Made by a program: the position numbers and the translations under genes
Part shown: positions 1-38,045 of the stretch, one piece after another
How positions within the stretch are numbered: position 1 is the stretch's first letter
Layout of the letters: every line of letters begins with the position of its first letter
Assembly (NCBI RefSeq): GCF_002214585.1
Contig: NZ_CP014863.1
Location: 1 to 38,045 of the forward strand
Length of the DNA: 38,045 bases
Direction: 5' to 3'
Source: Thermococcus profundus
GTDB taxonomy: Archaea > Methanobacteriota_B > Thermococci > Thermococcales > Thermococcaceae
The notes under the pieces: generated by a model
Database searches by the model: none
Told to the model about the DNA's origin: nothing
The model's input: the letters and a program-made list of their open reading frames with translations, nothing else

Positions 1-23
1 GGGTATCACCTCAAATTAAAATA

Positions 24-44
24 CCTGCAACGTCCTGATGCAGG
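24..44 (+). promoter_or_regulatory. Leader hairpin touching the first gene's ribosome binding site
   Basis: CCTGCA at 24-29 can pair with TGCAGG at 39-44 around a 9-nt loop. The right arm takes up the first two G residues of the Shine-Dalgarno GGAGGTG (43-49) of the gene at 56. This could damp translation, but a 6-bp stem can arise by chance. Confidence 0.35.
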
Positions 45-55
45 AGGTGTATCAA

Positions 56-328
56 ATGAGAAGGGAAAATTCTACCTCTAGGCTAGTAGAAGATATCAAG
101 AACTGCGATGAAGAACCTAACTTGAACCCTCTAGCAGGAGTAGAGATCTCCACTTACGAGATCGAGAGCGCGACGATCGTTCTAACGCACTATGCCCTCT
201 GGAAGATTGTTGACAAAGGAACTAACTTAGATCATGAGAGAATGGATTATGAAAAGGAGATTGTCAGCATAACTGACCCGATAGCGGGGCTTGATTATGC
301 TATGGAAACCTTTGGGAGGGGATCATAA
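56..328 (+). CDS. Small hypothetical protein, first gene of a two-gene unit
   Basis: I do not recognise this 90-residue acidic protein. The ATG at 56 is preferred over the in-frame ATG at 38 because GGAGGTG (43-49) lies 6 nt before it, while the upstream ATG has no such site. No signal peptide, membrane segment or metal motif is visible. Its stop TAA shares one A with the ATG of the next gene at 328, so the two are almost certainly cotranscribed and translationally coupled. The promoter is not in the first 55 bases; if the window is circular, the TATA-like run at the right edge would serve it. Confidence 0.7.
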   Translation: MRRENSTSRLVEDIKNCDEEPNLNPLAGVEISTYEIESATIVLTHYALWKIVDKGTNLDHERMDYEKEIVSITDPIAGLDYAMETFGRGS

Positions 329-1488
329 TGATTGGCACTATTAGCACTTTAGAGAGTGTTTATGTTGAGAATACAGCATTGGATCTTGATCCATCACATG
401 GTACCGACACCATACCACATAAGAAGACGATTGTCATTATGAATGGAAAGAAAGTTCGAGTGCCTGTTAAAGATTCCATATCCCTTAGACACGCTTTAAT
501 GTCCGCCTATTGGGACATTTACACTAAGAAGATGGGAAAGCGGAGAATTAGCGTCTTTGGCAGAGATTACCTGGGCTTTTTCATGACAAAGGACAAGATG
601 AACAACATCAGGAGGGTACTTCCGTTCTACGGTGGGGATGGCAGAATTTATGTAGCATTATTTGGCAGAGCTAATGATCCCAAAATTAAGATCTATGAGG
701 TAACTTCCGATGGAATCTCCTTTACTGAGGAGGGTACAATGTTCTTTGAGCCAGTGACAGACGAGCCTGTTATGGTGACTGACATTAATGGTGTCATAAA
801 TGAAGTTGCAGACTATGACGTTTTTGGAACCCTGTTTGCAGAGGACGATCTCCCTTACAGGAAATCGAACTATGTAGTAACATCAATGATCGCGCTGCCC
901 TTCTGGCGGAGTGCTCATAACATAATCCCCAACGTTGAGCTTGTGGGCGGTTACTTCGTGCACGCCCAGAGAATTCATCTTGGTGGAATCAATGAGCCCG
1001 TCTCGTACATACCCGGTTCAACAATTGGGCCAATGGATATGGAAGCATACAAGGAAAGAATTGGAACGATCTTTGATACCCTCATTCAATTCCCAAGCGA
1101 GAAGTATGTCTTTGTTCGGAAGGCAAACGATGCTTTTCTCAGGAGGAGTTTTGGCATAATTGTTTACTCTAGAATTGGAAAGGGTTACACGATGAAGGCT
1201 GGCCCTTTATTGTACCACCGTGTTACCGGTGTTCTAGGAGACATAAATAACACCTTAGCAACTGAGAAAAACGAAAAGGTGACTATTGCGATCTATGTGA
1301 ACCCGGAGGAAGTAAACGGAAACACAAAGCACCATGGGATACAAAGGGGCTTCATTAAGGGGTTAATACAAGAATTGGAAAAGCTTGAACAGAAGTATCC
1401 TAATAGGGTGGAGTACATGACTGGATACTACGAGGACCTACCGGAGATGATGTACACTCTCAAGGATATCGTATTTGAAGGAGCCTGA
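328..1488 (+). CDS. Hypothetical protein, 386 residues
   Basis: An unrecognised protein that starts at the ATG overlapping the previous stop, with GGGAGGGGATC just upstream. The composition is that of a soluble mixed alpha/beta protein with many aromatic residues; no Walker, HTH or zinc motif is seen. It has a short basic strand followed by a proline near residue 45 (GKKVRVPV), loosely like motifs in the unknown proteins at 33180-37302, but this is weak. The gene is followed by 559 bases without a convincing gene, so it probably ends its transcription unit. Confidence 0.75.
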   Translation: MIGTISTLESVYVENTALDLDPSHGTDTIPHKKTIVIMNGKKVRVPVKDSISLRHALMSAYWDIYTKKMGKRRISVFGRDYLGFFMTKDKMNNIRRVLPFYGGDGRIYVALFGRANDPKIKIYEVTSDGISFTEEGTMFFEPVTDEPVMVTDINGVINEVADYDVFGTLFAEDDLPYRKSNYVVTSMIALPFWRSAHNIIPNVELVGGYFVHAQRIHLGGINEPVSYIPGSTIGPMDMEAYKERIGTIFDTLIQFPSEKYVFVRKANDAFLRRSFGIIVYSRIGKGYTMKAGPLLYHRVTGVLGDINNTLATEKNEKVTIAIYVNPEEVNGNTKHHGIQRGFIKGLIQELEKLEQKYPNRVEYMTGYYEDLPEMMYTLKDIVFEGA

Positions 1489-2047
1489 TTGCTTCTACAC
1501 TTTCATTTTTCAGCACTTCGAAAATACTAGCGGCTATTTTTTTGGTTTTTATGTCCATCTTACTGACAGTATGCTTGTGTGCATGATTTTTCTAGGAATT
1601 GTGAATGCGTAGTTGAATCACCCAATCTGAGTGCTCAAAAGCCTTCTTATGGTGTTACAATTCTTGGTCGTCCCCGCTGTGTCCTATCTATTCACACTAC
1701 TCTAAGTTGGGTTGAGCTTGAGGTGTGTTTTAAGAGTGCTGGTGTATCCTCATTCAGTGTGATTTTCAGTTGACTCAATAACAGTAGATTAACCTCTTTT
1801 GTTCGCTCTTCATGTTCGTTTTTTGTCACTGCAACATGTGGGGAAACAAAGCAGTTTGAATAGTCCTCTCTCTTAGTTGTAACCCTCTTATGGTTCTTTT
1901 CAATGGTCACCGAAGTGCTCTTGACTACTGAAATATTACCTACGAAAAAATCATGAATTGGTGAATACTCATTATCTTGATCTTCTGTGTAGCCACTTGT
2001 AGCTACTTTTAATATTCACTTCCTAACTTTCATTTTTGGGTGGTCCC
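1489..2047. other. Gene-free stretch with a promoter at its right end
   Basis: Short open frames on both strands here lack ribosome binding sites and look spurious. The right end has a TATA-like CTTTTAATATTC (2006-2017), about 36 bases before the gene at 2048. GTAGC is repeated nearby (about 1990-2005). I see no RNA gene or long repeat. Confidence 0.5.
2006..2017 (+). promoter_or_regulatory. TATA box of the replication operon
   Basis: CTTTTAATATTC lies 30-40 bases before the ATG at 2048, the usual archaeal spacing plus a short leader. It would drive the small gene, PrimPol and helicase, which overlap each other. Confidence 0.5.
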
Positions 2048-2413
2048 ATGACTGAATTGAATCCCATCTTTGAGGGGCGTTTGCTTGATGCACTCAAGCA
2101 TGGTGAGTGGTGTCTTAGTGCTGATGGTGAATATCTTGTAGTGCCCGTGAGGGCAATCAGCAATAGCAAGGCTGAAACTTCGAGCTTCATTGAGATAATT
2201 GAGGTTCTTGGCTTGGGACGCTATGGTGTAACAACCAGAAAAGGTGTTGGCTCGTTTAGAGCGTTTTTCATCAAGATTTCAGCTTTGAGAAGTGTTAGCG
2301 AGGAATTCAGCGAGCTTTTCAAAAAGGAACTCAGTAGACGAAAATTAGGAGGTTCCTGTCCCTTAATGGCTTCTTCTCCGGGCAGAGGGGGTGATTCCAA
2401 TGAGCGCCACTGA
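2048..2413 (+). CDS. Small hypothetical protein leading the replication operon
   Basis: A 121-residue protein. The ATG at 2048 is chosen because GGTGGT (2039-2044) precedes it; an in-frame TTG at 2036 overlaps that site and is less likely. The middle part (residues about 15-90) alternates strands and helices; the C-terminal third is rich in Lys, Arg, Gly and Ser. I cannot assign a family. The 3' end overlaps the PrimPol start by 14 bases, which suggests coupled translation and a role in replication or copy control; a winged-helix fold is possible but not shown. Confidence 0.65.
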   Translation: MTELNPIFEGRLLDALKHGEWCLSADGEYLVVPVRAISNSKAETSSFIEIIEVLGLGRYGVTTRKGVGSFRAFFIKISALRSVSEEFSELFKKELSRRKLGGSCPLMASSPGRGGDSNERH

Positions 2414-4868
2414 AACCATTATCAAGGATTTCTCTGAAAACAGGAATCTCATTAAAAAGATTTTCAAGACACTGTTTCCAGAGGGTTGGGTTGAGGTTAG
2501 CGTTCTGAGACGGGGAGATTACGATCCCAAAAAGCACGAGTTTAGGGTAAGGGGACGCTACAGTCGGTACTTCAATCTCTCTCGTCGCGGGGCTGCAATG
2601 GGATTTGCACATAAGGTTGAGTCAATTCTCATGCACGAAATCGAAAGTGGGGCGCTGAGGGGCGTTTATTTTGGAATGCAGCCACGAAAGGAGAACCTTC
2701 TCAATAAAGCGAGCAAGGAGAATAACATTCTTGGGATTTTTAATGTTATCTTGGATATTGACTACTTCCACGCTCCAGAGGACAATGAGAGGCTTGAGCG
2801 GTTTGGCCTGACCGATAAAATGAGATTTGAGTTGCTTGATCTTGCGAACACCGCAGTCTCAGCCTTCAAAACCGCTGGAGTTTCACCAGTGTACGCCCTC
2901 ATTACTGGTAGGGGCGTTCAAATAGCTTTTAGACTTGAGAAGCCCCTGACGGGGGAGTTGGCAACGACAGAGTCATTAAGGTTCATTGCTCTCAAACTTG
3001 AAGAGGTTCTCCATAAGGATGAGGAATTTCACCGGAAGTTTGGACAAGTGGGTCTGGATCATAACGCGATTAAACTGGCGCAAATCGTTCGATTTCCGCT
3101 AACCCCTAATGGGGCCACTAAGAGGTTCGTCCCAACTGAGTTCGCTTTCGTCGCTGATGATCTTGAAAAGGCTGTCATTCCAGAGGCATTTGTTGTGGAT
3201 GCACTCGAGGTCATGAAGCACGCTTCTGCCATTGGTCGTGCAAAGGGAGCTGAAGTTGAGGTTCAGGTTAAGTCGAGGCCTGTAAAACTCTCTGAGTTCA
3301 AGCTGAACCTTTCCGATGAGCACAAGAGAAGGATAGCCGAGATTTTTGCTGGATTGTATGAGAAAGGAACTCACAATGATTTGGCCCTTGCGTTGGCTGG
3401 ATTCCTTGCATGGAGGCGCGTTAGCGTTCAGGACGCACTTGAAACTGTTAATCTGTTTCTCAACATAACTGGAGACTCTGAGAATACATCAATTGTCGAG
3501 AAAGAGCTTGATGGTGTTCTGCTCAAGGGAGGACAGCGGGCTGTTGAGAAGATTTACTACACTTATTTAAGGGCATTATCGGGGGAGAAAGTCGCTTGGA
3601 AGACCCTTCTTAAGGATGTTCTAAGGAGCAAAGCAATGAGAGAAGCTAGTTCTTGTGATGAAGTTGATGACCTTGTGTCGAAACAATTGACTCAGGTGAT
3701 TATGCAACTGAATCGTGCCTTCCCCCTACGCCGTTCAAAGTTTCATAGGAAAGAGAAGGATGATCCCTCAGAGCTTGAGCTTGATTACGATAATCTCACT
3801 GACAATGAAAAAGAGGTTTTTGAGATCTTTTTGGAGTTTATTAACCTTCTCGTTGAGTTTCTTAGCGTGAGAAAAAAAGAGCGGAACAAAAAGGCAATAG
3901 AAATAGCTGAGTTTTCTTTTAATCTGTTTGATAGGGTTCAGGAGAACTTGGTTAGGGCAGTAATTTACGTCAAACATACGGTTAACGGGACATCAAGGAG
4001 ATACTCTCTGGAGGTTCTTGACAAGAACCTGAACGTTCACGAGATTACTCTTAATTCCTTGGATAAACCCATGCTCCTCCTCACTGCTATTGGCAATGTT
4101 CGTCGAGAATACCTAATTCCTCCAGACAGTTGGATACAAGATCAATTAGCCAGAGCGCTCAGGTTCAAAAATTTGGAACATGCAATGATTATTAACCCAA
4201 AACTCTACTTAGGTCTGAATAGTCTATTTCACAATGTAACAGAGGCGAAACTCACAAGAGAACTGGAGAAATTTGAGCATGCTCTCAGAGACAGTTGGGA
4301 AATCGTGAGGATTCAAACTGATGAGGAACTTGCTGAAGAGATTTTGTACTCGATTCTCTCAGACGCCCGTGTCCTAATTGTTAAAAGCGACGAAGTTTAT
4401 TACCAAGATTGGGTTTATGTCACTAACAGGGGAGAATTGCTTATTCCAGCCTCTCTAATTGAGGAGCGCTTGTCATTGAACAAGGTCAGTGGTAAGGCGT
4501 TTGTCTCCGCCCTCAGAAAACGCAAACTGTTCATCAACAATGCTCCTGGAAAGTACCGGACCACGCGGAAGGTCAAAATGCTTGAGGAACTGTTGAGGGA
4601 CTTCAAAGGGGATGTCAACTTCGATTCCTCCATTGTTGCGCAGGAAACATTTTACCGTCTGAGCGCCAATGCAGTATTTGATTTCATCTCTGAGGTGTTC
4701 AACGAGGACGTTCGCAAGAGGATAATCAGTATTGAAGAAGCCCTTAACTCGCTCAAACTGTTTGAGCTCAAAGAGAAGCTTAGAGAAGCCATTGAACAGC
4801 AAACTTCAGAGGCCGAAGAGACGCCTGCAGTTCTTGAGATCCAAGCTGGAGGGGGTGAGCCCCGATGA
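2400..4868 (+). CDS. Archaeo-eukaryotic primase-polymerase (PrimPol), pTN2-like
   Basis: An 822-residue protein whose N-terminal third carries the AEP signature in order: VYFGMQPRK (about 89-97), metal-binding DID (119-121) in VILDIDY, a motif II-like TGRGVQIAF (169-177), and a nucleotide-binding RFPLTPNGATK (about 231-241). AEP enzymes make primers and extend DNA. The motif II position that normally holds His is Gln174. The remaining ~550 residues are helical and charged, as in large plasmid primases with C-terminal primer or DNA-binding regions. The ATG at 2400 follows AGGGGGTGAT; an upstream GTG at 2391 is less likely. The stop overlaps the SF1 helicase start by 4 bases. A PrimPol beside an SF1 helicase is the known pTN2 arrangement (established knowledge); relation to PolpTN2 is inferred. 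Confidence 0.85.
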   Translation: MSATETIIKDFSENRNLIKKIFKTLFPEGWVEVSVLRRGDYDPKKHEFRVRGRYSRYFNLSRRGAAMGFAHKVESILMHEIESGALRGVYFGMQPRKENLLNKASKENNILGIFNVILDIDYFHAPEDNERLERFGLTDKMRFELLDLANTAVSAFKTAGVSPVYALITGRGVQIAFRLEKPLTGELATTESLRFIALKLEEVLHKDEEFHRKFGQVGLDHNAIKLAQIVRFPLTPNGATKRFVPTEFAFVADDLEKAVIPEAFVVDALEVMKHASAIGRAKGAEVEVQVKSRPVKLSEFKLNLSDEHKRRIAEIFAGLYEKGTHNDLALALAGFLAWRRVSVQDALETVNLFLNITGDSENTSIVEKELDGVLLKGGQRAVEKIYYTYLRALSGEKVAWKTLLKDVLRSKAMREASSCDEVDDLVSKQLTQVIMQLNRAFPLRRSKFHRKEKDDPSELELDYDNLTDNEKEVFEIFLEFINLLVEFLSVRKKERNKKAIEIAEFSFNLFDRVQENLVRAVIYVKHTVNGTSRRYSLEVLDKNLNVHEITLNSLDKPMLLLTAIGNVRREYLIPPDSWIQDQLARALRFKNLEHAMIINPKLYLGLNSLFHNVTEAKLTRELEKFEHALRDSWEIVRIQTDEELAEEILYSILSDARVLIVKSDEVYYQDWVYVTNRGELLIPASLIEERLSLNKVSGKAFVSALRKRKLFINNAPGKYRTTRKVKMLEELLRDFKGDVNFDSSIVAQETFYRLSANAVFDFISEVFNEDVRKRIISIEEALNSLKLFELKEKLREAIEQQTSEAEETPAVLEIQAGGGEPR

Positions 4869-6763
4869 AGGCCATCAGGATCGTAGGCAATGCTGGCACA
4901 GGCAAAACTACAACCCTTCTATCTCTTTACTCATATTTGACGAACAGACCACTCTCTTCACTCCAAAGGGACATTATTAATGAATATTTCGGTGATTTAA
5001 ACGTCCCAAGAGGAAAAGAAGCATTGATGTTAACGTTTAGCAGCACTGCTGCCAAGGAGCTTGCCAAGAGATTAACGGGACAGGAGGATACGGGCTATTT
5101 GACGAACATTCGGACATTGCATTCGTTTGCGGCCTCTTATCTAGCCCAAAGAAGATCAATAAAATTCCCTACGGTGAACGGCCGTCCGGGCGATACCTTT
5201 GTTGTGTTTTGCAGGAAGTTCAACATTCCATTCTCGACCGAGGAGCCTTTTGCCCCTCTGTTGGGAAATACCATTGCAAACATGCTTTCAGCGGCGATCA
5301 ACAGATATTACCCGGAAGAGAAAGATATTGGCATTGTTTTAGCAAAGCACATATTACCCAGGCTTCAGGGTAAAGAGCAGGAAGTACTGTTGAGCTATTT
5401 GGAATTCAAGGAGAAAACTGGCTATTGGGACTACAACGACGTTCTCATGGCCCTATTCGACGAGGAGCACATTGATCTCTCCTCCTTTGGTGACGAGGAG
5501 ATTGGATACCTCATTATTGATGAGGCACAGGATCTCTCGGCGCTTCAGTACTCGATTATCTCAAAGATTGTCCAAGACAATCAGGATGCTATTGACCTCG
5601 TTGTTTTTGCTGGGGATCCGCACCAGACGATTTATTCGTTCCAAGCGGCTGACCCGCGCTTTTTCATGGAGTTGGACAAGTTGTTGGGAGTGGACGTTGA
5701 GACGATAGTCCTCAAGCGTTCTTTTCGAGTTCCTCGGACTGTGAGCTTTGCCAGCAAACAACTCCTCATCCGAACTAGAGCGGTACTAAATCCGAGTTTT
5801 CTGAACTATGAGCCGAGGCCAGAAATCGGGGAGTATCGAGTTATCCCCTTTGTTGATCTTGTTGATGGGAACACTGTTAGTGAGGCTATCAAGATGAGTC
5901 AAGTTCGTAAACTGATTGAGGAGGCGGGCGATGAGCTCAAAAGAGGGAAGAGTGTTGCAATCTTGACAAGGACTAATGTTCAGGCTCGGTTTTTTGAGAA
6001 GCTGTTCATACTGGCTGGGTACTCGCCAAAACGATTGAAGGCCTCTGCGGCAAGCGCGGCGGACAAACTCATGTTCATCCTAGCTGGAGTGGATTATCTC
6101 CAGAACGGGCTTGAGGAGGGAGCCGTTCCAAAAGAGGTCAAAGAAGAATTGTTCGCTTCACCAGGTTGGAGGGCTAATGTTAAGAGGTTCCTTCGCCTCA
6201 CTGCCTTTTCGAGGTACCTCGACAATGAGCTAATCGAGCGAATGCTGCTTTATTCTTTCAAGGAGCGAGGAGTCAATTTCGACAAGATGAAGTTCAAGGG
6301 CGCAACTCTTGATCACGTGCAAAAGAATGAGAAGTTGAGAAGGCTCGTTGAGAAAAATCGGCCCGTTATTGAAAGGTTCCTTGAGAACCCTATGCGGTTT
6401 CTGAGCAGGAAGGACGTTGAAACATACCTCCGTGACAAGGATTATTATGATGTCCTCCTAGTTCTTTTAAGGACTGGACGGGCACTGACTGACTCTCATC
6501 TTTTCATTGACACTATTCATGCGAGCAAGGGAGCCGAGTTTGATGTCGTTTATTTGTACGATTCCACTAGGGCTCTGCCTGCTACTGAGTCGGAAAAGAG
6601 GGAGGCTGTGTTCGTTCTTTATGTGGGGATGACGCGTGCAAGGGAGGCTTTGAGAATTTTGGATACGGAAAACAGTTTGTTGGGTTATTTCAAGAGGGAG
6701 CACTCCCTTTATGAGCTGGGCAACGCGAGCCTCGTACAGCACCTTGCGCAGGTTGCTACTTGA
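4865..6763 (+). CDS. Superfamily 1 (UvrD/Rep-type) DNA helicase
   Basis: A 632-residue SF1 helicase. Motifs in order: Walker A GNAGTGKTT (8-16), Ia around TFSSTAAKELAKR (57-69), Ib IRTLHSFAA (82-90), motif II DEAQ (219-222), III GDPHQTIYSF (250-259), IV LKRSFRVPR (283-291), V HASKGAEFD (about 551), VI VGMTRAREAL (about 587-596). All motifs are intact, so it should be an active ATP-driven translocase. The length is close to UvrD-like enzymes with shortened 1B/2B domains. It starts inside the PrimPol stop (ATGA overlap) behind GGAGGGGGTGAG, so both are made together and probably act together in plasmid replication, as proposed for pTN2. Confidence 0.92.
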   Translation: MKAIRIVGNAGTGKTTTLLSLYSYLTNRPLSSLQRDIINEYFGDLNVPRGKEALMLTFSSTAAKELAKRLTGQEDTGYLTNIRTLHSFAASYLAQRRSIKFPTVNGRPGDTFVVFCRKFNIPFSTEEPFAPLLGNTIANMLSAAINRYYPEEKDIGIVLAKHILPRLQGKEQEVLLSYLEFKEKTGYWDYNDVLMALFDEEHIDLSSFGDEEIGYLIIDEAQDLSALQYSIISKIVQDNQDAIDLVVFAGDPHQTIYSFQAADPRFFMELDKLLGVDVETIVLKRSFRVPRTVSFASKQLLIRTRAVLNPSFLNYEPRPEIGEYRVIPFVDLVDGNTVSEAIKMSQVRKLIEEAGDELKRGKSVAILTRTNVQARFFEKLFILAGYSPKRLKASAASAADKLMFILAGVDYLQNGLEEGAVPKEVKEELFASPGWRANVKRFLRLTAFSRYLDNELIERMLLYSFKERGVNFDKMKFKGATLDHVQKNEKLRRLVEKNRPVIERFLENPMRFLSRKDVETYLRDKDYYDVLLVLLRTGRALTDSHLFIDTIHASKGAEFDVVYLYDSTRALPATESEKREAVFVLYVGMTRAREALRILDTENSLLGYFKREHSLYELGNASLVQHLAQVAT

Positions 6764-6796
6764 CTTGTTATTTTTGGCAAATCAACTTAAGTCTAG

Positions 6797-6810
6797 ACCG
6801 AAGTCAAAGA
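6797..6810 (+). promoter_or_regulatory. ACCGAAGTCAAAGA repeat before the methyltransferase promoter
   Basis: This 14-mer recurs exactly at 27255-27268, in front of the HTH gene at 27278. Here it lies about 20 bases upstream of the TATA box at 6828. An opposite TTGACTT occurs at 6760-6766. It may be an operator for the HTH protein (inference). Confidence 0.4.
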
Positions 6811-6827
6811 TATGAACAGTAGGATGT

Positions 6828-6844
6828 TATTAAAAACTTAAAAG
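6828..6844 (+). promoter_or_regulatory. TATA box of the restriction-like operon
   Basis: TTATTAAAAACTTAAAAG is the only good TATA-like run between the helicase stop (6763) and the methyltransferase start (6896). It would give a leader of roughly 25-30 bases. Confidence 0.5.
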
Positions 6845-6895
6845 CACCAATGCACAAAAACCCAAGGGCCGAAACTAAGAATGGAAGTGGTCATT

Positions 6896-7032
6896 ATGAT
6901 GACTAATGAAAGTAAAGATGTCGTTGAAAAAGCCAAGTCAATTGAGTCCCTTCTCAGGAGTTTAGATGAAGAAACCTCCACCGAAAAAGCCATCAAGATT
7001 TTTAGCAAAATTTTCGAGTACTGGGGCTTTGA
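6896..7032 (+). pseudogene. N-terminal piece of the Eco57I-like methyltransferase, cut off by an inversion
   Basis: The ATG at 6896 (a second ATG follows at 6899) is preceded by GGAAGTGG. It encodes 45 residues ending YWGFE, typical of the helical N-terminus of large Type IIG/Eco57I-like methyltransferases. Beyond 7032 the + frame turns into the antisense of a real coding segment. Joining 6896-7032, the reverse complement of 7033-7801 and 7802-10831 gives 3936 bases, an uninterrupted frame of 1311 codons plus stop. In the present orientation this start yields only a short fusion of the N-terminus to nonsense residues, ending near 7237. Confidence 0.8.
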
Positions 7033-7807
7033 AAGGACAAAGTTTTTGACGTCAACTTTTTTCCTCAGCTCTTCTCTGAGTGAATCAAGGTCAACTATCC
7101 AGCCCTTTTTCTGGAGGAAATACACAAACATCAACCTGTTGAAGAACGTATGTGCAAAGGTCTTGGCGGCTCTCTCGATGAATATCTCTTTTCTCTTTTT
7201 CTCTGGGATTGGGGTGGACTCCACCGTAAGAAGATAATCCGCTGGACAGCGCTTTTCAAGTTCTGCCCCGTAGTGCTTCTTAATCCAATCTTTGAGCCTG
7301 TAGTAGTTGTCCCGATAATCTTTGAAAAACTCCTCCGTAAGGGGTCTGACGAGCATGTAATTGTTTAGAGCGTCCCTAATCAAGCTGGCGGAAAGTTCTT
7401 TGTGTCCTTCTAATTCAAGGGCCACCTTTGCGATGTTTGAAGCCAGCGTCCTGAATTTCTTTTCAGAGGGATCGATGACGTAAACGTTGAGCTTCGCACT
7501 CTCAAGCTTTCTCTGATAGATTGGAACTATCAGCTTCCAGTATTTGTGTTTGGAGCTCTTGGGATTCTCTGTTACGTCCAGTATGAGGATGAAATTGGCG
7601 AAGGAGATATCCCCTGAGAAGGAAGTGAAATTCAGAAGGTTCTTCACAAGCTTTTGGCGGTACTTAAGGGTGTCTTTCCAGGTCTCGGCGTAGATAACGT
7701 AGAAATTCAGGACAGAAGAAGGGGCAACGGATATTATCTTTAACTCGTCGGTGTTTTCGTCCACAAAATCATCTAAGTAGTCTCCTTCAATATCCTCCTC
7801 CTCGAAG
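7027..7807. other. Inverted DNA segment inside a methyltransferase gene
   Basis: The coding segment 7033-7801 runs on the minus strand while the gene's two ends are on the plus strand. The end points fall in a 6-bp imperfect inverted repeat: CTTTGA at 7027-7032 and TCGAAG at 7802-7807 (opposite strand CTTCGA). Both restored junctions are in frame: YWGFE to EEDIEG at one side, and NFVLSK to WLHDQYEEYGG at the other. A near-palindrome centred on TTGACGTCAA (7046-7055) lies just inside the left end. No recombinase gene is visible in the window. Confidence 0.85.
7033..7801 (-). pseudogene. Inverted middle piece of the Eco57I-like methyltransferase
   Basis: Read on the minus strand this encodes about 256 residues, from EEDIEGDYLDD through to VDVKNFVL. 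It contains HTFFNRLMFVYFLQKKGWI (about 7070-7126), a hallmark of the region ahead of the methyltransferase domain in Eco57I, BREX PglX-like and Type IIG proteins. Automated callers will probably report a minus-strand gene at 6838-7764 starting at GTG 7764; its last ~65 residues are antisense of the plus-strand N-terminal coding sequence and are not meaningful. There is no ribosome binding site before that GTG. The family places this segment between the N-terminal piece at 6896 and the catalytic piece at 7802. Confidence 0.82.
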
Positions 7808-10800
7808 TGGCTTCACGACCAGTACGAGGAGTACGGAGGCAACTTTTACAGGGACTACCTCAGGGTGCTCTTCCTCTACGCCATGAACAAGCCGAGGAGA
7901 GGATACGCACGCAAAGACAGCGAGGAGATAAAGAGCGTTCCATCTCCCGTTGTTAGAGACATATTCCTCTACGGGGTTCCCTACTTCAACGGTGGCCTCT
8001 TCAGCCCGGTTGAGATTGCAGGGGTTAACCTCGACGAGATAATCACCGAGATAGATGATAAACTGTTGTCGGAGATAGTCCTCGGCTTCTTCGAAGCATA
8101 CAACTTCACCGTCACGGAGGAGACTCCCTACGAAGTTGAGGTGGCCGTTGACCCAGCAATGCTCGGCAAGATTTACGAGTCCCTCATAGCGGCTGAAGAG
8201 CAGGCCGGGAGTGAAGAGGAAAGGAGAGCATCGGGAATATTCTACACACCAAGGAGCGAAGTGGACTTTATGTGCAGGATGGCGGTCTATGAGTACCTCG
8301 AAAGGAACACCAAGCTCGACAAAGAAATTTTGAGGAAGTTCATCTTCACGCCATCCTACGATTGGGATCCAAATTCACTCACTTGGGGCGAGATTGAAGA
8401 GATTGAAAAGGCCCTCAAAGATGTTAAAATCGTTGACCCCGCCGCGGGAAGTGGTGCCTTTCTCGTTGGTATGTATCACCTTCTCATAGAGCTCTACGAA
8501 AAGCTCACAGAGGACTCCAAGATCACCTACAAGAAGAAGCTTGAGATAATCCGCGACAACATCTACGGCGTTGACATCAAGGACTGGGCGATAAGGGTAG
8601 CCAAGCTCAGGCTCTGGCTGGCCCTCATTGAAGGGGAGGGCAAAATACCCAATGAGCCGATCCTTCCAAACCTCGAAACCAAGCTGGCCGTTGGCGACTC
8701 CCTCGCCCCACCGCACTTTGTCCTTAAAATCGGCGGAAGGAAAAAGGTCATCGAGATTCCCTTAGCCAAGTTCAGGGAGAGCCTCAAACTCCTCTGGGCA
8801 AGAACGGGCGCAAGTGAGGCGATAGTAAGCTACAAAGAGCTCGTGAGGAAGTACTTTATGGGTGAAAAGATCAACGGAAAGCCCGTTACTCTGAAGGACA
8901 TCCAGGACGCAAAATGGGGCGCCCTCCAAGAGTTCCTTGAGAGTGCCCTTAACGAGGAGATGAAGGCAAAGGAGAAGAAGGAGATCAGACTACTCCTTGA
9001 GGCGGTGTCAAAGCAGGACTACTCGACCTTGGAAAAGCCGCCTTTCATCTGGGAGCTTGACTTCCCGGACGTGATGCTTGAAAAGAAGGGCTTCGACATC
9101 GTGATAGCCAATCCACCCTACGTGAGGCAGGAGAAGATCTACCCAGAGTACTACGATTTGGCCGAGTTTCAGATGCTTCCAAAGAAAGAGCAGGAGAAGC
9201 TTAAGAAGGACTACAAGAACAAGATAAAGGCCCACATGGAGACCATTCTAAGGGAGAAGTTTAAGTGGGAGACTACCCTGCCGGGAAGGAGCGACCTCTA
9301 TGCTTATTTCTTCATCCAGGCCGTAAACCTGCTGAACCCCAATGGCTCGCTCGTCTTCATTACCTCAAACTCCTGGCTGGACGTGGACTTCGGAAAGGCC
9401 CTTCAGGAGTTCTTCATAAGGGCGACCTACCTCAAGGCTGTGATAGACTACACGAAGAGGAGCTTCGAGCAGGCGGACGTTAACACGGTGATAACCGTCC
9501 TCACGAGGAAGCCGGCCAAGCTCTTCAACCTGCTCGATGAGAAGTCCTTCACCAACTTCGTCCTCCTCAAGAGGGACTTTGACTGGGTAGGCGAGAAACT
9601 CGTCGAGAAGATACTGAAACCGTACTTCGAGGAGAAGGGCGTCGAGATCTTTGGAGGAATCGTCCACAGCTACGAGGACGACGAGGTGAGGGTTAGAACC
9701 GTTAGAGAGATAGAGCTTGCCAAAATGGGCGGCTTCAAGGTCAGGGAGTTCCTCAAGGGGACTTACACCCTTCAGGGTGAGTACAGTGGAATGAAGTGGG
9801 GCGGAATACTCATAAGGGCGCCGAAGATATTCTACGTTATCCTCGACAAGGGGAAGGGCAAGCTCGTGAGGCTTGGGGAGATTGCCGAGGTCAGGAGAGG
9901 GTTCACAACGGGAGCGAACGAGTTCTTCTACCTTGAGCCGATAAAGAATCCAAAGGAGTGGCCGATCTGTCCGGTTTGTGGAAGGGTTCACGAGCCGGGA
10001 GAGGGCTTAGTTGCAGTGAGGAACAAGGCGGGATGGGAGGGCTACATTGAAGAGGAGTTTCTGAGACCGGTCGTGAAGAGCCCGCAGGAGATAAAGACCT
10101 ATGTAATTAGGCCAGAGGACCTGAAGCTTCGTGTGTTCCTCTGTAATCTCTCGAAAGAAGCGCTAAAGAGAGCTGGCAAGGTTCATGCGTTGGAGTACAT
10201 CGAGTGGGGAGAGAGTCGGGGATATCAGAATAGACCAACAACTAGATCACGCACCCTCTGGTGGGATTTAGGTGTTAGGGAGCCGTCCCATATTTTAATT
10301 CCAGAAAGGTACTGGAACACATACAAGATAGCTCTGAATACTGCTCAAGCGCTTGAAAACAAGAACCTTTATGGGGTGCGTTTGGATGAGTCCAACATAG
10401 ATACAACTATGGGATATTTAGCTTCTACAATTTTGCCACTGTTCCTTGAACTGTATGGGAGAAGCAATTTAGGAGAAGGCGTTCTTGACATTGATGTGTA
10501 CATGAGCCAAGAGATATTAGTACTCCACATAGACGACGTAGATAGGGCAGAAAAATTACATTGGCTCCTAATGAAGTTAGCCAACCGCCCGATCAAGTCC
10601 ATCTTCGAGGAGCTCGGCCTTCCGAAACCAAACAGAGACTTCAGCAACGTCAAGCCTGAGGACGTCTCCATTGGCAGGGTTCTTCCAGACAGGCGCGAGC
10701 TTGACAGGGTGATCTTTGAGGCGCTCGGATTGACCGAGGAGGAGCAGCTTGAGGTTTACAGGGCGGTTGTCGAACTCGTGAAGGCAAGGCTGGTGAAGGC

Positions 10801-10831
10801 GAGGACGTTTTCAAAGAAGGGGAAGAGGTGA
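7802..10831 (+). CDS. Catalytic and target-recognition part of an Eco57I-like adenine-N6 methyltransferase
   Basis: About 1009 codons remain in the correct orientation, beginning SKWLHDQYEEYGGNFYRDYL. Visible motifs: GIFYTPR (about 8240), SAM-binding DPAAGSGAFL (8435-8464), NIYGVDIKDWAIRVAKLRLWLAL, catalytic NPPY (9110-9121), and GRSDLYAYFFIQ. The C-terminal half should hold the target recognition domain, including a possible CPVCG knuckle (about 9970). The motifs predict N6-adenine methylation; any nuclease activity would lie in the N-terminus or in partner proteins. A caller would start at GTG 7865 or ATG 7883, but I see no convincing start; this is the tail of a 1311-residue protein broken by the inversion. 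Bases about 10120-10580 are distinctly AT-richer than their flanks. The stop is 6 bases before the next gene. Confidence 0.88.
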   Translation, partial: SKWLHDQYEEYGGNFYRDYLRVLFLYAMNKPRRGYARKDSEEIKSVPSPVVRDIFLYGVPYFNGGLFSPVEIAGVNLDEIITEIDDKLLSEIVLGFFEAYNFTVTEETPYEVEVAVDPAMLGKIYESLIAAEEQAGSEEERRASGIFYTPRSEVDFMCRMAVYEYLERNTKLDKEILRKFIFTPSYDWDPNSLTWGEIEEIEKALKDVKIVDPAAGSGAFLVGMYHLLIELYEKLTEDSKITYKKKLEIIRDNIYGVDIKDWAIRVAKLRLWLALIEGEGKIPNEPILPNLETKLAVGDSLAPPHFVLKIGGRKKVIEIPLAKFRESLKLLWARTGASEAIVSYKELVRKYFMGEKINGKPVTLKDIQDAKWGALQEFLESALNEEMKAKEKKEIRLLLEAVSKQDYSTLEKPPFIWELDFPDVMLEKKGFDIVIANPPYVRQEKIYPEYYDLAEFQMLPKKEQEKLKKDYKNKIKAHMETILREKFKWETTLPGRSDLYAYFFIQAVNLLNPNGSLVFITSNSWLDVDFGKALQEFFIRATYLKAVIDYTKRSFEQADVNTVITVLTRKPAKLFNLLDEKSFTNFVLLKRDFDWVGEKLVEKILKPYFEEKGVEIFGGIVHSYEDDEVRVRTVREIELAKMGGFKVREFLKGTYTLQGEYSGMKWGGILIRAPKIFYVILDKGKGKLVRLGEIAEVRRGFTTGANEFFYLEPIKNPKEWPICPVCGRVHEPGEGLVAVRNKAGWEGYIEEEFLRPVVKSPQEIKTYVIRPEDLKLRVFLCNLSKEALKRAGKVHALEYIEWGESRGYQNRPTTRSRTLWWDLGVREPSHILIPERYWNTYKIALNTAQALENKNLYGVRLDESNIDTTMGYLASTILPLFLELYGRSNLGEGVLDIDVYMSQEILVLHIDDVDRAEKLHWLLMKLANRPIKSIFEELGLPKPNRDFSNVKPEDVSIGRVLPDRRELDRVIFEALGLTEEEQLEVYRAVVELVKARLVKARTFSKKGKR

Positions 10832-10837
10832 GTCTTT

Positions 10838-12643
10838 ATGGACTCACCAGTTTATCTTCTTTACATCCCCCTAAAATCTGAGATCGAAATTGAGACAGTG
10901 ACAGAGGATGATATCCAGAGAGAAGAACTTACAGGGGAGGAGGCAGAAGAATTCCTTGAGTTCTTAGAGAAAGAAATATTCCCCCTAGCCCGTAAAAATT
11001 ATGAGGAGGGCGATTTCACTAAGAGAAGTTTAATCCTCAGGGTCAGAAATGTGCTCAAAAATAATGATCCTACCCAGCTTGAAACACTCCTCTTGGATTT
11101 TCTCGAAAATGGAACCGCCACATCAATGAGGGCTGAAGGAAAATACGTTATTGCAGTTCTCTACGAAAATAAACTCTATTTAATTCACAGCAAGATTAAG
11201 GAACGTAGTGTGGGCAGGGAAGAAGAAACACATAGCTTTAAGGTTTACGAACGCTTCCTTGACAAGGATAATCTCTATCGTTTTATTGTATTTATCCTTG
11301 AGGACAATACCCTCAAAGCAAGGATGTATCTTAAGCATGACTCTAACAAAACATTCCTTGAATGGCTCGGAATTCCTCCAAAGAGAAGACCCCTTCCAGA
11401 GAACCTCACAGTAAAGTTCGTAGGCACTTTTGGGAACTACAGACTCTCAATTGAATTGGATATCGATACTGTGCTTAAGCTGGAGGAGAGAATGGAGGGC
11501 GGGAGAGCCATCACTGAGGATATCTGCATTGACCTAAATCGGGGAAAGTTAAAGGTCGGCGAATTAAGCTTGAACATTGACTATGGGATATTCCCAGCCT
11601 TTAAAAAGAAGGTCCCCAGAGATAAACTTGGAGAGCTATTTTACTATGCCAAACAACTTCGCTCTGATTGGGACTATCAGATTGCATATCTTGAAGAACT
11701 CCCCAATAAACTTAGGGAAATGATCAAACAGCCAGATTTGCAATCAGTACTTTCTTCTATCCAAGGCAATCCACCATACGAAGAGAGGATTGATGGTTTG
11801 TACAATAAAGAGACTGGAAAGCTAGTTTTACCTAAAGATGGCGGTGACATTGTTTTGGTTTACTTTAGCAAAAATCATGAGAAGTTTATTGAGCTATCAC
11901 CTGATTTTCTTAATATCCTTGCAGAGAGGATACTGGAGAACAGCACACTAAAGATGATGGTTTTAAATCGGGACATAAATCCAGACAAGCCTATTAAAAT
12001 TGATAATGTGTACCTGTACAACAGACTTCCGCCCGAATTCGAGGAACTCTTTAAGGAACTTCCAAAAGCGGATGGAGATGAAAATGAATGGAAAGAGTTG
12101 TCTCCAACATATCGCACATTGCTGAAGTTATCAATCCTGAACTTTATTGGAAGTTTCAGCGAGCAGTATTATGTTTTTCAGAAGGTTCTAGAGTACATTC
12201 AAAAAACAAAACAGATAGCTGATGTGGACATGATTCCGGAAATAGAGGACGTCATGGAATTCAAAGGACGTGATGTTCTCTACAATGAAAAAGGCAAACC
12301 CAAAGATTCTGAGGAGATTGTGGACTATCTGTTTAGTGATATTCTTAAGAAAATCTCTGGAACAAATTTCAAGTTCTATGCTATTGGGATTAACAAAAAT
12401 ACACGGAAAATAGAGCCAATAGAGGAAGGATACTTTTGGGATGATATCATAAGAGATGGAATCTACGAACCACTTCATGAGAAACTTAAGTCCAACGGGC
12501 TTTCAATATCCAAACCAGTGAAGCTTCCAGTCCGTGGTGGTTTTATTCTACTATTCTCGGTGAGAGTTGAAAACCCCAGTTTACTTCAACAACAGATCTC
12601 CTCTGGGCTTAAAGCGTTGGAAGGCATGGCTGAGGGGAGGTGA
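10838..12643 (+). CDS. Hypothetical protein of the methyltransferase operon, 601 residues
   Basis: I cannot assign a family. It starts at the ATG at 10838 behind GAGGTGAG, 6 bases after the methyltransferase stop, and its end runs into the ribosome binding site of the next gene, so it is part of the same operon. It is soluble, charged and mixed alpha/beta. A stretch near residues 95-120 (KYVIAVLYENKLYLIHSKIK) and a long acidic N-terminus are its plainest features. No Walker, PD-(D/E)XK or HNH motif stands out. It is clearly AT-richer than the conserved part of the methyltransferase, suggesting a different recent history. By position it is likely a dedicated partner of the methyltransferase, such as an effector, specificity or accessory subunit (inference). 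Confidence 0.75.
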   Translation: MDSPVYLLYIPLKSEIEIETVTEDDIQREELTGEEAEEFLEFLEKEIFPLARKNYEEGDFTKRSLILRVRNVLKNNDPTQLETLLLDFLENGTATSMRAEGKYVIAVLYENKLYLIHSKIKERSVGREEETHSFKVYERFLDKDNLYRFIVFILEDNTLKARMYLKHDSNKTFLEWLGIPPKRRPLPENLTVKFVGTFGNYRLSIELDIDTVLKLEERMEGGRAITEDICIDLNRGKLKVGELSLNIDYGIFPAFKKKVPRDKLGELFYYAKQLRSDWDYQIAYLEELPNKLREMIKQPDLQSVLSSIQGNPPYEERIDGLYNKETGKLVLPKDGGDIVLVYFSKNHEKFIELSPDFLNILAERILENSTLKMMVLNRDINPDKPIKIDNVYLYNRLPPEFEELFKELPKADGDENEWKELSPTYRTLLKLSILNFIGSFSEQYYVFQKVLEYIQKTKQIADVDMIPEIEDVMEFKGRDVLYNEKGKPKDSEEIVDYLFSDILKKISGTNFKFYAIGINKNTRKIEPIEEGYFWDDIIRDGIYEPLHEKLKSNGLSISKPVKLPVRGGFILLFSVRVENPSLLQQQISSGLKALEGMAEGR

Positions 12644-12648
12644 TTTAG

Positions 12649-13317
12649 ATTCCGGCGGATGTCTCATTTGATTTTAAAACCCTTTTAGGCCTAATCGGTG
12701 AAGGCATTACAATAATCAGACTGCTACAAGAGGCAATTGCCAAAAAGGAACTCAAAAGCACACTTTGGCGACTCATTGAAGAGGATATTGGACAAACCAA
12801 AAGGGCAATTGATAAACTTTCTGACGCCATAATCTTAGCATTTGGTGCAAACCTCTTCTACTCATTTATTTTTGATCCCCTTGATCCAGAGAAAAAGGCC
12901 AAACAACTAATTGATGATATCCTTAAAAACTATCAAGAAGTTCTTAAGGGCCTTAGTTCGCTTTCTAAAACCATACTCACATACCAAGATGAGTTTAAGG
13001 AGTTCTTTTCACCTACGGAGTGGGTTTACATTAAAGGGGTTCTAAGTGCCGTTAAAGAGGAGAAAATAGACGTTGAACTTCTCTCAAAGCAGATCAAAGT
13101 ATGGCCAATGTTTAAGCAGACGAAGAATCAACTGCGCTTTCAGGAGAAGTTTTCGGAGTATCTCAATGAATTCAACAAGCAGACAGGGTTTGACGAATTA
13201 AACCAGCGTCTTGGATTAAACGATCCCGAATACCAAGAATTTGTTGCCAAATTTTTGGAGAAATGTTTCAAAGAATTTTTTGTTGAAGCTAAGAAGTTTA
13301 AATCAAGACAAAAATGA
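12649..13317 (+). CDS. Helical protein, 222 residues, apparently starting at ATT
   Basis: The frame is open from 12649 to the TGA at 13315-13317, but the first ATG in it is far inside at 13108. A strong Shine-Dalgarno GGAGGTGAT (12636-12644) ends 4 bases before ATT at 12649, exactly where a start belongs; no ATG, GTG or TTG is suitably placed. The product begins IPADVSFDFKTLLGLIGEG and is almost wholly helical and charged, with patches that may form coiled coil. The family is unknown. It lies 5 bases after the 601-residue gene, whose stop overlaps the ribosome binding site, so it is cotranscribed and presumably a partner in the same system. An ATG-to-ATT mutation reducing expression is the alternative to a true ATT start. 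Confidence 0.72.
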   Translation: MPADVSFDFKTLLGLIGEGITIIRLLQEAIAKKELKSTLWRLIEEDIGQTKRAIDKLSDAIILAFGANLFYSFIFDPLDPEKKAKQLIDDILKNYQEVLKGLSSLSKTILTYQDEFKEFFSPTEWVYIKGVLSAVKEEKIDVELLSKQIKVWPMFKQTKNQLRFQEKFSEYLNEFNKQTGFDELNQRLGLNDPEYQEFVAKFLEKCFKEFFVEAKKFKSRQK

Positions 13318-13361
13318 TCCGGAGAAGTGGAAAAATTTAGCTTCTTCTCAAGTTTAACTTA

Positions 13362-13395
13362 ACTAACAACCACTAACTTTTTATGGGTTGTTAGT
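13362..13395. promoter_or_regulatory. Operator: perfect 10-bp inverted repeat over the AbiE promoter
   Basis: ACTAACAACC (13362-13371) and GGTTGTTAGT (13386-13395) are exact reverse complements separated by 14 bases. The spacer contains the TATA-like ACTTTTTATG of the AbiEi gene. AbiEi antitoxins are known to repress their own operon by binding inverted repeats at the promoter, so this is very likely the autoregulatory operator. Confidence 0.75.
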
Positions 13396-13399
13396 CAAA

Positions 13400-14032
13400 A
13401 TGAAGATCATGAAGCCGATCATTCAGCTGCTCCTTTCGGATTACGGTGGACAGGTAATAACCCGCGAAGAACTGGAGAAGCTCGCCACTTACTTCAGCGA
13501 GGACGTTGACTATCTCGTGAACTACCTTATCCAGTACGGCTACGTTATTAGAATTCTCCGGGGTTTGTACTACGTGAAAACTCCGCTGGAATTCTCATCG
13601 GGGGGTTCCCCACCAGTCTACAAACTCCTCTCTCTCGGAATGAGCAGGATAACGGAGAACTGGTATTTCGGTCTGTTTACGGCCCTGGTACTCAACGGCC
13701 TCACCCACGAGACATTCACAACCGTTTTCGTTATCAACGACAGAATAGCCAGGCCAAAAGTCATAAACGTGAACGGAACACCCGTGAGAATAATCAGGAG
13801 CAGGCGGAATATCTTCGATTTCGGAATAATCGTAAGGGACTCGTTGAAGCTCTCCGACATTGAAAAGACCCTTCTTGATTTCCTCTACTTTTCCAGTTAT
13901 GGTACTGTTTCCAGGGAACTTGCCCTGAGAATCTGGAGGGAATACTCGGGGTATGCTGATAGAGAAAAGCTCAAACGATATTCCGAGAGGTATCCAATGT
14001 CAGTGAGGAAGGTGATCCGGGATGGAAGGTAA
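13400..14032 (+). CDS. abiEi: AbiEi-like antitoxin / transcriptional regulator
   Basis: A 210-residue protein. The N-terminal winged helix (about 1-60) ends in IRILRGLYYVKTP, the typical wing of AbiEi antitoxins. The rest fits the AbiEi C-terminal domain (FDFGIIVRDSLKLSDIEKTLLDFLYF). The ATG at 13400 (or 13409) lies 20-30 bases downstream of the TATA box, with no ribosome binding site, so a leaderless message is likely; a TTG at 13388 is improbable. It overlaps the toxin gene by 11 bases. AbiEi is the antitoxin of type IV systems and represses the operon; the inverted repeat over its promoter fits. The pair sits within the methyltransferase/helicase island, an unusual nesting. Confidence 0.82.
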   Translation: MKIMKPIIQLLLSDYGGQVITREELEKLATYFSEDVDYLVNYLIQYGYVIRILRGLYYVKTPLEFSSGGSPPVYKLLSLGMSRITENWYFGLFTALVLNGLTHETFTTVFVINDRIARPKVINVNGTPVRIIRSRRNIFDFGIIVRDSLKLSDIEKTLLDFLYFSSYGTVSRELALRIWREYSGYADREKLKRYSERYPMSVRKVIRDGR

Positions 14033-15038
14033 TTCACTCCTGATGGAAATCCGCAGGAACGAAAGGAGAGGTTTTGCAAGGTTCGTTTCCAGAAAAACAG
14101 GAATAAAATCCATTGATCTCGTCGAATGGGACTACATAATCCATACGATTTTGAAAGAACTTGAGAGGGATCCGCAGTTTAAGGAAAACTACATTTTCAA
14201 AGGTGGCACATGCCTTGTGAAGTGTCACCTCGGTTATTACCGCTTCAGCAGAGATCTGGATTTCGCATACCGGGATAGCGACAGGCTTAGAGAACTGAGC
14301 AGGAGTCAACTCAGGCAGTTCCTGAACGAGGAAACGGGAAGAATAGCAGAAATCCTGAAGTGCGTCGCGGAGGACTTAGGCCTTGAGTTTCAGTACTCGG
14401 GGCATAATGACTTCAATAACCATAGGTATTTTAGCTTCAGGATTGGTCCGGGCTGGTTCAGGGAGATAGTGTTGTACTCCCCACTCGGTGAGAAGATAAA
14501 AATAGAAGTAAACTACGCGGAAAAACTCGCGTTTAAGCCTAAAACATTGAAAGCGAACACATTATTATCCTGGAAGGGGATTACGCTCACTTCAAAGGAA
14601 TATGAAAAGTACATAGAATTCCTTGGCAACTATTATCCTCTTCGCATTCTTGCATACTCTGACAGGGAAATCCTCGTGGAGAAAGTCAGGGCACTCTTAA
14701 CCAGACGGGAGTTTAAGCTCAGGGACCTCTATGATTTGTACAAACTCAATCAACGTGGGCTTGAGATTTCAAAATACAAGAATAAAATAGTCGACAAGAT
14801 AAGAAACTACTTGGCCTTGAGTTCGTTAGCAAGGGAACATCTGGAAGTTGCTCTGAATTCAATTGAAGAAGGCACTTTCCTCACAGATATTGGCGCCGAG
14901 ATAGAGAGGGATAGTGGCCTGATTGTGGAACCTTTCAGCAAAGAAGAATTTTTGAAGTTTGTTGATGAGTTAAGAGAAGAATTAATGGAAATCTCAGGAG
15001 ATTTAAAACCTCTAAATGAGGTGAAAAACAATGGCTGA
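14022..15038 (+). CDS. abiEii: AbiEii-like nucleotidyltransferase toxin
   Basis: A 338-residue DNA polymerase beta-like nucleotidyltransferase. Active-site motifs are intact: FKGGTCL (59-65), RFSRDLDF (74-81), IKIEVNYAEKL (about 163) and LRDLYDLYKL (about 232). This is the AbiEii arrangement; such toxins transfer nucleotides to RNA (tRNA for studied members) or other targets and are restrained by AbiEi. The ATG at 14022 follows GGTGATC and overlaps the antitoxin gene. The end overlaps the start of the PLD-helicase gene by 8 bases, so toxin and helicase are translationally coupled. The intact motifs suggest an active toxin. Confidence 0.88.
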   Translation: MEGNSLLMEIRRNERRGFARFVSRKTGIKSIDLVEWDYIIHTILKELERDPQFKENYIFKGGTCLVKCHLGYYRFSRDLDFAYRDSDRLRELSRSQLRQFLNEETGRIAEILKCVAEDLGLEFQYSGHNDFNNHRYFSFRIGPGWFREIVLYSPLGEKIKIEVNYAEKLAFKPKTLKANTLLSWKGITLTSKEYEKYIEFLGNYYPLRILAYSDREILVEKVRALLTRREFKLRDLYDLYKLNQRGLEISKYKNKIVDKIRNYLALSSLAREHLEVALNSIEEGTFLTDIGAEIERDSGLIVEPFSKEEFLKFVDELREELMEISGDLKPLNEVKNNG

Positions 15039-18000
15039 GTCAGCCATACAACTTCTTGACAGGCACGGCCTTGTTGACAACCAAAGGGTTAGACTAATAG
15101 ACGTCCTCAGGGAGGTTCTGACTTCTGGATACTACAACCAGATAGACGTTGCGGTTGGCTTTCTTTTCATAAGTGGGATGAGGGAAATTCAGGATGAACT
15201 TGAGACTTTCTTCTCCAAAGGAGGCAGGATGAGAATAGTGATAGGCAACCAGACGAACAGGGAAACCTTCGAGCAACTTAGTATGGTTTATCATTCACTC
15301 GAAGCTCTTCAGAAGATAAAGCGCCGTGAAAAAAGCATTGAAACCAACCTCGACCAACAGAGCGAAGACATCGAAAAAAACGCCAATTTCATGGAACAGA
15401 GCGAAGAAAATGAGCTATTCTTAAGAAGGCTCATGGAGTGGATCCAGAGCGGGAAACTTGAGATCAAAATCTACGTCAAGGAGTTCATGCATGCAAAAGC
15501 TTACCTGTTTTATCCCTCAGAAACTTCCATGATGCGGATAGGCCTCGTTGGGTCAAGCAATTTCACATTAGCTGGACTCTCTGGCAATACTGAACTGAAC
15601 GCCATCGTTCAGTCTACTCATTTCGAGAGCCTGAAGGAATGGTACGAGGGAATATGGAAAGAAGCATTACCATTCAACCCCAAATTGCTTGAGATAATAG
15701 GGAGAAGTTGGGCAGGCCAAGTACCCGGCAATCTCCCCTCACCCTGGGAAGTCTTTATCAGGGGACTGTACGAGCTCTACAAGGAGATACTGGAGAGGGA
15801 TACAGGATTCCTGTTGAGAAGGCTTGAAGACAAACTCTATGACTTCCAGAAAGATGCGGTTGTGAGAGCAATATCCATCGTTAATAAGTACGGGGGAGTC
15901 TTAATAAGCGATGTAGTTGGTCTTGGCAAGAGCTACATTGGACTGGCACTCCTGGAGCATTTCTCACTCTTAGATCTTCTCCAGGGTCGTCCGAAGGAAG
16001 TTGCGGTAATAGCCCCACCTGGCCTTATTCGCTACTGGGAAAGCCTATTAAGAGAGAATAACATTCCTGGAAAAGTGTTTTCATCCGGCCTGCTCCCTCG
16101 CAGAGAGTTATCCCCAGAGAAGTATCAGGAAATGGAAGAGTACATAAAACGCGTAGGAACCGTGCTGGTTGATGAAGCCCACCACTATTCAAATCCACAC
16201 ACGAAATCGTACAAAAACCTCCAGGAACTTGTGGCTGGCAAAAGGCTCATTCTCTTAACTGCGACACCGTACAGAAAGATGTACAGGGACATAATCAACC
16301 AGATTCGTCTTTTCCTTCCAGAGAGGAGACATCCATTCCCAATAACGCCGCAGACTTGGGACGAGTTAACGAAGGCCATAGAGAGAGGTGAAATTGATCC
16401 GTCATACGTACTGAGAGAAGTTCTAATACGAAGAACTAGGTATGATATTCTCAAGCTCTACGGGGGCGAAGGCAACTGCATCAAGATAAAGAAGAACAAA
16501 AAACTTTGTTTCCCACGGAGAGAGCTGTCAGTGCTCACATACACAATATCGGAGGTCTACCCAGAGGACATTTACGAGCTACTTCTGAATGGAATTTCTT
16601 CCATGAATTACGCTAGGTTCGACCTCTACAACTACGTACTTCCCCAGTTTAGGGAGGCTGAACCCTACAAGAACCTATCCTCGGCTGGCAAACCCCTCAA
16701 GGGCCTAATGAGAATCCTCTACCTAAAACGCCTTGAAAGTTCTTGGTATGCCATGTATCAGACTCTACGGAGGGACTTAATAAAGACTAAAAACTTCATT
16801 AAATTTGTCCAGAATGGCCTCATCCCAGCGGGAGATGAGTTTGACGACATTCTTCTTGGAAAGATCAATAGTAATGAAGAGGGACTCCTCAGCGATGAGG
16901 AGGTTGCAGAGTTCATCGAAAAGTACAAGCTCAAAAACAAAGTAACTTACAAGGCTGGTGCTTTCAGGGTTGGAAAGCTCCTTGAGGATTTAGAGCATGA
17001 TATCAAAATCCTTGAGTCAATGGAAAAACCGTTGAAAAAACTCAAGGAGGACCTTGAGAACCATCCAGAGAAAGATCCAAAGCTTAGGAGGCTAGCAGAG
17101 GAAATCATAAAACTGAGGAAAGAAGGCAAGAAGGTTCTCGTCTTCAGTGAATTCGAAGAGACCGTTCAGTGGATCCACAAGGGCCTCAAGGAAATTCTTC
17201 CTAAGGATATTTCTCAAAAAATGGATTACGTGAGCTCAAACACCAAGGGAATAGCCGACAAAATCAAGCGTTTCGCTCCAAAATCGAATGGAAATCTAGA
17301 TATTGATGAGTCACAGGAGCTTCATATTTTAATAGCGACTGATGTCCTCAGCGAAGGTCTTAACCTCCAGGATGCGAATGTTGTCGTAAATTATGATCTA
17401 CATTGGACCCCCATCAAGCTAATCCAGAGAATAGGTAGAGTTGACAGAATTGGAACGGAGCATGATGAGATTCTAGTTTACAACTTCTTCCCCGAGAAAA
17501 AGCTTGAGGAAAATCTAGGACTCCTGCAAAAGGTAGAGAGAAGGGTCCAGGAGTTCAGCAGAGCACTTGGAACAGATGGAAAGATCCTTCAAGAAGAAGA
17601 GGAGTGGAATCCATCGGCGATAAGAGCCATCTATGGGACAGATGAGATGGAAAAAATAGAAGAGGAGTTCAGCAGTTCCTTGCTCTCAGTCACTACTTTT
17701 GCCGAAAAGCTGTTGCGGGATTACAAAGAAGCCAACGAGGAAAGGTTCAAAGAGATAATAAAGAGGTACTCAATGAGAAGCATTGTAAAACTCCCCAAGG
17801 GAAAAGAATCAGTAGCCTTCTTTGTCTGCACTAACGGAGTGATTTCCCAATACTTTGTTTACCGCCTCATAAATGGAGAGTGGAAGCCCCAAAACGTTCC
17901 AATTGAGCAACTGTTAAAGGATACTGGATTGAAGGAGAACACTCGACCATACAACAGCAGGGAGGCTATGAAGACTTATCGTCTCGTGGCTAATAGGGCA

Positions 18001-18411
18001 CTATCTAACTTCAAAGAACTATTGAAGATATCCGAAAGCGAGCTGGAGTACACACGTAGGAGTGCCTCTAAAATACCTCCAAAGGTGAAACTCATCCTTG
18101 GAAAGATCGAGGAAAAAATGGCAAAAACGAAGAATCCCGGAGAGAAAGAGTATCTCAGCCAGCTTCATGATCTGGTGTACTGGGGCTACCTCAATAATGA
18201 GCCATTTAAGAACGCCCTGCTCAGGGCCAATGTAACGAAAAGAACATCGAGGGATACAGTGATAAACCTCTGCCAGGAACTTGTTGAGCGCTTTGGCATT
18301 GCAGCCCGCCGGAATGCCATCAAAGAGGAAATTAAAAAGCGGAAAACAGAGGGAGTCAAGCCGCACATAGTAGCTGGACTTCTCTTCGTTCCGGAGGAAG
18401 TAGAAGGTTAA
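15031..18411 (+). CDS. PLD-nuclease / SNF2-type helicase fusion
   Basis: An 1126-residue fusion. The N-terminus is a phospholipase D-like domain with its HKD-type half-site: HAKAYLFY (154-161) and GSSNFTLAGL (174-183), followed by NTELNAIV. Next comes an SF2/SNF2 motor: Walker A DVVGLGKSY (294-302), DEAHH (379-383), TATPYR (408-413), helicase C VLVFSEFEE (about 704), and motif VI QRIGRVDRIG (about 797-806). The C-terminal ~300 residues are helical. PLD and SNF2 proteins occur in anti-phage systems such as DISARM (DrmC, DrmD), there as separate subunits. Here the probable partner is the methyltransferase upstream: it would mark self DNA while this protein moves along and cuts unmarked DNA (inference). 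The ATG at 15031 follows GAGGTGA. Confidence 0.9.
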   Translation: MAESAIQLLDRHGLVDNQRVRLIDVLREVLTSGYYNQIDVAVGFLFISGMREIQDELETFFSKGGRMRIVIGNQTNRETFEQLSMVYHSLEALQKIKRREKSIETNLDQQSEDIEKNANFMEQSEENELFLRRLMEWIQSGKLEIKIYVKEFMHAKAYLFYPSETSMMRIGLVGSSNFTLAGLSGNTELNAIVQSTHFESLKEWYEGIWKEALPFNPKLLEIIGRSWAGQVPGNLPSPWEVFIRGLYELYKEILERDTGFLLRRLEDKLYDFQKDAVVRAISIVNKYGGVLISDVVGLGKSYIGLALLEHFSLLDLLQGRPKEVAVIAPPGLIRYWESLLRENNIPGKVFSSGLLPRRELSPEKYQEMEEYIKRVGTVLVDEAHHYSNPHTKSYKNLQELVAGKRLILLTATPYRKMYRDIINQIRLFLPERRHPFPITPQTWDELTKAIERGEIDPSYVLREVLIRRTRYDILKLYGGEGNCIKIKKNKKLCFPRRELSVLTYTISEVYPEDIYELLLNGISSMNYARFDLYNYVLPQFREAEPYKNLSSAGKPLKGLMRILYLKRLESSWYAMYQTLRRDLIKTKNFIKFVQNGLIPAGDEFDDILLGKINSNEEGLLSDEEVAEFIEKYKLKNKVTYKAGAFRVGKLLEDLEHDIKILESMEKPLKKLKEDLENHPEKDPKLRRLAEEIIKLRKEGKKVLVFSEFEETVQWIHKGLKEILPKDISQKMDYVSSNTKGIADKIKRFAPKSNGNLDIDESQELHILIATDVLSEGLNLQDANVVVNYDLHWTPIKLIQRIGRVDRIGTEHDEILVYNFFPEKKLEENLGLLQKVERRVQEFSRALGTDGKILQEEEEWNPSAIRAIYGTDEMEKIEEEFSSSLLSVTTFAEKLLRDYKEANEERFKEIIKRYSMRSIVKLPKGKESVAFFVCTNGVISQYFVYRLINGEWKPQNVPIEQLLKDTGLKENTRPYNSREAMKTYRLVANRALSNFKELLKISESELEYTRRSASKIPPKVKLILGKIEEKMAKTKNPGEKEYLSQLHDLVYWGYLNNEPFKNALLRANVTKRTSRDTVINLCQELVERFGIAARRNAIKEEIKKRKTEGVKPHIVAGLLFVPEEVEG

Positions 18412-18412
18412 T

Positions 18413-18431
18413 TCTTTGATTTTTTCTTTCC
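18413..18431 (+). terminator. T-rich end of the island operon
   Basis: Directly after the PLD-helicase stop comes a run dominated by T (TTTGATTTTTTCTTTCC), the usual archaeal terminator form. A new TATA-like run CATTATTTAAT (18436-18446) follows for the next gene. Confidence 0.5.
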
Positions 18432-18478
18432 AAAACATTATTTAATCGTTAACAGTGATTATTGGGATGGTGAGAATA

Positions 18479-18925
18479 ATGGAAGAGGAAGTCGTGGGTG
18501 TCACCTTTCCAGTCCCAAAGTGGTTCCTTGACAGGATTCTTAAAGAGGGCAAGACTGTCTTCGTCAAGCCTTCGACGCTGAGAGTTCAGCCGGGCATGAA
18601 AGTCATCTTTTATGCCTCCAGGGAAGGTCAGGCCTGGCTTGGAGAGGCTGAAGTTGAGGCGGTTGAGCAGCTCACGAACGTTGAGGAGGTCATCAAAAAA
18701 TATGGGGACGAGCTTTTCCTCACTCCGAAGGAGCTCAGACAGTATGAGAAGGAGCGTGAGAAATGGCACTCACGCGGAAGGAGGCCGAGGCCCTGGATGG
18801 TTCTCAAGCTGAAGAACGTGATGAAATATTCAAAGCCAGTTAAGCCACCGAGGTTTATCGCCGTCTCTGGAAGGTATGTCAAAGAGAAAGAGTACAGGGA
18901 AATTCTAAGAAGAGCGGGGGTTTAA
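18479..18925 (+). CDS. DUF365 family protein, PUA/ASCH-like fold suspected
   Basis: A 148-residue protein of the archaeal DUF365 type: VGVTFPVPKWF, then GMKVIFYASREGQAWLGEAEVEAVE (in part), FLTPKELRQYEKEREKW, and PWMVLKLKN. Close relatives are chromosomal genes in Thermococcales. The pattern resembles small PUA/ASCH/EVE-like RNA- or modified-base-binding domains, though function is unproven. The ATG at 18479 follows GGTGAG (18469-18474); the in-frame GTG at 18455 is too close to the promoter. Its base composition is that of a host gene, so it may be captured host DNA. It has its own promoter after the island operon; a role reading modified DNA for the neighbouring system is possible but speculative. 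Confidence 0.82.
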   Translation: MEEEVVGVTFPVPKWFLDRILKEGKTVFVKPSTLRVQPGMKVIFYASREGQAWLGEAEVEAVEQLTNVEEVIKKYGDELFLTPKELRQYEKEREKWHSRGRRPRPWMVLKLKNVMKYSKPVKPPRFIAVSGRYVKEKEYREILRRAGV

Positions 18926-18959
18926 AGTGCTTATCCACTCACGAAAATTCACAATGTGG

Positions 18960-18972
18960 ACGAAATTTATTA
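18960..18972 (+). promoter_or_regulatory. TATA box for the half-PCNA gene
   Basis: GAAATTTATTAG lies about 35-45 bases before the ATG at 19006, which follows GGTGAGG. The half-PCNA therefore has its own promoter and ribosome binding site. Confidence 0.55.
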
Positions 18973-19005
18973 GCTCCCAGCCAAACATCCGTATGGTGAG
19001 GAATC

Positions 19006-19398
19006 ATGGCATTTGAGCTCGCATTAAGCAGCACCAAGCCTCTTGTGGATATGCTAGTCGCAGCGGTTAATTTATTAGGCGAGAATCCCCCTTCAAAGGT
19101 CGTGATACTTGAAGTTGCAGAACAAGGAGCTTCACTACAAATAACAGAGCCAAAGAGAGTTGCTTTTGTGAAGATTTACATTCCACGAGGACTATTTTTA
19201 AAATACAACATTGAGGATAAAGAACTCGTTGAAATTCCCTGGTATGATCTCGAAAGAGTTCTTAAGAGATCCAAGAGTAGTGATGTCCTTATCCTCAAAA
19301 AAGGGAATGAATCAGTTTTGGAAGTTACATTTGAGAGTGTAGCAATACGAACCTTCAGGCTCCCGTTACTCTCTCCTCAGAAGACCCTGAGTAGTTAG
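19006..19398 (+). CDS. Single-domain PCNA homologue (N-terminal half only)
   Basis: A 130-residue protein matching the first domain of Thermococcales PCNA: MAFELAL (PCNA MPFEVVF), EPKRVAFVKIYIP (DPSRVVLIDLNLP), FLKYNI (FSKYEV), LERVLKRSKSSDVLILKKG (LKKVLKRGKAKDTLILRKG) and IRTFRLPLL (TRTFRLPLI). PCNA is normally ~245 residues: two like domains joined by a connector loop that binds PIP-box partners. This product stops just where the connector would begin, followed by an opposite-strand gene, so domain 2 is absent. It has a good start (GGTGAGG before the ATG) and TATA box, so it looks like a real gene. It could assemble as a many-membered ring, pair with host PCNA or poison the host clamp; all three are inference. 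Alternatively it is a captured fragment. Confidence 0.86.
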   Translation: MAFELALSSTKPLVDMLVAAVNLLGENPPSKVVILEVAEQGASLQITEPKRVAFVKIYIPRGLFLKYNIEDKELVEIPWYDLERVLKRSKSSDVLILKKGNESVLEVTFESVAIRTFRLPLLSPQKTLSS

Positions 19399-19423
19399 TG
19401 TCGTTTTCAACATATTATTAAGC

Positions 19424-19774
19424 TCATTCTTCGAGCCAAGCGCGGTATTTGCGGTAAAGATCGAGCATTCTGCTTCCAAAGCGTTTTGAAAGCACGATGT
19501 AGTGTTTTCCGGTTGATAGCTCGACATAGTCATCAAGAAAGCCCAAGGCCCTCAGTGAGTTGATGTAGCGGTAAATTTGCCTTTCTGAGAACCCCGAATT
19601 CCTAGAGAATCTTTGAACGAAGTGTTTTAGTTCCCAGCGGGGCAGTTTTCCGTCGTACTCGTGTTTTATTGCCTCAAGCATGTTGGTTATGGTTCTGATG
19701 GTTTCGGCTTTGGTTTTTTGGCGGTGAGGAACCATCCCCCAGTCTACTAAGGTTTGGATTATTTTTTCGATCAT
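19424..19774 (-). CDS. Winged-helix DNA-binding protein
   Basis: A 116-residue basic protein, ATG at 19774 preceded by GGACGTGAT. Residues about 60-105 (FSERQIYRYINSLRALGFLDDYVELSTGKHYIVLS, seen in parts) form a classic winged helix with a recognition helix and wing. It is probably a repressor or copy-control protein. A perfect 9-bp inverted repeat lies 24 bases upstream of its start (19798-19821), a likely autoregulatory operator. It converges on the half-PCNA gene with 25 bases between stops. Confidence 0.75.
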   Translation of the reverse strand: MIEKIIQTLVDWGMVPHRQKTKAETIRTITNMLEAIKHEYDGKLPRWELKHFVQRFSRNSGFSERQIYRYINSLRALGFLDDYVELSTGKHYIVLSKRFGSRMLDLYRKYRAWLEE

Positions 19775-19797
19775 GATATCACGTCCTAAGTTTGTCT

Positions 19798-19821
19798 TTT
19801 ATGACATTTTTGTGTCATAAA
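19798..19821. promoter_or_regulatory. Operator-like inverted repeat with 9-bp arms
   Basis: TTTATGACA (19798-19806) and TGTCATAAA (19813-19821) are perfect reverse complements around TTTTTG. The repeat lies just upstream of the winged-helix gene that starts at 19774, in the position of a promoter operator. Confidence 0.65.
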
Positions 19822-19888
19822 GGTTTTAAGGTTTTCGAAAAGCAGCTGTGTTTGGGCTTTTTTCTGGTTTTGAGGGTCGGGCTCTTAG

Positions 19889-19906
19889 TGACATAATTAT
19901 GGCACG
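19889..19906. promoter_or_regulatory. 18-bp near-palindrome beside a TATA box
   Basis: GTGACATAATTATGGCAC is symmetric except for one pair and has the exact core CATAATTATG. It abuts a rightward TATA-like GTTTAAAAAGG. It shares TGACA/TGTCA half-site character with the repeat at 19798, so the same winged-helix protein may bind both. Confidence 0.5.
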
Positions 19907-20164
19907 TTTAAAAAGGGCATACCGTATGGGGGAGATCACACAAGAAAAACAAATCCGAGAAAAGCACGTTAAAAAGTTGAATCTTCCTGGGTGTAGTGCC
20001 TGCACATTAAGTCGAGCTTCACTTGTACTCATAGCTCTTAAAGGGCAACCAATCAAAAAAGATGTATTTAATTAATACGCTTAAGAGGCTCCTAATACGA
20101 TCTCAGCGATATTACATGACCATGACAATGTAAAGGTTACTTGAAAAGATGTTGAATAGTGAAT

Positions 20165-20563
20165 TCAAAGTTTTAACCGAGGAGCTCCTTCCCAGAGCAA
20201 CTTCACAATTTGAGACTCAAAATATTCAGGAGGATGTTCCCTCATACATTTCTCACATATCCCATACACGATAATTCGATACCCCGCGAGTTCTAAAACC
20301 TCCGGGTCAGTGGGGATAAAAGTTCCCAAATAGCTAATGTGCCTACTACCACAACCCACACAGAAGAAGCTTGGTCCTTCAGGTTGCAGCAAAAGCCGTA
20401 TCCCCTTTATGAAGGACATTTCAGAAGTTACCTCCTCTGCAAATGCACGTATTCCCTTCGCAATCCTGCGGGCTTCTTCCCCGGTTATTCCACTGTTTAA
20501 GAGGGCTGTGTAAATTATCTCCTCCATTTTTTCAAGTCGTTCTTTGTTTTCCTCAACCAACAT
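20165..20563 (-). CDS. Hypothetical protein with a four-cysteine zinc site
   Basis: A 132-residue protein. The ATG at 20563 is chosen because GGGGAG lies 5 bases before it; the GTG at 20569 would touch that site. Residues 1-55 are helical and charged. Cys68-x2-Cys71 and Cys103-x2-Cys106 (FFCVGCG and YGICEKC) form a plausible zinc ribbon, often used for nucleic-acid or protein contacts. The family is unknown. It lies between two regulators and reads away from the MarR-like gene at 20716, sharing a 150-base intergenic region with it. Confidence 0.7.
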   Translation of the reverse strand: MLVEENKERLEKMEEIIYTALLNSGITGEEARRIAKGIRAFAEEVTSEMSFIKGIRLLLQPEGPSFFCVGCGSRHISYLGTFIPTDPEVLELAGYRIIVYGICEKCMREHPPEYFESQIVKLLWEGAPRLKL

Positions 20564-20685
20564 CCTCACTCCCCGTTAATAGGCAAAATAAATATGTCAC
20601 AAGCCTTCGTTTAATAAGCAATAATCCTTAAGAGTTTATTAAGTTTTAGTCTTGGATTCCAAATAGTATCCCAAAAAACCAAATA

Positions 20686-20694
20686 TTTTTAAAC
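20686..20694 (+). promoter_or_regulatory. TATA box giving a leaderless message
   Basis: TTTTTAAAC is centred about 26 bases before the ATG at 20716, where transcription should begin. There is no ribosome binding site, so the MarR-like gene is probably translated from a leaderless RNA. Confidence 0.6.
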
Positions 20695-20715
20695 TAAAAT
20701 TTGAAAAATTGAAAC

Positions 20716-21663
20716 ATGTCCCTCACAAAGTCAGAGCTTAAGGTTCTCCTCGCTCTGGATGAACCAATGACATTGAAGGAACTAGCAGAAAAGCTCAATC
20801 TCTCAAAACCCACACTTTCAGTCACGATAAGCTCCCTTGAGAGAAAAGGCCTCATTGAGCGCCAGAGCAAAAAACCCCTCACAATCAAACCAGCAAACAA
20901 CAAGGCCACCCAACTCTTGAAGCGGATAAAAACAGAGTACTCCCATCTCAACCTCGAAAAGCTCCTGAGCGGGAATTATCTCAAAACCCTCGCGGCCCTC
21001 AAAGTTGAAACCCCACAACCCCCCTGGCTCCTCCAACTCAAAGCCAACGTGAGCAGGCCAACCCTCCACCGAATCCTGAACGAACTGATGGAACACCTCA
21101 TCGTCGGAAAAACCAAAGAAGGTTACTTCCTGAACGAGCGGTTCGCCCTTCTGAAAGCTTTCGCTGAGGAGTATTTTTGGCTTGAAAACACGCTGAAGGT
21201 AGAGGAGTTCGATCCTAGCGCCACAGTCGTGTGGAGCGGCGTTGGAGAACTCATACTCACGACCAAGAAGTTTAAGGGGAAAAGCGTTGGTGAGTTCCAA
21301 CTCACGGGCCTTGCCCGGTTCTCCGACTTTGGGCTTCCTCTCATTTCATCGGGAGTTTACCATTATTACAGACCTGCGAGAGAGATCAGCCTTGAGGAGG
21401 TCGTTGTTCATACTTTGAGGCTAGGATCAGATACTCGAGAACTTCTTTATGCCTCTGCCCTCCTCAGAGGAGTGAGTTTTGACGAGAAGAAGCTGAGGAA
21501 GCTTGCGGCCAAGTTCGAAGTCTCGGATGTTGTTGATGACCTCCTCGAATTCCTCAAAGGCGTGCCCAAGCACTACCCATTCCCCTCAAGAGAAGAGGTC
21601 GAAGAACTCTGGAGACAATATTTTGGAGGCCACAAGTATGATCACCAGAGAAAGACTGATTGA
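20716..21663 (+). CDS. MarR-like winged-helix regulator, probable antitoxin of the next gene
   Basis: A 315-residue protein. Residues 1-75 form a MarR/ArsR-type winged helix (SELKVLLALDEPMTLKELAEK and SKPTLSVTISSLERKGLIER, seen in parts). A second helix-turn-helix is likely at about 100-140 (SRPTLHRILNELMEHLIVG). The C-terminal half has the strand-helix pattern (GVGELILTTKK, ELLYASALL) of regulators that accompany DUF6036-type nucleotidyltransferases. It overlaps that gene by 26 bases. By analogy with AbiEi/AbiEii it may be a regulator-antitoxin; no complex is proven. Confidence 0.75.
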   Translation: MSLTKSELKVLLALDEPMTLKELAEKLNLSKPTLSVTISSLERKGLIERQSKKPLTIKPANNKATQLLKRIKTEYSHLNLEKLLSGNYLKTLAALKVETPQPPWLLQLKANVSRPTLHRILNELMEHLIVGKTKEGYFLNERFALLKAFAEEYFWLENTLKVEEFDPSATVVWSGVGELILTTKKFKGKSVGEFQLTGLARFSDFGLPLISSGVYHYYRPAREISLEEVVVHTLRLGSDTRELLYASALLRGVSFDEKKLRKLAAKFEVSDVVDDLLEFLKGVPKHYPFPSREEVEELWRQYFGGHKYDHQRKTD

Positions 21664-22375
21664 GGAATTTGTGCTCCTTGACGAGAAGGCCCAACTCATG
21701 GGAGCTGAAAAGATTGACATCTTCCTGATTGGTGGCGGCAACCTAGCCCTGAGAGGCATTAAACCAGCAACGGCCGATGTCGATATTGTTCTCAAAAACG
21801 CCAAAACCCTCAAACAGCTGGAGGAAGTCCTAACAAACCCCTCACCTAGGCTAAAAACCCGCAAAGGGCTTGTCATTTACGTCAAGGTAGTCGAGCACGA
21901 GTACACAACAAAGCTTGGAGCTGTCTCAGTCTTCAAAAAGCTCGATCCTGAAATGGGGGACTTCAATCTCGACGTTTTCGTGAAGAGAGTTTTGAAGGGC
22001 ATCGTGCTCACGGAGGGCATCATGAGAAGGTCTTCAATTCCAGAAGAGTTCAAGAGCTTGAGGACCATTAGGGTGCATCTCGTTTCCCCAGAGGACATCT
22101 TCTTATTCAAGGGCGTGACTTCGCTGGGCCGTTCGAAAGACATTGACGACATTCTGAGGCTCCTTGAAATGGGAATTGATTTTAACACGGTTTTAAGGGA
22201 GGTCGAAGCTCAGAAAGAAGTTATTGAGCCCGAGTGGTTCGAGTGGTTCCTTGGGATCCTCCTTGACAAAATGACAATGGTGAGGAACATTCTCCAGGAG
22301 AGAGGGTTGAGAAGCTCTGGATTAGAGATGTTCATTAGAACGCTCCAAGTAATCAAACCAGCCAACAAGACGTAA
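21638..22375 (+). CDS. DUF6036-like nucleotidyltransferase, candidate toxin
   Basis: A 245-residue protein with the minimal nucleotidyltransferase signature IFLIGGGNLALRGIKPATADVDIVL (about 26-50): the GGG loop followed by DVD metal ligands. Later come NLDVFVKRV and VSPEDIFLFKG, matching motifs of this superfamily. The ATG at 21638 follows GGAGG with 8 bases between, inside the end of the MarR-like gene. Longer forms starting upstream are just another frame of that gene. It should transfer a nucleotide to RNA or protein; a toxin role is inferred from the paired regulator and the mobile context. It is the second nucleotidyltransferase module in this window after AbiEii. Confidence 0.8.
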   Translation: MITRERLIEEFVLLDEKAQLMGAEKIDIFLIGGGNLALRGIKPATADVDIVLKNAKTLKQLEEVLTNPSPRLKTRKGLVIYVKVVEHEYTTKLGAVSVFKKLDPEMGDFNLDVFVKRVLKGIVLTEGIMRRSSIPEEFKSLRTIRVHLVSPEDIFLFKGVTSLGRSKDIDDILRLLEMGIDFNTVLREVEAQKEVIEPEWFEWFLGILLDKMTMVRNILQERGLRSSGLEMFIRTLQVIKPANKT

Positions 22376-22577
22376 CCTTAGGATCCTCACAGAAATAGGG
22401 GGCAATCACCGAGTATTCTCCACGACCATTATCAGCATACAATAGTATTTGCTACCAATGCACTCATACAAAGCAAAAGCAAAAGGGGAATGTCTCAAAA
22501 AGCCAAACCCACACCAAAGAGTGAGATATTTTAGAGGAAAGAGACTCGGGAAGACAAACTAGACTCACAGTCAAGCT

Positions 22578-22609
22578 AACTAAACCAAGTTTAGTTGATT
22601 ATCAACTAA
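22578..22609. promoter_or_regulatory. Overlapping palindromes built from AACTAA/TTAGTT half-sites
   Basis: AACTAAAC (22578-22585) mirrors GTTTAGTT (22589-22596), and TTAGTTGAT (22591-22599) mirrors ATCAACTAA (22601-22609) around one base. All arms are exact. They sit immediately before a TATA-like run, as an operator would. The half-sites resemble those of the AbiE operator at 13362. Confidence 0.65.
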
Positions 22610-22618
22610 CGTCATACA

Positions 22619-22630
22619 CCTTTAAAAGCC
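22619..22630 (+). promoter_or_regulatory. Orphan rightward TATA box
   Basis: CCTTTAAAAGCC is a good TATA element downstream of the palindromes. No protein gene follows on this strand; the next gene, at 22886-23380, is on the other strand. Confidence 0.4.
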
Positions 22631-22885
22631 TAAAAACCAGTACTAGGAGGAGATTGAGAGTTCATCTTCGTTCATTTCTTGGTTTAATCTTACTCTTTAA
22701 TAGAGTTACGCTGAAATCAACAAAAACTAACGCTTAAGCATGATATTTTTAAGATTCCCCTCCAGGTTAATCCTAATTAACAGAGATATGCGCCTCATAG
22801 TGGCTACCCTCATGTACTAATTCAAGAAGTAAACAAGAAAGTATCAATTTGCAAACAAAATGGATAGATGCAAAACGGCCACTAC

Positions 22886-23380
22886 TCACGGCACATTTTT
22901 CTTTTGAAAATCCTCCCCAGAGCGGGAAGAAGCTAGTTTTAGATAATGCTCCAGTAAAGATAGTACTTTCTTAGTGAAAGGTCCAGGAGTAATCTGAGGT
23001 ACCTGATAGCTAAAGTCTGGTGGTACATTTACATATTCCTCAATGGCCTCGATTACATACGGTGTTTCAAGCACATACCATCTACTAACCTCACCAATTT
23101 TCTCGTCAACTACTGGGACATAGTTGATCTTTCCACCGATCATTAACTCCTTCTTAAACTTCTTGTGATTTAATTGGTGCTTGGCAGCAAGCTTTTTGGC
23201 AGTAGCCGCATAAACATACGTCTTAGTCGGAGTGATTACTAGCCCAACATCTGCAAATAGCCCCAGCTCCTGAGGACCTAGTTCACGATTAACGAACTCC
23301 ACCTTTTTCTCCAGTGCGAATGCCTTAATCAACAGTTCCACATTCCTCCCATACTTCGCCATTAGATACCTCATTTCCAT
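22886..23380 (-). CDS. Hypothetical protein of the shared-promoter group, 164 residues
   Basis: The family is not recognised. The gene starts at the ATG at 23380 (an in-frame ATG follows two codons later), only 14 bases below the shared promoter block 23394-23415, so the leader is about 5 bases or absent. The product is basic and soluble. It contains INYVPVVDEKIGEVSRWYV followed by LETPYVIEAIEEY, fitting the strand-Pro-helix pattern seen in several unknown proteins to the right. It lies 200 bases beyond the end of the Orc1/Cdc6 gene on the same strand. Confidence 0.72.
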   Translation of the reverse strand: MEMRYLMAKYGRNVELLIKAFALEKKVEFVNRELGPQELGLFADVGLVITPTKTYVYAATAKKLAAKHQLNHKKFKKELMIGGKINYVPVVDEKIGEVSRWYVLETPYVIEAIEEYVNVPPDFSYQVPQITPGPFTKKVLSLLEHYLKLASSRSGEDFQKKNVP

Positions 23381-23393
23381 AACCCAACTATCA

Positions 23394-23415
23394 TTTATGT
23401 TTCTTTAGTTTAAAA
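23394..23415 (-). promoter_or_regulatory. Shared promoter block, copy 1
   Basis: On the minus strand it reads TTTTAAAC then TAAAGAAACATAAA. TTTTAAAC acts as the TATA box and the rest lies where early RNA or an operator would be. It serves the gene starting at 23380. Confidence 0.7.
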
Positions 23416-23580
23416 TGTTTTTCGCCCCTGTCAAAATTTTGAAAAATAAAGCTCCAAACTCAGAACTAGTGATTCACAAGACGCGTGATTAGGACCCTAC
23501 CCAATGACACATCCACACTCGGAAACTATTAGACCTAAAGAATTATTTGTTATCACCCAATAGAACAACTCTCGCTCCTT

Positions 23581-24780
23581 TTAGGAGATTTCAGGTTTTT
23601 GATGAAGTTTCTGCTGAATAACTTGAGTGGTAATATTCTTGACGAGAAACGGATCCTCTTGTAACTGAAACATGTGGGTTCTCCCGTAGCGACCGCGACT
23701 TACAACGCGCCTGGTTAGTAAGCCCTCACTCTCCAATTTTGCACCAATGTAATTGATAACATGCTTCATAGTTCGATAATCCCAGTCAAGAGCATTCGCA
23801 ATATCGCGATATCTTAAGTAAAGCTCGCTACTGCTAACTTCTTTTTTCTCAATACTCATAGCAGCTAGAGCATGCAACAATAGAAGGGCATCAGTATCAA
23901 GATTCATGATGATCTGTTCAATAACGCTTCTCTCAACCCGATCAATTGCAGCCCAAATCGTTTTTTCAGTAATCTTGTCTTCGCCGAGGGTAGCTGCCTC
24001 GCGCAAAACCATAAAAGCCCATCTAAGATCCCGACTCTGCCGTCGAATGAGGGCCGCCAGTAGCCGTATGGCAGCATCATCCACAGCCCCAGGAACAAAA
24101 GCCTGCTCAACACGATCCTTAAGAATCGCATAAAGCTCTTCAGCATCGTAATTTCTGAAATAAACCAGAACCGGTGAAAGGCTTGAAAAAGTTGGTGCAG
24201 AGAGCCGTTCGAGTGTCACAGCATTGTTCGTGACAAAAAAATTCGAAACAGCCACCTTACCAGCGCGCTCGTTGATCCGCGTCAGTGAATAAATCAACCC
24301 ATCCAAATCCCCCTCTTTCTTCCGCATTTTATCAATCTCATCCATAATGAAAAGATATCGCATGTTAGAAGTCCTTAAAAACTCCAGAAGCTTATCATAA
24401 ACATCCGCCGTACTCATACCCCCATGGAGCCCAGACACTCCTAATTCTCTGGCAAGAGCGAGGAGAGCATTTCTGTGAGTGAGATCCTTAACACTTATGT
24501 AAATTGCCCGACTGTTGATGTTCTTCTCACGAGCGAGATCATTGTAGTCCTGCTCTAGTTGTCGAACTGCCACAGTCTTACCTACACCGGGCTCCCCATA
24601 AATGATGACATTAATATTAATCCCCTGGAAGAGGAAACTTGCAGCGTGCTTAGTAATGTCTTCAATCTCCTTCTCCCTAAACAAGAGACGTGGGGGTATG
24701 TAACTTTCAGATAACACCTCAGGATGAACCAGTAGTTGATGAGTAGATTCAAACTTTTGAAGGATATCTTTTATCCTCAT
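23581..24780 (-). CDS. Orc1/Cdc6-type replication initiator
   Basis: A 399-residue AAA+ ATPase with Walker A GEPGVGKT (62-69), Walker B FIMDEIDKM (144-152), sensor-1 FFVTNN (181-186), and a C-terminal winged helix (about 310-385; KHVINYIGAKLESEGLLTR, then GRYGRTHMF as wing). This is the archaeal Orc1/Cdc6 layout at typical length (~400). It binds origin recognition boxes and loads the MCM helicase. The ATG at 24780 follows GGGGG; a TTG two codons upstream is less likely. ORB-like repeats and an AT-rich stretch lie just upstream, and the first repeat sits between the TATA box and the ATG, suggesting that the protein controls its own gene. Confidence 0.88.
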   Translation of the reverse strand: MRIKDILQKFESTHQLLVHPEVLSESYIPPRLLFREKEIEDITKHAASFLFQGININVIIYGEPGVGKTVAVRQLEQDYNDLAREKNINSRAIYISVKDLTHRNALLALARELGVSGLHGGMSTADVYDKLLEFLRTSNMRYLFIMDEIDKMRKKEGDLDGLIYSLTRINERAGKVAVSNFFVTNNAVTLERLSAPTFSSLSPVLVYFRNYDAEELYAILKDRVEQAFVPGAVDDAAIRLLAALIRRQSRDLRWAFMVLREAATLGEDKITEKTIWAAIDRVERSVIEQIIMNLDTDALLLLHALAAMSIEKKEVSSSELYLRYRDIANALDWDYRTMKHVINYIGAKLESEGLLTRRVVSRGRYGRTHMFQLQEDPFLVKNITTQVIQQKLHQKPEIS

Positions 24781-24806
24781 GTCCAAGCCCCCATTTCTTA
24801 TTCAGG

Positions 24807-24829
24807 TTTCCACTTCCCAACAAGGGGGG
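24807..24829 (+). repeat. ORB-like box 1
   Basis: TTTCCACTTCCCAACAAGG followed by more G lies in the leader of the Orc1/Cdc6 gene. It combines a TTCCAC core with a G run, the layout of archaeal origin recognition boxes. The TATA-like CTTTTAAATAATG (minus strand, about 24829-24841) lies just behind it. Confidence 0.6.
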
Positions 24830-24866
24830 CATTATTTAAAAGCATTTCCCATAATCCTCCATATCC

Positions 24867-24886
24867 CCCACTTCCTAATAGAGGGG
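24867..24886 (+). repeat. ORB-like box 2
   Basis: CCCACTTCCTAATAGAGGGG is a direct-repeat relative of box 1, about 60 bases further on (CCACTTCC, AA, A, GGGG conserved). It runs into box 3. Confidence 0.55.
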
Positions 24887-24912
24887 TGGGGGGGTATGTT
24901 GCGAAGTGGAAC
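24881..24912 (-). repeat. ORB-like box 3, left arm of a long inverted repeat
   Basis: After a G-rich run comes TATGTTGCGAAGTGGAAC, an exact match to the reverse complement of box 4 at 25187. The arms match over about 30 bases; the G runs differ in length. Confidence 0.65.
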
Positions 24913-25186
24913 TGGGTATTGTATGTATTTGCAGAATTTTAGTTACTTTATGTTATTAAATTATTACAGGCCAAATAAACAGAAATCAACAATCCAGAGA
25001 AGATAACAAAAACAAAAATAAGAAAACAAGGAAGAAAAATAGTATTCAGCAATAAACATAGGCAATTTCAACGTAACAAGTCACATCAATTTTGGAGCTT
25101 TTCTAAGAATATTTTATGAAAAAATTTTCATAGAATATGGAAATGGTATGAGATGAGGAATGGGAATTGCTATTCCCCAAACATGG

Positions 25187-25217
25187 TTCCACTTCGCAAC
25201 ATACCCCCACCCTCTAA
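25187..25217 (+). repeat. ORB-like box 4, right arm of a long inverted repeat
   Basis: TTCCACTTCGCAACATACCC followed by more C and CTCTAAT is the mirror of box 3. The pair faces inward across the AT-rich region, like ORB pairs that position Orc1 on both sides of an unwinding element. Confidence 0.65.
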
Positions 25218-25692
25218 TGTTGTCGCCATTTTGGAACTTTTTTGAAAATCATCTAGCGAGGGTCAAACAACACACCACTCCACGCAAAAAGGAAAGAGAG
25301 AATGAGAGGACAATGTTCTTCAGGAGTTGCTTTTAGCCAAAAACAAAAGACCGGAATAGGAAGAGGAAAGTGAAAAATGAAGAAAAATTCAAACATTGGT
25401 CAGAAAAGAGAACAAAAACTAAAGAAAACTTTAAATGAAAAATACTTACTGACAAAAACTACCAAAACGACAACAATACTCCATACTCTCTCCCACATCT
25501 CTTATTTTATTTTTCATTTTTATTGGCTCTTTTCAATCATTCTTTCTGAGTTCTTACTGTTCAGTCTTCATGATCTTTCAGTCCTCTCCTGTTTCTCTGG
25601 CTGTTTTCCGAACTTTTTCCTATTCCCTAAACTAACCCAAACAGGTGAATAATGGCTGAACACAGCCCAAACACAGGTTATCTCTGATTAAA

Positions 25693-26802
25693 TTAACCAA
25701 TAGTTACTAAACTATTCTCCCCCCGACTGTTGTTCGGGACCACAACACCCATAAGGAACACTTCCCTCAACACGGTATTCACTGCCTCCACAAGGGGGCC
25801 TACTGCCGTCCCAGCACTGGGTTTCGCCAAAAGTTCTAACATAGTAACAACACTCCCAATGACCTCTTTGCTCACCTTGAGAACCTTCCTGATTACTCCA
25901 TTAACGTCCCTCTCATACTTGGTGTAGCCACCTAGAACCCTGGCCAACTTCTCAAGCGATGCCTTAATACCATACTCACGGGCAATCTCATCAACTTCCG
26001 CCGTGATGGAGACTTCCTCAGAGTTGGCCTTCTTGTAGGCACTCCCCCGCTCGATGGCTTCAGCAAGGAGGAGCTTGGCCGTGTCCTCGTCGAGGTCCCT
26101 GATGAGAGCCTTGAATTTCACCCGAGCAAGGCTCTTCTTGAGCTGTACGAGGAACGGCCAGAGCGCGCGCCCAGCTTCCTTGTTCCTCAGGGCAGCCCCA
26201 AGGGTCTCAGGCCCTATGCTGTTCATGTCCACTTGGATGTACTCCCTGAGGACGCTGGGGCCTGTCTTGGGGATTGGAATGCCCAACCGCTTGTACTGTC
26301 TTGAATATTTTGTCCAGGCGCGCTGTTTGGCCTGGAAGAACGCGAGGTCTTGGGTGGTGAAGGCCGTTAAGTGGAAAACCATCGTGTGGCTCTTCTTCTC
26401 GGCGAGGACTGGGGCTGCCTTCGCTATGTGAGCGAGGGCGAATATTCTGGTCTTCTCAACGTCCTGGACGATCTGGACTTTGAACACGCCAAAGTTCTTG
26501 GGGTTGTATGAGATTAGGTAGTGCGTGTTGTTTAAGGTCAGGAGAAGGTCGTATTTTGTGAGCCATATTCCAGTGTTGTTGGTGGGGTTTATCCTTGTGT
26601 TCTTGGGGAGTTGGAATTCGTATGGGGGCTTTCTGGTCATTCTGAGGGGTTTGTCTCGGGCCGTGTTCGCTGTTGGGTTGTCAGAAAAGTCGTAGTACCA
26701 GCTCTTGCTGCCGGTTTTAACTACTCCTCCTATGGCCTCGAGAGCCTTTGAGCCGAAAGTCTTAAATATTCCACCTAACCTATTATCAACTAGCCGTGTC
26801 AT
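25693..26802 (-). CDS. Hypothetical protein, 369 residues
   Basis: The family is unknown. The ATG at 26802 follows GAGGTGATC. The N-terminal ~70 residues are Gly/Ser/Thr/Asn-rich (around KSWYYDFSDNPTANTARDK); the middle is mixed alpha/beta; the C-terminal ~170 residues are helical (ALIRDLDEDTAKLLLAEAIE, VDEIAREYGIKASLEKLARV). There is no signal peptide or membrane span. The coding strand is A/C-rich in the 5' half and G/T-rich in the 3' half. The leader is unusually GC-rich (26833-26861). A TATA-like GTAAAAATAAAAAC (minus strand, 26873-26886) lies upstream; this gene lacks the shared promoter block. Confidence 0.75.
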   Translation of the reverse strand: MTRLVDNRLGGIFKTFGSKALEAIGGVVKTGSKSWYYDFSDNPTANTARDKPLRMTRKPPYEFQLPKNTRINPTNNTGIWLTKYDLLLTLNNTHYLISYNPKNFGVFKVQIVQDVEKTRIFALAHIAKAAPVLAEKKSHTMVFHLTAFTTQDLAFFQAKQRAWTKYSRQYKRLGIPIPKTGPSVLREYIQVDMNSIGPETLGAALRNKEAGRALWPFLVQLKKSLARVKFKALIRDLDEDTAKLLLAEAIERGSAYKKANSEEVSITAEVDEIAREYGIKASLEKLARVLGGYTKYERDVNGVIRKVLKVSKEVIGSVVTMLELLAKPSAGTAVGPLVEAVNTVLREVFLMGVVVPNNSRGENSLVTIG

Positions 26803-26832
26803 GAACGATCACCTCGGTATGTTTTCCCCTTT

Positions 26833-26861
26833 CCCTGCGGGGGGCGGCCGCGGGGTTGGGG
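26833..26861 (-). promoter_or_regulatory. GC-rich structured leader
   Basis: Nearly all G or C in an AT-rich setting, with CGGCCG and CCGCGG palindromes and C and G runs that can pair. It lies in the transcribed leader or at the start point of the gene starting at 26802, about 30-60 bases before the ATG. Confidence 0.4.
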
Positions 26862-27238
26862 TTCAAGTTTGGGTTTTTATTTTTACACACCCATTGTTCT
26901 GGGTACCACCTCTTCGGTGTTTTTCAACTACTAAGTTGGATACTCTTATTAAAAACATTACGCAGGATTCGGTGTTCTCTTCCATAAAGCTCACTCTTTT
27001 AATGTTAAGACAAAGAGTAAGTTCTGAAGCTTTCCAGCGGCTTATGTAGAGCTTGCGATTCTGAAGTATCTGAATAAATATCGAGGTGTTGAACGTAAAA
27101 AGGGTTTTTCTTGAATTCTCCACGTTGGTGCCGTCATATTTTGGGCTTTTATCTTGATTAGAGCATTAAAAATTGTGTTTTAGGTAATAAACGTGTGGAG
27201 AATTTGTTTTTATCTATCGGTTCAGTAGCTAAGTTTAT

Positions 27239-27266
27239 TTTGACTTTGTTTAACACCGAAGTCAAA
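27239..27266. promoter_or_regulatory. Inverted repeat before the HTH gene
   Basis: TTTGACTT (27239-27246) and AAGTCAAA (27259-27266) are exact reverse complements 12 bases apart, next to the ribosome binding site of the gene at 27278. The right arm belongs to the 14-mer also found at 6797-6810. A likely operator of the HTH protein. Confidence 0.6.
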
Positions 27267-27277
27267 GAGGTGAGAGT

Positions 27278-27769
27278 ATGGTAATGCGATTGGATCTCAG
27301 CGTCTTTTCCAGGGTCATTGCAGTCCTAAAGAATGCGGAAGTAGTCAAAGACGAGGGACTGGGGGGAGTCTATCCAGGCTGTCGGGGTTTTTATGATAAC
27401 AGTCGCACTGGTCGTGTGTGGTGCAGGTGCAATGAGGGAGAGATATGTCAGGTAAAGCTTGCTGAGGCCTTAGAGGTTACGCAGTCAACGATGAGTGAGT
27501 TTAGCGACACAATAGCCCTACTGGTTGAATACCACATTGTGGACGTTCGTATTGATCGTTCTGTACGCGCGAGGAATAAACCGAGGAAATACTACTCTTT
27601 AAACCCTGAGTGGCGGGAGAATTTTGTTGTCCTGCTTGATGATCTTGTGCGGGCTCAGGAACAGAGGTTGTTAGAGGATAAAGATGACTTAATGCGGAGT
27701 TTACTAGCTAAGAGGGACGTGGCAAGTTCTCGTGTTCGGGCTGGTTCTCATAAAAAGGCACACATGTGA
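27278..27769 (+). CDS. Winged-helix regulator with an N-terminal cysteine cluster
   Basis: A 163-residue protein, ATG at 27278 behind GAGGTGAG. An N-terminal insertion holds Cys35, Cys49, Cys51 and Cys57 (GVYPGCRGFY, VWCRCNEGEICQ), possibly a metal or redox site. The winged helix follows: VKLAEALEVTQSTMSEFSDT, then a wing with KPRKYYSLNP. The C-terminus is charged and helical. The cysteine cluster sits where a recognition-domain loop would be, so binding could be metal- or redox-controlled (inference). An inverted repeat overlapping its promoter suggests autoregulation, and the same 14-mer before the methyltransferase gene suggests a second target. Confidence 0.75.
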   Translation: MVMRLDLSVFSRVIAVLKNAEVVKDEGLGGVYPGCRGFYDNSRTGRVWCRCNEGEICQVKLAEALEVTQSTMSEFSDTIALLVEYHIVDVRIDRSVRARNKPRKYYSLNPEWRENFVVLLDDLVRAQEQRLLEDKDDLMRSLLAKRDVASSRVRAGSHKKAHM

Positions 27770-27783
27770 GGGTGATTTCCTTC

Positions 27784-28248
27784 TCACTTATCTTTGGCTT
27801 CGGTATTAACCGAAGTTAATGTGACCACCACGCGCTTCTTTTTGCGTTTTTTCATAATCTTTTTCTCCTTTTCGAGCTCTTTCAATGCAGCGTAAAGCTC
27901 GCGCCAGCTTGCACCAGTCATTTTCTTTAGTTCTGTCATTGATTTGACTTCTCCACGTGATAAGAGCTCTATGATAGTTTTTTTCAAATTCTCCAGGCTG
28001 GAGTTTTTTTCTTTATTTGATTCCATCAGGGAGAATACTGTAAGATTATGAACTTCTGTTTGAAGTTGTTGGAGAGTTTTTTTAACTTCTTGAACTTCTT
28101 GGATAGGTGCGGTCTTAGCTTCTAGGACTTTAATTTGTTCCTCAAGCTCGTTCAGACGTTGTTCCAAGTTCTCCACTTTGGAGAGTTCTTGTTTTAGCTG
28201 ATCGACTTCTTCTGAAAGGTTTAGGAGTCGGCGTAGTTTTGAGAACAT
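27784..28248 (-). CDS. Coiled-coil protein with a C-terminal winged helix
   Basis: A 154-residue protein starting at the ATG at 28248. Residues about 8-75 form a heptad-rich coiled coil (LNLSEEVDQLKQELSKVENL and onward), so it should dimerise. Residues about 85-140 form a helix-turn-helix (ELLSRGEVKSMTELKKMTGA, then WRELYAALKELEKEKKI) ending in a very basic KKRKKKR stretch. This resembles plasmid-encoded archaeal DNA-binding proteins used in regulation or partition; the family is not named. It converges on the HTH gene at 27278 with 14 bases between stops. Confidence 0.75.
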   Translation of the reverse strand: MFSKLRRLLNLSEEVDQLKQELSKVENLEQRLNELEEQIKVLEAKTAPIQEVQEVKKTLQQLQTEVHNLTVFSLMESNKEKNSSLENLKKTIIELLSRGEVKSMTELKKMTGASWRELYAALKELEKEKKIMKKRKKKRVVVTLTSVNTEAKDK

Positions 28249-28548
28249 TTTTTTGCCCCATTTGTTTTTAGTTGTGGATAGTTAAAAAAGTTATTTCAAT
28301 ATTGTTTTATCTATTTGGTCTTTGATCCTGAATCTGCTATGCGTTTTTTCTGCTCTTGAGTTAAGACTTGATGGGACTTACTATTTACATCACTAGCTAA
28401 TCTCTCTTAAAATCCTCATTAAACCAATCACTGAGATAAGAGCAAACTGTAAAAGCGGGGTACATAGAACTTAACTAAATGAAAAAGCTTAAAAACTGTG
28501 TATTCAGCTAGAAATACTGCATTAACAAGCTATTTCAACTCCGGATAA

Positions 28549-28562
28549 ACCCCTTTAAAATA
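28549..28562 (+). promoter_or_regulatory. TATA box ahead of the long hairpin
   Basis: CCCCTTTAAAATATGC is a good TATA element. A start about 26 bases downstream would fall at the first base of the hairpin (about 28583). Confidence 0.5.
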
Positions 28563-28582
28563 TGCTTGCTTGAAAAATATGG

Positions 28583-28717
28583 TGAACGTTGCAATTAGTG
28601 AGAAACAAATACGAATTTTGTCCAATTATTAGGTTGCAATAGAAAAAGCACTTAAATTTATTGCATTAAGGTAATCGGACAAAACCCGTATTTGTGTGTC
28701 TTTAAATGCAACGTTCA
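28583..28717 (+). ncRNA. Candidate structured RNA or hairpin element, 60-bp arms
   Basis: Arms 28583-28642 and 28658-28717 align without gaps; by hand I count 45 of 60 matching positions, with perfect blocks TGAACGTTGC, CAAATACG and TTTTGTCC. The loop is 15 bases. No protein frame fits. The placement right after a TATA box suggests a transcribed structured RNA; a replication or resolution hairpin, or a small inverted-repeat element, are alternatives. Orientation is uncertain. Confidence 0.5.
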
Positions 28718-29042
28718 AGGCAAAAAATCGTGACTGACACCATTCATCAAACCACAGTAACCGATTAAAAAACACTGGCTTGATTAGGAATTTAGTAATA
28801 AACCCCGAATAGCAGTCTTCCCCAAGAATGGGTGAGTGTGCTCTTCGATTTTTAAGCCAATGCTTGATAGTTTAGTTCAAGGGGGTGCGGGGGGTTTAAA
28901 AAGCGTGGGGGGTTTTAAAAGTCGGATTTATCATAACGGGGGTTCTGGTTGGAGTGGTGGTGTTTTCGGCGTTTCTGGGTGGGGGTTTCCCTTGTGGGTT
29001 AAGGTGGGGGTAGATAGTAAGCCCGCCGTGGTGTGCCTATCT

Positions 29043-29414
29043 TCATCCTTTGAGTGTGATTGGGTGGATGAAGTGTTGCACGTAATCGAGTTTGGTTTTG
29101 ACTTTGCCGCCGGTGATTTCGTTTGCTCTCTTTAAGTCGTGGGGGGTTATGCTGTTTATGGCTTCCGTCATTGTCTTGTAAACTTGCCTGTTAAGGGTGT
29201 CGTAGTACCCGGTGTCTTCGTCTACGTAGTGGATGTTGTCAATTAGGAGGGATTCTAGTCTTTCTTTGTTGGCTTCTTTTCTTTGGGCTGGGTCCTCGAG
29301 TTCTTTATCTGGGGAGTCGTGGAGGTTGAGTGCTTTGATTAGTTTTTCTGCGTGGTAGCGTGCTTTGCTTCTGGTTTTGTAAGCGTCTCCGTTGAGGATT
29401 ATCACGTAGGGCAT
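29043..29414 (-). CDS. Hypothetical protein, 123 residues
   Basis: The family is unknown. The ATG at 29414 is preferred to the TTG at 29420 because GGAGG lies 8 bases before the ATG but only about 3 before the TTG. It begins MPYVIILNGDAYKTRSKARY, followed by a charged helical protein rich in Lys, Glu and Asp, without membrane or metal motifs. The coding strand is strongly A/C-rich throughout, like the 5' halves of the longer unknown genes to the right. It lies divergently from the gene at 29743. Confidence 0.68.
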   Translation of the reverse strand: MPYVIILNGDAYKTRSKARYHAEKLIKALNLHDSPDKELEDPAQRKEANKERLESLLIDNIHYVDEDTGYYDTLNRQVYKTMTEAINSITPHDLKRANEITGGKVKTKLDYVQHFIHPITLKG

Positions 29415-29742
29415 TTTCAATTCCTCCTTATGTTCTTATTAGTTTGTGGGTTTTATTTATGTTTTTGTTTACGTTACCACCTGAGCCATGCGTGGACTTT
29501 TCTTGGTGATGGGTTGGTAGGAAGTAAAAGGCATTTCTTGTAAAAATAAATTTCTCGTTGGAAGAACAGCGTATTGGAGGGAGATAAAACTAGAAAATAC
29601 TGATTTGGGGTTTATTTAGATAGTTTGCCTATTTTTCTCCCTTTTCTATTGTGGAAAACTTTTTAAACTAAAGAAACATAAACAGTATTCGAAAGACAAA
29701 CAATGAGTGTCTTTGGCAAAAATTAACAGTGGGGTGGTTCTG
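29415..29742. other. Intergenic region between divergent unknown genes
   Basis: It carries the shared promoter block at 29661-29682 for the rightward gene. The leader of about 60 bases contains only an abortive ATG frame of 7 codons (29703). Nothing else is recognisable. Confidence 0.45.
29661..29682 (+). promoter_or_regulatory. Shared promoter block, copy 2
   Basis: TTTTAAAC followed by TAAAGAAACATAAA, matching copy 1 at every position. It lies about 60 bases before the ATG at 29743, the longest leader of the set. Confidence 0.7.
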
Positions 29743-30483
29743 ATGAGTGAGCATGACGGGAATGGAGAGTGGAAGCCGGGAGAGATGGATTATTACCACC
29801 GCTTTGCTGCTGGCTTCATAGCTTCAAAATCCCGCTGGTTTAACATGCAAGGAGCAATAACCTACGAGGACAATGGGGTCCTCAAAGAAAAGTACTTCAG
29901 GATAGTCGAAACCAAGGATGATGAAGGCAACATTACAATGAACATCATACTCGACGGCAAAGAGGCCAAGGTCACTTTGAAAGATGATGACGGCTGGATC
30001 ATACGGGAGGATGGTTCAAAGAAAGGGATTCCAGTGATTCACGTTAGGTTCCTGCGTAAGAATCCGTTCTCTAGTACTGTGGCCACGCTTTTTACAGAGC
30101 TTTCGAAGGATTATGAGGCTAGTGATGTTCCCTTAATTGTGGGGCAGTTGGGGGATGTTGATGCGGTTCGTTTGGCGCCTTTGTTGAGGGCCTTGCTTTT
30201 GGGGAAGGTTGAGAGGGTGCTTATGTGGACGGAGCAGCCTCCTGAGGCTAGGGCTGAGAATGTTGGTGGTTGGTACCAGGTGGATTTTGACAGTAAAAGA
30301 CTCTCGTTGGAAATGCTTGGTAAGTTAGTGGTTGGGGATTGGGTTGTGCGTCAAGTAGTTATCCAGGGTAGGATGTCACTTTACAATCCGGGAAGCCGTC
30401 TCTCCTCAAGACTACCTCAAACAATGGGAATTGGGCTTCATTTGAATTCTCACGAGATGATTAATGGTCTTTTATCTGATTAA
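29743..30483 (+). CDS. Hypothetical protein of the shared-promoter group, 246 residues
   Basis: The family is unknown. The ATG at 29743 is chosen because GGGGTGGT lies just before it; the GTG at 29707 gives a 12-residue longer form without such a site. The N-terminus is acidic with aromatic residues (EWKPGEMDYYHRF), then strands (FRIVETKDDEGNITMNIILD) and a helical C-terminal half (LAPLLRALLLGKVERVLMW). The coding strand changes from A/C-rich to G/T-rich at about 30110. Its stop lies 19 bases before the next start, so the two probably form an operon under the block at 29661. Confidence 0.72.
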   Translation: MSEHDGNGEWKPGEMDYYHRFAAGFIASKSRWFNMQGAITYEDNGVLKEKYFRIVETKDDEGNITMNIILDGKEAKVTLKDDDGWIIREDGSKKGIPVIHVRFLRKNPFSSTVATLFTELSKDYEASDVPLIVGQLGDVDAVRLAPLLRALLLGKVERVLMWTEQPPEARAENVGGWYQVDFDSKRLSLEMLGKLVVGDWVVRQVVIQGRMSLYNPGSRLSSRLPQTMGIGLHLNSHEMINGLLSD

Positions 30484-30502
30484 GTGTATGGGGTGTATGA
30501 AA

Positions 30503-31510
30503 ATGAACCCGTTCCTTTACATGGACCCTGAATCTGAAGGGAATATTAAGAAAGCCTTTGCAAATCCTGACGAGAACCAAATCTCCCTCATAAGGGAAGG
30601 ACTCAAAGAAGGAATCTACGACAAAGAATTCGGCCTCGGATACGGTTTTATGACCCACAAAAACATTCCAATCCACTTAACGTACAAAGACAAAGAGGAG
30701 GACCTCCTCGTCAAATGGATGATAACCCTCCCATACCATGCAATACCATCACAATCCATAATAGGCGAAGTCGAATTCGAAGTCAGCCCATACACTTACG
30801 GAAACAAGGTTCTAGAAGCAATTGCCCTAGGAGCGATTCTCCCCAACTTCCACACATGGGAGTTCCGCCTCAGGGCTGGGAAACTAACCGACTATTACAC
30901 GATCCCTGAAACCAACACTGAGGCCGCGGAGGTGTACCCCTTGCTGGTCCTTGACAGTAATGCTGGAGTAATGTACCGTCTCCCGTACCTCATGTCAGAG
31001 GTCATCAAGCTGGATAACATGCATTATCATGCGAAGAATGACCCATACTTTAGTCTCGATGAGGCATTCTCTATGGTGTTGCAGGCTTTTCAGAATGAGT
31101 ATCCTGTGGTTTCCAGGTTGAAGGACGATGCTAAGGCTACTGTGTTGTCTGAGTTGCTTTACACGTTTGCTATGCAGATGGCGGGGGCTGTGCTGGCTGG
31201 GTTGGTTGAGCCGGGCCCGTTCGTGAAGACTGGGTACAATGCTGAGGTTTTTGAGGACCAGTTCGTTAGGGATGTGATTGATTGGTTCTGGGGTTTGTAC
31301 AGGTATCCGTACGTGGATTGGGAGAAGCCGCCTGTTAAGGAGGTTGATGATTTGTTTGCTGATGTTGCGATTGCGGGTTTTGACACGCCGGAGACGTTTA
31401 AGAATACGGTGCTGTTTAATTTGGACGTTGGTGCTGATCAGGGGATTGTGCTTAGGGGCGATTGGGAATTCGTCAGAAAATACATCCCTGATTTTGAGAT
31501 CAAAAGATGA
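30503..31510 (+). CDS. Hypothetical protein, 335 residues, second gene of the pair
   Basis: The family is unknown. The ATG at 30503 (MNPFLYMDPES) is preferred: GGGGTG ends 7 bases before it, whereas the ATG at 30497 almost touches that site and the frame opening at 30464 runs inside the previous gene. The product is soluble mixed alpha/beta, with YPLLVLDSNAGVMYRLPYLM (about 150) resembling the strand-Pro-helix motif of its neighbours. The change in coding-strand composition is clearest here: codons end mostly in C or A before about 30950 and mostly in G or T after about 31050. A T-rich run follows the stop. Confidence 0.75.
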   Translation: MNPFLYMDPESEGNIKKAFANPDENQISLIREGLKEGIYDKEFGLGYGFMTHKNIPIHLTYKDKEEDLLVKWMITLPYHAIPSQSIIGEVEFEVSPYTYGNKVLEAIALGAILPNFHTWEFRLRAGKLTDYYTIPETNTEAAEVYPLLVLDSNAGVMYRLPYLMSEVIKLDNMHYHAKNDPYFSLDEAFSMVLQAFQNEYPVVSRLKDDAKATVLSELLYTFAMQMAGAVLAGLVEPGPFVKTGYNAEVFEDQFVRDVIDWFWGLYRYPYVDWEKPPVKEVDDLFADVAIAGFDTPETFKNTVLFNLDVGADQGIVLRGDWEFVRKYIPDFEIKR

Positions 31511-31535
31511 GTTTTTTCTGTTTTTAATCTTTGAT
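31511..31535 (+). terminator. T-rich terminator after the two-gene unit
   Basis: Directly after the stop, T runs (GTTTTTTCTGTTTTTAATC) form the usual archaeal termination signal. Confidence 0.5.
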
Positions 31536-31604
31536 AAGATTCGCGTGAAAAAGGTGACATAGGTGTGATCCCTCAATAAGCAGAAATTAAAGAGTGAGGT
31601 TATC

Positions 31605-32255
31605 ATGAATGGAATTCGATTCGTAACAATGTTCTTATTGTTCGCCCCGGTTGAGTACCTAAGCCTGTACCTTCTATCTAAAACCACATGGGGAGTTGAA
31701 ATAATCTTGATAAGCTGGGTTAGTGCTGTTGTGTTTGGAAGTGTTTTCTATTGGGCTGCTAAAAATAAGAGAAGGTACTCTGTAAAAGAAATGGCTGAAA
31801 AAATACTTGAATTCACACCGGAAAGTGCAAAGGGCACTAAACACATTAGTGGTGTAGAAGTAGTGGTCGTAAAACCCATTGATGATAACGGGTTTGCATG
31901 GGCCTCTGAAACAATCCCTCTATTAAAGGATAAACCCATACGAATAATTATTCTCCCAAGTGCAAAACTGGGTGCTTTTTTTGATGGCATAGACGGAATA
32001 TTCTTAGTGCCCTCAACAAACGATTATGAAACCTTCAGAGAGTTGATGGATGAACTCTTGATCAATGCTTTAATCAATCCTGCAAAGATTCTTGTTGTTC
32101 AGATTTCTTCAATGTTCCTTAGCTTGCTTATTGGATACTTGCTGCTAAAAAAGGGAGTTGTGACGAATCTAATACTACTAGCGGCCTTGACTGGTGTTAT
32201 TAGTGCTTGGGTTTTAATGACATTTTATCCGATAATAACACCAATTAAACGATAG
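31605..32255 (+). CDS. Membrane protein with a soluble central domain
   Basis: A 216-residue protein, ATG at 31605 behind GTGAGGT. Two hydrophobic spans at the N-terminus (about 5-25 and 30-50) and two at the C-terminus (about 163-185 and 188-210) flank a soluble domain of ~110 residues (EVVVVKPIDDNGFAWASETI, IRIIILPSAKLGAFFDG). The layout recalls HtpX/M48 membrane proteases, but there is no HExxH, so if related it is inactive; I do not assert the relation. It is the only clear membrane protein in the window and could place the unknown system at the envelope. Confidence 0.72.
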   Translation: MNGIRFVTMFLLFAPVEYLSLYLLSKTTWGVEIILISWVSAVVFGSVFYWAAKNKRRYSVKEMAEKILEFTPESAKGTKHISGVEVVVVKPIDDNGFAWASETIPLLKDKPIRIIILPSAKLGAFFDGIDGIFLVPSTNDYETFRELMDELLINALINPAKILVVQISSMFLSLLIGYLLLKKGVVTNLILLAALTGVISAWVLMTFYPIITPIKR

Positions 32256-32286
32256 CTTCCCAAATCATCTTGTTGGTGGTCTTCAA

Positions 32287-32303
32287 TGTTGGTTTTTTAC
32301 TTT
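32287..32303 (+). terminator. T-rich terminator after the membrane protein gene
   Basis: GGTTTTTTACTTTTTG lies between the convergent genes ending at 32255 and 32321. It probably ends the rightward transcript. Confidence 0.4.
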
Positions 32304-32320
32304 TTGAAAGCTCTCATTCT

Positions 32321-32896
32321 TCAAGGGCTCCTGTAAAAAGAATACTTTGCATACTTTTCGTTAATCTCAACACTCTGAACCATCCACGCATTTTTCTTCT
32401 CAGGATCCTTTACCTTAGTAATCTCCGAGGGAATCTCCACATCAAACTCCTTGTTAAACACATCAGCCAGAATCTTCAAAAGGTCCTCAAGCATGATCGC
32501 GCTAGAAGCATAAACCTCGAGACCCGCAATGGTCTCCTCACCCTGGTTCACAGTGAGGTGCGCGTAAATGTAATGACCATTGAAATAACCCCCGTAAAGG
32601 TAATGCGCGTCAATCTTACCCTCACCCAAGTAAGCAGCAACACTGTGCCCCTTAATAGTGGGGTGGTACTCTTCAATAATAGGAATATTATCAGTAGCAT
32701 ACTCTTGCTTGAATATTGTCATTGCAATGGCAGCGTTGTTGTTGAAGGTCACAATGAAACCGTCTCCTACATCAGTCATAGTGTATTTGAAAGTCTTTGT
32801 CCTGGCTAGGTGCTCAAGGTTTTGACTAACCCTCTCCTTCACCCAGGCCACTTCGGTCGGGGTTTTCCCGGGGCCAACCCATATCATTCCCGCCAT
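32321..32896 (-). CDS. Hypothetical protein of the shared-promoter group, 191 residues
   Basis: The family is unknown. The ATG at 32896 follows GGAGGGAT; the shared promoter block ends 22 bases upstream. The product begins MAGMIWVGPGKTPTEV and is rich in Tyr, His and Gly in the middle (AHYLYGGYFNGHYIYAHLTV), suggesting a beta-rich core, with a helix near IMLEDLLKILADVFNKEF. There is no membrane span. The coding strand is mainly G/T-rich. It is convergent with the membrane protein gene. Confidence 0.72.
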   Translation of the reverse strand: MAGMIWVGPGKTPTEVAWVKERVSQNLEHLARTKTFKYTMTDVGDGFIVTFNNNAAIAMTIFKQEYATDNIPIIEEYHPTIKGHSVAAYLGEGKIDAHYLYGGYFNGHYIYAHLTVNQGEETIAGLEVYASSAIMLEDLLKILADVFNKEFDVEIPSEITKVKDPEKKNAWMVQSVEINEKYAKYSFYRSP

Positions 32897-32918
32897 CTTC
32901 CTATCCCTCCATTATTAG

Positions 32919-32939
32919 TTATGTTTCTTTGGTTTAAAA
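32919..32939 (-). promoter_or_regulatory. Shared promoter block, copy 3
   Basis: On the minus strand TTTTAAAC then CAAAGAAACATAA, with C for T at one position. It drives the gene starting at 32896. Confidence 0.7.
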
Positions 32940-32999
32940 GATTTGTGGATTTTCAAGAATTAGTACCAAACCAAATCCGGCCTCTTAACCTTAAAAATA

Positions 33000-33060
33000 A
33001 GAAAAAACAAGAAATGTTTTGTTTTTTACTTTTTAGGGACTCTTCTTTCTTGTTTTTTCT
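33000..33060 (-). terminator. Perfect 15-bp inverted repeat with T runs, probable terminator
   Basis: AGAAAAAACAAGAAA (33000-33014) and TTTCTTGTTTTTTCT (33046-33060) are exact mirrors around 31 bases. Each arm gives a T run on one strand. It follows the leftward gene that ends at 33180 and precedes the promoter of the gene at 32896, so it could end the former transcript. Confidence 0.5.
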
Positions 33061-33179
33061 ATTTAGTTCTATCTCCCCTTAGCAGAATTATCACGGATTC
33101 TTTCTTGACTTCGGCCTTGGTGTAATTCATTGTATTTAGGTGGAATTTCAAAAAGAAATTAGGGAGTGCAGCAGTTAAA

Positions 33180-34241
33180 TTAAACCATAACTACCGGCAA
33201 GTTCTTGAATTCAGGGTTAACCTGCGAGAGAATCCCAACCAAACGACGAGGGATGATAATCTTATCCTGGCTCCCAGTCTCCTTCCACTCGACGTACAAC
33301 GTCACGTACATCTCCCCGTTAAGGGAGAAGAGCTCAGCATGCTTCCACTTAAGATTCCCCTCAAAATACTCAACCTTGCCCATATTCTCACGTGCTAAGT
33401 ATCCCTTCAAATGTGCTAGATCAATTATGGACACGCCAGTCGCGTCCTTCGTAACACTGGAGAAAGAAGTAACCACCTCGTCAACCTCATAATTCAATAT
33501 TAACTCGTCCCCCTTCGGGAAAGGCTTAACATCCTTTGCTTTTATTGAAACCTTGCCATAAATGTTTATGCTCTTTTCCTCGGTTTCCACGTAGATCTTG
33601 TAAATGGTAACCTTAGGGAAGGGTTTTTCCACGATTAACCGTTCGATTATGGGTTTGTTTTTCTTTGGAGAGTATCCTGGGAGTACTTTTGGAGTTATCC
33701 AATCGTAGTTGAGGCGGCTCCACTCAGCTATCGCGGGTTTTTTCTTGATTTTATTTGGGACGATGAATGTCCCTGTGGAATCATCTACGAAGTAGAAGCG
33801 CTTGTTTTCTATTAAGTGTGCGAAGTATTGCTTGGCAAATTCTTTGGTCCAGGCTCCGGCGTTGATCATGCTTAGGACGGTGCGGGCTTGTTTTTCGGTG
33901 AGGAAGTTGAGGCCCTTGACTTGGGGGCACTGGTTACAGTTTTTGATTAGGAGTCCTGCTGTTGCTACGGCGAATAATTCCTCGTATGGTGAGTGGGTGC
34001 GGTAGATTCTTATTTCAGTGGGGGTGTCGTAGGTGTTCGTTTCGGTGAGGGGCAATTGGAGGAGGGCTTTTGCTGGCCCTTCTTTGCTGAATGTTTTGAT
34101 GGTTTCGGGGCAGAATAAGATCTCCTTGGATGCGTTAGGATAAATCAGTTCAATTTTAGGGAGGTACACAGCCTCCTTTTTGATTTTTACAAAGTTATCC
34201 AGAGTCCTGATCTTGTGATCAAAAGTTTTCACCGTTACCAT
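33180..34241 (-). CDS. Hypothetical protein of the shared-promoter group, 353 residues
   Basis: The family is unknown. The ATG at 34241 lies 20 bases below the promoter block; GTGATGG is a possible ribosome binding site. There are several strand-Pro-helix units: KEAVYLPKIELIYPN with EILFCPETIKTF near the N-terminus, and QDKIIIPRRLVGIL at the C-terminus. A region with NCNQCPQ (about 100) has two cysteines only. It is mostly beta-rich and lysine-rich. The coding strand is A/C-rich in the 5' half and G/T-rich in the 3' half, switching near 33590. Confidence 0.75.
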   Translation of the reverse strand: MVTVKTFDHKIRTLDNFVKIKKEAVYLPKIELIYPNASKEILFCPETIKTFSKEGPAKALLQLPLTETNTYDTPTEIRIYRTHSPYEELFAVATAGLLIKNCNQCPQVKGLNFLTEKQARTVLSMINAGAWTKEFAKQYFAHLIENKRFYFVDDSTGTFIVPNKIKKKPAIAEWSRLNYDWITPKVLPGYSPKKNKPIIERLIVEKPFPKVTIYKIYVETEEKSINIYGKVSIKAKDVKPFPKGDELILNYEVDEVVTSFSSVTKDATGVSIIDLAHLKGYLARENMGKVEYFEGNLKWKHAELFSLNGEMYVTLYVEWKETGSQDKIIIPRRLVGILSQVNPEFKNLPVVMV

Positions 34242-34260
34242 GTGCCATCACAATATTGCT

Positions 34261-34282
34261 TTTATGTTCCTTTAGTTTAAAT
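34261..34282 (-). promoter_or_regulatory. Shared promoter block, copy 4
   Basis: On the minus strand ATTTAAAC then TAAAGGAACATAAA, one base (G for A) different from copy 1 in the conserved tail. It drives the gene starting at 34241. Confidence 0.7.
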
Positions 34283-34350
34283 AGATTTTTCTTAGGATAG
34301 CAAGATCTAACATCTCAGCTCTGAATGAGAATTTTGAAGAAAAACTGCAA

Positions 34351-35424
34351 TTAACTCAAAGCCTTGTGGAGAATAAACTTGACTTCTTCCTTTGACAAAC
34401 CCACGTTGTTCTCGTTCGTGAGAAGGTCAAAAGACGCCCTCAATCCCTCAACAGGGTGCAAGCCAAGCTTCACAAGCTCCCACGTCGGAGTCAAGATGAT
34501 AGTACTCGCAGTCACAGTACTAAGGCGTTTCTCAACCTCCCTCCTCAAAAACTCAAGATCCGCATCACTCAAACTACTTGGGTCAATACCCCCAAAATCC
34601 CTCTTCAAACCCCTACCAATCAACTCCAAATTACTCATCCCGTCCTGAACCACCTTCTCAAAGACCGCCGCCACGCTGCCCACAGTCACATTGTCCAGCG
34701 GGAAGAACCCCCACCGCGAAGCAACAGGTTGAACCCTCTTCCTCAAGAACTCCTCTGCCTCCCCAGATGATAGTTTAGTAGCGTAACTCACGTAACCAAC
34801 ATGGAAAAGCGTCATGCTTCCATCTGGATGCCTGATGAAGTAGTCAGCGTTGTCTCCCGCCATGTGAAGTCCAGCATAAAAATCCCACTTCGGGAGCGGC
34901 CTTGGTAAAACGGGTACTGGTTTAATCTTCCCTACTTTGATGTTTTTTATTGCCTCGGAGATTGCATTAAAGTAGGTTTCATCCTCTTTGGATCTCGTGT
35001 AAGTGCGGACTTTGTTTTCAAAGCCGTGGTATCTTGCGAGGTCCATGAAAAGTGCTGGTAATTGGGCCCCAACTGCTATTCCTGCCGTGCCGTGTTTGGA
35101 GTCGAGGATTTTCTTTATTTCAATGGGCTTTTCTTCGAGGTTCGGTATGGTTTCAATGTGGGGCTTGAAGATGTTGTAAACGCTGTTGTTGGCTACACCA
35201 TTCAGGAGTTCTAGCATGATTTTGTATTCTCTCACTATTTGGGGGGTGACTTCGGCTATTTTGGTTTCTCCTTTGTTCGTGAAGCCTGTGAGTTGGGTGG
35301 GGGCGAGTTTTAGGACTTGGGGGTAGGGTGTGTAAGAGTACACCCAGGCGCCTTCGGTGGTTATGATGTACGCCATTATTGTGTGTGTTCCGAGTTTTGT
35401 GTATCCTATTAACGGGTTTGGCAT
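34351..35424 (-). CDS. Hypothetical protein of the shared-promoter group, 357 residues
   Basis: The family is unknown. The ATG at 35424 (MPNPLIGYTKLG) is chosen since GGGGATCA lies just before it; the ATG at 35439 is five codons upstream and overlaps that site. The N-terminal third is beta-rich with many aromatics (AYIITTEGAWVYSYTPYPQV); the rest is helical, with a Pro-rich stretch (PVPVLPRPLPKWDFYAG) near residue 195. The coding strand is A/C-rich then G/T-rich, changing near 34950. There is no membrane span or metal site. Confidence 0.75.
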   Translation of the reverse strand: MPNPLIGYTKLGTHTIMAYIITTEGAWVYSYTPYPQVLKLAPTQLTGFTNKGETKIAEVTPQIVREYKIMLELLNGVANNSVYNIFKPHIETIPNLEEKPIEIKKILDSKHGTAGIAVGAQLPALFMDLARYHGFENKVRTYTRSKEDETYFNAISEAIKNIKVGKIKPVPVLPRPLPKWDFYAGLHMAGDNADYFIRHPDGSMTLFHVGYVSYATKLSSGEAEEFLRKRVQPVASRWGFFPLDNVTVGSVAAVFEKVVQDGMSNLELIGRGLKRDFGGIDPSSLSDADLEFLRREVEKRLSTVTASTIILTPTWELVKLGLHPVEGLRASFDLLTNENNVGLSKEEVKFILHKALS

Positions 35425-35440
35425 TGTGATCCCCAACATA

Positions 35441-35462
35441 TTTATGTTTCTTTAGTTTAAAA
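35441..35462 (-). promoter_or_regulatory. Shared promoter block, copy 5
   Basis: On the minus strand TTTTAAAC then TAAAGAAACATAAA, identical to copies 1 and 2. It is 17 bases above the ATG at 35424. Confidence 0.72.
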
Positions 35463-35603
35463 GATTTGTTAAAAATGCCTGTTCATTTTTATTAAAGGTA
35501 GTGTGAAAGTCTTCTGTGGTCTAATTATGTTTTTCCGACTTTCCCCGCCTTAGACGGTGCGGTTTTTGGAGGGAAAATGTGATTGTGGAAAATTTCACAA
35601 AAT

Positions 35604-35622
35604 TTTTAAACCAAATAAACAG
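35604..35622 (+). promoter_or_regulatory. Shared promoter block, divergent copy 6
   Basis: TTTTAAACCAAATAAACAG differs from the consensus in the tail (AAATAAACAG for AAAGAAACAT). It lies 33 bases before the ATG at 35655, so it probably is that gene's promoter. Confidence 0.55.
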
Positions 35623-35654
35623 AGAATAGTGGAGATGTAGTTGGGGGTTGTACT

Positions 35655-36572
35655 ATGATAATCCGGATACTACCATATGTTAAAAGTTATGATTACAATA
35701 TTGCCAAGATTCACTTTAATTACTCCGAGAACTACTTAATGCCGAAACTTTTTCTTCCTAAATCATTTGTTGAATCCCTGTCATTTCCGCTCGTTGAGTT
35801 GTGGATAACTGACTACACGACTCTTCACATTAAATCTATTAGCCCTAAGGACGAAATTGCTCCAATTGGCCTTGTGGTTAATATCGAAAAAAGGTACATT
35901 AGCGCATCATCACTCGTTAACTTTTACATTCATCAGTTGGAGATTTCGCCTAAAACAATCATATCCCAACTCAGAAACGGAGAATTTCCAAAGCGTATGA
36001 CCCTTCCTCTCAGAGACAATGATAGCGGGGATAGTGAGCTCCTTGTTAGTACAGAACCATTACTCAGGGAACTCTCCAAAATTCGGCAGGGGAAACTCTT
36101 TATTAAGAACTCCCTGATATTCCCCTCACTAAACATTAAAGAGAATACTTGTCTTTATTTCTACAAAAGAAAAAATAAGCGGGTACTTTTCAAAACATTA
36201 CTGCCATGGTTGAAACCTGGCACTCAAATTATTTATCTCTTAGTGGATAAATCCTCAAATTATCTAATAATAGCAAAACGGCCTCTAAAATATCTACAAG
36301 GGTTAGGGGAGCTTGAGCCGATTGGTTCTTTAGAGTCTAAGGTGCCTGAAGGGACCATAAACTTTCTAAAAGACTGCTTACGGGATCTACCAATCCTAAT
36401 TAAGCAGCTTGATTGCGAAGGTATCCCTAAAAACCCTAGAAAGATCAACGAGATGATACTAAGAAAAATAAAAGAAAACAAAAAGGTCTGCATGCCTCTT
36501 GTTGAGGCTCAGAGAGAGTACATTGTTGTAGACATGACTCCACTAAAGAAGTTCCTAAAGGAGGTTTGTTAA
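35655..36572 (+). CDS. Hypothetical protein of the shared-promoter group, 305 residues
   Basis: The family is unknown. The ATG at 35655 follows GGGGGTTGT. It holds an apparent internal repeat: KLFLPKSFVESL near the N-terminus, RMTLPLRDNDSGDSELLV followed by STEPLLREL in the middle, and KVCMPLVEAQREYIVVDM followed by TPLKKFL at the end. The last unit matches the neighbour's PARIPLAEVP and IRVDMSNLVDRL. A lysine-rich central part (FYKRKNKRVLFKTL) may bind nucleic acid. The stop is one base before the next ATG, so the two genes form an operon. Confidence 0.75.
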   Translation: MIIRILPYVKSYDYNIAKIHFNYSENYLMPKLFLPKSFVESLSFPLVELWITDYTTLHIKSISPKDEIAPIGLVVNIEKRYISASSLVNFYIHQLEISPKTIISQLRNGEFPKRMTLPLRDNDSGDSELLVSTEPLLRELSKIRQGKLFIKNSLIFPSLNIKENTCLYFYKRKNKRVLFKTLLPWLKPGTQIIYLLVDKSSNYLIIAKRPLKYLQGLGELEPIGSLESKVPEGTINFLKDCLRDLPILIKQLDCEGIPKNPRKINEMILRKIKENKKVCMPLVEAQREYIVVDMTPLKKFLKEVC

Positions 36573-36573
36573 T

Positions 36574-37302
36574 ATGGAAGAGTTTGGACCTTTCCCCGCC
36601 TGGGTCAGGGGGATAATATTTAGAAACCGCACCAGCAAAAAAACAACCGAAAAAGTGAGAATCTTTATGGAAATGCCCCTCATTGCGATCAACCTACTCG
36701 AAGACAAAAACACTAACCCTCACAAGGTAATAGAAGAATTCATCAAAGAATACTCCCACCCCAGAGGAAAAAGGCTCAAGGACCTCTCAAAACTAAAACT
36801 CCCCTACGTCAAAGAATTCTATGACTTCAAAACAAAAACTGCAATATTCGTCCCTGTATGGGCTGAAAAACAACCATCAGACGCCTTTAAGATTAGGCCG
36901 CCCCTCAGAAAAGTCAAGATAACCATCAACAATACTCCAGTTACCGTCCCGCTAGTGATGATTGACATAACGAATATGACAAAATCCCTCTTGACTTTCC
37001 ACCTTGATTTCCTACCCTCGGGCGAAGTACTAAAATGGGTTTTGCTTCAGATTATGTCTTCGATGATTACGGATGAGGAGGAGCCTCCTGCGAGGATACC
37101 TTTGGCGGAGGTTCCACTGGTGGTTTGTCCCGAGGAAAATAAGATTCGTGTGGATATGTCTAATTTGGTGGATCGCCTTGGGGAGATTTTGTCTCCTGAG
37201 AATACTGAGGGGACGCCGATTGATGAGTACAGGGTTTCCATTGAGGACCTGTTGAAAGATGAAGCACTAATTCAGCAACTCAAAAAAGAGGCAGGCCTTT
37301 AG
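36574..37302 (+). CDS. Hypothetical protein, 242 residues, second gene of the pair
   Basis: The family is unknown. The ATG at 36574 follows AAAGGAGG inside the end of the previous gene. Segments VKITINNTPVTVPLVMID and PPARIPLAEVPLVVCPEE with IRVDMSNLVDRLGEIL resemble the repeated unit of the preceding protein, so the pair may be distant relatives or partners. The coding strand is strongly A/C-rich up to about 36980 and G/T-rich after about 37020. There is no membrane or metal motif. Confidence 0.74.
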   Translation: MEEFGPFPAWVRGIIFRNRTSKKTTEKVRIFMEMPLIAINLLEDKNTNPHKVIEEFIKEYSHPRGKRLKDLSKLKLPYVKEFYDFKTKTAIFVPVWAEKQPSDAFKIRPPLRKVKITINNTPVTVPLVMIDITNMTKSLLTFHLDFLPSGEVLKWVLLQIMSSMITDEEEPPARIPLAEVPLVVCPEENKIRVDMSNLVDRLGEILSPENTEGTPIDEYRVSIEDLLKDEALIQQLKKEAGL

Positions 37303-37364
37303 CTATTATTTTTAATAATGATTTTGTAATATTCCTACATTTTCTACATTAAAAACTAGATATT

Positions 37365-37811
37365 TCAGATTGTTTTATTGGCCACACTGCTTTTTATGGC
37401 CTTAACAACTAATTTCATTATCGTATTAAGTGGATCTTTCGCCTCCTCCACACTGGAAACATAATGCACGCCCGTATTGTTAACTACCCCCGAGAACACA
37501 GCCCTCTCATCCCGAACAGAATAAACTATGTACAACCACACTGGAACAGGGATCGTAGTGTATTTCCCTTCCACACTCACACTAACCTTTTGAGTGCCCG
37601 TAAGCAAGTACTTCTCAAAACCCCTCTCTTCCCCAATAGAGTACAAGTAAAAATTGGACGGGTTAATTATCACACCATCTATTGAGTACACCTTTGTAAT
37701 TACCGTGTTTGATACTCCGTCAGAGGGCTTCAATACTGGTGAAAAGTGGCCATTAGCCATAAGGTTCTTCGCCGGCTTGTGAGGAGAGACGTGTTTTGTA
37801 ACGAACTTCAT
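37365..37811 (-). CDS. Hypothetical protein of the shared-promoter group, 148 residues
   Basis: The family is unknown. The ATG at 37811 (MKFVTKHVSP) is preferred over the ATG at 37829 because GGGTGAT lies just before it. The product is beta-rich (NTVITKVYSIDGVIINPSNF, YTTIPVPVWLYIVYSV), ending in a helix (LNTIMKLVVKAIKSSV). There is no clear signal peptide. The coding strand is G/T-rich. The shared promoter block lies 34 bases upstream. It converges on the gene ending at 37302. Confidence 0.72.
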   Translation of the reverse strand: MKFVTKHVSPHKPAKNLMANGHFSPVLKPSDGVSNTVITKVYSIDGVIINPSNFYLYSIGEERGFEKYLLTGTQKVSVSVEGKYTTIPVPVWLYIVYSVRDERAVFSGVVNNTGVHYVSSVEEAKDPLNTIMKLVVKAIKSSVANKTI

Positions 37812-37844
37812 CCTAATCACCCTTTCCATTTTTCCTATTATTGT

Positions 37845-37866
37845 CTATGTTTCTTTGGTTTAAAAA
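37845..37866 (-). promoter_or_regulatory. Shared promoter block, copy 7
   Basis: On the minus strand TTTTTAAAC then CAAAGAAACATAG, the same C variant as copy 3. It drives the gene starting at 37811. Confidence 0.7.
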
Positions 37867-38033
37867 GCTTTCGTACATTTTTAGGAAATTAAATAAAAAA
37901 TAAAGTGAATTATTGTCTGTTTTTTGGAATTTGGCTTTTATTAAGGTTGGAATACTTCTGTAAGTCTTCCTTAAGCTGGAATAGGTTAATTTTAGAGGAG
38001 ACTATTTATGCTCCTTTTCATTGCAATCAGACA

Positions 38034-38045
38034 ATACTATTTTAA
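38034..38045 (+). promoter_or_regulatory. Possible TATA box at the right edge
   Basis: ATACTATTTTAA ends the window. If the molecule is circular this would lie about 55-65 bases before the ATG at 56, with the RNA starting near base 20. There is no other candidate promoter for the first gene within the window. Confidence 0.3.

Follow-up and report, generated by a model that had tools for sequence, protein, structure and literature searches.

How does a methyltransferase gene come to read plus, minus, plus along a single strand, and is such an arrangement a switch, an assembly error, a remodelled enzyme or simply a lesion? The question is raised by a complete contig of 38,045 bp (the whole stretch of DNA that was analysed, here called the window) from the two-contig genome of Thermococcus profundus, which totals 2,043,143 bp. 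In the ORF map of the window, a methyltransferase gene at 6881-10831 is split by a flipped segment of 769 bp:

6881..7035, plus strand: N-terminal piece of the split methyltransferase, its first ~52 codons (plus-strand blastn match over 6883-7032 to the relative at locus L101)
7036..7804, minus strand: inverted segment of 769 bp, residues ~52-307, comprising the N-terminal domain and including HTFFNRLMFVYFLQKKGW (minus-strand blastn match to L101, contiguous with those of the flanks; breakpoint scan with five homologues)
7805..10831, plus strand: C-terminal piece, with the adenine methyltransferase domain (Eco57I / N6_Mtase / MmeI_Mtase) and the target recognition region (Pfam, PADLOC, start codons)

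As the DNA stands, the N-terminal piece continues, in the wrong frame, into the inverted segment and ends at 7237. If the middle is turned round, the frame is free of stops over 1316 codons when read from the ATG at 6881, and over 1311 from a later start, the latter being the length proposed in the initial annotation. Pfam matches in the C-terminal piece are to PF07669 (E=1.8e-32), PF02384 and PF20473; alignment reveals the N6-adenine methyltransferase motifs DPAAGSGAF and NPPY, which place the protein among Eco57I/PglX-like adenine DNA methyltransferases, and its top PADLOC models are type IIG. The view that an Eco57I-like methyltransferase has been split by an inversion is borne out by the plus, minus and plus pieces, and by the alignment with the family that had been suggested as a check: the restored protein matches uninterrupted ORFs in relatives from end to end, and is therefore not a chance ORF. 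No second copy of the gene was found in the genome. The target recognition region (window ~9900-10600, residues ~1010-1240) is highly variable among relatives while both its flanks are conserved, a pattern expected from specificity-domain swapping.

Does the middle really belong to the methyltransferase, or might it be a gene in its own right? Searched for alone as a protein, it was found in 10 further genomes of the genus, and a profile search located it at 17 other places, spread over 15 further genomes of the family. With the window, this makes 18 places, comprising 11 uninterrupted ORFs (1284-1349 aa), four broken ones (the window, L018, L019 and L104) and three cut by contig ends. The segment is sense-oriented at all 17 other loci (at L023, where a contig end intervenes, orientation could be checked at the left joint only) and inverted at none; in distant bacterial relatives, too, it is carried by a longer ORF, in the part nearer the N terminus. 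Since the middle is sense-oriented within the methyltransferase ORFs of relatives, distant bacteria included, it is part of the methyltransferase and is inverted in this plasmid. Homologues with the minus-strand segment as a separate gene, which would have spoken for the opposite view, were looked for and none was found. The closest relative is L101, with 80% identity over the restored protein (L015, 74%; L014, 66%). Against L101 the segment has a dN of 0.13 with synonymous sites saturated, and hence purifying selection has acted on it through most of its history. A relative-rate test for relaxed selection was uninformative, as different regions have different closest relatives. Other plasmids and viral contigs, searched for this locus, gave distant matches only, and a literature search on inverted pglX produced no clear report of one.

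The boundaries of the inversion can be fixed closely. When the unaltered window is compared with L101 by blastn, the matches run from 6883 to 7032 (plus), 7036 to 7804 (minus) and 7805 to 10272 (plus). An open frame is of no help in locating the breakpoints (one was obtained with 1011 of the boundary pairs tried), but a scan against five relatives put 7037-7803 and 7036-7804 at the top, with scores of 7691 and 7690, as against 7576 for the 7033-7801 of the initial annotation. We favour 7036-7804 over 7037-7803; it also gives GTC as the valine codon at the right joint, as is common to the closer relatives (L014-L017), whereas 7037-7803 would give GTG. Flipped in this way, the sequence aligns to L101 without gaps across both joints, and 7033-7801 needs a 6-nt gap at each, amounting to a deletion of two amino acids on the left and an insertion of two on the right relative to the family. 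The initially proposed length of 769 bp was thus correct, but its position was 3 bp too far to the left. Judged against L101, the inversion is balanced, without loss or gain of a base, and both joints match relatives. Relatives differ in the pair of residues at the left breakpoint, and no in-register sequence is common to the two breakpoint sites.

What might have brought the two sites together? The initial annotation placed the breakpoints in an imperfect inverted repeat of 6 bp:

7027..7032, plus strand: CTTTGA, left arm, outside the real breakpoint and out of register with it
7802..7807, plus strand: TCGAAG, right arm

This resemblance is attributable to chance, being equalled in 97.6% of random pairs of sites spaced 769 bp apart in this window; nor is it in register with the real breakpoints. 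Paired in register, the sequences on either side are complementary at 8 of 30 positions, which is background level, and there is no inverted repeat at the breakpoints themselves. The longest exact inverted repeat nearby is one of 7 bp (GTACTGG/CCAGTAC, 7018-7024 and 7819-7825), about 11-14 bp outside the breakpoints; this too lies out of register, and one as good turns up in 8.5% of random pairs. It was rejected as a recombination site, its register (7018+7825) being 3 nt off that of the inversion, and its use would remove the conserved GF at the left joint.

These observations bear on whether the inversion exists at all. An assembly or finishing error, with an uninterrupted gene in the real plasmid, would be consistent with the completely open frames of the segment and both flanks, which one would expect had nothing been inverted. 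However, with exact inverted repeats of no more than 7 bp near the breakpoints, the ambiguity that usually lies behind an inverted misassembly is absent. Moreover, if the T. profundus plasmid described in PMC5823998 is this one, it was assembled from IonTorrent reads of ~389 bp together with paired Illumina reads, long enough to span the junctions. An artefact, which the initial annotation had also entertained, is thus conceivable but unlikely, as the junctions lie in unique, repeat-free sequence.

Could the segment instead flip back and forth, turning the methyltransferase on and off? The fact that all the pieces stay open after the flip would suit a phase-variable switch, and comparable cases occur in other modification systems. 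The hsdS gene of Streptococcus pneumoniae is likewise a DNA-modification gene with an internal segment that inverts (PMC4948785), and such invertible genes depend on inverted repeats (PMC4948785, PMC7096588). Genes of the hsdS type have these repeats, usually with a site-specific recombinase, and inversion alters specificity; in the window, by contrast, repeats are absent, no recombinase lies nearby, and inversion breaks the gene. No match to PF00589 (Phage_integrase) or PF00239 (Resolvase) was found on the plasmid, and a Pfam search of the whole genome disclosed a single tyrosine recombinase, which is chromosomal and XerA-like, and no serine recombinase. Some inversion switches, it is true, rely on a distant or unknown recombinase. 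Nevertheless, in-register inverted repeats are missing, no inversion is seen at the 17 other family loci, and the left breakpoint lies at a variable residue pair, with no in-register sequence common to the two sites. We therefore consider a reversible switch very unlikely. Those large inversions that are known in Thermococcales involve homologous segments, down to 104 bp in the case of the pTN3 integrase (PMC8371274), but neither these nor hsdS-type repeats apply to the 7036-7804 inversion. A more elaborate proposal, in which a repeat-free reversible inversion, brought about by low-specificity recombination, toggles a methyltransferase-dependent PLD-SNF2 defence module in a hyperthermophilic archaeon, seems to us far-fetched. 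The phase variation suggested in the initial annotation is accordingly unsupported, for lack of inverted repeats, a nearby recombinase or an inverted relative; of its description of the event as recent or reversible, the first part is supported and, for the same reasons, the second is not.

A further possibility is that the inversion left a shorter but active enzyme, read from an internal start at 7865 or later, so that modification was kept and some other function of the N-terminal domain was lost. The motifs DPAAGSGAF and NPPY and the recognition region do all lie within the intact C-terminal piece, for which the earliest in-frame start is a GTG at 7865, followed by an ATG at 7883. Neither, however, has a good ribosome-binding site, and the N-terminal domain has accompanied the enzyme from archaea to bacteria. 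By eye, the N-terminal alignment has no conspicuously conserved PD-(D/E)XK signature, as would be expected of the nuclease that type IIG enzymes carry N-terminal to the methyltransferase, and it thus gives no hint that a nuclease was removed. An AlphaFold2 model of the domain from a relative (mean pLDDT 76.9) has an alpha/beta core; Foldseek gave nothing below E=0.001 with this model, the most plausible weak matches being to subunits of tRNA-splicing endonuclease (TSEN; E=0.14), and sequence searches yielded no convincing solved structure. On balance, functional remodelling is highly improbable.

The consequences of losing the methyltransferase depend on the company that it keeps:

4865..6763, plus strand: UvrD-family (GajB-like) helicase, directly upstream of the methyltransferase
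10838..12643, plus strand: accessory gene of unknown function, 601 aa (a ~38% identical gene follows the methyltransferase at L021 and L022)
13388..15038, plus strand: AbiEi/AbiEii pair, intact
15031..18411, plus strand: PLD (HKD)-SNF2 helicase fusion, 1126 aa, intact
19006-19398: short ORF with a marginal match to the PCNA N-terminal domain
23581..24786, minus strand: replication initiator of the Orc1/Cdc6 type, with 60% identity to its pTBMP1 counterpart

An AbiEi/AbiEii pair and a PLD-SNF2 fusion also lie downstream of the methyltransferase at roughly half of the loci in relatives (some of the stretches compared end before that point). The fusion is probably the restriction arm of the module. 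The UvrD-family helicase had no match in the relatives' loci compared. Directly upstream of it, an 825-aa ORF (2391-4868) has no Pfam or PADLOC match, and the two may form a separate defence unit. The initiator and the PCNA-like ORF indicate that the contig is probably a plasmid; no overlap between its ends was found that would point to circularity. The plasmid of T. profundus DT 5432 has been described as belonging to the pTBMP1 family, in a genome series determined by IonTorrent and Illumina sequencing (PMC5823998).

Three other family loci are broken, each by an ordinary and different lesion. At L018 (G022) there is a 1-nt frameshift near GGGCCC (10355-10364), possibly a sequencing error, with the downstream PLD-SNF2 helicase intact. 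At L019 (G034) an in-frame TAG (13412-13414) replaces a glutamine codon of relatives; here PLD-SNF2 downstream is intact, and AbiEi is represented by a short match. At L104 (G076) an insertion of ~0.9 kb (8909-9834) resembles an IS element whose transposase is broken. Loss of the methyltransferase gene is therefore not rare. The PLD-SNF2 gene is intact at three of the four broken loci (the window, L018 and L019), and the window allele, taken with the three independently broken relatives, suggests that the effector is harmless without its methyltransferase; if so, the methyltransferase would be needed for both restriction and protection.

From all this we conclude, with a probability of about 0.73, that a single recent, balanced inversion of 769 bp (7036-7804), whose ends lack homology, disrupted the PglX/Eco57I-like methyltransferase of a plasmid-borne defence module. 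The inversion presumably arose through illegitimate joining of broken ends, and its product would be a methyltransferase that is non-functional or at best N-terminally truncated, so that the module would be off. The cell would survive because the PLD-SNF2 arm appears to need the methyltransferase in order to act, which would make loss of the enzyme a safe off-state. Among the three readings offered in the initial annotation, a survivable off-state is thus the one best supported. The locus provides a clean, naturally occurring loss-of-function allele of a Thermococcales defence module that has received little study and, as a balanced inversion free of homology, adds one small observation on illegitimate repair among hyperthermophiles.

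How does this module compare with known systems? The intact PglX/Eco57I-like methyltransferases of Thermococcales at L101, L015 and L014 likewise have AbiE and PLD-SNF2 genes downstream, but each is a single uninterrupted ORF without an inverted segment, unlike that of the window. The window resembles pTBMP1 of T. barophilus in its Orc1/Cdc6 initiator (60% identity), but only four window proteins match the initial 50 kb of pTBMP1, the cargo differs, and the methylase of pTBMP1 matches that of the window weakly (31%). Among defence systems, DISARM class I (DrmMI/DrmD) and ARMADA come to mind. Pfam scans of window ORFs (and PADLOC scans of the main neighbours) turned up no DUF1998 or YprA-like partner of the kind that these have. 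They do combine a PglX-like adenine methyltransferase with a SNF2-family helicase, as the window does; in the window, however, a PLD nuclease domain is fused to the SNF2 helicase, and an AbiE pair is present.

Follow-up and report, generated by a model that had tools for sequence, protein, structure and literature searches.

What role, if any, a long inverted repeat may have in a part of an archaeal plasmid where no gene lies is the question raised by a hairpin in Thermococcus profundus. The window, i.e. the whole stretch of DNA analysed, is a complete replicon of 38,045 bp found beside a chromosome of 2,005,098 bp (two contigs, 2.04 Mb genome). The hairpin occupies positions 28583..28717, with no strand assigned, and its arms (28583-28642 and 28658-28717) pair at 45 of 60 positions without any gap around a 15-base loop, exactly as the initial annotation had described this 135-base structure. 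It was the top ungapped inverted repeat of the window with a score of 31, the next distinct repeat reaching 19. In 100 dinucleotide-shuffled versions of the window the mean was 13.7 and the maximum 18, and no more than 15 was reached in ten samples of 20 kb taken from the host chromosome. The surrounding region, previously put at 790 bp, was indeed free of genes and extends over 794 bp (28249..29042, no strand), bounded by minus-strand genes at 27784-28248 and 29043-29420. In the same stretch GGGGGGTTTWAAAAG occurs twice at 28889-28921, in direct orientation and 18 bp apart, and exact copies were found nowhere else in the plasmid.

The minimum free energy of the hairpin, folded as RNA, was -52.6 kcal/mol on the plus strand (z -9.2) and -53.8 kcal/mol on the minus strand (z -11.5). 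Since this copy folds equally on both strands, the window alone gives no ground for RNA over DNA. The gapless, scattered mismatches had been read earlier as the mark of a maintained RNA fold or of an old DNA hairpin still under selection. However, when perfect palindromes with 15 randomly mutated positions were simulated, 20-56% of the runs were at least as stable as the window hairpin. Since palindromes decayed at random positions fold equally well, gaplessness and scattered mismatches are by themselves no proof of maintenance, and this part of the earlier argument had to be qualified; that the hairpin is old and has been kept was borne out by the comparison with its relatives. Maintenance of the window hairpin is visible only through such comparison.

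No copy of the hairpin was detected by blastn in the host genome or in 150 relatives, and neither an exact-end pattern nor blastn gave identical copies in up to 151 genomes, viral contigs or genome contigs. Distant blastn searches of plasmid and phage collections yielded no match to the window region and, for the relatives tried, nothing except a 31-base chance match. When a covariance model (R1) was made from this single hairpin of the window, read on both strands, it matched three hairpins of 134-135 bp, at G019:C38:82-215 (E 5e-9), G013:C2:79524-79658 (E 6e-8) and G078:C12:6727-6861 (E 5e-5). The model made from the window and these three loci (R2) added a fifth member, G069:C22:91920-92056 (E 1.5e-6). 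The model of all five (R3) detected no further member at E<=1 in 94 family genomes or 115 phylum genomes, and none in plasmid pTBMP1 or in 200 kb of the host chromosome; since the filters of the genome scans were strict, weak members were possibly missed. The carriers are five of the 94 Thermococcaceae genomes and none of the other 110 phylum genomes searched, each with a single copy of about 135 bp; from end to end, the five members measure 134-137 bp.

Since a hairpin-aware model is biased to hairpins, homology was also checked without structure. In a search of 465 kb, a sequence-only profile of the window copy recovered G013 (2e-6) and G019 (4e-4), and leave-one-out profiles of this kind re-found every member (window 3e-10, G013 2e-17, G019 6e-7, and the weakest two, G069 3e-4 and G078 4e-3). 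No description of this element was met in the open-licence papers searched, and the hairpins apparently form a small, undescribed family in plasmids and integrated elements of heat-loving archaea.

When the five members were aligned by MAFFT, RNAalifold gave 53 pairs with compensatory changes in 33 of them; thus covariation in related elements, proposed by the initial annotation as a check, could be observed. Paired cells amounted to 83%, against 38-50% with the partners slid, and the observed covariation was reached by none of 500 shuffles. The outer arms diverge strongly between members and have retained pairing inside each. The invariant columns of the plain alignment include TGTCC and GGAC, mirrored in the stem; in the window they belong to the core TTGTCC at 28618..28623 (plus strand) and to its mirrored copy at 28677..28682 (minus strand, GGACAA as read on plus). 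The loop is variable across the five hairpins and the conserved letters lie in the stem. What the comparison establishes is that the mobile DNA of Thermococcaceae carries a specific family of hairpins, present in single copy, whose symmetry has been kept and whose core is fixed. The covariation means that the symmetry was kept, and it does not discriminate between RNA, DNA or template switching as the keeper.

The hairpins of the window, G013, G069 and G078 sit in gene-poor stretches of 0.8-1.4 kb in mobile elements; that of G019 lies at a contig end, so the element carrying it is unreadable. A tRNA-Gln gene adjoins the G013 hairpin, together with integrase and AbiE genes. Integrase-like relatives lie to one side of the G069 stretch and a tRNA-Gln gene to the other; it also has two genes that share 62-63% identity with genes of the window, and its hairpin is located about 480 bp ahead of an element-borne MCM helicase ORF. 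Adjoining this hairpin and ahead of the MCM ORF, an array of TGTCCCA repeats in both orientations was noted (L074 16380-16841), an origin-like layout; such a TGTCC array is special to G069. In both the window and G078 the GC-skew minimum precedes the hairpin by 2.4-2.5 kb, and an origin-type setting (replication or partition genes, or a skew minimum, beside the hairpin) was not seen in the G013 remnant. In G013 and G078 an outer, second inverted repeat is co-centred with the hairpin within 0 and 2 bp; the window and G069 lack such a repeat. The outer repeats lie 166-305 bp out, at L038 6421-6456 and 7134-7169 in G078 and at L036 ~14318-14357 with its mirror in G013. No gene common to all carrying elements was found, and the proteins that were scanned included none recognisable as a partition ATPase.

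A candidate partner is the winged-helix gene at 27278..27769 (plus strand), which is linked to a hairpin or half hairpin in three elements. Its product is 39% identical to that of G078:C12 4709-5326, has a further relative in G061, and its predicted fold resembles PadR/MarR-type regulators with weak scores. The order winged helix, one small gene, hairpin is common to the window, G078 and, with a half hairpin, G061. The gene adjoining the gene-free stretch of the window (27784..28248, minus strand) encodes a coiled-coil plus winged-helix protein with a 31% relative on the G078 element. In G061, where model R2 had found no hairpin, the sequence-only profile detected a single left arm (L071 18834-18891, E 7e-6), whose sequence closely resembles that of the G078 arm. 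It lies 1.1 kb beyond the winged-helix gene, with one small gene intervening and an integrase-like ORF nearby; from about the palindrome centre onward the right arm is lost. This half hairpin adds a sixth genome at the place predicted by gene order; as it turned up in a control set, it checks an idea formed earlier and is not the outcome of a planned test. No linked winged-helix gene could be shown in G013 or G069, and G075:C2, from another genome of the family, has such a gene at the pTBMP1 position. A strict tie of hairpin and gene was rejected: since pTBMP1 and G078:C8 carry the gene without the family hairpin, the link is not obligatory.

The window also encodes a Cdc6/Orc1-like initiator (23581..24786, minus strand), 59% identical to that of pTBMP1. 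Beside it, at 24808..25211 (no strand) and 3.4 kb from the hairpin, for which they serve as context only, lie ORB-like repeats of CCACTTC type with G-strings (24810, 24868, 24899 on the minus strand, and 25189). Since the initiator is related at this level and the DNA upstream of cdc6, with its ORB-like repeats, is conserved between the two plasmids, the window represents a further pTBMP1-type plasmid, distantly related to the first. The repeats near cdc6, which are of plasmid type, are likely a Cdc6-dependent origin, a likelier main origin than the hairpin. The hairpin itself was discarded as the Cdc6/ORB origin, ORB-like repeats being present at 24.8-25.2 kb and none at the hairpin, and the skew minimum lying elsewhere. 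No relative was obtained when the genome contigs were scanned with the Cdc6 alignment. Elsewhere in the plasmid a defence-like block (7865-18411) comprises a type IIG-like restriction-methylase, an AbiEi/AbiEii pair and a PLD plus helicase protein, and a UvrD-type helicase is encoded at 4865-6763. The ORF 2391-4868 appeared primase-like by eye, without database support; a short protein (19006-19398) matched the PCNA N-terminal domain just at the curated cut-off, as a sliding-clamp-like fragment; and the ORF 328-1488 gave a sub-threshold Cas7/DevR match (E 0.0015; structure model pLDDT 38). Some 8 kb of ORFs (29707-37829) could not be assigned to any Pfam or PHROG family at the thresholds applied, and the ORF 30464-31510 among them had no relatives in 120 related genomes.

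Were the keeper of the symmetry RNA, one transcribed strand would fold into a stem of about 60 bp and act as a plasmid regulator or a protein-binding RNA. The strong covariation is in line with this, and on the chosen strands G-U mismatches exceed A-C mismatches by 33:12 (orientation-free p 0.027), with better folding on one strand in G078, G013, G019 and G069. However, this strand preference is weak; the mismatch bias comes mostly from G078 (13:1) and could be due to strand composition, and the window copy has no G-U/A-C strand bias. Also in line with RNA, the AT-rich TATA (ACCCCTTTAAAATA) reported at 28549-28562 is present there, at a plausible distance from the hairpin. The transcript deduced from it, beginning at the first base of the stem, fared less well: with a BRE/TATA matrix trained on 92 upstream regions of the host chromosome, the site (28544..28559, plus strand) scored 5.7 bits against a median of 8.6 for gene promoters of the same chromosome, and the four relatives had no promoter-like site at a matching distance on either strand. 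Since the promoter is mediocre and not conserved, such a transcript is unsupported. The variable loop, the near-perfect mirror symmetry with few bulges, which is unusual for RNA, and the lack of any Rfam family match in the window at the curated threshold also speak against a structured non-coding RNA, which we consider less likely than a DNA site, although it is the main rival. A bacterial-type terminator was looked for as well and none was found.

The symmetry of an old palindrome could also result from mutation alone, since hairpins and compensatory changes are known to arise and persist through template switching (PMC8794818), which would copy changes from arm to arm, giving covariation without function. 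The simulated decay, which the window copy does not surpass in stability, and the loss of a whole arm in G061 fit such an origin. However, template switching homogenises arms and does not fix a core across lineages; in all five copies, divergent as they are, TGTCC and further letters of the stem stay unchanged at fixed places, the narrow range of lengths holds for all of them, and a functionless palindrome would be expected to vanish at such divergence, which makes this explanation improbable. Still further from the data is a non-autonomous, MITE-like palindrome inserted once per element. Its appearance of a terminal inverted repeat, its presence in differing mobile elements and the outer repeats of two members would agree with mobility, but each of the five genomes holds a single copy, and blastn, pattern and model searches gave no near-identical copies; the mobile inverted repeat with identical copies, which the initial annotation had kept in mind, was thus not seen. 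Moreover, no target-site duplication was visible when the 80-base flanks of all five copies were inspected by eye, nor at the outer-repeat ends of G013 and G078, the ends are not conserved among members, and the gene order is kept in three elements. Thus a mobile palindrome of this kind is highly improbable.

The reading that we prefer, at a probability of about 45%, is that the hairpin is an origin-proximal, cis-acting DNA dyad, which would serve the replication or maintenance of Thermococcales plasmids and integrated elements. It rests on the specific single-copy family, the covarying arms, the fixed core, the gene-free context and the linkage to the winged-helix gene in three elements. Further points in its favour are the homology without structure, the location of the conservation in the stem, the DNA-like symmetry of the co-centred outer repeats, the MCM gene and TGTCCC array of G069, the GC-skew position, the three-element gene order and the lack of a conserved promoter. 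Against it count the separate Cdc6/ORB origin 3.4 kb away, the lack of a gene common to all elements, the non-obligatory winged-helix link, the lack of outer repeats in the window and G069, the restriction of the array to G069 and the failure to recognise a partition ATPase. A DNA-binding protein, for which the linked winged-helix protein would be the best candidate, might bind the dyad in duplex form or as a hairpin, extruded or single-stranded, and the dyad could take part in replication initiation, re-priming or partition. In the window plasmid it would act beside the separate Cdc6/ORB origin and would not replace it. A wider proposal, which seems unlikely at present, is a new class of archaeal plasmid maintenance system, where the mirror-symmetric TGTCC-core hairpin of ~135 bp, sometimes nested in a co-centred dyad of 0.5-0.75 kb, would form with a linked winged-helix protein an origin or centromere without recognised Rep or ParA.

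To our knowledge, little is understood of the replication and persistence of the larger Thermococcales plasmids beyond their initiator genes. A conserved single-copy element that recurs in plasmids and integrated elements otherwise unlike one another offers a definite object for deletion tests, and the hairpin model offers a means of recognising such mobile elements in genomes. The family is also a test case of whether compensatory change in long palindromes arises from function or from template switching alone.

The plasmid pTBMP1 of Thermococcus barophilus MP is the type of its own plasmid family (PMC6972569). The window resembles it in the initiator and the ORB-like DNA at cdc6, in AbiE and methylase genes and in a winged-helix relative (29%); unlike the window, pTBMP1 lacks the family hairpin and has an unrelated, shorter inverted repeat (14574-14670) by its winged-helix gene. 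In Rep-Arvir replicons, e.g. the virus SNJ2, a hairpin origin of about 20 nt directly follows the rep gene, and no equally conserved element was reported outside Halobacteria (PMC13107129); no Rep-Arvir gene was recognised in the present elements, where none was specifically searched for. The predicted origin regions of pTN2- and pEXT9a-like Thermococcus plasmids share with the hairpin region a large gene-free region near a GC-skew minimum, and a protein kept in every one of these plasmids has the coiled-coil plus winged-helix layout of the 27784..28248 product, a likeness of layout only; however, no conserved long hairpin was described for them and their replication genes differ from those of the window (PMC3543421).

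Viral-contig matches to TTTGTCCG..CGGACAAA and TATTGTCC..GGACAATA were considered as members and rejected, their R3 scores being 36 bits or lower. Those inspected were repeat arrays close to DnaB, primase or VapE-like genes of bacterial phages; they were set aside because of the low scores, their nature as bacterial-phage arrays and their pre-selection by motif. On three phage contigs (L085 89-214, L149 6141-6255 and L247 8381-8458) there are TTGTCCG or GGGACAATA repeats that fold back; they lie within ORFs or next to them, with DnaB, primase or VapE-like genes close by. These are probably phage origin repeats, outside the hairpin family.
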